This document shows positions 1 to 47,137 of a stretch of 47,137 bases of DNA, one piece after another (within the stretch, counting starts at the first letter, position 1; the number at the start of each line of letters is the position of its first letter). Below the pieces are notes generated by a model. The model ran no database searches, had not been told where the DNA came from, and saw nothing but the letters and a program-made list of their open reading frames with translations. This DNA is from Bacteroidales bacterium (GTDB lineage Bacteria; Bacteroidota; Bacteroidia; Bacteroidales; GCA-2748055), in the NCBI GenBank assembly GCA_029210725.1, contig JARGFM010000027.1, positions 1-47,137 of the forward strand. The letters are read 5' to 3'. A program made the translations under genes and the position numbers.

Positions 1-563
1 TACTAACACATATCATATGAAGTCAAACCGTAATTGGTTGAAATCATGTGCTTAAAGAATAAGTGCGAAACTTTAATTAATGAGTTAATTATATTCGCTA
101 TCAGCTTCAATTCCTGGGTTATTATGTTTTTATTAGCCCTAATCAAAACACCCATTTCACGTTGCTTCGCAACGCAAAAAGAGTGTATCCTCGAATGCTT
201 CATCAAAACCTTAGAACCTCTCCCCTTCCAGGATCAAATGAAAAGTACGCTGAACTTGCAACAGATTAATAAATATTGCTTTCGAATCAAAGCTAAATGA
301 ACATAATCCAAGTACATTATAGGACAACTGCGAGTTTCTGGCTTTGCTCTTAGGATCCTGCTCTGTCACTATAATTGACTTCGTCGAGCTCCGGTTACTC
401 GGCTCCGCCTTCGTGAGCTTCGCTAAGCTTCGGTTCAGGCACTATGTTAAATTGCAACTCGGTTCTCGCTCACAGGCCTTCCCTCTGCCTCCGCTATGGA
501 TTATACAGAGCCAGCCCGCAAGGTTTTTCTGATAAATGTTGTAATTTTAGCAAAACTGCGGAA
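1..563. other. Intergenic region upstream of HEPN/MNT module
   Basis: I see no convincing gene here. Short open frames exist, but none has a recognisable domain and one of them simply reads through the repeat at 147-176. The first 300 bases are AT-rich. A GC-richer stretch at about 380-440 contains several degenerate TTCG/TCCG-containing units (cttcg, gctccg, gcttcg) that look like decayed tandem or hairpin sequence. The promoter of the HEPN gene should lie in this region, but I cannot point to a clear TAnnTTTG box. Confidence 0.6.
147..176 (+). repeat. 30-bp direct repeat, copy 1
   Basis: This 30-bp stretch is identical to positions 1265-1294. It contains a small perfect hairpin, CGTTGCTTCGCAACG (160-174, 6-bp stem with a TTC loop). 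The two copies bracket the HEPN/MNT gene pair, with about 1.1 kb between them. Identity stops abruptly on both sides (a146 versus t1264; a177 versus t1295). It could be a target-site-like duplication, a dispersed palindromic element, or a recombination scar. Confidence 0.85.
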
Positions 564-944
564 GTGCTAAATACTGGGAAACAAATAGAATACTGGATCA
601 TTTCTGCAAAATCTGATCTTGATACTGCTGAACTGTTAATCCGGGAATCCAGGTTTATCCATGGATTATTCTTTTGCCATCTGGCTATTGAGAAAGGATT
701 AAAAGCTCATGTAATAAAAGCCACTGGTAATATCCCTCCCAAATCACACAACCTGATATATCTACTGGGTCTTTCCAATATTGAGTTTGAAGAAATTTTC
801 GAGGATTTTCTTGGGATTCTGATGAAATATCAGCTCGAAGGTCGGTATCCCGATTACAATCCTGCAATTCCTGCAAAAGATAAAGTCGTTGATTATCTGA
901 ATAAAACAAAGGAGATGTTGATATGGATCGAAAGGAAACTATAA
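564..944 (+). CDS. HEPN domain protein (putative toxin of HEPN/MNT pair)
   Basis: This is a HEPN-domain protein of the PF05168 type, the likely toxin (ribonuclease-like) half of a type VII HEPN/MNT toxin-antitoxin pair. The frame is open from an ATG at 444, but the first 40 residues look non-coding. The HEPN pattern begins right after GTG 564 (NTGKQIEYWIISAKSDLDTA), so I prefer that start, giving 126 residues. Visible features are the amphipathic helix with CHLAIEKGLKA, the following PKSHNL, and the GRYPDY segment near the C-terminus. I do not see a clear canonical R-x4-6-H ribonuclease motif in the usual late position, so nuclease activity is uncertain. The 3' end overlaps the MNT gene by 22 nt, implying translational coupling. 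Family assignment is strong; toxicity is inferred. Confidence 0.85.
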   Translation: MLNTGKQIEYWIISAKSDLDTAELLIRESRFIHGLFFCHLAIEKGLKAHVIKATGNIPPKSHNLIYLLGLSNIEFEEIFEDFLGILMKYQLEGRYPDYNPAIPAKDKVVDYLNKTKEMLIWIERKL

Positions 945-1243
945 CCAAAGTCTCAGAATATGTTAGGATCCTGAACGAGTCAGGTTTGCAGATCGAGAAG
1001 GCCTTTCTTTTTGGAAGTGCAGCACGGAATGAGGAACGTGAAGAAAGTGATATTGATGTAATGCTCGTATCCAAGAGGTTTGATGACAGTTCTGACGATA
1101 AGGCTTTTGGATTGATTTGGAGATTAACTCGTAAGGTTGACACCCGAATTGAACCTTTTGCTGTAGGTCTTTCCCGTTTTGACAATGACGAAAACTTACC
1201 CTTGCTTCAGATCGTAAAAAAAGAAGGGATTTCAATATTGTAG
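923..1243 (+). CDS. Minimal nucleotidyltransferase (MNT) domain protein, putative antitoxin
   Basis: This 106-residue protein is a minimal nucleotidyltransferase of the MNT/DNA polymerase beta superfamily. The nucleotide-binding and metal motif is visible as FGSAARNEEREESDIDV: GS followed about ten residues later by D-x-D. A third acidic residue is plausible in DTRIEPF. In characterised HEPN/MNT pairs the MNT partner modifies the HEPN toxin with AMP groups and silences it. The start overlaps the upstream HEPN gene by 22 nt, the usual order for this pair. About 20 bp after the stop lies the second copy of the 30-bp repeat, so both genes sit as a cassette. Confidence in the family is high; the antitoxin role is inferred from the pairing. 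Confidence 0.9.
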   Translation: MDRKETITKVSEYVRILNESGLQIEKAFLFGSAARNEEREESDIDVMLVSKRFDDSSDDKAFGLIWRLTRKVDTRIEPFAVGLSRFDNDENLPLLQIVKKEGISIL

Positions 1244-1264
1244 CACATTGATTAGTTTATGCTT

Positions 1265-1294
1265 AACACCCATTTCACGTTGCTTCGCAACGCA
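1265..1294 (+). repeat. 30-bp direct repeat, copy 2
   Basis: Identical in sequence and orientation to 147-176, with the CGTTGCTTCGCAACG hairpin at 1278-1292. It lies between the stop of the MNT gene (1243) and the stop of the convergent nadE gene (1321). Confidence 0.85.
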
Positions 1295-1320
1295 TCTTTC
1301 TGCCGCCGATTATCGGGAAG

Positions 1321-2298
1321 CTATTGCTGCTCCTGTTCCAGAGTATGCGGAAGTTCGCGTAAGTGAGCAGTCGCCCGGAATTTTGAGGCAAAATCTTTAT
1401 AGGCTCTATCAACCGCCTCTTCAGAAAGATCCAATACTTTGGCTGCCTCTTTAGCGGGAACTTCATGCTCCCAGGCATACAGGAGATGATCGAGTTGATC
1501 AAATGAAATCCGGAAGAAGAATTCCTGGTCGCTTACAGGAAGGCTAAATGTATCGGGACTGGGTTGACGCTTAATAATTTCCGGAATTACCTGGAGATGA
1601 TCGGAAAGCTGATAAATCTGGTTCTTATATAGATGGGTAAATGGTTCAATATCTGTGCCCCCATCCCCGTATTTACAGAAATCTCCCAGAATAAATTCAG
1701 TGCGATTGGTGGTACCGGCAACCAGGAGATTTCTCCTTTCTGCTTCTGTATAAAGATGCAGCATTCGGGCCCTGATTTTAATATTTGCAAAGGATGTTAT
1801 TGTGAGTAATTCACTGTGCGATAATCTTTTACTCTTCAATTCTCCATCCGGAAGCTGAACCTGAAGACGATAGAAACTGAAACTGGCCCGGTCCAGAAGA
1901 TCCGTAGGAAGGACAATGTTATATTTTAATCCAGGTTTGTATTCGGGAATCAATTTTTGGAGGAATTCATCCCGCCATTGATATTTTACAATACTATCCA
2001 CCGTGGACGTGATATCGATTTCTCGATGTTCAATCCCCAGGGCTTTAGCATGCTTAATTGCAAATTCACTACTGATTGGATTTGACTCTGCTTCGGGAAG
2101 GACAAGTCCCAGAACTTTTTCCTTACCGATGGCATGGACGGCAACAGCTGCAATACAGGCAGAGTCAATTCCGCCGCTCAATCCCACAATCACTCCTTTT
2201 TTACGATAAACGGCATTCATCTGATCCACGATAAAACCGGAGAGCCTGTCCAGCTCCCTGGCGGGATCAATTTTCAGTACATCGAGATTAAAATTCAT
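1321..2298 (-). CDS. nadE: NAD(+) synthetase, glutaminase-less type
   Basis: This enzyme makes NAD+ from nicotinic acid adenine dinucleotide, ATP and ammonia, the last step of NAD synthesis, in the cytoplasm. The 325-residue protein carries the PP-loop SGGIDS at residues 41-46 and downstream conserved segments such as LVAGTTNRTEFILGDFCKYG and DIEPFTHLYKNQIYQL, which form the deamido-NAD and metal sites. There is no N-terminal nitrilase (glutaminase) domain, so it should use free ammonia or borrow it from another protein. At 325 residues it is longer than the roughly 275-residue E. coli type. It stands alone, convergent with the HEPN/MNT cassette. I am confident of the family. Confidence 0.93.
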   Translation of the reverse strand: MNFNLDVLKIDPARELDRLSGFIVDQMNAVYRKKGVIVGLSGGIDSACIAAVAVHAIGKEKVLGLVLPEAESNPISSEFAIKHAKALGIEHREIDITSTVDSIVKYQWRDEFLQKLIPEYKPGLKYNIVLPTDLLDRASFSFYRLQVQLPDGELKSKRLSHSELLTITSFANIKIRARMLHLYTEAERRNLLVAGTTNRTEFILGDFCKYGDGGTDIEPFTHLYKNQIYQLSDHLQVIPEIIKRQPSPDTFSLPVSDQEFFFRISFDQLDHLLYAWEHEVPAKEAAKVLDLSEEAVDRAYKDFASKFRATAHLRELPHTLEQEQQ

Positions 2299-2400
2299 GG
2301 GATAAGTCCTTTTAAAGTGTTGTCATTTATTATAAAAGCTTTCTGAGTGTTTTGATGAAGTTGATGCACAGCAGACCTCGAAGGTCCAGCGGCTTTGCCC

Positions 2401-3297
2401 TTAATAAGGATTCTCATTGGACTGACCCGGGCCCTTCCCCGTAATCTCCTGGTAGATGGATGTTACCAGGCGTGTTTCGTTTTCATCAAATTCCTTTAAG
2501 GTCTCCTCCAGGCTTTTGTCCTGGCTGATCAGTTCCCTGACTTTATCCTGCCTGTCTGCCATCTGCCGGATATGCTGCTGAATTTCCCCGCGTCCGACAG
2601 GATCACTGTGGCCGCTCAGGAATACTTCAGCATCCAGTGTTTCGAGCATCTTTGTCAGGGTCAGCACATGCTGAAAGGAGTTGCCGTTCTTGTTGGAATG
2701 GATGAGTTGCGGTCTTCCGCTAAAAAACTGGTCGCCCAGAAAGGCCACCTTATCTTCAGGGTGATACACTACGATATCCCCCGTGGTATGGCCCACACCA
2801 AAGTAATGGAGTTCCACTTTATCCTCTCCCATCCAGATGTTCAGGTTTTCCTGAAAGGTCAGGGAGGGCGTAAAGGGATAAAATTCAGGCTCTCCCCAGT
2901 CCGGGGCGCGGCCAAAATTCTCCTTGAAGAAATCATCCCGGCAGTTTATATGTGCTATGAAAGTGACTGAAGCCGGGAAATACCTGTTTCCCATGATATG
3001 GTCGCCGTCGCTATGGGTATTCACCAGATACTTAACGGGCTTATCGGTAAGACCCTGAATGGCAGCCAGAGTTTGATCGACCGACTCTTTGTTCATTTTC
3101 GAATCAATGACCAGCACCTCTCTGTCGCCGATAATTACACCACCATTTGATCCCTGTCCCCCGTTTATCTGATAGATCCGCTCTGTGATCTTCTCCAGGG
3201 ATACCGGTGGGCTTTCTCTTTCCTGGGCTTTGAGAAAGACAGTGGATAATAGAATCAGAAACAAAAGGAGGATTTCTGTTGAATGGTATCGCTTCAT
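2401..3297 (-). CDS. Exported metallo-beta-lactamase-fold hydrolase
   Basis: A 298-residue MBL-fold protein with an N-terminal signal peptide (hydrophobic LLLFLILLSTVFLKA, cleavage near residue 25), so it should act in the periplasm or at the outer membrane. The metal motif is HSDGDH at residues 95-100. This departs from the canonical HxHxDH because the second histidine is aspartate (D97). Later ligands are visible in FGVGHTTGD, FLGDQFF and LSGHSDPVG. The substrate cannot be told; members include beta-lactamase-like hydrolases and quorum-quenching-type enzymes. It is monocistronic, with a 17-bp palindrome 19 bp upstream of its start. Fold and export are well supported; function is open. Confidence 0.85.
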   Translation of the reverse strand: MKRYHSTEILLLFLILLSTVFLKAQERESPPVSLEKITERIYQINGGQGSNGGVIIGDREVLVIDSKMNKESVDQTLAAIQGLTDKPVKYLVNTHSDGDHIMGNRYFPASVTFIAHINCRDDFFKENFGRAPDWGEPEFYPFTPSLTFQENLNIWMGEDKVELHYFGVGHTTGDIVVYHPEDKVAFLGDQFFSGRPQLIHSNKNGNSFQHVLTLTKMLETLDAEVFLSGHSDPVGRGEIQQHIRQMADRQDKVRELISQDKSLEETLKEFDENETRLVTSIYQEITGKGPGQSNENPY

Positions 3298-3315
3298 GAT
3301 CTTGGTTTTACAGGA

Positions 3316-3332
3316 ATATTTACAGTAAATAT
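3316..3332. promoter_or_regulatory. Palindrome upstream of the MBL-fold gene
   Basis: ATATTTACAGTAAATAT is a perfect inverted repeat with 8-bp arms and a 1-nt centre, ending 19 bp upstream of the start of the MBL-fold gene on the minus strand. Read on the minus strand it includes TATATTTA, one base from the TAnnTTTG promoter box, about 32 nt from the ATG. An operator overlapping a promoter is a fair guess; no cognate regulator is evident nearby. Confidence 0.4.
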
Positions 3333-3478
3333 AAGGCCTATTTATCAGAGATGCGCAAAAGGATGACCCTGTTTTCGAATCTCCGGTCCGGACCTTGTTT
3401 TTTCCAGTCCCGGAGATATATCTTAAACAATTCTTTCTTAGCTGTTGTTATTCTTATCTACCTTAATACATCATTAAA

Positions 3479-4366
3479 ATGAAAGAAATCAGGAAAGAAG
3501 ACATCAGCCAGGAAGTGTTTGATCTCTATGACCAGTACGCGCACAACCATATAGACCGCAGGCAATTCATAAATAAGCTCTCTGCTTACGCCATTGGAGG
3601 CATAACGGTATCTTCCCTGCTTGGTTTTGTGATGCCTAACTACCAGGATACGCTTCAAATTCAACCCAATGACCCCCGGTTGAAGTCGGATTACATCACG
3701 TACAAATCACCGAAAGGCGGAGGTGAGATCAAGGGATTGCTCTCTCTTCCGGCAGAATCCGATGGGAAATTGCCCGGAATTGTTGTCGTACATGAGAACC
3801 GGGGATTGAATCCTTATATTGAGGATGTGGGTAGAAGAGCTGCTTTGGCAGGGTTTATTTCCCTGGCTCCCGATGCCCTGACCCCACTGGGGGGATATCC
3901 CGGGAACGATGATGACGGACGTTCCCTGCAGCGTCAGCGTGACCGGGATGAAATGCTGGAAGATTTTATTGCTGCCTACGAATACCTGAAGGCGGATTCG
4001 CGCTGCACCGGGAAGATTGGGGTTGTTGGTTTCTGTTTCGGAGGATGGATCTCCAATATGATGGCCGTGAAAGTGGCCGGGCTCCATGCTGCAGTCCCCT
4101 TTTACGGTGGTCAGCCCGATGCTGAATCGGTACCACAGATCAATGCCCCCCTCCTCTTGCATTATGCCGGACTGGATACACGGGTCAATGAAGGCTGGCC
4201 TGCCTATGAGGAAGCCTTGAAAAAGTATAATAAGGAATATACGGCCTACATCTATCCCGAGGTGAATCATGGCTTTCATAATGATTCCACACCGCGCTAC
4301 GACAAAGATGCAGCGGAACTGGCCTGGAAACGTACCATTGATTTTTTCAAAAAGAATTTGAGCTGA
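3479..4366 (+). CDS. Dienelactone hydrolase family protein with Tat-like N-terminus
   Basis: This 295-residue alpha/beta hydrolase has the dienelactone hydrolase nucleophile elbow GFCFGG with Cys186 as nucleophile. The aspartate is in the segment [10 protein letters not shown] and the histidine in [11 protein letters not shown], completing the Cys-Asp-His triad. Residues 27-53 hold DRRQFINKL followed by a hydrophobic stretch, resembling a twin-arginine signal or membrane anchor but preceded by an unusually long n-region. The protein is therefore probably exported or anchored facing the periplasm, as in the YghX-like branch of the family. It likely cleaves small esters or lactones; the substrate is unknown. 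It stands between the divergent MBL-fold gene and the next operon. Confidence 0.87.
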
Positions 4367-4470
4367 GGAAGCTGCACAAGATTAAACTATGGCGGGGGCA
4401 GAGAGTCTGAAAGTATATAGCCTTTGCACTATACCTTGTACAGTCAGATAACCATTAAAACTGGAAGGAC

Positions 4471-5133
4471 ATGAAAAAAACGCCCAATTTTGTTTACGCG
4501 CTTAGTTTATTTCTGGCAATTGCCTTATTTTCTGCATCTGCATCAGCTCAGGCCTTGCAAGAAAATCCTGAACTGGACCGGAAGGTCAAGGAATTTCTAT
4601 CCTCGGGTCGCTGGTACGATATGAATGTGCCCTCATCCGACGGGAAACTGCTTTATGAGCTGATCATAAAGGGGAATTATAAAAGTGCCCTTGAAATAGG
4701 GACTTCCACAGGACACTCCGGGATATGGATTGCCTGGGCACTCAGTAAAACAGGCGGGAAGCTGATTACCATCGATATTGATGAAGGTCGTTACAAAACT
4801 GCTGTGGAAAATTTCAAAAAGGCAGGCCTGTCCGAGTACATTGATGCCAGGCTGGCCGATGCCCATACCCTGGTCAGGGAACTGGAAGGGCCATTCGACT
4901 TTGTATTCAGCGATGCCGATAAGAACTGGTATAAGAACTACTTCATCGATGTGGATCCCAAACTGGTGGTTGGGGGGTGTTATACCACCCATAATATTCG
5001 TGAAAGCAGCTATGGCCGGAGAGGAGGCGGAAATCAGGATTATCTGGATTATGTCAGGAGCCTGGAGAATTACGAAACTACTCTAAATTCTGAAGGTGGT
5101 GGAGTATTGATCAGCTATAAACGAGCTGAATAG
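4471..5133 (+). CDS. Predicted exported class I SAM-dependent methyltransferase
   Basis: A 220-residue O-methyltransferase-family protein. Motif I is ALEIGTSTGHSGIW (around residues 71-84) for SAM binding; ITIDIDEGRY supplies the acidic residue for the ribose, and FVFSDADKNWY is the catechol-type metal/substrate segment. Oddly, it begins with a clear Sec signal peptide (YALSLFLAIALFSASASAQA, cleavage about residue 26-28). SAM is not known to be available in the periplasm, so either the protein is retained, it uses another ligand, or the start region has been misread. An AAGGA-like site precedes the ATG. It is followed after 11 bp by an amino acid permease, so the two are probably cotranscribed. 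Confidence 0.82.
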   Translation: MKKTPNFVYALSLFLAIALFSASASAQALQENPELDRKVKEFLSSGRWYDMNVPSSDGKLLYELIIKGNYKSALEIGTSTGHSGIWIAWALSKTGGKLITIDIDEGRYKTAVENFKKAGLSEYIDARLADAHTLVRELEGPFDFVFSDADKNWYKNYFIDVDPKLVVGGCYTTHNIRESSYGRRGGGNQDYLDYVRSLENYETTLNSEGGGVLISYKRAE

Positions 5134-5144
5134 TATTCCAGAAA

Positions 5145-6470
5145 ATGGCAGAACCCTTATTACCCCGGAAGCTGAAGCTTTTCTCGCTGACCAACATCGT
5201 CATCGGGGACATGATCGGGGCGGGAATTTTTACCACCTCGGGCCTTTTGTTGGCTCAGCTTCATAATCCTGTGCTTCTTTTGCTGCTGTGGATCGTGGGT
5301 GGAGCCATAGCTTTAAGCGGGGCGCTTAGCTACGGGGAGCTTGGCGCGCGGTTCCCGGAAGCCGGGGGGGACTATATTTTTTTAACCAGGCTCTTCACCC
5401 CCCTGGCAGGATTTCTGAGCGGGTGGGTATCATTCCTGGTAGGCTTTTCGGCGCCCGTTGCGGCCTCATCGCTGGCTTTCAGCGAATATCTGATCCGCAT
5501 TCTTCCAGAGGAAAATCTGCCCCAGGAACTTGTACTTACGAAGAAGGCCATTGCCGTTGGGATCATTCTAATATTTACACTGATTCATTACTTCGGGCTA
5601 AATTCGGGTTCGAAAGTTCAGAATATTCTAACCGTACTGAAGATCGGGTTAATTATAGTGCTGATATCTGTCGGATTTACTTTCGGAGAGGGCAGTCTCG
5701 GGCATTTCCTGCCTCAGGAGGGTACTTCTTTTGCTCGTGCAGACATGAAAACAATCGGGCTGGCATTGATGTGGATCATGTTTGCCTATAGCGGGTGGAA
5801 CGCCTCTACGTATATGGGTTCGGAAGTGTATAAGCCTGTGAAAAACATACCCCGTTCGCTGATTATCGGAACCTTCTCAGTCACTGCTATTTATCTCCTC
5901 CTGAACGTGCTTTATGTTTATGCTGTGGCCCCTGTTGAAATGGAGGGGGTTATTCCCATTGGCAGCCTGGCGGCCAATAATCTCTTCAATTTGTCCATGG
6001 ATCGCTTATTCTCCCTCTTTATCGCCCTGATCCTGCTATCTGCCATCAGTGTACTGATTATTATAGGTCCCCGGGTTTACTTTGCGATGGCCCAGTCCGG
6101 ACATTTTTTCGGGATTGCCAGGAGGATTAACCGCGCCAGGGTGCCCGGGATTTCCATTTTGCTGCAGAGCGCTCTGGCCATCATTTACGTGCTCTCCGGA
6201 ACCTTTGAACAAATCATTACCTTTTTGAGTTTCTCCCTGGGGATTTTCCCCATCCTGGTGGTGATCGGGGTATTCAAACTTCGCTTAAAAAAACAATCCA
6301 TACTTAAGGTACCCGGGTATCCTCTGCTGCCTGCCTTTTTTATATTAAGCTCCCTAGGAATTCTGGGATTGGCATTTCTGGAGAGACCCCTTGAGTCATC
6401 GGTTGCCATTGGAGTTGTTCTGGCAGGAATCCCTGCATTCTTTCTTTTGAAACGAAGTATTACATACTAG
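5145..6470 (+). CDS. APC-family amino acid permease
   Basis: A 441-residue inner-membrane transporter with about twelve hydrophobic segments. The first helix has the hallmark GDMIGAGIFTTSG, the unwound substrate-binding helix of APC/LAT-type permeases, and LSYGELGARFPEAGGDYIFL follows in helix 2. It should move an amino acid or polyamine by proton symport or exchange; the substrate cannot be read from sequence. The gene begins 11 bp after the methyltransferase stop and is followed 36 bp later by a penicillin-binding protein, suggesting a three-gene transcript without an obvious shared pathway. Confidence 0.9.
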   Translation: MAEPLLPRKLKLFSLTNIVIGDMIGAGIFTTSGLLLAQLHNPVLLLLLWIVGGAIALSGALSYGELGARFPEAGGDYIFLTRLFTPLAGFLSGWVSFLVGFSAPVAASSLAFSEYLIRILPEENLPQELVLTKKAIAVGIILIFTLIHYFGLNSGSKVQNILTVLKIGLIIVLISVGFTFGEGSLGHFLPQEGTSFARADMKTIGLALMWIMFAYSGWNASTYMGSEVYKPVKNIPRSLIIGTFSVTAIYLLLNVLYVYAVAPVEMEGVIPIGSLAANNLFNLSMDRLFSLFIALILLSAISVLIIIGPRVYFAMAQSGHFFGIARRINRARVPGISILLQSALAIIYVLSGTFEQIITFLSFSLGIFPILVVIGVFKLRLKKQSILKVPGYPLLPAFFILSSLGILGLAFLERPLESSVAIGVVLAGIPAFFLLKRSITY

Positions 6471-6506
6471 AACCATCCATGTTGAGTTTTAGTTAGGAAA
6501 CAGGAA

Positions 6507-8723
6507 TTGTCACACCGGACCATGCGCCTTATATTTCTGAAAGGAATACTTTATGTACTGATCGCCTTTATAATCTTGCAGGGCTTATTTGTAGTGTTCG
6601 TCCTGGTGGGAGGTTTTGGTAAAATCCCGGATATTAAGGAATTGAAACAAATTCAGAATCCCATTGCTACCGAAATTTATACCGCTGACGGGGTGCTGAT
6701 GGGAACCTATAATATTGAAAACAGACAGTATCTGGATCCATCGGAAATACCGGAAAGTATCCGGAATGCTTTGATCGCCACCGAAGATGTACGTTTTTAC
6801 AAGCATAAGGGCATAGATCCCCGCAGTCTTTTCCGGGTATTTTTTAAAACCCTACTTTTGAGAAAAGAGGGTTCGGGGGGCGGAAGCACACTTTCTCAGC
6901 AACTGGCCAAGAACCTCTATCCACGCAGGAATGAAGGAGCCTTTAGTATGCCCGTAATTAAGGTAAAGGAGATGGCCGTCGCCCGGCGCATGGAAAAAGT
7001 TTACACCAAGGATGAGATCCTGGAGATGTATCTGAGCACGGTCCCCTTCGGGGAGAACACCTTTGGTATTAAAGCGGCCTCGCGCCGTTTCTTTAACAAA
7101 GAACCTGAGGAACTTAAACCGGAGGAGTCTGCGGTGTTGGTCGGAATGCTGAAAGCCACAGGGAGCTATAATCCCGTCAGACATCCGGAAAGGGCGCGTA
7201 CCCGCCGAAATGTGGTGCTGGAACAGATGGCCAGATATGCTTACCTGGAAGAGACCGAAGCGGATTCCCTGCAGGAAACTCCTCTGGAGCTGGATTACCA
7301 TCCCCTGCCCCATAATGCAGGTATTGCCCCCTACTTCAGAGAGTTTATCCGGGCAGAACTGGACCAATGGTGCAGAGAATATATTAAATCCGGTTCTGAG
7401 CCCTACAATCTCTATACCGATGGCCTGAAGGTATATACCACCATTGACAGCCGTTTGCAAGGCTATGCGGAAGAGGCCATGAAGTCGCATATGGCCCATC
7501 TTCAGAAGATGTTTGAAAAGCAGTGGAGCGGCGAGGATCTTTGGAAGGGATTAACCGAGAAGCAGATTCTTATAAATTTTGATGGGGAATACCGGGAGGG
7601 CATGGCTTCCGAAGAAGCCCGGAAAATGGAGGTATTCACCTGGGAGGGCTTGCAGGAGAAAGATTACCGTACCCTTGACTCAATCAAACACTATTTGCAG
7701 TACTTGCAGGCAGGATTCCTGGCCATGGATGTAAAAACTGCAGAGATCAGGGCCTGGGTGGGGGGAATCAATTATCAGTATTTCAAATTTGATCATGTCC
7801 GGGCCAAACGTCAGGCAGGCTCCACTTTCAAGGCGCTGGTTTACCTGGAGGCCCTTGAACAGGGCTTCTCGCCCTGCGATTATTATCCCAACGACAGTGT
7901 GGTATATGAGGAGTACAATAACTGGACTCCACAGAATGCGGATCACGCATACGGGGGGTACTACTCCATGAACGGGGCCCTGGTTCACTCCGTAAATACA
8001 GTAAGTGTTGATCTGCTGATGCAGGTAGGGATCGACAGCGTTCTGGAGCTTTCCCAAAAGGCGGGTATAAACTCTCCCCTGCCGGCCGTCCCCTCCCTGG
8101 CTCTGGGTACAGGGGATGTCTCCCTGTTTGAAATGGTGGGTGTTTACCAGGCCATTGCTAACATGGGAATTTATAAGGAACCCGTCTATATCAGCCGGAT
8201 AGAAGATGCAAGCGGAAAGGTGCTGGAGGAGAGAATTCCGGATAGTCAGGGGACTGCCATCTGTACCCCCGGAAATGCCGGGATTATGATAGAAATGCTC
8301 AGGGGAGTGGTGAATAACGGGACGGCGGCCGGCCTGCGCATGAAATACGGGATTCTGGAGGATATTGCCGGTAAAACCGGAACCACTCAAAAATACACGG
8401 ATGGCTGGTTTATAGGATTTACACCGGGCCTGGTGGCCGGTGCCTGGGTGGGCGGCGACCTTCAGAACGTGCGTTTTCAGAACATGGCTTACGGCCAGGG
8501 TGCCTATACAGCCTTGCCCATATGGGCCGGTTTTATGAAGAGCAGCTTCCGGGATGAACACTGGAGCAGCCTCCGGGCCGACACTTTCCGGATTCATCCG
8601 GATACCCGGGAGCTTCTGCAATGCGACGATTATAAAGATAAGAAACCCTTTCAGTTCAGGCCTTTCCGGGAACTGAAGGAGAAAAGGATCTTCAGGAATC
8701 TGTTCAGGCGGAAAAGAAAATAA
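6507..8723 (+). CDS. Class A penicillin-binding protein (glycosyltransferase/transpeptidase)
   Basis: A bifunctional peptidoglycan synthase of 738 residues anchored by one N-terminal membrane helix (about residues 9-33). The GT51 domain shows EDVRFYKHKGID and GGSTLSQQLAKNLYPR, then the ARRMEKVYTKDEILEMYL block. The transpeptidase has the three penicillin-binding motifs: S439-T-F-K, S495-V-N and K623-T-G. It polymerises lipid II and crosslinks stem peptides outside the inner membrane. The start is ambiguous: TTG 6507 has AGGAAA six bases upstream, whereas ATG 6522 lacks well-spaced ribosome binding sequence; either gives a complete protein. It is PBP1a-like, ending in a basic tail (RNLFRRKRK). 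Confidence 0.95.
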   Translation: MSHRTMRLIFLKGILYVLIAFIILQGLFVVFVLVGGFGKIPDIKELKQIQNPIATEIYTADGVLMGTYNIENRQYLDPSEIPESIRNALIATEDVRFYKHKGIDPRSLFRVFFKTLLLRKEGSGGGSTLSQQLAKNLYPRRNEGAFSMPVIKVKEMAVARRMEKVYTKDEILEMYLSTVPFGENTFGIKAASRRFFNKEPEELKPEESAVLVGMLKATGSYNPVRHPERARTRRNVVLEQMARYAYLEETEADSLQETPLELDYHPLPHNAGIAPYFREFIRAELDQWCREYIKSGSEPYNLYTDGLKVYTTIDSRLQGYAEEAMKSHMAHLQKMFEKQWSGEDLWKGLTEKQILINFDGEYREGMASEEARKMEVFTWEGLQEKDYRTLDSIKHYLQYLQAGFLAMDVKTAEIRAWVGGINYQYFKFDHVRAKRQAGSTFKALVYLEALEQGFSPCDYYPNDSVVYEEYNNWTPQNADHAYGGYYSMNGALVHSVNTVSVDLLMQVGIDSVLELSQKAGINSPLPAVPSLALGTGDVSLFEMVGVYQAIANMGIYKEPVYISRIEDASGKVLEERIPDSQGTAICTPGNAGIMIEMLRGVVNNGTAAGLRMKYGILEDIAGKTGTTQKYTDGWFIGFTPGLVAGAWVGGDLQNVRFQNMAYGQGAYTALPIWAGFMKSSFRDEHWSSLRADTFRIHPDTRELLQCDDYKDKKPFQFRPFRELKEKRIFRNLFRRKRK

Positions 8724-8827
8724 GCCCTGAGGTCAGAAAAACCTGTTTTTCATCTGTTTCACAGCTGCAATATCTGCTTTCGGGGATCTGTCCTGTAATT
8801 TTTTCTATTTTAGAATCATGGAAACAA

Positions 8828-11278
8828 ATGTTCCTGCAATTCGTTAAGTCTGGGATGAGATTAGTTACTCCGCTCATATTCCTGTTCTTTTCAGTCTTGA
8901 GCCTCTTCGGACAGAAGACTCATCTGAATGCAATACTGGCGCCCGCGGACGAACCGGTCACCTATCTCCTCTTTACTGAGGATGGAGCCGATATCATTGT
9001 CCAGGAGGCATTTAAGGCACGAAGTGCGGATCTGGCCCGGGATCATCCGTATCTGACGGTTTCCGGCGATTTTACGGGCGATGGAGTGGATGAGTTGGCC
9101 GTATTCAACGATCTGGAATATACTCCCAATATGAATCCGGCCTTTACCTGCTCGGTGGTATCGGTTTATCGCTCCACCGGCGAACAGTTCCTTCCGGCGG
9201 GTAGCTGGTTTTCATGCCCGGACTCTCAGCTGGATTTTGAATTTGTCTCTTTTTCGGTGGCAGGGGACTTTACCGGGGATGGCTTATGTGATATCGCTCT
9301 GTTCTATAATGATCCGTCCCTGGATCAGTCGACCATTTACCTGCTGGAATCTACAGGGTCAGGTTTTGCAGAGGCCCGGGCCTGGTACCGTGTGGCGAGG
9401 AACGAATTTAATTTCACGGCTCTGAAATTTGCCTGTCCGGGCGATTTCAACGGTAACGGAAAGCCCGGTATTCTGGTCTTCTACAACTATTTTGGAACGG
9501 AACCCGGCACCAGGCAGTCTCTGTTTCTGTTTGAGGCCGAAGCAGATACGCTGGCACTGCTCCCGCGTGCCTATGATGCAACAAAGGCATCCTATGATTT
9601 TTCCCGTATGAAGTTTGCACTGGCGGGGGATTATAACCTGGATGGTTTTTCTGATATTGCGGTGTTGCACGAGGATCCCGCCGACCTGGATCTTTTCATC
9701 ACTGTCTTTGAAGGATCGGCAGACGGCCTGCTTACCCCTGTGGACTATGTCTCTTATGCGGACATTGAACCCTGGCTCATGCAGGTCTTGCATGCAGCGG
9801 GAGGAGAATTTGCGGGAGACAGCGCGACGGATCTGGCTCTTTTCTATGATAATCCGGGAACCGGCAGCCAGGAAATCATAGTGCTCGAGAGTGATCATGG
9901 CACTTTTAAAGCCCCTGAAACAGTCTTCAGTGCTGATCCGGGAACCCTGGATTTGGAAGCCATTACGACGGTTCGAAGCGGAGCCTTTGTGCACCACCCC
10001 TTGGTTCGGGCGACCACGTGGAAGGATGATATGACGGGAGCCCTGTCCTTTACCTTTGATGATGGGTACAGGGGCGCTTTTGAATATGGTGGGGCGGAAC
10101 TGGAAGCGGCCGGACTAAAAGGGATTTTTTACATTTTTACCGATACAAGCGCCGTTTATAACGGAGAGCTGGCCAGTACCAGCCTGGTCCGCGAATACAG
10201 GGACAAGGGCCATGAGATCGCTTCCCATACTTCTAATCATGCGAATCTGGGCTTTCTGACAGAATCGGGGGATGTGGACTCCCTGAACCAGGTTCTGTCG
10301 GCATCGGTGGCACTGCTTAATGAACGTTTTGATCAGCATACCCTGACCATGTCCATTCCATTCGGGAGTTTTCGTTATGAAACCCTGGATTACATTTCTC
10401 AGTACTTTTATTCGGCCCGAAGCAGTCAGTTTGGATTCAACCTGGCCACTCCCTATGACTTTTATGCCCTTAGATCCTGGCCGGTACTGAGTACCACCTC
10501 CCCCGCTTATGTGGAAAGCCTTCTCTCGACGGCCGAAGGATATGGCACCTATCTCCCGCTCATGTACCACGATATGCTGGATGAGCCCTTTGATGAAGCT
10601 TCGCTTATTTACACCTACAGCCGGGAGCTGTTTTTTCAAACCATTCAGGATGCACTCAGCAGGAATCTCTGGATCGAAACCCATGAACGGATTTATAAGT
10701 ACATCAGGGAACGAAATGCTCTGAAGATCTCCCGGCTTGAAACTGGAAATATGGAGGGGCCATCGGGCCACTTCTCTTTTGAGGCGGATGACGGACTGAT
10801 CGATTCGATCTTCGACGTAGAGCTTACTTTAAAGATTTCTTTACCCGGTAGTTGGATGGAAGATACGGTTAGCGTGGGTTCTGAGGGTGAATACTCTTAT
10901 TTCAGGATCCGGGAGGATGAACAGGGCAGTTTTTTTCTGTACGACTGGCTACCCGTTAGCGGAACAAGCCTTGAGGTTTTTGAGGGCAGACTTCCCGGAA
11001 CGGCCGTGGCAGAACGTATTGCCAGGCCCTTGGAAATAAGCCTGCGTGCGGCCCCCAACCCCTTTCTGCACGAAACACGGATTACTCTTTCGGGAGAAGC
11101 AGGCAGGGATACCTGTCTGATCATCCGGGATATTCAGGGCCGGAGCATTCGGGAGATCAGGGAGTTTAACGGCACTTCCATACAGATAAGCCGTGAAAGC
11201 CTGTCCCCCGGGATGTATTTGATTCAATTGGTCGATCCTGGAAAAAAGGGTGCATTTCTGAAAATCATAGCCGAATAA
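8828..11278 (+). CDS. T9SS-exported VCBS-repeat polysaccharide deacetylase
   Basis: An 816-residue secreted protein. The signal peptide is at residues 10-29; ATG 8855 (residue 10) is an equally good start. Residues about 70-380 form a beta-propeller of five VCBS/FG-GAP-type repeats, seen as GDFTGDGVDELAVF, GDFTGDGLCDIALFYN, GDFNGNGKPGILVFYN, GDYNLDGFSDIAVLHE and GEFAGDSATDLALFYD. A NodB-like polysaccharide deacetylase domain follows, with LSFTFDDGY (metal aspartate) and EIASHTSNHANLG (H-x3-H). The last 75 residues have the PNPF start and the SPGMYLIQL end of a type A T9SS sorting domain. It should be delivered to the cell surface or medium to remove acetyl groups from a glycan; the target is unknown. 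Confidence 0.9.
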   Translation: MFLQFVKSGMRLVTPLIFLFFSVLSLFGQKTHLNAILAPADEPVTYLLFTEDGADIIVQEAFKARSADLARDHPYLTVSGDFTGDGVDELAVFNDLEYTPNMNPAFTCSVVSVYRSTGEQFLPAGSWFSCPDSQLDFEFVSFSVAGDFTGDGLCDIALFYNDPSLDQSTIYLLESTGSGFAEARAWYRVARNEFNFTALKFACPGDFNGNGKPGILVFYNYFGTEPGTRQSLFLFEAEADTLALLPRAYDATKASYDFSRMKFALAGDYNLDGFSDIAVLHEDPADLDLFITVFEGSADGLLTPVDYVSYADIEPWLMQVLHAAGGEFAGDSATDLALFYDNPGTGSQEIIVLESDHGTFKAPETVFSADPGTLDLEAITTVRSGAFVHHPLVRATTWKDDMTGALSFTFDDGYRGAFEYGGAELEAAGLKGIFYIFTDTSAVYNGELASTSLVREYRDKGHEIASHTSNHANLGFLTESGDVDSLNQVLSASVALLNERFDQHTLTMSIPFGSFRYETLDYISQYFYSARSSQFGFNLATPYDFYALRSWPVLSTTSPAYVESLLSTAEGYGTYLPLMYHDMLDEPFDEASLIYTYSRELFFQTIQDALSRNLWIETHERIYKYIRERNALKISRLETGNMEGPSGHFSFEADDGLIDSIFDVELTLKISLPGSWMEDTVSVGSEGEYSYFRIREDEQGSFFLYDWLPVSGTSLEVFEGRLPGTAVAERIARPLEISLRAAPNPFLHETRITLSGEAGRDTCLIIRDIQGRSIREIREFNGTSIQISRESLSPGMYLIQLVDPGKKGAFLKIIAE

Positions 11279-11301
11279 AATTTTAAACGAAAGTTAATGC
11301 G

Positions 11302-11315
11302 CTTTCATATGAAAG
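11302..11315. promoter_or_regulatory. Palindromic operator candidate for the glycyl radical operon
   Basis: CTTTCATATGAAAG is a perfect 14-bp palindrome just upstream of the TATCTTTG promoter box at 11320. The half-site GAAAGTTA at its right edge (11311-11318) also occurs at 11289-11296 in the same orientation, 22 bp away, about two helical turns. This layout fits a repressor covering the promoter. The natural candidate is the DeoR-family protein encoded as the last gene of the same operon; that link is inference. Confidence 0.55.
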
Positions 11316-11319
11316 TTAT

Positions 11320-11327
11320 TATCTTTG
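11320..11327 (+). promoter_or_regulatory. Bacteroidota-type promoter -7 box of the glycyl radical operon
   Basis: TATCTTTG matches the TAnnTTTG consensus of the primary sigma factor of this phylum and lies 24 nt before the ATG of the activase. No clear -33 TTG is visible at the expected distance; the space is taken by the CTTTCATATGAAAG palindrome. Confidence 0.6.
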
Positions 11328-11351
11328 TTCTGAAAACAAACGGACTGCACC

Positions 11352-12242
11352 ATGATCTTCAATATCCAGCGTTTTTCGACCCACGATGGAGATGGGATCC
11401 GCACGCTGATTTTCTATAAGGGATGTCCCCTGAAGTGTCAGTGGTGCAGCAATCCGGAGAGCCAGTCCTTTGGCCGGAGTATTCTCTATGATTTAAGAAG
11501 TTGCAAGCATTTTGGAGATTGTGTCAACACCATGCCCGACGCCATATCTCACTCTGCTGGCGGGGTTTTACATATTCAGCGAGAGCGCATCTCCGATGCG
11601 CAGCAGTTAAAGGACCTCTGTGTTGCAAAGGCACTTACAATATCCGGGGAGCCCCTCGGAGTGGACGAAATAATGGCGGAGATTGATAAGGATCTTCCCT
11701 TCTACCACCGCGATGGCGGTGTTACCCTTACGGGTGGCGAGCCGCTGGCCCAGGACGCCGAGCTGGTTCTTCTGCTGCAGGTCCTGCATGAACGGCGAAT
11801 TAACACCAACATGGAAACATCGCTGCATGTGAGCTGGGAATTGGCTGAAAGGTGCATCGGACTGATAGATGCCTTCCTGGTGGACCTGAAACATACGGAT
11901 CCGGGGAAGTTTAGGGCATTTACCGGGGGAGATGCCAGACTGGTTATGGAAAATCTGGAGAAGCTGGCCTGTTTCGGGGCTCATGTAGTGGTAAGGATAC
12001 CGGTGATCCCCGGCTTTAATCATTCGACGGAGGAAATCCGGTCCATGGTAGACTTCCTCCGGAACATCAGGGGGATTAAGGAAATCCACTTCCTTCCCTA
12101 CCATACCTTTGGCGTGGAGAAGTATAAGATGCTGGGAATGGAATATCTGTATAACAACCACAAACAGGTCGGCGAAGAAGAGCTGATGCCTTATGTGCAC
12201 TATGCAGAATCAAAAGGTTTTATAACAAAAATCGGAGGATAG
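11352..12242 (+). CDS. Glycyl-radical enzyme activating enzyme (radical SAM)
   Basis: A 296-residue radical SAM activase that should install the glycyl radical on the enzyme encoded immediately downstream. The 4Fe-4S motif is C25-PLK-C29-QW-C32, within KGCPLKCQWCSNPES, which is typical of the PflA/GRE-activase family; DGDGIRTLIFYKGC precedes it and VTLTGGEPLAQ follows. Between them GRE activases usually carry a ferredoxin-like insert with two CxxCxxCxxxCP clusters. Here the insert keeps length and hydrophobic pattern, but only three cysteines remain (CKHFGDC and LCVAKAL), so the auxiliary clusters appear lost. The stop is separated from the next ATG by one base, and a GGAGG ribosome binding site sits inside its last codons. 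High confidence in family. Confidence 0.93.
   Translation: MIFNIQRFSTHDGDGIRTLIFYKGCPLKCQWCSNPESQSFGRSILYDLRSCKHFGDCVNTMPDAISHSAGGVLHIQRERISDAQQLKDLCVAKALTISGEPLGVDEIMAEIDKDLPFYHRDGGVTLTGGEPLAQDAELVLLLQVLHERRINTNMETSLHVSWELAERCIGLIDAFLVDLKHTDPGKFRAFTGGDARLVMENLEKLACFGAHVVVRIPVIPGFNHSTEEIRSMVDFLRNIRGIKEIHFLPYHTFGVEKYKMLGMEYLYNNHKQVGEEELMPYVHYAESKGFITKIGG
12234..12238 (+). promoter_or_regulatory. Ribosome binding site of the glycyl radical enzyme gene
   Basis: GGAGG lies 5 nt before ATG 12244, inside the final glycine codons of the activase. Strong Shine-Dalgarno sites are uncommon in Bacteroidota, so this one fixes the start and suggests high-level, coupled translation of the enzyme. Confidence 0.6.
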
Positions 12243-12243
12243 G

Positions 12244-14664
12244 ATGATAGCTGCTGAACAGACCAAAGAGATCTCGGAACGGATTGCTTATCTGAGGGAG
12301 AAAGTGATGAGTACCAAACCCACCGTTTGCACCGAAAGGGCCCGTTTTTATACCGAGGTGTACCGGGAGAATGAAGATCAGCCGGTGATTATTAAACGGG
12401 CTCTGGCCCTGCAGAAGACCCTGGAGAAGATGACTGTTTTTATCGAAAAGGGCGAGCTGATTGTGGGAAACCATTCTTCCTGTCGCCGCGCCGCCCCTAT
12501 CTTTCCCGAATATGCTGTGGACTGGCTTCCGGAGGAGATGGACGATCTGGATAAGCGTCCCGGAGATGCTTTTTTCATTACTGCAGAACATAAAGAAGAA
12601 TTGAAGGAGATAGCCAGCTGGTGGAAGGGCAAGGTGCTCTGGGACCGGGGCCGCGCCCTGATGAGCCAGGAACTGCGCGATCTTCAGGATTCGGCTATTA
12701 TTAAAGCTACCGGGAACCTCACTTCCGGAGACGCTCATATCGCCGTGGATTTTCAGAAAATCCTGGAGGTGGGATTAAGAGGTTATTTCAGGGAGATTGA
12801 ACGGTACCATAAGCAGGTGGACCGCTCCGACCGGGAAGGGATCCGGAAAGACAAGTTCTATACGGCTTTGACTATTGGTCTGGAGTCCTTTCAGTCCTTT
12901 ATCAGGCGCTACCGCGATCTGGCCGTTTATCTGAGCAAAGAGAGCGACGACCCTCAACGAACCAGTGAATTACAGCTTATTGCTGATAATTGCCATGCTA
13001 TTGCGGAAAGACCCCCGGAAGATTTTTACCAGGCGCTTCAGCTGGTTTACTTTGTGCAGCTTATCCTGCAGATTGAAAGCAACGGACATTCGGTTTCCCT
13101 GGGAAGGCTCGACCAGTACCTCTACCCCTTCTATCAAAAGGATCTGGCAGCAGGAAAAATTTCTCAGGAACGAGCTATAGAATTACTTGAGAATACCTGG
13201 ATTAAATTGCTTTCTATTAATAAGATAAGGCCCTGGTCTCATACCCGCTTTTCGGCCGGTGGACCCCTCTATCAGAATGTGACCATCGGGGGACAGACCC
13301 CGGATGGGAAAGATGCTGTCAATGAGCTGAGTTTCCTGATTCTTGAATCGGTGGGAAATATGAAACTGACCCAGCCCAATTTGTCGGTACGCTTTCACAA
13401 AGGGATCAGCGAGGAATTTATGATGGCCTGCATCCGGGTGATTGAAAAAGGCTTTGGAATGCCCTCCTTTAACAACGATGAAGTGGTCATCCCGGAACTG
13501 ATCCATCTGGGTGTGGAGCAGGAAGATGCCTTCAACTACTCGGCCATTGGTTGCATCGAGATTGCGGTGCCCGGAAAATGGGGCTACCGCTGCACCGGCA
13601 TGAGTTTTCTGAACCTGATGAGGGTCTTTCTGGCCACTCTTTATGACGGTTATGACAGCCCGTCGGGACAAACTTTTCACAAGGGAACCGGGAACTTTAC
13701 GGACTTTGATTCCTACGAGGAGCTGTTTAAGGCCTGGCAGCAGCAGATCCAATATTATACACGGAAAACCGTGGAGATTGATACGGCTGTTGATATCGCC
13801 CTGGAGGAGCATGTGCCTGATATTCTCTGCTCGGCCTTTGTGGATAGCTGTATTTCCCGGGGAAAGACCATTAAAGAGGGAGGTTCCAAATATGACTTTA
13901 TATCCGGATTGCAGGTGGGCATTGCGAACCTTGGAAATGCCCTGGCTGCCATTAAAAAGCTGGTCTACGAGGAGAAAAAGATAGGTCCGGAGGAACTGCT
14001 TGAGGCCCTGGAAGGTAATTTTGAAGGCAAGGAGGGAGAGAAAATCAGGCAGCTCTTACTCAACTATGCTCCCAAGTATGGGAACGATGACGACTATGTG
14101 GACCTGCTTTTGAGGGATGCCTATATGGAATTTATCAGGGAACTGGATAAGTACCATACGACCCGTTATAACAGGGGGCCCATCGGTTGCAGGTACTATG
14201 CAGGAACCTCCAGCATCTCTGCCAATGTGCCCAGCGGGGCGGTTGTTCCCGCCACTCCCGACGGTCGCCTGGCCCATACCCCGGTGGCCGAAGGAAGCTC
14301 TCCTTCTTCCGGGACCGACCTGCTGGGGCCCACCGCGGTTTTTAAATCGGTTTCCAAGCTGCCCACGGAAAAGATCATGGGCGGGGTGCTGCTGAACCAG
14401 AAGCTCTCCCCTGCTGCCATTCAGAAGGAAAGGGATAAACATAAACTGATTTCCATCATACGCACTTTTTTTTCCGATCTGAAGGGCTGGCACGTACAGT
14501 ATAACATTGTGTCCAGGGAGACCCTGCTGGCTGCCAGAAAGGATCCGGAAAAATACCGCGACCTGGTGGTCCGGATTGCCGGTTATTCCGCATTTTTTAC
14601 TACTTTATCTCCCGATACACAGGATGATATAATTGCACGTACCGAACATACTTTAAATTTCTGA
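12244..14664 (+). CDS. Glycyl radical enzyme, pyruvate formate-lyase/dehydratase superfamily, substrate unknown
   Basis: An 806-residue glycyl radical enzyme. The catalytic thiyl cysteine and base are in GCIE (Cys437, Glu439), and the radical glycine is Gly780 in VRIAGYSAFF, 26 residues from the C-terminus. The GC-x-E form excludes true pyruvate formate-lyase (Cys-Cys) and places it with the eliminase/lyase branch that includes glycerol, propanediol and hydroxyproline dehydratases and choline lyase. GDAHIAVDF near residue 159 resembles the glycerol dehydratase GH...DY substrate segment. YQNVTIGGQTPDGKDAVNEL and QPNLSVRFHK are family hallmarks. It is co-transcribed with its activase, a ROK kinase and a DeoR regulator, pointing to a polyol or sugar-like substrate. 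No microcompartment shell genes are nearby. The specific reaction cannot be assigned. Confidence 0.94.
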   Translation: MIAAEQTKEISERIAYLREKVMSTKPTVCTERARFYTEVYRENEDQPVIIKRALALQKTLEKMTVFIEKGELIVGNHSSCRRAAPIFPEYAVDWLPEEMDDLDKRPGDAFFITAEHKEELKEIASWWKGKVLWDRGRALMSQELRDLQDSAIIKATGNLTSGDAHIAVDFQKILEVGLRGYFREIERYHKQVDRSDREGIRKDKFYTALTIGLESFQSFIRRYRDLAVYLSKESDDPQRTSELQLIADNCHAIAERPPEDFYQALQLVYFVQLILQIESNGHSVSLGRLDQYLYPFYQKDLAAGKISQERAIELLENTWIKLLSINKIRPWSHTRFSAGGPLYQNVTIGGQTPDGKDAVNELSFLILESVGNMKLTQPNLSVRFHKGISEEFMMACIRVIEKGFGMPSFNNDEVVIPELIHLGVEQEDAFNYSAIGCIEIAVPGKWGYRCTGMSFLNLMRVFLATLYDGYDSPSGQTFHKGTGNFTDFDSYEELFKAWQQQIQYYTRKTVEIDTAVDIALEEHVPDILCSAFVDSCISRGKTIKEGGSKYDFISGLQVGIANLGNALAAIKKLVYEEKKIGPEELLEALEGNFEGKEGEKIRQLLLNYAPKYGNDDDYVDLLLRDAYMEFIRELDKYHTTRYNRGPIGCRYYAGTSSISANVPSGAVVPATPDGRLAHTPVAEGSSPSSGTDLLGPTAVFKSVSKLPTEKIMGGVLLNQKLSPAAIQKERDKHKLISIIRTFFSDLKGWHVQYNIVSRETLLAARKDPEKYRDLVVRIAGYSAFFTTLSPDTQDDIIARTEHTLNF

Positions 14665-14668
14665 ACCC

Positions 14669-15628
14669 ATGCCTGGAGTACTTTGCGGAGTCGACATCGG
14701 GGGAACCAAATGTTCCATCGCCCTCATTGAAGAAAAGGGAAGAATCCTGGATAAAATATACACCTGCGCCCATGTGGAACAGGACGAAGAGGGAATGGTA
14801 AGTCTGATAGCGGGTCAGGTGAAGGAAATTATGAAGCGTAATCATCTGAATCAGAATGATCTGCTAGCCATCGGAGTGGGCTGCGCGGGACATATCCGCT
14901 ATAGCGACGGGGTGATCATCACCACCTCCAATCTGAAGGGATTTAAAAATTACCCCTTGCGCGCAAAGCTGCAGGCCCATTTCGATATCCCGGTGATTCT
15001 GGATAACGATGCCAATGCACAGGCTTTCGGGGAGTATAAATTCGGAGCGGGACAGGGATACAACGATATGATCTTTGTGACCATCAGTACGGGTATCGGG
15101 GCAGGAATTGTGATCAACGGGAAGCTGTACAGGGGAAATACCGGCACGGCCGGCGAATTCGGCCATACCATTGTGGATCCCGGCAGTGAGCTGGTATGCA
15201 GTTGCGGAAACCGGGGCTGTGTCATGGCCCTGGCCTGTGGAATGGCTCTTCCCTATATGTTTGAAAAAAAGCTGAAAGAAGGCAAAGTGACTTACCTGAA
15301 GATGCCTCCCAACTTTAAACTCTCAAAAATAAACGGGCAGACCCTGAAAAAGGGGCTGGACATGGATGACCCCCTCTCCAGGGAAGTGATTTCGGACAGT
15401 GCCTACTACGTGGGCATCGGACTCTACAACCTGTTCCAGGTCCTCAATCCGTCCCTGATTGTACTGGGCGGGGGACTGACCAACTGGGGGCAGTTCTACC
15501 TGGATAAGATTAAGGAGACTTTCTATGAACTGGCCCGCGATATGATCTTTGATCCCATTGAGATCGTACTTTCGGATATTGTCGGCGATGCCGGAGTGAT
15601 TGGTGCCGCTGCTCTAAGCCTGGAATAA
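14669..15628 (+). CDS. ROK-family sugar kinase with altered GCxE motif
   Basis: A 319-residue ROK (repressor, ORF, kinase) protein without a DNA-binding domain, hence a kinase. The phosphate-binding DIGGTK starts at residue 9 and the catalytic base is Asp114 in LDNDANAQAFGE. The sugar/zinc signature reads AGEFGHTIVD then CSCGNRGCVMALACG, keeping the glutamate-histidine pair and the zinc ligands His-Cys-Cys-Cys. The glutamate that normally follows two residues after the last cysteine (GCxE) is Met186 here. In ROK kinases such as human N-acetylmannosamine kinase this glutamate contacts the sugar, so substrate choice is probably changed. It starts 4 bp after the glycyl radical enzyme and ends 1 bp before the DeoR gene. 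It likely phosphorylates the substrate or product of that enzyme. Confidence 0.9.
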   Translation: MPGVLCGVDIGGTKCSIALIEEKGRILDKIYTCAHVEQDEEGMVSLIAGQVKEIMKRNHLNQNDLLAIGVGCAGHIRYSDGVIITTSNLKGFKNYPLRAKLQAHFDIPVILDNDANAQAFGEYKFGAGQGYNDMIFVTISTGIGAGIVINGKLYRGNTGTAGEFGHTIVDPGSELVCSCGNRGCVMALACGMALPYMFEKKLKEGKVTYLKMPPNFKLSKINGQTLKKGLDMDDPLSREVISDSAYYVGIGLYNLFQVLNPSLIVLGGGLTNWGQFYLDKIKETFYELARDMIFDPIEIVLSDIVGDAGVIGAAALSLE

Positions 15629-15629
15629 A

Positions 15630-16376
15630 ATGCTGAATGAAAGACAGAACAGAATTCTGAAGATCCTGGGATTAAACAATCAGACTTCCGTCAGTGAGCT
15701 CTCGCGACAGCTGGAGGTATCTTCGGTGACCATCCGGCAGGATCTGAACTTCCTGGAGGCCGAAGGCCTGTTAAAACGGGTGCATGGGGGCGCGGTACTG
15801 AAGGATGGAGAAAATCTGGATAACCGTCTGGCTAAGAATTATGAAAAAAAACTCCGGATTGCCAGGAAACTTGCTACGATGGTGCATGAAGGGGAAAGCA
15901 TACTGATTGAATCGGGATCTGCCAATGTGCTGTTCGCCCGGGAACTGGTTAAGATCAGGAAGGTCACCATCATGACCACCAATTTGTACATAGCCCGGCA
16001 ATTCAGAACAAACAGCCAGGCCAATGTGGTGATCCTGGGTGGCATCTACCAGCCGGAAAGCGAAACCCTGGTGGGAAAGCTGACCAGGTCGTGTATCGAC
16101 CAGCTGAATATCCGGAAGGCCTTTATCGGGATAGACGGGTACACGACCCGGAATGGCTTTACCCTGCGGGATATGTTCAGGGCTGAGATCTCCAGTCACA
16201 TCATCCGGAAAGCAGAGGATGTGTTTGTAGTATCCGATTCCAGTAAATTTGGAGCAACAGGCCTTACCAACATCTGTCGCCTGAAGGATATCCACCACAT
16301 TGCCACAAACCCGGACCTGGATGCGGTCTATGTGGATGAATTCCGGGATGCCGGGATCGATCTGATCCTGGCCTGA
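15630..16376 (+). CDS. DeoR/GlpR-family transcriptional regulator
   Basis: A 248-residue regulator. The N-terminal winged helix shows the DeoR signature: ERQNRILKILGLNNQTSVSEL, then VSSVTIRQDLNFLEAEGLLKRVHGGA. The C-terminal sugar-phosphate sensor domain has VILGGIYQPESETLVG, FIGIDGYTTRNGFT and VVSDSSKFG. Proteins of this family usually repress sugar operons and are released by a phosphorylated sugar. As the last gene of a four-gene operon, 1 bp after the ROK kinase, it probably represses its own operon, using the palindrome at 11302-11315, and responds to the phosphorylated compound made by the kinase. Family certain; ligand and site inferred. Confidence 0.93.
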   Translation: MLNERQNRILKILGLNNQTSVSELSRQLEVSSVTIRQDLNFLEAEGLLKRVHGGAVLKDGENLDNRLAKNYEKKLRIARKLATMVHEGESILIESGSANVLFARELVKIRKVTIMTTNLYIARQFRTNSQANVVILGGIYQPESETLVGKLTRSCIDQLNIRKAFIGIDGYTTRNGFTLRDMFRAEISSHIIRKAEDVFVVSDSSKFGATGLTNICRLKDIHHIATNPDLDAVYVDEFRDAGIDLILA

Positions 16377-16394
16377 CCAGATCCTTGCGGGCAG

Positions 16395-17528
16395 CTATAC
16401 TCTCAGGAAAATTTTCTTTTTGTATAAAAATAGAAGCAGGGCCCATTGGATCATCAGTACACCGGTGGTGATAAACACCGCCCCCCATTGCTCATTGATA
16501 TGAACGGAGGTCCAGTTCAGAAAAAAGCGGCTGATGTCGTAAAAATCAATAATCCGGTGTCCCATGTATATGGTGATCGAGTTCATTCCGAACACCCTGA
16601 AGAAAAGCGTCCAATTCTTTGATCCTTTCACATCTATCACAAAATAGAAGAGTGCCAGCAACAGGGCACTGACACCGCCAGCCTTCATCACATAGGTGGC
16701 GGTCCACATTTTCTTGATAATGGGATAAACAGGACTCAGAGCCTGGGCGATCACGATCAGTCCCACACCGGCCAGGGCAATATAGAGGGCTTTCCGGGCC
16801 GGTGCCGCCTTGGAGCTCCTGAGTATATGGCCCGAGAGCGTTCCCATCAGGGTGATGGAGACCGCTGAAACGATACATAGGACCCCTTCCGGATCAAATA
16901 CCTCATCATTCAGCCGGCCCGGAATCAAAAGCTGATCCAGCCATGCGTTGAGGGTGGTGGCGGGCTCAAAGGTTCCGGCTCCGTAACCCGGCACCGGCAC
17001 CAATAACTGCAAAACAGCAATACCTGCAAGGATGCCCACCATCCAGTAGGCAGGACCTTTAATGCTTTTGGAATAGAGACTGATCAGTGCCGCGAAGAAG
17101 TATCCGAATCCAATCTGTGAAAGCACGCTCACATACCGGAGGTTCGTAAAGCCTCTGCTTAAGGCTCCATTGTAAAGGATTCCCAGTAAAACCAATGCAA
17201 GCAGGCGCACCGATATTTTCCGCAATAATTTGGATCTGGCTATCCCCTTTTCCACTTTTGAATTAATGGCATAGGGGATGGCCACTCCGCTGATAAACAT
17301 AAAAAGCGGAAAAATCAGATCGTAGAACCGGAAGCCTTCCCACTGAACGTGGTGTTGCTGAGTGGCAAGCGCTTCCATCCATCCCCACCCGGTTAGCTCG
17401 GCCAGGGCGATAATGATTCCTCCAATTCCCACGAGCATGGCCATATCAAGGCCCCGCAGGGTATCCAGGGATAGCAGTCTTTCTTTAGTCTCCGTCCGAA
17501 GAGTCTGTGTTGTTTGTTTTGCTGGCAT
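16395..17528 (-). CDS. Heparan-alpha-glucosaminide N-acetyltransferase-like membrane protein (DUF5009/NagX type)
   Basis: A polytopic membrane protein of 377 residues (about ten helices) of the NagX/HGSNAT family. The N-terminal hallmark RLLSLDTLRGLDMAMLVGIGG precedes the first helix, and FRFYDLIFPLFMFISGVAIPY follows. The frame extends upstream to a GTG at 17585, but ATG 17528 directly precedes a family-like N-terminus and is preferred. Family members in Bacteroidota often sit in polysaccharide loci and are predicted to transfer acetyl groups from cytoplasmic acetyl-CoA to amino sugars on the periplasmic side. It is convergent with the DeoR gene (18 bp apart). Confidence 0.87.
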   Translation of the reverse strand: MPAKQTTQTLRTETKERLLSLDTLRGLDMAMLVGIGGIIIALAELTGWGWMEALATQQHHVQWEGFRFYDLIFPLFMFISGVAIPYAINSKVEKGIARSKLLRKISVRLLALVLLGILYNGALSRGFTNLRYVSVLSQIGFGYFFAALISLYSKSIKGPAYWMVGILAGIAVLQLLVPVPGYGAGTFEPATTLNAWLDQLLIPGRLNDEVFDPEGVLCIVSAVSITLMGTLSGHILRSSKAAPARKALYIALAGVGLIVIAQALSPVYPIIKKMWTATYVMKAGGVSALLLALFYFVIDVKGSKNWTLFFRVFGMNSITIYMGHRIIDFYDISRFFLNWTSVHINEQWGAVFITTGVLMIQWALLLFLYKKKIFLRV

Positions 17529-17589
17529 GTTGTTTCGTTTAGTGCTTCTAAAGTAGCTAAAAGTTTTTTTGATGTACCACCTCACCGGC

Positions 17590-17607
17590 TACAATTTGTA
17601 AATTGTA
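17590..17607. promoter_or_regulatory. Inverted repeat upstream of the NagX-like gene
   Basis: TACAATTTGTAAATTGTA is a perfect inverted repeat (8-bp arms, 2-nt spacer) 62 bp upstream of the chosen start on the minus strand and 5 bp before its GTG alternative. Position and symmetry suit a dimeric regulator site. It also lies between this gene and the ABC-permease remnant. Confidence 0.4.
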
Positions 17608-17670
17608 ATCATTTGCCTTTTCCATCGTCTTTGTTTTATGAAGTAATATTTATCAGTCGAAATATCCACC

Positions 17671-17783
17671 GCCTTATGTTCCGGAACTACCTGCTGGTTG
17701 GCCTGATCACCCTGCTGACCGTGGGAGGCCAGGTGCTGCGGACAGCCAACGTGAACCCGGCCGAATCGCTCAGGCATGAATAG
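17671..17783 (+). pseudogene. Remnant of an FtsX/MacB-type ABC transporter permease C-terminus
   Basis: The plus-strand frame ending at 17783 reads FRNYLLVGLITLLTVGGQ followed by VLRTANVNPAESLRHE and a stop. This is the characteristic last helix and tail of FtsX/MacB-type permeases in Bacteroidota, whose proteins typically end in a small-residue, N-P-x-x-S-L-R-x-E pattern. The remaining several hundred residues are absent: upstream is the promoter region of the NagX-like gene. It is therefore a 3' scar of a deleted permease gene. Only about 35 codons are recognisable. Confidence 0.65.
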
Positions 17784-17795
17784 CACTCCCGGGGA

Positions 17796-18101
17796 TTAAG
17801 CCCTGGAACAACGGATCAGGTCCATAACCAGGCAGGAACTCTCCTGGTGACAGTAGTTATGGATTTGTTTCATGAGAAAGGAACCGGCCTGTTGCCCCAG
17901 AAAGAATCCGGCTATCAGGAACAGATAGGTGTACCAGCCGAACCCGATTCCGCTGACCAGCCTCAGGGCAATAATGACGGGCACCGGTATATGAATGGCC
18001 AGAAACCACTGAGTGGAAAAGCGTCTCACATTGGCCCTCCAGTATCCAAAGGGGATATTCAGGAGAAAGACGAGGAGGCTGATGAAGATGAGTTTGCCCA
18101 T
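17796..18101 (-). CDS. Small membrane protein, conserved-looking, function unknown
   Basis: A 101-residue protein with three hydrophobic segments (about 3-17, 34-52 and 56-75). It begins MGKLIFISLLVFLLNIPFGY and has WRANVRRFSTQWFLAIHIPV, a pattern I associate with a small conserved Bacteroidota membrane protein without assigned role. The C-terminal 25 residues are polar with cysteines (YCHQESSC). No frame on the other strand is better. It lies 47 bp downstream of the RNA helicase gene on the same strand and might be cotranscribed with it. Confidence 0.7.
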   Translation of the reverse strand: MGKLIFISLLVFLLNIPFGYWRANVRRFSTQWFLAIHIPVPVIIALRLVSGIGFGWYTYLFLIAGFFLGQQAGSFLMKQIHNYCHQESSCLVMDLIRCSRA

Positions 18102-18148
18102 GCTTTCCTTTAAAGATAAGAAAAAATTCGGCTATTTGAACAGAAAGA

Positions 18149-19393
18149 TCAGCGTCTGTTCTTTCTTTTCTTTTTGCGGTTCTTCTGAAAGTCCTCTTCC
18201 TGGTCCAGTAAAGACTGCCAGTCGGTCTCTTCATTCTCCCGGGAAGATGCCAGGGTGTCTTTGTAGAAGCCCCTGGAAATTTCAATTCTGTAGACAGGTT
18301 TCCCCAGTTGCTCTTCAATGGTGGCCAGCATCTCCTTTTCTTCCTTGCTGCAAAAGGAAATGGCCTGTCCTTTGTTTCTCCCCCTGCCAGTCCGCCCTAC
18401 CCGATGTACATAATATTCAGGGGATTCAGGAAGGTCAAAGTTTACCACCAGTTCCACATCGGGAATGTCAATTCCCCGGGCACTGACATCTGTGGCGATC
18501 AGCACTTTTATCTCTCCTTTATGAAAAAGCTGCATGATGCGTTGACGTTGCTCCTGCTCCTTATCGCCATGGATGGTCTCTGCCTGTATATCAACCCTTT
18601 CCAGGGCTTTTTTTACACGTTCCGCCCTCACTTTTGTTCTTACAAATACAAGGATTTTCTGATCCGGATGGTTGGCAATCACATTCTCCAGGAAAAAGCG
18701 TTTGTCATCCATCTCAATGAAAGCTACAGCATGCTCGATGTTTTTGGCCACCGGATCCTTGGGTGAGATCTGGATGCGAATGGCATCATTTACCAGGGAG
18801 TAGGCGATCTTCTTAATCTTTTCATCAATGGTTGCAGAGAAGAAAAGCGTCTGCCTTTTCCCGGGCAGATGGCGCATCAGGTCGCGGATATCCTTGATAA
18901 AGCCCAGGTCCAGCATATGATCGGCCTCATCCAGCACCAGGATCTCCACCCGTTGGAGCTGGAGCGCCCCCTGGCTTACCAGGTCGAACATTCTGCCAGG
19001 TGTGGCGATCAGCACATCCACTCCCCTGTTCAATTGTGCAATTTGCGGGTCCTGATCCACCCCTCCGTGAATGGCGAATGCTTTTACCCTGGTATGTTTT
19101 CCCAGGACCCTGAACACATTCTCGGATTGAAGGGCCAGTTCATGGGTAGGCACCATGATCAGACACTTGACTCCGTCGGGACGCCCCTTGATTTTGCGTT
19201 CCTGCAGGATATGAAGAAGCGGTATGGCATAGGCAGCAGTCTTGCCAGTCCCGGTCTGGGCGATAGCCAGCACATCCTCCCCTCTGAGAATGGGTGGAAT
19301 GGACTTAAACTGAATATCGGTGGGTTTCTTATACCCCAGCTTGGAGATACTGTTCTTGATCCCATCCGCAATCGGGTACTCTTCAAACTTCAT
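18149..19393 (-). CDS. DEAD-box ATP-dependent RNA helicase, RhlE-like
   Basis: A 414-residue RNA helicase with the full motif set: Q motif (GYKKPTDIQFKSIPPIL), motif I AQTGTGKT, Ia PTHELALQ, Ib ATPGR, II VLDEADHMLD, III SAT, IV ILVFVRTK, V ATDVSARGIDIP and VI HRVGRTGRG. A basic tail (KNRKKKRKNRR) ends the protein, as in RhlE-type enzymes. It unwinds structured RNA, for instance during ribosome assembly or cold adaptation. A second DEAD-box gene is transcribed divergently from the shared 270-bp gap. Confidence 0.95.
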   Translation of the reverse strand: MKFEEYPIADGIKNSISKLGYKKPTDIQFKSIPPILRGEDVLAIAQTGTGKTAAYAIPLLHILQERKIKGRPDGVKCLIMVPTHELALQSENVFRVLGKHTRVKAFAIHGGVDQDPQIAQLNRGVDVLIATPGRMFDLVSQGALQLQRVEILVLDEADHMLDLGFIKDIRDLMRHLPGKRQTLFFSATIDEKIKKIAYSLVNDAIRIQISPKDPVAKNIEHAVAFIEMDDKRFFLENVIANHPDQKILVFVRTKVRAERVKKALERVDIQAETIHGDKEQEQRQRIMQLFHKGEIKVLIATDVSARGIDIPDVELVVNFDLPESPEYYVHRVGRTGRGRNKGQAISFCSKEEKEMLATIEEQLGKPVYRIEISRGFYKDTLASSRENEETDWQSLLDQEEDFQKNRKKKRKNRR

Positions 19394-19499
19394 TTATTCC
19401 AAATTTGTTGCAAAGGTCATATTATTCCAGACAAAGTTCAAATCTTTCCCTTTTATGTGGCTAAAAAGGATTCCCATGGCGGAATGTGGATAATTTGAT

Positions 19500-19507
19500 T
19501 ACCTTTG
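19500..19507 (+). promoter_or_regulatory. Promoter -7 box for the second helicase
   Basis: TACCTTTG matches TAnnTTTG and lies 157 bp before ATG 19664, implying a 5' leader of about 150 nt. No convincing -33 element is seen. A long leader is common in cold-shock or autoregulated helicase transcripts. Confidence 0.45.
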
Positions 19508-19630
19508 CCCCGATTTCTTAGCCGACTTTTCAATTAGGCAGTTTTTCCGTTATTCAGGGATCCCTCTCTATTTCTTCTGATTCAGCTAAGGCGGCGCACT
19601 CTTCGAAGTTCGTCATTTTAAACAATATAG

Positions 19631-19648
19631 CAGCCTTAAAAAAGGCTG
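19631..19648 (+). promoter_or_regulatory. Leader hairpin just before the second helicase start
   Basis: CAGCCTTAAAAAAGGCTG forms a 6-bp perfect stem with a 6-nt A-rich loop, ending 15 nt before ATG 19664. It is not followed by a T-run, so it is not a terminator. It would sit at the ribosome landing site and could control translation of a helicase able to open it. Confidence 0.4.
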
Positions 19649-19663
19649 TTCAAAAACTTATAT

Positions 19664-20887
19664 ATGAATAATACCACAGTAAACAACAGACAAAGTACGC
19701 ATTCAAATTCAGGCAGGAGAAGGGTTTATAGCTCCAACCAGCCAAACCGCAACCATGCACGGCCGGCCAAAAAAGCCTCCACACTCGATCCTTCTCTCCT
19801 GGTAAAGGAAGCGGATCATTCCATCATTGACAAAGCCTATCAATCAGAGCGCATGGTCAGTGAACTGCCAGTCGATTTAAAATTGAAGCAGGCCCTGGCA
19901 ATGAAGGGCTATGACCGGCCAACCGAGATTCAGGACAGAACTCTGGAGACACTTCTGGAGGGCAGGGACCTTCTGGGAATTGCACAGACAGGGACCGGAA
20001 AAACAGCCGCCTTCCTGATCCCCATTATCGAGAAGCTGCTGCATAAACAAATTAATCCTTATGCACTCATCGTAGTACCCACCCGCGAACTGGCACTCCA
20101 GGTGGAGGATGAGTTTAAAAGTATGTCCAGGGGACTGGGTCTTTACAGTGCCTGTTTTATCGGAGGTACCAATATCAACAGGGACCTGCAGACTCTTCGC
20201 AGGAACAGCCATGTGGTGATTGCCACCCCGGGCAGGTTGCTTGATCTGGCAGACCGCCGGGCCATTGATCTGGGTAAATTTAAGACCCTGGTGCTGGATG
20301 AGTTCGACCGCATGCTGGATATGGGCTTTATCCGCGATGTAAACAGGATCCTGGATGGAATGAAACAGCGCAGCCACACCATGCTCTTTTCGGCCACCCT
20401 GGATAAATCGCAGCAAACAATGATCAATCATATACTTACGAATCATGTGACCGTGAAGGTGAACAACGGTAACAGTTCGGCCGATGCCATTGAACAGGAG
20501 ATAATCAGGCTGAAACCGGGACAGGACAAGTTCATGGTTTTGAATGAGATGCTCTCGCAGGAAGAGTTTATCAAAGTGCTGCTCTTTGAGGAGACCAAAC
20601 ACAAGGTGAACCGTCTTTGCATAAAACTGAACAAGGCTGGAATCAGAGCAGACCAGATCCACGGTAATAAAAGCCAGAATGCCCGTCAAAGTGCTCTGAA
20701 AGCTTTTAAGGAAGGGAGGGTGCAGGTGCTTGTTGCCACCGACGTGGCCGCACGGGGACTGGATGTGTCGGATGTGTCACATGTGATCAACTACCAGGTA
20801 CCACAGACCCATGACAGTTATGTTCACCGTATTGGCCGGACCGGCAGGGCCGGGAAAACCGGGAAAGCCTATACCTTTGTGGCCTAA
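19664..20887 (+). CDS. DEAD-box-family RNA helicase with DEFD motif II
   Basis: A 407-residue RNA helicase. An N-terminal basic, Asn/Arg-rich tail of about 45 residues precedes the core. Motifs: Q motif GYDRPTEIQDRTLE, I AQTGTGKT, Ia PTRELALQ, II VLDEFDRMLDMGF (D212-E-F-D215 in place of DEAD), III SAT, V ATDVAARGLDVSD and VI HRIGRTGRAG. It ends 14 residues after motif VI, so it has no C-terminal RNA-binding tail. The catalytic acidic residues of motif II are kept, so activity is expected. A possible hairpin-bearing leader of about 150 nt precedes it. Its 3' end overlaps the convergent aminopeptidase gene by 4 bp. Confidence 0.93.
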   Translation: MNNTTVNNRQSTHSNSGRRRVYSSNQPNRNHARPAKKASTLDPSLLVKEADHSIIDKAYQSERMVSELPVDLKLKQALAMKGYDRPTEIQDRTLETLLEGRDLLGIAQTGTGKTAAFLIPIIEKLLHKQINPYALIVVPTRELALQVEDEFKSMSRGLGLYSACFIGGTNINRDLQTLRRNSHVVIATPGRLLDLADRRAIDLGKFKTLVLDEFDRMLDMGFIRDVNRILDGMKQRSHTMLFSATLDKSQQTMINHILTNHVTVKVNNGNSSADAIEQEIIRLKPGQDKFMVLNEMLSQEEFIKVLLFEETKHKVNRLCIKLNKAGIRADQIHGNKSQNARQSALKAFKEGRVQVLVATDVAARGLDVSDVSHVINYQVPQTHDSYVHRIGRTGRAGKTGKAYTFVA

Positions 20888-22272
20888 GCCCTGAGTGCCT
20901 CCACTCCCTCTATGGTCAGCGGAAGTGGCTTGCCCAGACGGCGGGATCCATTTTCGGTAATCAGAAAGTCCTCCTCGTTGCGCAGGCCGCTGAAATTCCT
21001 GAATTTTTCTATTTCGCTGTAATTCAGGAATTGGGACAGATGTTGTTCCGATTTCCAGAGCTCAATCAGCTCGGGGATAAAATAGATCCCGGGCTCAATG
21101 GTCAGCACAAAACCCGCTCGAAGCTCTTTCCCCAGCCGGAGGGACTTCAGTCCGAACTGTGTGGACTTCGCTTCGCCATCATAGCCGACCCACTGTTCTC
21201 CCAGGTTCTCCATATCATGAACGTCCAGCCCCATCATATGTCCGGTACCGCAGGGGAAGAATAAGGCATGGGCCCCTGCTTCCACAGCCTCTTCCGTGTC
21301 TCCTCTGGTGAGCCCGAAAGCTTTGAGCCCCTCGAAGATGGTCCTGCAGGCGCTCAGATGCACTTCTTTAAAGGCAATGCCAGGTATCAGCATGGCGACA
21401 GCGTTCATGTGGGCATCCAGGCATAACTGGTACATCTCTTTCTGAAGCGGGGTGAAGGCGGGATCCACCGGGAAGGTGCTGGAAAGATCTCCGGCATAGT
21501 GCATTTCAGTCTCCGCTCCGGCATCCAGCAGAAAGAGATCTCCACTTTTTATAGTGTTGCCGTGGTGATGGTTATGGAGGGTTTGTCCCTTGATGGTAGC
21601 TATGATAGGAAAAGATGGATTTCCATTGGCGGCATATGCCACTTCCGCTACCTTGGCGGCGATTTCCGATTCGCGCATTCCCGGCCGGGCATAACGCATT
21701 CCGGCCAGATGCATATCTGCACTGATATTTACCGCCTTGTCAAGCTCGGCTATCTCCTCAGCAGTTTTCACTTCCCTTTGAGCCACTATGGCTTTGGTAA
21801 GCTCCAGAGAGGCTTTTTCAGAAACAGACCCTGCTTTTAACTGTGTGAGTCCGGCCAGACGGATCAGGATATCGGCCCGGTAGGGATTCAGGAAATGGAC
21901 CGGTCTGTTTTTAGAAATTGCCTCAGAAACAACAGATTGCAGAGAGGATAAAGGGAAAACAGCTCTAACTCCAACCCGCTCACCCAGGGAGGCAAGGCCT
22001 GGAACCACGCCGGTCCATATGATCATATCAATCCCGTAGTCGTCGCCGAAAAGCATGGATTCTCCACTATCTGCATCAATGATTCCGGCCAGGGAAGCCT
22101 GATCGATCCCAAAGTAATACAGAAAAGTGCTATCCTGCCTGAAGTGATAGGTATTATCGGTATAGTTCATGGGGGACTCTTCGTTCCCGGGAAGCAGGAT
22201 AATCCCGCCTGAAATGGTATCTGCCAGTTTCTTCCTGCGTGCTGTGTAAGTTTCTTTGCTAAACATTTGCAC
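20884..22272 (-). CDS. Xaa-Pro aminopeptidase (aminopeptidase P family, M24B)
   Basis: A 462-residue cytoplasmic metallopeptidase that removes N-terminal residues preceding proline. The N-terminal AMP_N domain (GGIILLPGNEESPMNYTDNT, FLYYFGIDQ) is followed by the pita-bread catalytic domain. The five metal ligands are visible in LLDAGAE, YAGDLSSTFPV, CGTGHMMGLDVHD, VLTIEPGIYFIP and RNEEDFLITENG. The length suits a bacterial PepP. ATG 22272 or 22266 could start it; the difference is two residues. It is divergent from the PQQ-propeller gene with only 44 bp between them. Confidence 0.94.
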   Translation of the reverse strand: MQMFSKETYTARRKKLADTISGGIILLPGNEESPMNYTDNTYHFRQDSTFLYYFGIDQASLAGIIDADSGESMLFGDDYGIDMIIWTGVVPGLASLGERVGVRAVFPLSSLQSVVSEAISKNRPVHFLNPYRADILIRLAGLTQLKAGSVSEKASLELTKAIVAQREVKTAEEIAELDKAVNISADMHLAGMRYARPGMRESEIAAKVAEVAYAANGNPSFPIIATIKGQTLHNHHHGNTIKSGDLFLLDAGAETEMHYAGDLSSTFPVDPAFTPLQKEMYQLCLDAHMNAVAMLIPGIAFKEVHLSACRTIFEGLKAFGLTRGDTEEAVEAGAHALFFPCGTGHMMGLDVHDMENLGEQWVGYDGEAKSTQFGLKSLRLGKELRAGFVLTIEPGIYFIPELIELWKSEQHLSQFLNYSEIEKFRNFSGLRNEEDFLITENGSRRLGKPLPLTIEGVEALRA

Positions 22273-22316
22273 AAAATAGTAACTTAGGACCTTTCAAACC
22301 ATAATAGTATGCGGCT

Positions 22317-23564
22317 ATGACCAAATATTTTATTCCTTTTTTTATCCTGCTTTTCTCCTGCTCCGGATCTCAACCTGAAGTATATGAATGGAGGGGAGCT
22401 GATCGCATGGGCATCTATCCGGATACAAACCTGCTGAAAGAATGGCCTGAAGAAGGCCCCCGGGAATTGTGGGCCATTGATAAGCTGGGAAGGGGTTTTG
22501 GATCTCCGCAGTTCAAAGGAGAGCGTTTTTTTGTCACAGGTGAAGTGGATAGCATGGCCCACTTATACTGTTTTGATCTGGATGGAAATAAAATATGGCA
22601 AAGCCCCCTGGGAAAAGAATGGGTTTCCAGCTATCCCGGATCCCGTTCGGCACCCACCATCGTGGAAAAGCTGATCTATATTGGCACAGGTATGGGTGAT
22701 CTTTACTGTGTGAATGAAGCCGATGGCAGTCTGGAGTGGTCCAAAGACTTTGTCAGGGACTTTCAGGGAGTGTATCCCTTGCACGGCCACTCTGAGGCAG
22801 CAGTGATTTCGGGAGACAGGGTATTCTGGACCCCAGGCGGTCCGGTTCATAATGTGGTTGCCCTGAACCGCATGACCGGGGAGCTGATCTGGAGCAATCC
22901 TGGCTTTGGGGAGCGTTCGGGTTACAATCCCGGAAAACTGCTGTCACATCATGGCCGGGAGCTCTTTGTTACTTTTACGGCTGCCAAATTACTGGGACTG
23001 GATGCGGAAACCGGAGAATTATTGTGGTCGCACCATCAGGATGTTTATACGGAAAAGGAGCGCGAGAAAATAGGAATTGGGGATTCCCATGCAAACTCTG
23101 TGGTCTATCGGGACGGATCCATCTTTTATGTTGCCGGTGACGGTAATGGCGGTGTCAGACTCGATCTCTCGGAAGATGGCAGTGCTTTTACCCAGGCCTG
23201 GCGCAATCCTGGATTTGATAGTTTTTTTGGCGGAGTGGTTCTGATTGACAATTACCTCTATACCAGCGGTACGCACAGGCAGTATTTATATTCCATTGAC
23301 GCCACCACCGGAATCCTTAGAGACTCCTTGCATATCGGACAGGGTGCTCTGATTGCTGCCGATGAAAGGTTGTATTATTACAATCACCGGGGCCAGATGT
23401 ACCTGATCAGTCATACGGAGGGTAAACTTAAAGAGTTAAGTTCCTTCAGGATAAATAAAGGTAGCGGGCATCATTTCTCGCATCCTGTGATCCACCGCGG
23501 GGTATTGTACCAGCGCCGTGGCGATGCCCTCATGGCATTTGATATTCGTCGGCCTGCTTCCTGA
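22317..23564 (+). CDS. PQQ-like beta-propeller lipoprotein
   Basis: A 415-residue lipoprotein; the signal ends in LLFSC with Cys15 as lipidation site. The rest reads as a beta-propeller of PQQ-like repeats, seen as LYCFDLDGNKIWQ, LYCVNEADGSLEWS, VVALNRMTGELIWS, LLGLDAETGELLWSH and LYSIDATTGIL. Near the start WRGADRMGIYPDTNLLKEWPE matches a family of outer membrane-anchored propellers found in polysaccharide and planctomycete-type loci. No PQQ ligands can be confirmed, and such proteins often act as binding scaffolds rather than dehydrogenases. It is probably transcribed alone. Confidence 0.85.
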   Translation: MTKYFIPFFILLFSCSGSQPEVYEWRGADRMGIYPDTNLLKEWPEEGPRELWAIDKLGRGFGSPQFKGERFFVTGEVDSMAHLYCFDLDGNKIWQSPLGKEWVSSYPGSRSAPTIVEKLIYIGTGMGDLYCVNEADGSLEWSKDFVRDFQGVYPLHGHSEAAVISGDRVFWTPGGPVHNVVALNRMTGELIWSNPGFGERSGYNPGKLLSHHGRELFVTFTAAKLLGLDAETGELLWSHHQDVYTEKEREKIGIGDSHANSVVYRDGSIFYVAGDGNGGVRLDLSEDGSAFTQAWRNPGFDSFFGGVVLIDNYLYTSGTHRQYLYSIDATTGILRDSLHIGQGALIAADERLYYYNHRGQMYLISHTEGKLKELSSFRINKGSGHHFSHPVIHRGVLYQRRGDALMAFDIRRPAS

Positions 23565-23725
23565 GAGGTGCTTCGGTAAGAGTGGGAGAGCATTCGTTTC
23601 ATAGCCGTATTTAATAATTGGATTCAAATTGCAATTTTTTTTATAACCGTGCATCCTGAACCCAGATTCTTTTGATTTATTGGTCATATTCCGTAATTTA
23701 TTATGCAGATATCGCCAGCCAAACC

Positions 23726-24379
23726 ATGATTGATCAGCAAGCTGAGTCAGCTAAAGATAAAGGAGGATTCCGCCTGAAAGAATCCCTGGCCAATCTCAGA
23801 CAGAGAAGCTTCTTTAAGTATGTGGGGCGCAGCGTTCTTCTGATCTTATCGGTTTACCTGCTGGTCATACTGATTGTTTTCCTGGCCGGGAAATACCTGA
23901 TCGATTTCAACACCTTTTTTGAGGGGATTATAGAACGGCTTTCGAACCGTTTTGTGGTTCTTCTGTTCTTTCTCTCGGAATCCTTCACAGGGATGATCCC
24001 GGTGGATCTGTTTGTAATATGGACCCGGAAATTTGAGCATCCGCTGCCCTGGCTGGCACTTTTGGGGGCGCTATCCTATGCCGGTGGGGTGATCTCTTAC
24101 GGGATTGGACTGTGGATTGCCGGAAGACCCCGTATAAAAGCCTTTACAGAGCGCCGCCTGCAAGGATATATTAGCTTTGTACGCAAGTGGGGAGGTGCTT
24201 TTATTGTAATTGCCGCCCTGTTTCCCTTTACCCCTTTTTCCCTGGTTGTTATCGCGCTTACTCTTTTTCACTACCCCTTCCGGAATTTTCTGCTTTTTGC
24301 CCTGGCCCGCTTGTTTCGTTTTGTGCTTCAGGGTATATTCTTCTTCGATTTAATGAAGCTGGATCACTGGATTGTTTAA
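23726..24379 (+). CDS. DedA/VTT-like small membrane protein
   Basis: A 217-residue inner-membrane protein with about five hydrophobic segments. The frame opens at TTG 23672, but ATG 23726 (MIDQQAESAKDKGG) gives a sensible cytoplasmic tail before the first helix. The segment ESFTGMIPVDLFVIWTRKF, then YAGGVISYGIGLWIAGRP and KWGGAFIVIAALFPFTPFSLVV, follows the layout of the YqaA/DedA (VTT) family of predicted lipid scramblases, with a re-entrant loop carrying prolines. The role is not provable from sequence. Confidence 0.7.
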   Translation: MIDQQAESAKDKGGFRLKESLANLRQRSFFKYVGRSVLLILSVYLLVILIVFLAGKYLIDFNTFFEGIIERLSNRFVVLLFFLSESFTGMIPVDLFVIWTRKFEHPLPWLALLGALSYAGGVISYGIGLWIAGRPRIKAFTERRLQGYISFVRKWGGAFIVIAALFPFTPFSLVVIALTLFHYPFRNFLLFALARLFRFVLQGIFFFDLMKLDHWIV

Positions 24380-24441
24380 TGTAAAATTAGTGGCACGCTG
24401 ATGCTTTTATACAGATCATTAATAAACCTTAAGGCTTATAT

Positions 24442-26235
24442 TCATTGACGGTCTGAAGTGAGGATTAATTCCATATATGCGGCAAGGTGGTTCTCATAAA
24501 GCTCTCTGGGGGTGCACTGATGCAGCTTACAAAGGGAGGCTGCATAACCGACTGCCGCACCCATCTGTCCCGTTGTCCTCATAACCCTTGGTCCGCCCAA
24601 ACCTATATGACTGCAGCTGAAGCAGCGGCCTGCCATAAACAGGTTCCCGATATTCTTTGAATAAAGCGATCTGTAGGGAATCTGGTAAGGCCGGGCCGGG
24701 TAGTACATGGCTTCCGAGAGAAAATCAGGCTTGCTTTCGTCCAGCTTGCTCTGAGGATAATGTACATCCACCTCCCGGACTTCGTGCACCACCGCATCCG
24801 GAAAGCTCCTGGATTCACGCATATCGTTAAAGGTATAGAGATAGTCACCCACCAGGCGCCGCGACTCCCTTTTACCAAGCAAATAAGAGACCCATTCCAG
24901 CTTCAGGGAATCGTTCCCGGCTTTTTGCTTTTCGTTGTAAAATGAACCGAAAATGGCCTTCAGCATATGATCCCTGATTTGTTCGGCATGGTCTGTCTGG
25001 TGCCAGCGCTCACTGATAAGCTCCCAGTTCCAGGTTCCTTCACGGGCCGAATAGGAGCCCGAAACCTCCATGGCCCAGGGTACTTCCGGAAATTCACAGG
25101 CGGTATCTGCGTTCATGGTTCTCCAGAGCAATGAAGCTCCCATCACCTGGTGATCCCCTCTGACCGGGCTCCACAATTCTCCGTGCTGCTCCCAGGCTTC
25201 TCCGTACAGGGAATCTGGTTCCCGGCCGTAATTATACTCGGCTCCTGCCCAGTAACCGATCCATCCATCACCGGTACAATCCACAAAATAAGGAGCTTCA
25301 AAGCGGAGGGCCTCACTGGTGGAAGTATGCCTGGCATCCACCGAGCTAATTAGCTGTTTTTCCGTATTGGCCTGATAGGCCCTGAAATTCAGAAACAGGC
25401 TGATATTGGAATAAGATTCCACATGTTGATGCCGTTTCTTCTCATCTGCCAGGGCTTCCGGTGATCCATTGGGGTAGTGTTCCGTATCAAGCATTTTAAG
25501 AATTCTACTGAAATGTCCATAGATTCCCAGAGTATGAACCCTGATCTCGCTGCTGGCATTGCCTCCCAGAACCGGCCGGTCGTGGATAAGGGCCACCTTC
25601 AATCCCTGTTCTGCGGCTGCAATGGATGCTGCACAACCGGCAAGGCCCCCTCCCACCACCACCAGGTCAAAACTCCTGGTCTCCTCCGGTTTATCCACAT
25701 ATCCGGCAAAACGGTTTCGCATATCTTCGAGATATTCCTGCTGGTTGGTAGGGGTCCGGTATTTATTACTGATGTATATGGCATCACAACGACCGTTAAA
25801 TCCGGTAAGATCCTCCAGCCTGACTGTAAGCTCCCCGGCCTTCAGTTTGACTTTGCCGGCATAATTCCATCCCCATCCCCTGTAGCTGCCCATGGTATGG
25901 GGCAGTTTGACTTCATTCAGCCATATATTAAATTGTCCGGGTGCTTCCCAGGGTCCGGAAGCCCAGTCTGTGGTGCGGGCCCATACATGATACTTCCCCC
26001 CTGAGGAGAGTTCCATGCTTGTAGAGGCATCCTCCACCGCTTTCCCCAGGCCATGAGCCATCAGATAGGGCGATCCCATCTGCTCCACAAACTGAGGATC
26101 TACCACCCAGCCACCTTTGTGGTCAAAGCTTTCACATTCCACAAATACCTCCTTATGGCAAGCACACAACAGCAGCAATAAGGCTGGCACAAAGATCCAC
26201 CGGACAGCGTTTTTATTCCTGAAGTACCTGTCCAT
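24442..26235 (-). CDS. FAD-dependent oxidoreductase lipoprotein with N-terminal beta-sandwich
   Basis: A 597-residue protein with a lipoprotein signal (LLLLLCAC, Cys26). Residues about 30-160 look like a carbohydrate-binding-type beta-sandwich (GKYHVWARTTDW, FNIWLNEVKLPHTMG, RCDAIYISN). The FAD domain follows: DLVVVGGGLAGCAASIAAAEQG places GGGLAG at 195-200, and PVLGGNASSEIRVHTLG fits the FAD_oxidored (PF12831) type. The C-terminal LFMAGRCFSCSHIGLGGPRVMRTTGQMG is the second FAD-binding stretch. It probably oxidises a sugar or sugar acid outside the cytoplasm. It overlaps the upstream oxidoreductase gene by 23 nt, so the two are translationally coupled. Confidence 0.88.
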   Translation of the reverse strand: MDRYFRNKNAVRWIFVPALLLLLCACHKEVFVECESFDHKGGWVVDPQFVEQMGSPYLMAHGLGKAVEDASTSMELSSGGKYHVWARTTDWASGPWEAPGQFNIWLNEVKLPHTMGSYRGWGWNYAGKVKLKAGELTVRLEDLTGFNGRCDAIYISNKYRTPTNQQEYLEDMRNRFAGYVDKPEETRSFDLVVVGGGLAGCAASIAAAEQGLKVALIHDRPVLGGNASSEIRVHTLGIYGHFSRILKMLDTEHYPNGSPEALADEKKRHQHVESYSNISLFLNFRAYQANTEKQLISSVDARHTSTSEALRFEAPYFVDCTGDGWIGYWAGAEYNYGREPDSLYGEAWEQHGELWSPVRGDHQVMGASLLWRTMNADTACEFPEVPWAMEVSGSYSAREGTWNWELISERWHQTDHAEQIRDHMLKAIFGSFYNEKQKAGNDSLKLEWVSYLLGKRESRRLVGDYLYTFNDMRESRSFPDAVVHEVREVDVHYPQSKLDESKPDFLSEAMYYPARPYQIPYRSLYSKNIGNLFMAGRCFSCSHIGLGGPRVMRTTGQMGAAVGYAASLCKLHQCTPRELYENHLAAYMELILTSDRQ

Positions 26236-27883
26236 CCTCTAGAAGTTGTTGTTTAAGTTCTTCATACTGTATATCATGTAAGTTGCTTTTCGCATCAATA
26301 GCAAGTACAGCCAGGGTGGCTGCACTCTGCCCCAGGATCATAAAAACCGGTTCCATGCGGATGGACCCATAGGCTATATGGGAGCTGGAGAGGCAGACCG
26401 GCACCAGCAGGTTGGAGCATTCTGCACTGGAGGGCAGGAGCGCGCGCTTATCAATCTGATAGGGATCGCCTGGATGAACCCCGATATCGCCCTCGTTCTG
26501 CACATAACCGTCCGGTTTGATATAGCGTTGAATGTTATGGGAATCCATGGTATAGGAACCCATACCCACCGGCTGTTCCACAGGGGATCTGCCCAGCACC
26601 TCATGTTCTGTCATCACAAAACCGCTCACCATCCTTCGGGCCTCACGCACATAAATCTGATGGGGCCAGTGACCGTTGTCGGTAAATTCATCTTTTGAGT
26701 AGCCCCACTGACTCATCTTCTTCCGAATATCTTCAGGGACTGCCGGGTCGCTGGCAAGGAACCAAAGCAGACCCTTCTGATAGCTGGTATGCTCATTTAT
26801 AATCTCCCTTCTTCTGTCGTAAGAGGCCTCCGGATAATCATAATTCATGCCGATATTATCGCTGCTGAAAGGACCATGATTATTGACATCGGTTTTATGG
26901 TTGGGAATGGGATCAAATTTAGAAAATACCTCCCGCCATCCCGAGTCAAACACTCTTCGGAGCAATTCGTATTGCGTGGAGTCATAGTCCTGCGGCCGGC
27001 TGATGGCCAGCCTGTTCTCCGGGTGGTCGGTCAGACACAACCTGAAACAGTAAGCCTGAACACGATGGTCTCCCGAGCCATATTCGCCCGGATCATCCGT
27101 GGATATCCTGGGTAATACACCACTGGAGGGATCTCCCGGGATTACATAAGGACTGATATCGCTTTTAAAATGGTGCCCATGGTGCAAAACCCCTGTCTGG
27201 ACTCCGTTCCAGTCTTCCCCATACTGATCGATCGATTCGCGGCCCACGGTATAGCTGACTCCTGAAGCGGCCATCAAATCTCCCTCATAGGTGGCATCAA
27301 TAAATACCTTCCCTTTAAAACGCTTGCCATCCAGTGTTCGGATGGAAACAATGACCCCCTCCTGCATTTCAACTCCCTGTTCCCTGTCCAAATAGGATTC
27401 ACGGTATAAAGGAATCTCATTTTCAGCAAGCAGCTGTTCGAATACCTGCTCGGCTGCGTGCGGTTCGAAGATCCACATGGTCCGGTTTTCGCCGTCAATG
27501 GCCACATTTCCCTGTCCCTTGTTTCCATATTCGTTTCTGTCCTGCCATCTCCAGGCCGAATCCTGCTGGTAGTGCAGGTAGAGACGGTGATAGAAATCCC
27601 TGGCAAGTCCCCCGATAACTGCCTTGTTTCCCGTATCAGTCCATCCCAGTCCCGAAGCGCTAAGTCCACCCAGATGCTTATCCGGCGAGACCAGAATCAC
27701 CTTCCTGCCCATTTTGGCTGTCTGAACCGCAGCGATTACAGCAGAAGAATTTCCCCCGTAGATGATTACATCTGCGGAATATTGCTTGTCAACGGCCGAT
27801 TTTTGCCTATTTTCACAGGAGTTGATCAGCAGCAGCAAAAGTAGAACCAAAACGGAGTTTGAAAGAAAGGTTTTGCAGGTCAT
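26213..27883 (-). CDS. FAD-dependent oxidoreductase lipoprotein
   Basis: A 556-residue lipoprotein (LLLINSC, Cys23) of the FAD_oxidored family. The nucleotide-binding loop is ADVIIYGGNSSAVIAAVQTAKMG at about residues 37-59, with GGNSSA in place of GxGxxG, a form common in this family. HLGGLSASGLGWTDTGNKAVIGG and VFIDATYEGDLMAASG are further hallmarks. The C-terminus has CLSSSHIAYGSIRMEPVFMILGQSAAT. With its 3'-overlapping partner it makes a two-gene unit. Divergent from it, 129 bp away, is a GH2 glycosidase, so the locus likely handles a glycan-derived substrate; the exact reaction is unknown. Confidence 0.88.
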   Translation of the reverse strand: MTCKTFLSNSVLVLLLLLLINSCENRQKSAVDKQYSADVIIYGGNSSAVIAAVQTAKMGRKVILVSPDKHLGGLSASGLGWTDTGNKAVIGGLARDFYHRLYLHYQQDSAWRWQDRNEYGNKGQGNVAIDGENRTMWIFEPHAAEQVFEQLLAENEIPLYRESYLDREQGVEMQEGVIVSIRTLDGKRFKGKVFIDATYEGDLMAASGVSYTVGRESIDQYGEDWNGVQTGVLHHGHHFKSDISPYVIPGDPSSGVLPRISTDDPGEYGSGDHRVQAYCFRLCLTDHPENRLAISRPQDYDSTQYELLRRVFDSGWREVFSKFDPIPNHKTDVNNHGPFSSDNIGMNYDYPEASYDRRREIINEHTSYQKGLLWFLASDPAVPEDIRKKMSQWGYSKDEFTDNGHWPHQIYVREARRMVSGFVMTEHEVLGRSPVEQPVGMGSYTMDSHNIQRYIKPDGYVQNEGDIGVHPGDPYQIDKRALLPSSAECSNLLVPVCLSSSHIAYGSIRMEPVFMILGQSAATLAVLAIDAKSNLHDIQYEELKQQLLEDGQVLQE

Positions 27884-28012
27884 TAGTGTAGTATTTAGGA
27901 TTGATGATGAAAAATAAGAAAATCTGAGCTAAGCCAGGTCCATATGAAGCAAGTATTCTGAATTAAAACTTAAAAACATAAAACGATTTTTAAACGGCTA
28001 AACTTTTTCCAG

Positions 28013-30823
28013 ATGACTTTACGCTTTTACTTCCTCGTATTTATGATATCAAGCCTGCTGTCTGCGGCCCTGTCTGCTCAGGAGACAGAGGTGGTTTATC
28101 TTTCCGGAACCGGGTTTGACCGGACCGCAGAGTGGGATTTTTACTGTACTGACGGGATGAACAGTAAAGCCTGGACCACTATAGAGGTTCCCTCCTGCTG
28201 GGAGCAACAGGGCTTCGGTGAGTATAACTACGGCCATGTTCCTTTTGAAGACAGGCTGAAGGAAGAAGGGCGCTACCGTTACTTTTTTGAAGCAGACAGA
28301 AGCTGGAAGGGAAAGCGGCTGGACCTGGTATTTGAGGGGGTGATGACCGATGCCCGTGTTCTGGTGAACGGTAAGCAGGCCGGGGAGGTTCATCAGGGTG
28401 CATTTTACCGTTTCAGTTATGATATCTCCCGGCTTGTGAGCTATGGCAGGGAAAACAAGCTGGAAGTTTTTGTAAAGAAATTTTCAGATAATGAGTCTGT
28501 TAACCAGGCCGAACGGAAGGCCGATTACTGGGTATTTGGAGGGATCTTCCGGCCGGTAAAACTGGAAATTAAAGCGGTGAGCCATTTGGAGCGGGTGGCC
28601 ATAGATGCCTCCGCCGATGGTTTTTTCAGGTCAGATATCTACCTGGCGGGAAATCCGGAGGGTGGCAGGGTCCAGGTGGAGATAACAGACCCGGAGGGAG
28701 CCGAAGCAGCACGTTTTATCTCTTCGGCAGCGCCTGGAGCCGGAAAAATCAGGATCTCCGGGAATCTGGATTCGGCGCTTCTTTGGAATCCGGAGGATCC
28801 CCATCTCTACAAAGCCCGGTTCAGCTTATTGGATACAGATGGCAAATTGATCCACCGGATGACAGAAAGTTTTGGTTTTCGAACGGTGGAGCTTCGGGCC
28901 GAGGATGGGATTTATGTGAACGGGGAGCGCATCAAATTCAAAGGAGTTTGCAGGCATAGCTTTCATCCGGATCACGGCCGGACTTCAAGTAAAGCTTTCA
29001 GTATTGAGGTGGTGAACCTGATCAAGGATATGAATATGAACGCAGTGCGCATGTCACACTACCCGCCGGACGAACATTTTCTGGATGTTTGCGATTCTCT
29101 GGGGCTTTTCGTCCTGGATGAGCTGGCAGGCTGGCAGCGTCCATCCTACGATTCGGTGGTGGGACGGAAGCTATTGGGTGAAATGATCGCCAGGGATGTG
29201 AACCATCCCAGTGTGGTGCTGTGGGACAATGCCAATGAAGGAGGATGGAACACAGCCTATGATAAGGATTTCAGGGAGCTGGATATCCAGCAGCGCGGGG
29301 TAATCCACCCCTGGGGCTATCACGATTTGACCAATACGGCCCATTATGTGGACTATAAGTACCTGGCCATGGACCATTTTGCTCCCAGACAGGTTTTTTT
29401 CCCCACGGAGATGATTCATGGTTTGTATGATGGCGGACTGGGAGCAGGCCTGGAGGATTTCTGGCTGCGGATGTGGGAACATCCCCTTAGTGCAGGAGGG
29501 TTTCTTTGGGTGTTTGCCGATGAATCGCTTAAACGGACCGATAGCGGCATGCTGGATTCGGATGGCAACCATGCACCGGATGGTATTCTGGGCCCCTATC
29601 ATGAAAAGGAAGGAAGTTTTTATGCGGTCCGGGAGATCTGGTCGCCGGTCCATGTGGAAAAACGCTATATCACCGAAGAGTTTAACGGGGTATTCCGGAT
29701 TCAGAACCGTTTTCATTTTACCAATCTGGATCAATGCCACTTTCGTTATAGCTGGATGAGAATGCAGGGGCCCGGAAATCCGGGAGTAAAAGAACAGGGA
29801 TCTGATGAATTCGCCGGAGTGATGGATTCTGGGATACCGGTAGCTGATCCCCTGGCACCTGGTCAGAATGGGAAACTGAAAGTGCCCCTGTCTGAAGGCT
29901 GGCAAAACTGTGATGCCTTATACCTGGAGGCCTTCGATCCATTCGGGCGACTGATACATGCCTGGAGCTGGCCCGTTAAAACGCCTGTCCGGACCATGGA
30001 AGAGCTATTGCCTCCAAAGAAGGCTGATTCCATTACCGTTTCTGAGTCGGATGCAACTTTGATCCTGGAATCGGGAACAGTAAGACTGGAGCTCTCCAAA
30101 ACCGATGGATTACTGCTGCAGGTGAATTCGGGCGACTGGCGGATTCCTCTTTCGAAGGGGCCTGTCTTCAGAAGTGATATGCCACCGCTAAGGTCATTTT
30201 CTCATTTTGCCAAAGAGAAAGCACATCATGTTCGGATTGATTTCGGAGCAACTGGAACCCTCGAATGGATTATGCATGCAGGCGGAGTGGTGGATATGAA
30301 GCTGCACTATCAGCCTGAAGGCCCCCGGGTACCCTTTACGGGAGCATCCTTTTCCTACCCGGAACAGGAGGTGCAATCGGTCACTTACCTGGGGAACGGA
30401 CCCTACCGGGTCTGGAAGAACCGGAAAACGGGTGTGGAGTTCAATGTTTGGGAGAAAACGCCCAACAATACCATTATCGGACATTCCGGCTTCGAATATC
30501 CTGAATTCAGGGGATACTATTCAAACCTTTACTGGAGCAGGATTACGGATCCCCGGAACCGACACTTTACCATTTACAGCCATACAAAGGATCTTTACCT
30601 GAGATTGTTTACACCGGAAGAAGCTCCGGATCCGGCAAAGACCACGGTGACACATCCTCCCGGAGACCTCTCCTTTATGCTGGGAATTCCGGCCATTGGA
30701 ACAAAATTTAAAGAGGCAAAAGATCTTGGACCACAGTCAGATAGTTATTGTTACTCGAAGCTTAGAGTGATGGATGGTGCTCTTCATATAGAACTCACCT
30801 TTGACTTCAGGCACGAAGAGTGA
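28013..30823 (+). CDS. Glycoside hydrolase family 2 (beta-galactosidase-like)
   Basis: A 936-residue secreted GH2 enzyme. Signal peptide at residues 1-22 (ends SAALSAQ). The N-terminal sugar-binding jelly roll (IEVPSCWEQQGFGEYNYGH, VFEGVMTDARVLVNGKQAGEH-like strand), an immunoglobulin-like domain and the TIM barrel follow. In the barrel, FKGVCRHSFHPDHGR and MSHYPPDEHFLDVCDSLGL are standard. The acid/base is Glu409 in DNANEGG (usually GNE), and the nucleophile is probably Glu466 in FPTEMIHGLYDGG. The variation around both suggests a substrate other than lactose. A large C-terminal beta domain follows. The sulfatase gene starts about 31 bp later, so both probably act on a sulfated glycan. Confidence 0.9.
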   Translation: MTLRFYFLVFMISSLLSAALSAQETEVVYLSGTGFDRTAEWDFYCTDGMNSKAWTTIEVPSCWEQQGFGEYNYGHVPFEDRLKEEGRYRYFFEADRSWKGKRLDLVFEGVMTDARVLVNGKQAGEVHQGAFYRFSYDISRLVSYGRENKLEVFVKKFSDNESVNQAERKADYWVFGGIFRPVKLEIKAVSHLERVAIDASADGFFRSDIYLAGNPEGGRVQVEITDPEGAEAARFISSAAPGAGKIRISGNLDSALLWNPEDPHLYKARFSLLDTDGKLIHRMTESFGFRTVELRAEDGIYVNGERIKFKGVCRHSFHPDHGRTSSKAFSIEVVNLIKDMNMNAVRMSHYPPDEHFLDVCDSLGLFVLDELAGWQRPSYDSVVGRKLLGEMIARDVNHPSVVLWDNANEGGWNTAYDKDFRELDIQQRGVIHPWGYHDLTNTAHYVDYKYLAMDHFAPRQVFFPTEMIHGLYDGGLGAGLEDFWLRMWEHPLSAGGFLWVFADESLKRTDSGMLDSDGNHAPDGILGPYHEKEGSFYAVREIWSPVHVEKRYITEEFNGVFRIQNRFHFTNLDQCHFRYSWMRMQGPGNPGVKEQGSDEFAGVMDSGIPVADPLAPGQNGKLKVPLSEGWQNCDALYLEAFDPFGRLIHAWSWPVKTPVRTMEELLPPKKADSITVSESDATLILESGTVRLELSKTDGLLLQVNSGDWRIPLSKGPVFRSDMPPLRSFSHFAKEKAHHVRIDFGATGTLEWIMHAGGVVDMKLHYQPEGPRVPFTGASFSYPEQEVQSVTYLGNGPYRVWKNRKTGVEFNVWEKTPNNTIIGHSGFEYPEFRGYYSNLYWSRITDPRNRHFTIYSHTKDLYLRLFTPEEAPDPAKTTVTHPPGDLSFMLGIPAIGTKFKEAKDLGPQSDSYCYSKLRVMDGALHIELTFDFRHEE

Positions 30824-30854
30824 TGAGCCTCCAAATCAAAAAAGAAAAAGCAAA

Positions 30855-32231
30855 ATGAAAAGTAACTTATGCATTTTCCTGTTATCGCTCAGTCTCCTGG
30901 GACTGCTTTCCTGCAATCAGGGGGAAGGGCCTGATAAACTAAACGTGGTCATTATTTTCCTGGACGATTCGGGCTGGTCCGATTTTGAGCCTTTTGGAGA
31001 ATCTGCCAGGGAAACTCCCCGGGTAAAGCAGCTGGCAGCTGAGGGAACCGCCTATCATAACTTCTATGTACCCCAGGCGGTGTGTTCAGCCTCCCGGTCT
31101 GCTCTTCTGAGCGGATGTTATCCGGGGCGTACTAAGGTCTTTGGGGCCCACGGCCCTGATGCATGGGGCCTGGATACCGCCTATGCCACCATGGGCGAAG
31201 TATTCAAAGCAGCTGGCTATGTCACGGCTGCATTTGGGAAATGGCACTGCGGGGACCAGCCGGAGACCAGATCGCATGCCCGTGGTTTTGATGAAACATG
31301 CGGACTGATGTATTCGAATGATATGTGGAAGCATCACCCCGAGTCGCCCGAATACTGGGGACAATGGCCCCTGCAGTTCTGGGAGAATGGCCAGGTGACC
31401 ATCGAAGAGGTGGATCATGCCGATCAGAAGATTCTGACCAAAACCTACACGGAGCACGCTGTTGATTTTATCCGGCGTCAGAGGAACAATCCTTTTCTGC
31501 TCTATGTTCCCCACAGTATGCCACACGTTCCTCTTTACTGCAGTGAAGAATTTGAAGGCAAATCGGGCCTGGGCACCTACGGGGATGTAATGCTGGAGAT
31601 CGACTGGAGTGTGGGTGAGATCAACAGGGCCCTGAAAGAGCAGGGATTGGAAAACAATACCATCGTGATTCTCACTTCGGACAACGGACCCTGGATATCC
31701 TACGGAAACCATGCCGGGACCACCCCGTTCAGGGAGGCCAAAGGCACCAGCTTTGACGGAGGAGTGCGCTCGGCCTGCATCATCAAGTATCCCGGGAGAA
31801 TTCCTTCGGGAGCCGTTTCAGAAAGAGCCTTTGCTTCGGTGGACCTCCTCCCTACCCTGTGTGAGCTGGCCGGGGTTCCTTTGCCTGCCAATGATATGGA
31901 CGGGGAGAACGTCTGGGACCTGGTCAGCGGTAGGGAAGGCGCTGTGAACCCCCATCGTTATTATGCATTTTCAAATAACAGCAACTTCGAAGGGGTACTG
32001 AGCGGGGACGGCAGGTGGAAATTACATTTGCCCCATGCCTATCGCATCCTTGAAACAGAAGGGGCAGACGGCCTGCCCGGCAAGTACGGGACGGCCCGGA
32101 TCGATACCGCACTTTTTGATATGAAAGTTGACCCCCTGGAAAGCGCCAATGTGATTTCGGAGTACCCGGAAGTTGCAGCGGAATTGATCAGCCTGGCAGA
32201 AAGTCACTACAACAAATTCTACGGCAGGTAA
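30855..32231 (+). CDS. Arylsulfatase-family sulfatase (lipoprotein)
   Basis: A 458-residue type I sulfatase anchored as a lipoprotein (LLGLLSC, Cys about 19). The frame continues upstream to 30801, overlapping the GH2 end, but ATG 30855 starts the signal sequence. The formylglycine site is C77-S-A-S-R81 followed by SALLSG; alanine replaces the commoner proline of CxPSR. Metal residues appear in VVIIFLDDSGWSDF, and later in FGKWHCGD and TSDNGPW. It removes sulfate from a carbohydrate or aryl ester in the periplasm or on the outer membrane, and needs a maturase (anSME) encoded elsewhere. Likely cotranscribed with the GH2. Confidence 0.92.
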   Translation: MKSNLCIFLLSLSLLGLLSCNQGEGPDKLNVVIIFLDDSGWSDFEPFGESARETPRVKQLAAEGTAYHNFYVPQAVCSASRSALLSGCYPGRTKVFGAHGPDAWGLDTAYATMGEVFKAAGYVTAAFGKWHCGDQPETRSHARGFDETCGLMYSNDMWKHHPESPEYWGQWPLQFWENGQVTIEEVDHADQKILTKTYTEHAVDFIRRQRNNPFLLYVPHSMPHVPLYCSEEFEGKSGLGTYGDVMLEIDWSVGEINRALKEQGLENNTIVILTSDNGPWISYGNHAGTTPFREAKGTSFDGGVRSACIIKYPGRIPSGAVSERAFASVDLLPTLCELAGVPLPANDMDGENVWDLVSGREGAVNPHRYYAFSNNSNFEGVLSGDGRWKLHLPHAYRILETEGADGLPGKYGTARIDTALFDMKVDPLESANVISEYPEVAAELISLAESHYNKFYGR

Positions 32232-32241
32232 GCAGAAGCTC

Positions 32242-33237
32242 TCAGGCCAGCCGGATATTCTGGTTCCAGCCGTCCTGGTAGGCCGGATGCATCCAGGCCA
32301 GGCCTTTGCCCTGGTAGAAAGGGTACAGTGCCAACCTGATCTCTTCCATCTTCTCTTCCCCAAGAGGAGTGAAATCCCGCAGGATCTCCAGATTTGCATG
32401 CAGCACCTCCTTGCTGTCGGTTCCGATATTAATCATATGGAACTCGTTCAGGGTCAAAGCATAGCGGATCAGATCCCCGGCAGGCAGGCCGGGTATGGTT
32501 TCCCTGGGCCGGATCACCTTCATGGCCACAAGGCCCATTCCCTTTTGCCTGGCCAGGGGGGCCGGAAGACCTTCAAAATCCTCACTCCCGCCAGCGGATT
32601 GATGATTCAGAGCCATCATCATAACATCAAAGTCATAGAGCTCAATGGCTCTTTTCATCCCTTCGGCCGATGCATGACCTGAAAATCCTATGTTCCGGAT
32701 GACTTCCTGGCTTTTGAACTGCTGCAGCACCTCCAGCACCTGCCCCTTTTCTCCCAGTTTTTCAGCATCTTCCACGGAGGAGACCGCATGTACATGCAGC
32801 AGGTCGATATGGTCGGTCCGGAGCCTGTTCAGACTACGTTCCACGCTCCTTTTTGCCTGATCCCCGTCCCGGTCACCTGTTTTTGAGGAGAGAAAAACTT
32901 TTCCTCTCCGCTCCTTCAGTATCATGCCAATGCGTTCCTCGCTGCTGATCTTGTCATTCCCGTAGCTGGAAGCCGTATCCCAGTAATAGAGGCCCTGGTT
33001 AAATGCGGATTCCAGGATCTCCAGGGCCATTTCATCATCGGGGATGGCCATCCACCTGCTGCCACACCCAAAGCCCATCAGCGGGACCTCTGCCCCGGTC
33101 TGGCCAAGAGTTACGGTGGGTAATCCTTTGGGGTCATAGGGCGACGGGGTGGTGCATCCGGCTACAGGTCCTATAGCTACCGTGGCTGCTGCAGCTGCAG
33201 TAGACCGTACAAATTGCCTGCGGGTAATGGCTTTCAT
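32242..33237 (-). CDS. Tat-exported aldo/keto reductase (putative lipoprotein)
   Basis: A 331-residue aldo/keto reductase. It begins with a twin-arginine signal (TRRQFVRSTAAAAATVAIG) ending in VAGC, so a Tat lipoprotein (Cys28) is likely. The catalytic tetrad is visible: Asp87 and Tyr92 in YYWDTASSYGN, Lys119 in FLSSKTGDR, and His150 in DLLHVHAV. An exported oxidoreductase needing NADPH would have to fold and load its cofactor in the cytoplasm, which is what Tat allows. It is convergent with the sulfatase gene (10 bp apart). Substrate is unknown; sugar or sugar-derivative oxidation/reduction would suit the neighbours. Confidence 0.88.
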   Translation of the reverse strand: MKAITRRQFVRSTAAAAATVAIGPVAGCTTPSPYDPKGLPTVTLGQTGAEVPLMGFGCGSRWMAIPDDEMALEILESAFNQGLYYWDTASSYGNDKISSEERIGMILKERRGKVFLSSKTGDRDGDQAKRSVERSLNRLRTDHIDLLHVHAVSSVEDAEKLGEKGQVLEVLQQFKSQEVIRNIGFSGHASAEGMKRAIELYDFDVMMMALNHQSAGGSEDFEGLPAPLARQKGMGLVAMKVIRPRETIPGLPAGDLIRYALTLNEFHMINIGTDSKEVLHANLEILRDFTPLGEEKMEEIRLALYPFYQGKGLAWMHPAYQDGWNQNIRLA

Positions 33238-33320
33238 AATTCAGCTGTTTGAAAGATTCGATTGCTTCCTTCTAAAATACGTTTTTTTTCCATTCATTCC
33301 GAACATACAAACGCAGGGCT

Positions 33321-33357
33321 GCCGGCGGGTAATCAGGCCAGGTATATGCCCGCCTGC
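33321..33357. repeat. Inverted repeat upstream of the aldo/keto reductase gene
   Basis: GCCGGCGGG (33321-33329) pairs with CCCGCCTGC (33349-33357) at 8 of 9 positions, with a 19-nt loop, followed by TTTT on the plus strand. No gene ends upstream on the plus strand, so a normal terminator role is unlikely. It may be a leader structure or block antisense reading between the divergent genes. Confidence 0.4.
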
Positions 33358-33452
33358 TTTTAAAGAAAAACACATTTGAAATATTGTTGATTTCTTTATA
33401 TTTTGTCATAAATAGCCAGACTACTCCAGGATGAATTTCTTTTGCCTTCTTT

Positions 33453-35052
33453 ATGTCTGAGAAAAGCCACGGACAACAGCAATATCTGGTCTGGACCATC
33501 CTGCTCCTGCTCCTTCCGGCACTGTTTATAAATCTGGGAATGTCTCCATTAATTGCAGATGAAGCTACCAGAGGGGTGGTCGCTTTTGAAATGCAGTAAA
33601 GTGGTGAGCTGATCACCCCTACGACCCATGGAGAATACTATTTCAACAAGCCTCCCCTTTACAATTGGATATTACTGGGATTCTTTAATCTTTTTAATCA
33701 ACATTCCGAATTAGTCCTGCGACTATCTGCGGTAATTTCATTACTGCTCTTTGGTGTGATCATTTATTTCACCACCCGAAAGGAACTGGGCACAAGGGTG
33801 GCTGTTCTGAGTTCCCTGCTATTTATCAGCTGCGGACGGATCCTTTTCTACGATTCCATGAGAGGACTGATAGACCTGAGCTTTTCCCTGGTAGTTTTTC
33901 TGAATTTTTACCTGATATACTATTTTCTGGCCAGGAGGAAGTATTTGCCGCTCTATATGGTGAGCTATTTTCTCGCATCCGTGGCATTCCTGATGAAGAG
34001 ATTACCTGCTGTGATTTTTCAGGGCCTGACCCTGTGCACCGCCCTGGCCTGTTTTAAATCCTTCAAGAAATTATTCCATCCTGCGCACCTGGCCGGTCTT
34101 ATGATCTTTGTCATTCTGGTGGGCGGATACTACTTCCTTTTATGGGAAAACAGCCAGGAACCTGAATTTTTCAGGCGCCTGGTGTCAGAATCAACTAAAA
34201 GGACCATTGTTAATCATGGTATATGGAGCACCATAAAGCACCTGTTTTTCTTTCCCTTTGACCAGGTCTACCATCTCCTTCCCTGGTCCCTGTTGTTTAT
34301 ATTTCTTTTCAGGAAATCATTTTACGGCCATCTCAGGGAGAATAAGTATGCGGGATATCTGGCGCTGGTCTTTCTGGTGAATATTCCGGTTTACTGGGCA
34401 TCGGTGGGAACCCATCCAAGATACCTTTTTATGCTGTACCCCATCCTGCTTATTTTATTGGTCCATTACTACCTGATACTGAAAGACAGGGACCCCTTGG
34501 GCCTTCTGGTTGATGGTTTTTGTTTTTTTCGGACTGGCACTGGTATTCGGAACCTGGTATTTCTTAACGCACAGCATTTCCGGTTCGGGGAGGTCCCTGC
34601 TTATTTTTAGCATATTCCTCTTCGTCATCCTCACCGTGTATTTCTGGATGTGGAAGATACATACAATCAGAATGGAATTGCTGATTATTATTTTACTCTG
34701 CCTGAGGGTGTTTTTCAATCTCATTGTTTTGCCGGACAGGTTGGAAAGAACTCCTCAGTTTAAGGAAATACAGGCTGCTGAAAAGATTGTTCAAATCACA
34801 GGGAACAGTGAGCTCAAAATGCATCCTGTTACCCCTGCCAGCATAGAATTCATTTATTATTTGAGTACAGCCAGAAATGAGATCCTGAGAAAGGAACACG
34901 GAGAGTATAAAACTGGCACCTATTATATTTTTGATGCAAAGGATCCCCTCCGGGAAGGAGAGAAAAAGCTGATGGAATTTGAATCGAGAATTCAAAACCG
35001 AAAACTGCGACTTTCCCTGATCACCGGGGAGAACAATCCGCCCGGAAGCTAA
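33453..35052 (+). pseudogene. ArnT/PMT-type glycosyltransferase, broken by a stop and a frameshift
   Basis: This is an inner-membrane glycosyltransferase gene of the ArnT/GT39/GT83 kind, interrupted twice. From ATG 33453 the frame encodes an N-terminal helix and ADEATRGVVAFEMQ, then an in-frame TAA at 33597-33599 (codon 49), and continues with SGELITPTTHGEYYFNKPPL, the expected loop that holds the catalytic acidic residue and KPPLY motif. The frame then runs to about 34490. Removing one C from the CCCC run at 34493-34496 restores the continuation WAFWLMVFVFFGLALVFG to the true end at 35052. Two independent lesions argue for decay rather than one sequencing error. It would have transferred a sugar from a polyprenyl carrier. 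Confidence 0.75.
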
Positions 35053-35708
35053 ATTTTCAGTTTGATCTTCAGCCTTCCCAGCAGGCCGGTCAGTTGAATG
35101 ATCAGGATGGCAAAGAGGATCGATTTCAGAATGCCGGCACCTCCCGTGGTTATGGATTCCGGCAGCCGGATGTTCAGAATATTCCTGAAGGCATACACAA
35201 AGTAGGGAACCAGGTAGCAGGTGAGGGTCATGGACCCGGCCGGCTCAATAAGGGCTGCCCACCGGAACTTTCCGGCTTGATCGGTCAGCAGGTACAATCC
35301 CCCGAAGGAGAGTGCTGTGATGGCGGCGCAAATGCTGGTCCACGAGGGTGTGGCCAGAATCTTGGAAATGCCCCAGAGGGGGCGGCTGAGATATCCGAAC
35401 AGCAAGAGCAGGAGTGAAAAACCCAGCAAAAATGGCACCAGAAACTGCATGCGCTCCTGTTCCTTCAGGCGGATCATTACCGAGGTGACCAGCACCCCTC
35501 CCATCACCAGGGCATGGTTGGAGGCGCTGACAACCAGTTTGATGCTGAATGGGAGCGGCGTTCGAAATTCATTAATATTCAGAATGATAAGAGCGATAAA
35601 AGCCAGGGCAATCCAGGCCGGCCGCCTGCCAAGAAACAGAAAGGTCAGAGCAGCCACCAGGTAGCCCCAGCCAATGAGCCCCAGGATGCCCCACCAGTGA
35701 AAGCGCAT
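35049..35708 (-). pseudogene. N-terminally truncated NagX/DUF5009-type acyltransferase
   Basis: A 219-residue frame corresponding to the C-terminal part of the heparan-alpha-glucosaminide N-acetyltransferase-like family seen intact at 16395-17528. It has ILGLIGWGYLVAALTFLFLG, PLWGISKILATPSWTSIC and SMTLTCYLVPYFVYAFRNI, but lacks the N-terminal RLxSLDxLRGxDM block and the first helices; intact relatives have nearly 380-400 residues. Upstream of ATG 35708 the frame stays open only for about 16 codons before a TAA. Its end overlaps the end of the broken glycosyltransferase by 4 bp. Truncated gene is my reading; a short functional variant cannot be excluded. Confidence 0.6.
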
Positions 35709-35867
35709 CCACTGTGTTCCTCCGTCGCCGGACTTCCTTTTGTTGGATTTTGACTTTTACGACGCAACAAGGTTTAACCGTGTTACAGGAATATTCCAAT
35801 AGTGAAATTAAACCTTTTTGTACTATATTGATCATAGATACAGTTATACCTTATTAAATAAGAAAAA

Positions 35868-36344
35868 ATGAAAAGAGCACTGAATTTTCGAATTCCCGGA
35901 CTTGCACTCCTTGTCTCTCTGTTTGCTCTGAATATTTCGGCACAGGGTCCTGGCGGGCCGGGCCGTGGCTTCCAGATGACCGAGGAGGATATCAAAGAGC
36001 AGGTTCAGAATACCGCGCAGGCACTAAAGCTGAACGATGAACAGCATAAAAAGGTGCTGGCTGTGGAAATGGATTTCTATAACAAAAGGCAGATTGAGTT
36101 TCAGAAGATGAGTAATGCCGGCGGACCTCCCGGTGATCGTGAGGCGATGCGTGAGAAGATGATGAAGATGCGGGAAGAGCGCAATGCAGCCTATGAAGCG
36201 GTCCTCACCCCGGATCAGTTTAAGCAGTTTACGGATCTCCAGGAGCAGCGTATGCGTGAAATGCGTGAGCTGCGTCAGCAGAGCAATCCTGGGGGAGAAG
36301 GCTCTCAGGAAGAACGTCCTGAAAGGGGCCGCGGAAGGAGTTAA
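35868..36344 (+). CDS. Spy/CpxP-like small exported protein
   Basis: A 158-residue protein with a signal peptide (LALLVSLFALNISAQ, cleavage about residue 25). The mature part is highly charged and helical, rich in Met, Arg, Glu and Gln, with two LTPDQ/LNDEQ-type segments: ALKLNDEQHKKVLAVEMDFY and AVLTPDQFKQFTDLQEQRMREM. That is the pattern of Spy/CpxP (LTxxQ) periplasmic proteins linked to envelope stress and metal or chaperone roles. The C-terminus is Gly/Arg/Glu-rich low complexity. Function is inferred only from this pattern. Confidence 0.7.
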   Translation: MKRALNFRIPGLALLVSLFALNISAQGPGGPGRGFQMTEEDIKEQVQNTAQALKLNDEQHKKVLAVEMDFYNKRQIEFQKMSNAGGPPGDREAMREKMMKMREERNAAYEAVLTPDQFKQFTDLQEQRMREMRELRQQSNPGGEGSQEERPERGRGRS

Positions 36345-36439
36345 TTTATTTTGCAGGATATTTACTTCCTGCATCTGAACAATTTTGTGTCGTGCAGGTT
36401 ATTTGTAAGACACTTTTTTTGTTAATAAGAATCATTAAT

Positions 36440-36862
36440 ATGTCAGTTCGAACAGCAAAATCAGAATGGAAAGGAACCCTTAAGGATGGTAAGGGTTCGA
36501 TGAATTTCAGTAATTACAGCGGCCCCTTCACCTTTAAATCGCGGTTTGAAGAGGGTAGCGGAACCAACCCTGAAGAACTCATTGGGGCAGCCCACTCAGG
36601 CTGTTTCTCCATGTTTCTCGCAGCTCTGATCAGCGGAGAGGATCTGACTCCGGAGAGCGTGAAGACCACGGCAAAGGTTCATTTGGGACGGGATGATAAA
36701 GGGCCTCTGATCACCCGTATTGAACTGGAAAGCCACGTGAAATGCCCGGGGCTGTCCCGGGAAAAGTTTGAAGAACTGGCCGCAGCGGCCAAAGAGGGCT
36801 GTCCCGTTTCGAGGTTGGTGGCAGCTGCTGAAATTAAGCTTTCAGCCACGCTGGAAGGCTAA
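36440..36862 (+). CDS. osmC: OsmC-family peroxiredoxin
   Basis: A 140-residue OsmC/Ohr-family protein that reduces organic hydroperoxides. The two redox cysteines are C55 in GAAHSGCFSMFL and C121 in KEGCPVSRL, and the N-terminal beta strand WKGTLKDGKG is typical. The frame is open from 36392, but ATG 36440 starts the family-type N-terminus. It is 5-10 bp from the convergent LOG gene and stands alone, in a run of stress genes. The subtype is most like OsmC; osmotic induction is not shown. Confidence 0.88.
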   Translation: MSVRTAKSEWKGTLKDGKGSMNFSNYSGPFTFKSRFEEGSGTNPEELIGAAHSGCFSMFLAALISGEDLTPESVKTTAKVHLGRDDKGPLITRIELESHVKCPGLSREKFEELAAAAKEGCPVSRLVAAAEIKLSATLEG

Positions 36863-36868
36863 TTCAGC

Positions 36869-37435
36869 TTACAGCCATTTGGGCACCTTCGGGGCCTCAT
36901 AGGCAATCATCAGCTCCAGCAGTTCTTCCGGCTTCCGGCTGCACAGGACCATGTTGCGGTTGATCTCGTGCAGAAATCCCTCCTGGACCATATGGTCCAG
37001 GGAATAGAGCAAATGATCGAAAAATCCCTCCACATTTAATAGCCCGACGGGCTTTGGATGTAATCCAAGTTGCCCCCAGGTTAACATCTCAAAGAGTTCT
37101 TCCATTGTGCCATATCCGCCCGGAAGGGCCATGAACCCGTCACTCATCTCATATATCAGGGCTTTACGCTGGTGCATGCTTTCCACGGCAATCAGTTCGG
37201 TCAGTTTATCATGGGCCACCTCCCTGGTTTTTAAGAAACGGGGAATGACACCGGTAACTTTCCCGCCTGCTTCCAGGGCAGCATCGGCCAGCATCCCCAT
37301 TAAACCCACTTTCCCTCCACCAAAGATCAGTTCCATACCCTGCCGGGCGAGGAATCTTCCGGTAGCGGCTGCCTGCTCCCTGTAGACCTGATTATTTCCG
37401 CTGCTTGACCCGCAATAAACTGCGATCCTTTTCAT
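36869..37435 (-). CDS. LOG-family nucleotide phosphoribohydrolase (TIGR00730 type)
   Basis: A 188-residue LOG/lysine-decarboxylase-like protein. The catalytic and nucleotide motif PGGYGTMEEL starts at residue 105, with the conserved MHQRK upstream at 87-91 and GGGKVGLMG at 39-47. In this family the enzymes cleave cytokinin-type or other nucleoside monophosphates to base plus ribose 5-phosphate. The older name lysine decarboxylase is misleading. It is cytoplasmic, monocistronic and convergent with osmC. Confidence 0.9.
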   Translation of the reverse strand: MKRIAVYCGSSSGNNQVYREQAAATGRFLARQGMELIFGGGKVGLMGMLADAALEAGGKVTGVIPRFLKTREVAHDKLTELIAVESMHQRKALIYEMSDGFMALPGGYGTMEELFEMLTWGQLGLHPKPVGLLNVEGFFDHLLYSLDHMVQEGFLHEINRNMVLCSRKPEELLELMIAYEAPKVPKWL

Positions 37436-37506
37436 GCGGTGAATTTAATAAAAAAGCCATCCAGTTTTCGGATTCGGGACAGCTTTTGGATCTTTGGGAT
37501 CAATAC

Positions 37507-38883
37507 TCAGATCACCGGTGAAGGGTGATTCTTCAATACGGCTGTAAATTGTTCAAATTCTTCGTTGGAGAGTTCATGGTCCCGAAGCTCACCTTTCAGG
37601 AACTTGTCGTAACCTACCAGGTCCATCAATCCATGACCGCTGAAATTAAACAGGATTACCTTCTCTTTCCTCTCTTCTTTTGCCTGCCTGGCCTGCCGGA
37701 TGGCTGAAGCGATGGCATGAGTGGTTTCCGGAGCCGGAATGATTCCTTCGGTGCGGGCGAAGAGTATTCCTGCCTCGTAACACTCCAGCTGATGGATGGC
37801 CTCGGGTGTTGCCAGTCCCTCTTTAACCGCATGGCTCACCAGCGGTGACATGCCGTGGTAGCGAAGACCGCCTGCATGGATTGGGGGAGGAATAAATCCA
37901 TGTCCCAGTGAATTCATGGCAAGCAGCGGGGTTAATTTAGCCAGGTCGCCATGGTCATAGGCAAAGGGAGCTTTGGTGAGGGTGGGGCAACTTGCGGGCT
38001 CCACAGGAATAATCTCCATGTTTGCACCATGGATTTTCTCCTGCATAAAGGGGAAGGCCAGACCGGCAAAATTACTGCCTCCTCCGGCACATCCGATCAC
38101 TACATCGGGGAGCTTCTCCCCTATTTTTTCGAGTTGCTTTTTCGCTTCCAGACCAATGATGGTCTGATGAAGCATCACATGGTTGAGTACACTCCCCAGG
38201 GAGTAGCGGGTCTGACCGCTTTCATCGGTCACCGCAGCCTCAACCGCTTCACTGATAGCGATACCCAGGCTTCCGGGGGTGTCGGGATGTTCAGCCAGGA
38301 CATCTCTCCCGGCTTTTGTTTCATTACTTGGACTGGCAATGCATGAACCGCCCCAGGCCTCCATCATCATCTTACGGAAAGGCTTCTGGTCAAAACTTAC
38401 CCGCACCATAAATACTTTGCATTCCATTCCCAGCAGGGAGGTTGCGAAAGAAAGGGCACTCCCCCACTGTCCCGCTCCGGTTTCGGTGGTCAGTTTATTG
38501 ATTCCGAACTCCTTATTATAATAGGCCTGGGCCACAGCGGTGTTTGGTTTGTGACTGCCTGCCGGGGAGACACTCTCATTCTTATAATAGATGCGGGCAG
38601 GAGTGCCCAGGGCCTCTTCCAGGGCAAAGGCCCTGACCAGGGGTGCCGGGCGCCAGATGCTTAGCATCTCCATCACCTTTTCTGGAATATCAATCCACCT
38701 TTGGGTACTGACCTCCTGCTCAATCAGGTTCATGGGAAAAACCGGTGCCAGCATTTCAGGCCCGATGGGATTTCCGTCAGGCCCCAATGGGGGATTAATG
38801 GTTCCCGGAAGGTCTGCTGCAATATTATACCACTGCCTGGGCATCTCTTTTTCACTAAGAAGGATCTTTTTGCTTTTGTTCAT
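37507..38883 (-). CDS. TrpB-like pyridoxal-phosphate enzyme (TrpB2 type)
   Basis: A 458-residue PLP enzyme of the TrpB2 group (fold type II), related to the beta subunit of tryptophan synthase. The PLP lysine is K112 in GSHKPNTA, and [10 protein letters not shown] is the phosphate-binding loop. [11 protein letters not shown] is the TrpB active-site segment. The 50 residues before MNKSKKILL in the open frame look non-coding, and ATG 38883 is chosen. No trpA or other trp genes are next to it. TrpB2 proteins make tryptophan from indole and serine. A GGGGCA/TGCCCC inverted repeat lies about 40-65 bp upstream of the start. Confidence 0.9.
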
Positions 38884-38921
38884 AACTGTGTTTTTAGAGG
38901 GTGAAATATTTATGCAATAAA

Positions 38922-38947
38922 AAGAGGGGCAGTTATCTCTAACATGC
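38922..38947 (-). promoter_or_regulatory. Leader hairpin upstream of trpB2
   Basis: GGGGCA (38924-38929 region) and TGCCCC (38942-38947 region) form a 6-bp stem with a loop of about 12-13 nt. It lies about 40 bp upstream of the trpB2 start. It is not followed by a T-run in the transcription direction, so it is not an obvious attenuator. Only an inverted repeat is claimed. Confidence 0.35.
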
Positions 38948-39140
38948 CCCGCGTATTTTGTTCTGTGATCTGTCTGTTTTACAGCCCAACCACTGCCCAC
39001 GAAGCACTTGTCCGGTAGTTCCACCAAAGCCAACGCCAGCTAATATGATTGATCCCAGTTTTCATTTTCTTAAAAGTGAGCCTGAAAATTAAGCATTATT
39101 TTCAGAAATCCCATCACAACTAAGATTGATTTAATCAGAT

Positions 39141-39983
39141 TTAATAGACAGGGTTCTTCCATGCTTCAGCAGGAGCATATCTGCTGGCAGAGGCCCACCG
39201 GATGCCTCGCTGCATAATCTCCAGGGCTTCCGGCACTTCGAAGTCCTTCATGACATGTCCCAGCGAAGAATAGAATATCCGTCCGGAGCCATGCATCTTC
39301 TTCCAGACCACCGGCATGGTACAGCCATCGATCCAGGGAGCATGATCGGCCCCGAAAGTGGTTGTGGCAAGCACCTTCATATTGGGGTCCACATGCAAAT
39401 AATACTGTTCACTGTGCATATCAAAATCAGACAGTCCCCTGGTGACGGGATCCTCATGGTCCGTCACCTTTACCCGGTAATCGATCACCCCTCCCGGATG
39501 GGCCACCCATTGTCCTCCTGTCATAAACTGATATTCCACATTCTGCCTGAAGGAATCGCAGAGCCCTCCATGCCAGCCTGCCAGGCCGCAACCTGAAGAG
39601 ACCGCCTTAATAAGTCCCTTTTCCTGACTCCCGGTGATGCTGGCCATAGTGAAAACCTGGATGACCAGATCGACCTCATTCATATAGGCTTCATCTTCAT
39701 AAGGTTCCAGAGTATCAAAAGCATCCACTTTGGCACCCTCCTTCTCCATCCAGGGTCTGAAAAGTTCCAGGGATTGATCGGGTTCATGTCCTTTCCACCC
39801 GCCATACGTGTATAAAACTTTACGACCTTCCAGCGATGGAAGCTCCTGCTGGACAGGAAGGATTCTGGATTTCTGGTGCTCGCTGGCATGAAGCCCCAGG
39901 GAGGCTCCTGCTGCAATGACTCCCGTACTGGACAGGAAGCGGCGGCGATCTAGTTTCATTTGTTGAAAGTTTGAGTTGGCCAT
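39141..39983 (-). CDS. ThuA-domain protein with Tat signal
   Basis: A 280-residue ThuA-like (trehalose-utilisation type) protein. A twin-arginine signal (LDRRRFLSSTGVIAAGASLG) sends it out folded; ATG 39959 is an alternative start eight codons in. The glutamine-amidotransferase-like fold shows KVLYTYGGWKGHEP, GCGLAGWHGGLCDSF and WVAHPGGVIDYRV, and HSEQYYLH and RIFYSSLGHVMKDF are family hallmarks. Members take part in sugar metabolism, but no reaction is established. It lies next to the cold-shock gene and is transcribed in the same direction, separated from it by a probable terminator. Confidence 0.88.
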   Translation of the reverse strand: MANSNFQQMKLDRRRFLSSTGVIAAGASLGLHASEHQKSRILPVQQELPSLEGRKVLYTYGGWKGHEPDQSLELFRPWMEKEGAKVDAFDTLEPYEDEAYMNEVDLVIQVFTMASITGSQEKGLIKAVSSGCGLAGWHGGLCDSFRQNVEYQFMTGGQWVAHPGGVIDYRVKVTDHEDPVTRGLSDFDMHSEQYYLHVDPNMKVLATTTFGADHAPWIDGCTMPVVWKKMHGSGRIFYSSLGHVMKDFEVPEALEIMQRGIRWASASRYAPAEAWKNPVY

Positions 39984-40015
39984 AAAAATAACCGGAATAT
40001 ACCAACAAACAAAAA

Positions 40016-40041
40016 AACCCCCCGCCCCAATGCGAAGGGTT
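40016..40041 (-). terminator. Probable terminator of the cold-shock gene
   Basis: On the minus strand AACCC (40041-40037) can pair with GGGTT (40020-40016), after a GC-rich loop that can pair further, followed by a run of seven T (40017-40011). It lies between the cold-shock gene and the ThuA gene. Confidence 0.5.
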
Positions 40042-40068
40042 CAGATTAATATGAGATGATATGTTTAA

Positions 40069-40260
40069 CTATATAAGTTTGACATTCACTGCATTTAATC
40101 CTTTTCGTCCTTCGGAAAGTTCGAAAGTTACATTGTCATCTTCCTTGATCTTGTCAATCAGACCTGATACATGGACAAAATACTCTTCGTCGGATTCGAC
40201 GTCCTTAATAAACCCATATCCCTTGGATTCGTTAAAGAATTTTACTTTACCTTCTTTCAT
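40069..40260 (-). CDS. Cold-shock domain protein (CspA family)
   Basis: A 63-residue single cold-shock domain protein that binds single-stranded RNA and DNA. RNP1 is KGYGFI (residues 13-18) and RNP2 is YFVHVS (around 27-32), and the fold begins MKEGKVKFFNESKGYGFIKD. It acts as an RNA chaperone. It has its own -7 box (TACTTTTG on the minus strand, at 40289-40296), about 29 bp before the start, and a likely terminator downstream, so it is monocistronic. Confidence 0.95.
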   Translation of the reverse strand: MKEGKVKFFNESKGYGFIKDVESDEEYFVHVSGLIDKIKEDDNVTFELSEGRKGLNAVNVKLI

Positions 40261-40288
40261 TGTAAAAAATTGATAATTAATAACACTA

Positions 40289-40296
40289 CAAAAGTA
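40289..40296 (-). promoter_or_regulatory. -7 box of the cold-shock gene
   Basis: Minus-strand TACTTTTG (plus-strand CAAAAGTA) fits TAnnTTTG, about 29 bp before the cold-shock ATG. TTTTG lies further upstream but closer than the usual -33 spacing. Confidence 0.45.
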
Positions 40297-40342
40297 ATAT
40301 AAATTAAAACCAAAAGCACAAGGAGAATGAACATTTCTCCAT

Positions 40343-40999
40343 TTACCTTGGGATCATATAGAAAAATACAGCGAAGAAGTGTGAAACAGTTCCTGCCAGT
40401 ACCAGCAGATGCCATACAAGATGGTGATAAGGAAAACGTATGACCTTGTAAAAGAGAATTCCCAGAGTATAACATAAACCGCCTATGAGGATCCAAAGGC
40501 TCCCCATCAGGGGCAGTCGCTGGATCAACGGTACAACAGCAATCAGGATCAGCCAGCCCATTACCGCATAGGAAACCACATAAAAGGTGCTCACCCCGTC
40601 ATTAAAATCACCGGGTCGCATAAGGATCATGACCGTCCCCAGGATGGCCAGTCCCCATTCAATCCCGAATATCACCCAGCCGATGGGCCCGTGTAAAGTG
40701 AGCAGAGCGATGGGCGTGTAGGTCCCGGCAATCAGCAGATAGATAGCGATCCGGTCAAAGTTGAAAAACAGGTCCTTGGCTTTACCCATGGGAAGGATAT
40801 GGGTCAGTGTGGAGGAGAAATAAAGCACGATCATAGATACTCCAAAAATGGAGGTGCTTACCACATACCAGATGGTTCCATGGAGGATCGAGAAATCAAC
40901 CATCAATATCAAAGCGGCCACTGACAGCAGGGATCCCAAAAAATGAGAGGCCGCGTTAGCCAGCTCTTCACCACGGGAAAACTTCTGATTTTTTTCCAT
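40343..40999 (-). CDS. Hemolysin III / PAQR-type membrane protein
   Basis: A 218-residue seven-helix membrane protein of the hemolysin III (YqfA, PAQR) family. The family sites are visible: EELANAASHFLGSLL near the start, SSTLTHI after the third helix, and HHLVWHLLVLAGTVSHFFAVFF at the end, whose histidines form the zinc-like site. Start ATG 40999 is preferred over the TTG six codons upstream. Its promoter CAAAAGTA (minus TACTTTTG, 41015-41022) is close to the start. The physiological role is not established. It is divergent from the histidine kinase gene. Confidence 0.9.
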   Translation of the reverse strand: MEKNQKFSRGEELANAASHFLGSLLSVAALILMVDFSILHGTIWYVVSTSIFGVSMIVLYFSSTLTHILPMGKAKDLFFNFDRIAIYLLIAGTYTPIALLTLHGPIGWVIFGIEWGLAILGTVMILMRPGDFNDGVSTFYVVSYAVMGWLILIAVVPLIQRLPLMGSLWILIGGLCYTLGILFYKVIRFPYHHLVWHLLVLAGTVSHFFAVFFYMIPR

Positions 41000-41014
41000 G
41001 AAAACAGGTTTTCC

Positions 41015-41022
41015 CAAAAGTA
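41015..41022 (-). promoter_or_regulatory. -7 box of the hemolysin III gene
   Basis: Minus-strand TACTTTTG fits TAnnTTTG and lies 16 bp upstream of ATG 40999, giving a very short leader. Next to it the inverted repeat AAGCA...TGCTT is visible. Confidence 0.35.
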
Positions 41023-41086
41023 AGCAAGCCTGCTTAAAGAGTTGTTTTCAGCGGTCCCCCCATGCCTGTTTTCATCCCAAAATAAG

Positions 41087-41094
41087 TATATTTG
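41087..41094 (+). promoter_or_regulatory. -7 box of the histidine kinase gene
   Basis: TATATTTG fits TAnnTTTG, 32 bp before ATG 41127. It supports the chosen internal start, since the upstream part of the open frame would be promoter DNA. Confidence 0.55.
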
Positions 41095-41126
41095 TCTATA
41101 CTCTACCAGAGAAGCCCTTTCAGCCC

Positions 41127-43163
41127 ATGAATCGAATACTGGTTTTGTTCTGCATTGTATCCTGGCCATTCGGGAATCTCCATGGCCAGGATTACAGAAC
41201 CGATAATGAACAGGCCACTACGTATTATGAACTTTCTCTTTCACTGCAGAAGGATTTTCCGGATAGCGCACTTTATTTTGCCAACCGGGCAGAATTGATT
41301 CTCCAGAGAAACGATCCGGAATCTCTTCTTCCCTTTATTTATAAGAGTAAAGGACAGATTTATGAACTAAAACTCCTTACCGAGCGCAGCCTGCTATATT
41401 ACAGGAAGGCCTATGATGAGTTTATCAGGCTGGAGGATTTCGACCAGATAGGGGATTGTGCCCTGAAGATGGGAAACCTCTATTATGATATGGCCAATTT
41501 CAGTGAGGCGTATTTCTTCTACATGCAGAGCCTGAATGCTTATGAAAGGGAGAATGACCGGATGGGCATCGCCCAGATGGAGAACAATCTGGGTAATGTA
41601 TCTCATGATATGCAACGATGGGATGAGGCGGAAAAGCACTATTTGAAAGCTTATAGCATTTACCGTAAAATCGGGCTTTCTGCGGAAGAGTATGGATCCT
41701 TAAGCAATTTAGGGATGATATTCTACGAACGGGAGCTTTACGATTCGGCTCTGTTCTATTTTCAGAAAGTGATGAATGAGCTTGATCCCGATTCTCTTGC
41801 CTCCTCCGTGGAGTATTATATCCTGTCGGGAGTATACAATAATTCGGCCCTGACTTACGATGAGCTGAACGAGAAGGAGCTGGCAATGGACTATTTCAGA
41901 AAGGCCCTGAATCTGGCCATCCGGGCAAACGATCAGAATACTGCGGGAACTGTATATGTGAACCTTGGATCCTTATATGGGGAGATTGGAGACCAGGCCT
42001 CTGCACTCCTGTATCTGCACCAGGCACTCAGAATAGCCCAGCAGCGTAAATTTCGCTCCCTGGAGCTGGAGGTATACGAGGAGCTGGCCAGGCTCCATGC
42101 GAAACCGGGTTCCTATGCATCTGCCTATAACTGGCAGTTAAGGTACGATACGCTCTACAAAGCGCTTTTTAATGAAGACCAGTCGGAGAAGATCATGCGT
42201 CTCAGGAGCAGATATGAACAGGAGATCAGCGAAAAAGAGATCCAGCAGCTGCAATCAGAATCACAGGTGCAAAAGATGCTGAATAAGCTATTCATTATAT
42301 TCATTGTGATCATAGTCGCCCTGGCGATTTTCATTGCCATCAACCTCCGGTCCAAAAAACGAACCAACCAGATGCTGGCAGAACGAAACCTGCAATTCTC
42401 AAATGCCATACAAAAAATCAGTGAATCTGAAAACGAACTGCAGAATCTGAACAGATCCAAGGACCGCATTTTCTCAGTGGTGGCACACGATCTCAGGAAT
42501 CCGGTGGCTGCCGTTACAGGATTCTCCGAACTTCTTTATGACAATTTTGAAGAGTTTACCAAAGAAACTCAAAAAGAGTATCTCCTTCAGATTCTTCAGG
42601 GAACCCAAAGGATTCAGAACCTGCTTGAAAATCTGCTGATCTGGGCCAGATCACAAATGAAAGCCCTTAAATATGAACCGGAAACCATTCATGTGGAAGG
42701 GCTGCTCCAGGAGTGTGTCAGAGAGCTTCAGGCTAACCTGGACCATAAAAAAGTAGATTGTCTGGTTAATATGGACAAGGCTTGTGTGGTTTTTGCCGAT
42801 AAGGCCATGATCCGTACCGTGTTCAGGAACCTGATCATCAACGCCATTAAATTCAGTTTTCCCGGTGGGAAAATCCGGCTTAAATCGGAAGCTGCTCCGG
42901 AGGAATGTAAAATCCTGATTTCGGATGAAGGCATAGGAATTCAGCCTGAAATACAGGAGAAACTCTTTACTTCCAGTGAGGTGGTCTCTACACCGGGTAC
43001 AACCGGCGAATCCGGATCAGGCTTGGGTCTTTTGATATGTAAGGAATTTCTGGAAAGAAACAAGGGCACGATCCGCGTTGAAAGTGAACCGGGCAATGGT
43101 TCCACATTCATTGTCAGTCTCCCGGCCAGAAACACCGATGATCCTATTTTAGCTTCTCCCTGA
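41127..43163 (+). CDS. TPR-repeat sensor histidine kinase
   Basis: A 678-residue membrane histidine kinase. The frame is open from 40998, but ATG 41127 starts a signal peptide (NRILVLFCIVSWPFGNLHGQ) and follows a promoter box. Residues about 30-380 are TPR repeats, e.g. ALKMGNLYYDMANFSEAYFFY and NLGNVSHDMQRWDEAEKHYLKA. One membrane helix (LFIIFIVIIVALAIFIAI) follows a coiled coil. The cytoplasmic part has the H box VVAHDLRNPVAAVTGFSELL with phospho-acceptor His454, the N box NLIINAIKFS, and the G boxes DEGIGI and GSGLGLLICKEFL. It is an orphan: no response regulator is adjacent. It overlaps the msrA 3' end by 20 bp. Confidence 0.93.
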   Translation: MNRILVLFCIVSWPFGNLHGQDYRTDNEQATTYYELSLSLQKDFPDSALYFANRAELILQRNDPESLLPFIYKSKGQIYELKLLTERSLLYYRKAYDEFIRLEDFDQIGDCALKMGNLYYDMANFSEAYFFYMQSLNAYERENDRMGIAQMENNLGNVSHDMQRWDEAEKHYLKAYSIYRKIGLSAEEYGSLSNLGMIFYERELYDSALFYFQKVMNELDPDSLASSVEYYILSGVYNNSALTYDELNEKELAMDYFRKALNLAIRANDQNTAGTVYVNLGSLYGEIGDQASALLYLHQALRIAQQRKFRSLELEVYEELARLHAKPGSYASAYNWQLRYDTLYKALFNEDQSEKIMRLRSRYEQEISEKEIQQLQSESQVQKMLNKLFIIFIVIIVALAIFIAINLRSKKRTNQMLAERNLQFSNAIQKISESENELQNLNRSKDRIFSVVAHDLRNPVAAVTGFSELLYDNFEEFTKETQKEYLLQILQGTQRIQNLLENLLIWARSQMKALKYEPETIHVEGLLQECVRELQANLDHKKVDCLVNMDKACVVFADKAMIRTVFRNLIINAIKFSFPGGKIRLKSEAAPEECKILISDEGIGIQPEIQEKLFTSSEVVSTPGTTGESGSGLGLLICKEFLERNKGTIRVESEPGNGSTFIVSLPARNTDDPILASP

Positions 43164-43752
43164 AGACTTTTTCAAATTTCTCCAGTTTAGGCGTGATAAC
43201 CAGCCGGCAATATCCCTGATTGGGATTGTTTTCATAGTATTCCTGATGGTATGCCTCGGCACTGTAGAAGGCCTCAAACGGCTCCACCATGGTTACGATC
43301 GGACCGGTCCATATCCTCTCTGAATCTAGCTGCCGGATGACTTGCCTGGCAAGCCTTTCTTGCTCTTCGTTGTGATAGAGAACGATGGATCTGTACTGTG
43401 TGCCCACATCAGCCCCCTGCCGGTTCAGGGTGGTTGGATCGTGAGTCTTGAAGAAAATCTCCAGAAGTTCCAGGTAGGAGACAGTTTCCGGGTCGAAGGT
43501 AATCTGCACCACCTCTGCATGACCGGTACTGCCACTTGTAACCATTTTATAATCGGGATTCAGTACATTTCCACCTGAATACCCGGATTCCACGTGTTGA
43601 ACTCCTTGTACACGTTCAAATATCGCTTCGACACACCAGAAGCATCCGCCACCTAAAGTCGCAATTTCGTAGTTTTTTTTCATATCAGAGTTTCCGAAAA
43701 GGGATATAATAAATAATAGACTGAAGCATGCAGACAAATAGTATTTTCTCAT
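43144..43752 (-). CDS. msrA: Peptide-methionine (S)-S-oxide reductase, exported
   Basis: A 202-residue MsrA repairing oxidised methionine. The active-site cysteine is C37 in GGGCFWCVEAIF. Further MsrA marks are SGYSGG, GSTGHAEVVQITFDP and DVGTQYRSIVLY. The reading frame extends to 43821, but ATG 43752 starts a short signal peptide (YLSACFSLLFIISLFG), so this copy likely protects envelope proteins. The 3' end runs into the histidine kinase gene by 20 bp in convergent orientation. Divergent from it is the AmmeMemoRadiSam operon. Confidence 0.93.
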   Translation of the reverse strand: MRKYYLSACFSLLFIISLFGNSDMKKNYEIATLGGGCFWCVEAIFERVQGVQHVESGYSGGNVLNPDYKMVTSGSTGHAEVVQITFDPETVSYLELLEIFFKTHDPTTLNRQGADVGTQYRSIVLYHNEEQERLARQVIRQLDSERIWTGPIVTMVEPFEAFYSAEAYHQEYYENNPNQGYCRLVITPKLEKFEKVFREKLK

Positions 43753-43846
43753 CCTGAGCTTTTTAAATATACATGATATATTAACCACATAGCGGTGTTT
43801 TTGTTTAATGGTGGAATTCATCGCAATTTCGTCGTAACTTTAGCTC

Positions 43847-44866
43847 ATGCAGGAGGCTTTATACTACAAGCAACTGGATAATCAGGAGGTACAATGCCAG
43901 CTCTGCCCGCACAGATGCAAGATTGAACCTGGTCAGTATGGTAAATGCCGCACCCGGGTGAACCAGGGCGGAATCCTTTTTACCGAGAGTTACGGAATCC
44001 TCTCTGCCATCTCCTCAGATCCCATAGAGAAAAAACCTCTCTACCATTTTCAACCGGGACGTCATATTTTGTCTATCGGGAGTTTTGGCTGTAACCTGAA
44101 CTGTGATTTCTGTCAGAATTGCGAAATTAGTCAGATTGATCAAAAGATATTTTCCCGGCATTCTTTCCAAAAGCCCGAAGACATGGTGAAAAAGGCCTTA
44201 TTGCATCCGAATAATATTGGTCTGGCCTATACCTACAATGAACCCACCGTCTTTTATGAGTATATGATCCGGTGCGCGACACTGATCAAAGAGAACAATT
44301 TGAGCAATGTAATGGTTAGCAATGCTTATATAAATCCCGCCCCCCTGGAGGACCTGCTCCCCCTGATGGATGGCTTTAATATAGATCTTAAATCCTTCAG
44401 GAACCTTTTCTATAAAGAGCGTTCTGGAGCCAGTCTTCACCCTGTGCTTGAATCCATCAGAAGCATTGCCAGAAGCGGTAAACATTTGGAACTCACTTTC
44501 CTGATAATACCGGACCATAATGATGACAGGGAAGAGTGGAGAGATATGATCAAATGGATATCAGATTATTGCGGAAGGGAGACCATATTGCATGTCAGCA
44601 GGTACTATCCCAATTATCAGATGCATACCCCCCCCACTCCTCTCTCCACTATTCAAGAGTTCCTGGAGCATGCCAGAGAAATGATTGATTATGTGTACCC
44701 GGGAAATACACCGCAACTTGACAACCACACTTATTGTCCCTCATGCGGAAATCTTTTAATTGAAAGATTTCTGTATAAGGCCACTGTTAAGGGTATAGGA
44801 CCGGGGGGATTTTGTACAGGCTGTAAAAAAGAAATTATTGGAGTCTTTAATAACGAAGCCAGATGA
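43847..44866 (+). CDS. amrS: AmmeMemoRadiSam system radical SAM enzyme
   Basis: A 339-residue radical SAM protein, first gene of the AmmeMemoRadiSam trio. The cluster motif is GC82-NLN-C86-DF-C89-QN. N-terminal cysteines in CQLCPHRC and YGKC, and C-terminal CPSC...CTGCKKEI, look like an additional metal-binding set. SDPIEKKPLYHFQPG and AYTYNEPTVFYEYM are characteristic of this branch, which is related to pyruvate formate-lyase activators. The next gene overlaps by 4 nt (ATGA), which supports coupled expression. The reaction carried out by the system has not, to my knowledge, been established. Confidence 0.9.
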   Translation: MQEALYYKQLDNQEVQCQLCPHRCKIEPGQYGKCRTRVNQGGILFTESYGILSAISSDPIEKKPLYHFQPGRHILSIGSFGCNLNCDFCQNCEISQIDQKIFSRHSFQKPEDMVKKALLHPNNIGLAYTYNEPTVFYEYMIRCATLIKENNLSNVMVSNAYINPAPLEDLLPLMDGFNIDLKSFRNLFYKERSGASLHPVLESIRSIARSGKHLELTFLIIPDHNDDREEWRDMIKWISDYCGRETILHVSRYYPNYQMHTPPTPLSTIQEFLEHAREMIDYVYPGNTPQLDNHTYCPSCGNLLIERFLYKATVKGIGPGGFCTGCKKEIIGVFNNEAR

Positions 44867-45693
44867 GAAGCCGAAATGCAGCAGTCGAGGGGAGGTTTTA
44901 TCCCTCTTCCAAAAGCCGAATTTTTGACCAGATCATGGAGATTGAACAATCGGGCAGGTATCCGGAGCCTGATCTGTCGCCCAAAGGTGTGTACGGTGCC
45001 GTGTTGCCCCATGCAGGCCATCTCTATTCAGGTTACCAGACCATTCCGTTTTTTCAACTCATCAGAAGACATCGTTTATTCCCCGATACTTTTGTGATCG
45101 TACATCCGAATCACTCGGGTCATGGCGCCCCGCTCGCCATCGATGACTCGGCCCTCTGGTCCAATGCCGTCGGAGAGGTGCCCCTGGACAGGGAGTTTGC
45201 CGCTGCCATGGACCTGCCCTTTGATCAAAGAGCCCATGCCCTGGAACATTCGGCAGAAGTGATCATTCCTTTTATCCAGTATTTTCTGAACGACCATCCC
45301 TTTTCCATTGTTCCGGTTTGTATGCTGGATCAGGCGCATACAAAAGCGGCTCTTGTTGCAAAAAGAATCAGGCGGGGAGTGGCACAAACCGGAAGGAAAA
45401 TCATGGTTCTGGCATCCTGTGACTTTTCACATTTTCTGTCCCCTTCCGAAGGATGGGAAAAGGATCAGTATATTCTGGACCGCATCATGGAACGAAATGC
45501 TCCCGGTGTTGAACGCACAGTCGCAGAGCAGCATGTATCTGTATGTGGTTATGGCCCCATTATGGCACTGATGGAGTATGCCGCTTCAGAATCTCCCGGC
45601 TATAAGATCGAGGTTCTGGCAAGAGGTCATTCCGGTGAGGTTTCCCCTTCCCCTGAAGTAGTGAGTTACATTTCTCTAATCGTCTATGCATGA
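44863..45693 (+). CDS. amrB: AmmeMemoRadiSam system protein B (MEMO1 family)
   Basis: A 276-residue MEMO1-family protein. The metal residues of human MEMO have matches here: His50 in LPHAGHLYSGY, His84 in HPNHSGHG and a cysteine in SVCGYGPIMAL. LASCDFSHFL is another conserved block. The MEMO fold resembles non-haem iron dioxygenases, and metal binding is likely, but a catalytic role is unproven. It overlaps the radical SAM gene by 4 nt upstream and the AMMECR1 gene by 4 nt downstream (both ATGA), so the three proteins are probably made in fixed proportion. Confidence 0.9.
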   Translation: MRSRNAAVEGRFYPSSKSRIFDQIMEIEQSGRYPEPDLSPKGVYGAVLPHAGHLYSGYQTIPFFQLIRRHRLFPDTFVIVHPNHSGHGAPLAIDDSALWSNAVGEVPLDREFAAAMDLPFDQRAHALEHSAEVIIPFIQYFLNDHPFSIVPVCMLDQAHTKAALVAKRIRRGVAQTGRKIMVLASCDFSHFLSPSEGWEKDQYILDRIMERNAPGVERTVAEQHVSVCGYGPIMALMEYAASESPGYKIEVLARGHSGEVSPSPEVVSYISLIVYA

Positions 45694-46253
45694 GAATCAC
45701 CAGAAAGGAGAAGCAGACCTTGCTCCACATAGCCTTCGATGCCATTTCTGTGAGGATCGATCCCATGAACCGGCCTGTCAGTTCCCCGCCAGATATAACA
45801 GATGTAATTGAAAGCAAATGCGGTGCATTTGTATCCGTGTATGTGGATCAGAATCTCAGGGGATGCATAGGAACCTTTTCTGAAGAGGCACCTCTGTATA
45901 AAAATGTCGAAAAAATGGCAGTTTCCGCGGCCAGTGAGGATTTAAGATTTACCAGCATTCATCCCGAAGAACTCCACCGGCTAGTCATAGAAATCAGTAT
46001 CCTGACTCCGAGAAAGAGAATATACGATCCTTCCGAAATTGTTATCGGTAGGCATGGTATATATATGAAACATGGGTCCGGCAGAGGCACCTTGTTACCT
46101 CAGGTGGCCGCGAATCAGGAGTGGAGCACAGAGGATTTCCTGGGCAACTGTTCCAAATACAAGGCCGGCCTGGCTTGGGATGGATGGAAAAATGCGGAAC
46201 TCTATACGTACGAGGCCATTGTATTCAGCTCAGAAACCCTTGCAGGAATCTGA
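45690..46253 (+). CDS. amrA: AmmeMemoRadiSam system protein A (AMMECR1 domain)
   Basis: A 187-residue AMMECR1-domain protein, the third member of the trio. The signature LRGCIGTF is at about residues 58-65, and AAVSAASEDLRFTSIHPEEL-like and HGSGRGTLLPQVA segments follow. The length equals the family norm. Its role in the system is unknown. The start overlaps the Memo gene by 4 nt. After the TGA the same frame stays open for another 53 codons to 46415, described separately. Confidence 0.9.
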   Translation: MRITRKEKQTLLHIAFDAISVRIDPMNRPVSSPPDITDVIESKCGAFVSVYVDQNLRGCIGTFSEEAPLYKNVEKMAVSAASEDLRFTSIHPEELHRLVIEISILTPRKRIYDPSEIVIGRHGIYMKHGSGRGTLLPQVAANQEWSTEDFLGNCSKYKAGLAWDGWKNAELYTYEAIVFSSETLAGI

Positions 46254-46415
46254 ACACGGAGCAAATCGTGGTTCTGTCTCAACAAGCAGCATGGTCGACC
46301 GCTTCAGGAGGCCTTCAAGGAGAACGACCGGGAAGAGATCAGGGCAGAGTTGGCGGTGAAGCTTGATTACATAAGGCTTGAATTGGATCACTATGATTTG
46401 GATATTAAAAATTAA
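46254..46415 (+). other. Open extension in frame with AMMECR1, possible gene remnant
   Basis: After the TGA of the AMMECR1 gene the same frame continues for 53 codons and reads as plausible protein (LNKQHGRPLQEAFKENDR, then LAVKLDYIRLELDHYDLD) with a charged helical look, ending at TAA 46413-46415. It has no good start codon of its own. I do not recognise it. It may be the 3' end of a lost gene. The rest of the 405-bp gap holds a terminator (46496-46521) and otherwise nothing I can name. Confidence 0.35.
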
Positions 46416-46495
46416 CCTCTATATTTGCTAACACAGAACTGTTACAGACTAGCACAAAATAGTCACTAACCCTAAAACTGAATCTGTGAAAGAGG

Positions 46496-46530
46496 ATCCC
46501 GGTTCCGAAATGAGCCGGGATTTTCTTTTT
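46496..46530 (+). terminator. Intrinsic terminator after the AmmeMemoRadiSam operon
   Basis: ATCCCGG (46496-46502) and CCGGGAT (46515-46521) form a 7-bp perfect stem with a 12-nt loop, followed by TTTTCTTTTT. It is the clearest terminator in the window and ends transcription before the last gene. Confidence 0.8.
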
Positions 46531-46658
46531 ATCACGATCATACTGGTATCCTGACTTTTACGCCTGCCATCTCCCAGGCGTACAAGATACACTTACTTAA
46601 TTTGGCACTGATTTTGAATTACAAGCAGCAAAGATGTAAAACTTAAAACAGGGAAATC

Positions 46659-47137
46659 ATGAAAACCAGAAACTATACCATCGGATTGCTGATCGCACTG
46701 GTTTTTGCCTCAACAAATATTCAGGCACAATCAGCACGTCGTTCCGCCCCTGAAGAAAGAAAAGAACGGGCCAAGGTTACAAAGACCTATACCAGGGAAA
46801 GCAGCTCCCAAAAAGCGAAAAGTACCCAAGCGGCTCAGAAAGTTCAGAACCCCCAGGTTCGTAAGCAGAATGCCCGACCGGCACAGCCGGCTCAGAAAGT
46901 ACAGAACCCCCAGGTTCGTAAGCAGAATGCCCGGACTGTCGAGCCCGAACGAAATGTTCAAACCAATCGGGTTCGCAAACCTGTGAGTATGTCCACTTCG
47001 AACAATCCTCGCAGTACCTATCGCAGGCCCAATAACAAGATCACGACCGAGGCACGCTACAGTGCACCCGTGAAGTCCAGGATCTATGATAACAGGGCCT
47101 ATTACGGAGGGAATTACTACCATTACGCCTACCCCAC
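46659..47137 (+). CDS. Exported basic low-complexity protein with tandem repeats, cut by the window end
   Basis: The first 159 codons of a gene running off the 3' edge. It has a signal peptide (TIGLLIALVFASTNIQAQ, cleavage about residue 24). The mature part is rich in Arg, Lys, Gln, Asn and Pro and has two near-identical copies of AQKVQNPQVRKQNAR, encoded by a 57-nt period (46831-46876 and 46888-46933, one difference). The visible end is Tyr/Gly/His-rich (YYGGNYYHYAYP). I do not know a function; a surface or DNA/polyanion-binding structural protein would suit the composition. Confidence 0.65.
   Translation, partial: MKTRNYTIGLLIALVFASTNIQAQSARRSAPEERKERAKVTKTYTRESSSQKAKSTQAAQKVQNPQVRKQNARPAQPAQKVQNPQVRKQNARTVEPERNVQTNRVRKPVSMSTSNNPRSTYRRPNNKITTEARYSAPVKSRIYDNRAYYGGNYYHYAYP
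46831..46933 (+). repeat. Two-copy tandem repeat within the last gene
   Basis: Units of 46 nt at 46831-46876 and 46888-46933 match except for one base (agttcag versus agtacag), giving a 57-nt period and a 19-residue protein repeat. High nucleotide identity indicates recent duplication. Confidence 0.75.

What the first reader, a model, noticed from the sequence alone, without database searches (positions are those of the whole stretch)
11302..16376. Four-gene glycyl radical operon with ROK kinase and DeoR regulator, substrate unassigned
Activase, glycyl radical enzyme, sugar-type kinase and regulator are separated by 1, 4 and 1 bp. The enzyme has GCIE and a C-terminal radical glycine, so it is a lyase/dehydratase-type enzyme and not pyruvate formate-lyase. 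I know of no characterised pathway that pairs this enzyme class with a ROK kinase and DeoR regulator, and no microcompartment genes accompany it. This is the best candidate for a new anaerobic catabolic system, possibly for a sugar, anhydrosugar or polyol.
Basis: partly seen in the sequence, partly recalled or inferred. Interest (0 to 1): 0.78.

Follow-up and report, generated by a model that had tools for sequence, protein, structure and literature searches.

The report
Anhydroglucitol operon with its own kinase
A four-gene set in a Bacteroidota bacterium very probably lets it phosphorylate and break open the anhydrosugar 1,5-anhydroglucitol without oxygen, with its own kinase where E. coli uses a phosphotransferase system; the ring-opening step is already known, the kinase pairing looks new, and the next enzyme of the known pathway was not found.

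Summary
In detail: activase, glycyl radical enzyme (GRE), ROK kinase and DeoR regulator lie in a row, 1, 4 and 1 bp apart. "Substrate unassigned" does not hold. The GRE is YbiW-like (1009 bits; next class 641); its second Foldseek hit, 56% identical, is PDB 8id7, "YbiW in complex with 1,5-anhydroglucitol-6-phosphate". It most likely opens AG6P to 1-deoxyfructose-6-phosphate, a step known from E. coli (second-hand).

Apparently new: the known pathway phosphorylates by PTS; this branch carries a ROK kinase with Met where NagK has the acid that holds the sugar 1-OH, which anhydroglucitol lacks. Of 33 ROK hits in the GRE loci, 30 have this Met. Of 80 GRE loci, 25 carry the Met kinase, 38 an FsaA homolog, none both. 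A DNA pattern for the Met motif hit 13 distinct genomes; all 13 hold the GRE.

Open: 11 same-genus GRE genomes gave no FSA match above 75 bits and no PTS enzyme I over cut-off, so the next step is unknown. New variant of a known pathway; no activity shown.

The parts
11288..11315 (.). Operator-like element CGAAAG-N8-CTTTCATATGAAAG before the operon, a guess at the DeoR-family binding site
   Evidence: Exact palindrome 11302-11315; the window holds 2 matches within 2 mismatches (the other at 32114-32127), 0.32 expected. Nearly the same element before the activase in L005, L087, L088, looser in L006, L007, L012, L091, L094; weak or not evident in L008-L011 and L013-L015. Binding is inferred.
11352..12242 (+). 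Radical-SAM activase of the glycyl radical enzyme (CPLKCQWC)
   Evidence: TIGR02494 317.4 bits, cut-off 174.35; motif read
12244..14664 (+). YbiW-type glycyl radical enzyme, predicted AG6P ring-opening C-O lyase; Cys437 codon 13552-13554, Gly780 codon 14581-14583
   Evidence: phmmer 1009-1019 bits to YbiW-type chains, next 640.6; Foldseek rank 2 = 8id7, 56% identity, TM 0.96; 452 of 803 aligned residues identical to E. coli YbiW
14669..15628 (+). ROK-family sugar kinase, predicted ATP-dependent 1,5-anhydroglucitol 6-kinase
   Evidence: PF00480 237 bits; nearest solved folds are ROK glucokinases 3vgk and 2qm1, 29-32% identity; AlphaFold pLDDT 93.0
15197..15226 (+). Motif CSCGNRGCVM of the kinase; Met186 (codon 15224-15226) stands for the acid of CxCGxxGCx(E/D)
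   Evidence: role of the replaced acid from PMC10031466 placed by the alignment
15630..16376 (+). DeoR-family regulator, predicted repressor of the operon answering to a sugar phosphate
   Evidence: DeoRC 147.9 and HTH_DeoR 55.7 bits, over cut-off; function inferred

Best explanation
The operon is a non-PTS branch of anaerobic 1,5-anhydroglucitol (AG) breakdown. AG enters unphosphorylated through an unidentified transporter; the ROK kinase phosphorylates its 6-OH with ATP to AG6P, with Met186 in place of the acid that grips an anomeric hydroxyl, so that AG is preferred over glucose. The activase puts a glycyl radical on Gly780 of the YbiW-type GRE, and the Cys437 thiyl radical opens the AG6P ring by C-O cleavage to 1-deoxyfructose-6-phosphate. 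The DeoR protein represses the operon through the upstream element and is released by a sugar phosphate. Shown by computation: closeness to YbiW, conservation of the gene set, the Met substitution, no strong FSA and no PTS enzyme I match over cut-off in this genus. Inferred: substrate, reaction, import, repression. Unknown: the enzyme that uses 1-deoxyfructose-6-phosphate here.
For: GRE: YbiW-type chains 1009-1019 bits against 640.6 (glycerol dehydratase) and 514.9 (PflD); Foldseek rank 1 is 6xs4 and rank 2 YbiW with AG6P, 56% identity; PflD with AM6P is 34%. Between 17 kinase-linked and 11 FsaA-linked GREs only positions 91 and 456 differ consistently (at least 85% and 80% of the rows), 7 at a 70% threshold. 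PMC12441222 (passages): YbiW cleaves AG6P to 1-deoxyfructose-6-P. Kinase: of 33 ROK hits in the GRE loci 30 have Met at this place, among them 19 of 19 in the alignment I selected, down to 31% identity with the window kinase. In NagK the residue here (D187) engages the 1-OH and D187N lowers kcat/KM for GlcNAc from 2.1 to 0.26 (PMC10031466; position checked). A DNA pattern for the Met motif: 10 of 100 relatives, 1 of 394 genomes across the phylum (the own genome), 3 of 247 around G505; all 13 distinct genomes hold the GRE. Met kinase in 25 and FsaA in 38 of 80 GRE loci, none both, Fisher 7e-10 without correction for relatedness. PTS enzyme I over cut-off in 0 of 11 same-genus GRE genomes. Sugar-type ABC transporter genes near the kinase and GRE in L013, L015, L044 and, by an ATPase only, L019 (picked by eye).
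Against: No activity, ligand or growth data. The next enzyme of the known pathway was not found: best FSA matches in 11 same-genus GRE genomes 74.5 (G012) and 42.3 bits (own), the rest none, and the own transaldolase looks TalB-like. Three of the 33 ROK hits lack the Met: the second ROK of L078 (Glu), one 8 genes off in L080, and one directly after the GRE in L056; the last two lack the zinc motif altogether. One paper puts the equivalent Glu187 of E. coli glucokinase near O5/O6 (PMC13133996), and D187 is not conserved in all NagKs. Nine of 11 kinase-type genomes outside Bacteroidota have PTS enzyme I over cut-off, and FsaA-type loci L067 and L054 show ABC transporter genes by eye, so kinase and PTS do not sort cleanly. 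At a 70% threshold position 649, in the stretch GPIG(C/G), differs between the groups. AG6P contacts were not mapped on coordinates.
Confidence: 0.82

Rival explanations
1. The same pair acts on another anhydrohexitol, above all 1,5-anhydromannitol (AM6P), as PflD does.
For: PflD opens AM6P to the same product (PMC12441222); AM lacks the 1-OH too, so the kinase signature fits equally.
Against: The GRE is much nearer YbiW (1009 bits, 452 of 803 identical) than PflD (515 bits, 293 of 763); ESNGHS, GKWGYRC and YYAGTSS are shared with YbiW, not PflD. PflD shares 125 and another, distant own GRE 115 of 175 clade-invariant columns.
Confidence: 0.07
2. The kinase is an ordinary glucokinase that happens to sit beside the GRE.
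For: Best sequence and fold matches are ROK glucokinases.
Against: Below the ROK glucokinase cut-off (TIGR00744 232.7 against 260.35); Met for the motif acid in 30 of 33 ROK hits of GRE loci; close to this GRE in Bacteroidota, Spirochaetota and Bacillota.
Confidence: 0.06
3. A different GRE reaction on another phosphorylated sugar, unrelated to anhydroglucitol.
For: No strong FSA match in this genus; a few positions differ between kinase-linked and FsaA-linked GREs.
Against: 56% identity to the AG6P-bound enzyme and only two consistently different positions at the stricter threshold.
Confidence: 0.05

Closest known systems
E. coli YbiW (AG6P glycyl radical enzyme) with activase YbiY and aldolase FsaA
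   Same: GRE 56% identical, an activase, predicted reaction
   Different: The E. coli stretch has fsaA divergent beside ybiY-ybiW and no kinase among its 8 features; here a ROK kinase and a DeoR gene, no strong FSA and no PTS enzyme I match over cut-off in the genome
E. coli PflD/PflC with Frw PTS, FsaB and GldA (AM6P pathway)
   Same: GRE plus activase acting on an anhydrohexitol 6-phosphate
   Different: PTS genes flank pflD-pflC; the GRE is far off in score and tree
ROK glucokinases (3vgk, 2qm1) and NagK
   Same: Fold, DxGxT, catalytic Asp, ExGH, three cysteines of the zinc motif
   Different: Met186 in place of the Glu/Asp that ends CxCGxxGCx(E/D)

Membership tests
YbiW-type AG6P glycyl radical enzyme | Nearest solved chains are YbiW types | tested here: met
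YbiW-type AG6P glycyl radical enzyme | Catalytic Cys and Glu (GCIE) and C-terminal radical Gly | tested here: met
   C437, E439, G780 invariant among 34 aligned
YbiW-type AG6P glycyl radical enzyme | Same AG6P-contacting residues as 8id7 | tested here: inconclusive
   Motifs conserved, few group-distinct positions, contacts not mapped on coordinates
YbiW-type AG6P glycyl radical enzyme | Turnover of AG6P | not testable with these tools
   needs an anaerobic assay
AG pathway of Ma et al. | Phosphorylation by a PTS (PMC12441222) | tested here: not met
   own genome: best PTS enzyme I match 84 bits, partial, against 341.7
AG pathway of Ma et al. | FsaA/FsaB aldolase for 1-deoxyfructose-6-P (recalled) | tested here: not met
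   best own match 42.3 bits, in a transaldolase; the FsaA-type genomes searched have 184 bits or more
AG pathway of Ma et al. | Hydroxyacetone reductase such as GldA (recalled) | tested here: inconclusive
   two Fe-ADH proteins in the genome, not examined further
ROK glucokinase | DxGxT, catalytic Asp, ExGH | tested here: met
   D9, G11, T13, D114, E163, G165, H166 invariant in 19 of 19
ROK glucokinase | CxCGxxGCx(E/D) | tested here: not met
   CSCGNRGCVM
ROK glucokinase | TIGR00744 cut-off | tested here: not met
   232.7 against 260.35
HypD, CutC, sulfopropanediol dehydratase, PflD-type (PRK09983), PFL | NCBIfam equivalog cut-offs | tested here: not met
   577.7/1100, 509.4/1050, 601.8/1000, 607.9/1109, 154.7/994.2; the broad subfamily TIGR01774 is met, 1005.1/678.2
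DeoR regulators | HTH_DeoR plus DeoRC domains | tested here: met

The most novel reading that the evidence does not exclude
A second, PTS-free and Fsa-free form of anhydroglucitol fermentation: a dedicated anhydroglucitol 6-kinase, recognisable by Met in place of the anomeric-site acid, feeds the YbiW-type radical enzyme, and an as yet unknown enzyme, not FsaA, disposes of 1-deoxyfructose-6-phosphate in these Bacteroidota.
Probability: 0.5. Interest if true: 0.66.

Novelty: new variant of a known kind. Interest (0 to 1): 0.52.

Why it matters
It would extend anaerobic anhydroglucitol breakdown to Bacteroidota without a PTS, supply a candidate sequence signature (GCxM) for an anhydroglucitol kinase in a family where substrates are hard to predict, and expose a missing enzyme for 1-deoxyfructose-6-phosphate. 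The substrate is found in most foods, and its 6-phosphate is the toxic metabolite behind a human neutropenia (start of the abstract and passages of PMC12441222).

Tried and rejected
Rejected: pyruvate formate-lyase, hydroxyproline, choline, sulfopropanediol and glycerol/propanediol enzymes. Rejected as the missing aldolase: the own transaldolase in L004, beside transketolase and ribose-5-phosphate isomerase-like ORFs, with Phe at the place of FsaA Tyr131 and Glu at that of TalB Glu96 (that these residues tell the two apart is recalled). Absence of a PTS as the general cause of the kinase: it fits Bacteroidota (0 of 11 same-genus and 0 of 8 further kinase-type genomes over cut-off; G495 appears to be G001 again), not the others (9 of 11 over cut-off). 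The FSA comparison is weaker than it looks: the 11 FsaA-type genomes were picked because FsaA lies in the locus, so 11 of 11 is by selection and the Fisher value 5e-5 printed is not used; what it shows is that 15 of 19 kinase-type genomes lack a full-length match (judged by matched range; G498, G499, G502, G509 have one), while the curated cut-off is passed by 2 of 19 and 5 of 11. The GRE turned up in 1 of 394 genomes across the phylum (own) at E 1e-200 and in 11 of 18 same-genus and 0 of 82 other relatives at 1e-250, a number of them incomplete; horizontal spread is possible, untested. In some searches I had wrongly labelled L053 as FsaA-linked (one search finds neither gene there); repeated without it, positions 91 and 456 differ consistently instead of 91 alone, and the tree needs 4 changes of the kinase label, at least 3 by starred branches (L073 relabelled as FsaA-linked and the second own GRE left out; the first tree gave 3), so a single origin is not shown. 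Of the 80 loci, L017 and L036 gave no GRE in my ORF list, 17 show neither kinase nor FsaA, and several are cut by contig ends. The scan also gave chance hits in L011, L067 and L069, and by its form cannot see a ROK without the cysteine motif such as L056. Of seven ROK matches in the own genome two fit the expression, so L097 (Glu) is the only own-genome control.
Full report
What is there. The window is contig 27 of a 3.8 Mb genome, 98.6% complete. At 11352-16376 on the + strand lie genes for a radical-SAM activase, an 806-aa GRE, a 319-aa ROK protein and a 248-aa DeoR-type regulator with gaps of 1, 4 and 1 bp; family scans confirm all four. Neighbours are a protein with polysaccharide deacetylase, FG-GAP and secretion-tail domains (8828-11278) and, on the other strand, a NagX-like membrane protein (16395-17585). 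In the neighbourhoods printed for relatives I saw no further gene conserved beside the four (by eye).

Identity of the GRE. Against PDB sequences the best three chains are 6xs4 (1019 bits) and two YbiW entries (1009 bits); then glycerol dehydratase 641, a propanediol dehydratase 581, another diol dehydratase 572 and PflD 515 (title of 9rco). With an AlphaFold model (pLDDT 89) Foldseek ranks 6xs4 first and 8id7, 'Crystal structure of YbiW in complex with 1,5-anhydroglucitol-6-phosphate', second at 56% identity and TM 0.96; AM6P-bound PflD 8id0 is at 34%. The review PMC12441222 (passages) reports that YbiW and PflD cleave AG6P and AM6P to 1-deoxyfructose-6-phosphate after phosphorylation by a PTS. 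From memory, Ma et al. (JACS 2024) is the primary paper and names FsaA/FsaB and GldA as the next enzymes; I did not see it.

Two genomic settings. Between 17 kinase-linked and 11 FsaA-linked GREs positions 91 and 456 differ consistently; at a 70% threshold 7 positions do, among them 649 in GPIG(C/G). The segments around ESNGHS, QNVT, GKWGYRC and TSS are alike in most of the rows printed, L078 deviating most. In the tree the window enzyme sits in a clade of 10 kinase-linked rows, nine Bacteroidota (window included) and L013 of Bacillota (100/99); it shares a larger group with the proteobacterial YbiW clade (85/98), and the kinase label needs 4 changes.

The kinase. First hits by sequence and fold are ROK glucokinases at about 30% identity, but it is under the ROK glucokinase cut-off. 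The ROK signature ends in CxCGxxGCx(E/D) (PMC5458393, passages); in human ManNAc kinase Glu588 of that motif is one of five conserved sugar-binding residues (PMC2742894, passages). In P. shigelloides NagK, Asp187 engages the sugar 1-OH and D187N cuts kcat/KM for GlcNAc from 2.1 to 0.26 (PMC10031466, passages); counting along the alignment puts Asp187 in GCID. The window kinase reads CSCGNRGCVM. Of 33 ROK hits in the GRE loci 30 have Met there; the others are the second ROK of L078 (Glu), a ROK 8 genes off in L080 and a ROK right after the GRE of L056 (24% identity), the last two without the zinc motif. Controls with Glu: L078 second ROK, L097 of the own genome, E. coli NagK. PMC13133996 (passages) places the equivalent residue of E. 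coli glucokinase near O5/O6, which disagrees. That Met186 marks a substrate without a 1-OH is therefore an inference.

Association. The DNA pattern for CxCGNxGCxM occurs in 10 of 100 relatives, each GRE-bearing in the same set; the eleventh GRE genome, G009, has its GRE at a contig end. It occurs in 1 of 394 genomes across the phylum, the own genome, also the only GRE hit there, and in 3 of 247 genomes around the Treponema genome G505, which itself was reached through the GRE; all three have the GRE next to the kinase.

Gaps in the pathway. In 11 same-genus GRE genomes the FSA model gave 42.3 bits (own, a transaldolase), 74.5 bits (G012) and nothing else at E 0.001; the 11 genomes with FsaA beside the GRE that I searched reach 184 bits or more. 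Of 19 kinase-type genomes 15 lack a full-length match. PTS enzyme I is over cut-off in 0 of 11 same-genus, 0 of 8 further Bacteroidota kinase-type, 9 of 11 other kinase-type and 10 of 11 FsaA-type genomes. Sugar-type ABC genes lie near the kinase and GRE in L013, L044 and L015, and an ABC ATPase in L019, which would fit import of the free sugar; but FsaA-type L067 and L054 show ABC genes too, while L047, L079 and L081 look like PTS permeases, all by eye. Two Fe-ADH proteins exist in the own genome. No enzyme for 1-deoxyfructose-6-phosphate was identified.

Regulation. CGAAAG-N8-CTTTCATATGAAAG lies 37-64 bp before the activase ATG and recurs before the activase of some relatives, not of others. 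Binding of the DeoR protein is inferred.

Judgement. The chemistry of the central enzyme is already known. The operon is a variant in which a distinctive ROK kinase stands where E. coli uses a PTS and in which the known aldolase was not found. Nothing was tested at the bench.

Noticed in passing
L003 (own genome, contig 21, 20908-23274): A second GRE, 34% identical, with GCVE and GYSDYF motifs; its class was not resolved because the family scan failed on my coordinates.
   Followed up: no
window 11352-12242, about residues 45-100 of the activase: The ferredoxin-like insert has three cysteines here and in the 9 Bacteroidota relatives aligned, against six in E. coli YbiY, which suggests loss of an auxiliary iron-sulfur cluster.
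   Followed up: partly
L007 12462-12833: A 123-aa ORF (four-helix-bundle type by recall) lies between the GRE and ROK genes.
   Followed up: no
L013, L044, L019: Sugar-type ABC transporter genes close to kinase-linked YbiW-type GREs, candidate anhydroglucitol importers (in L019 only an ATPase was seen).
   Followed up: partly
L056 12297-13307: A ROK protein (24% identity, no zinc motif) directly after a YbiW-type GRE, an exception to the Met signature.
   Followed up: no
L054 13096-16196: A second activase and a second, distant GRE (33%) directly after the YbiW-type GRE and FsaA genes.
   Followed up: no
window 24442-27883 (-): Two FAD-dependent oxidoreductase-like genes with overlapping ends; in the rows shown no NCBIfam family is over cut-off.
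   Followed up: no
window 28013-30823: Beta-galactosidase-like enzyme nearest to exo-beta-1,4-galactosidase BT4156, 967.7 bits against a cut-off of 1700.
   Followed up: no
window 16395-17585 (-): NagX/DUF5009-like membrane protein next to the operon, 287.9 bits against a cut-off of 480.
   Followed up: no
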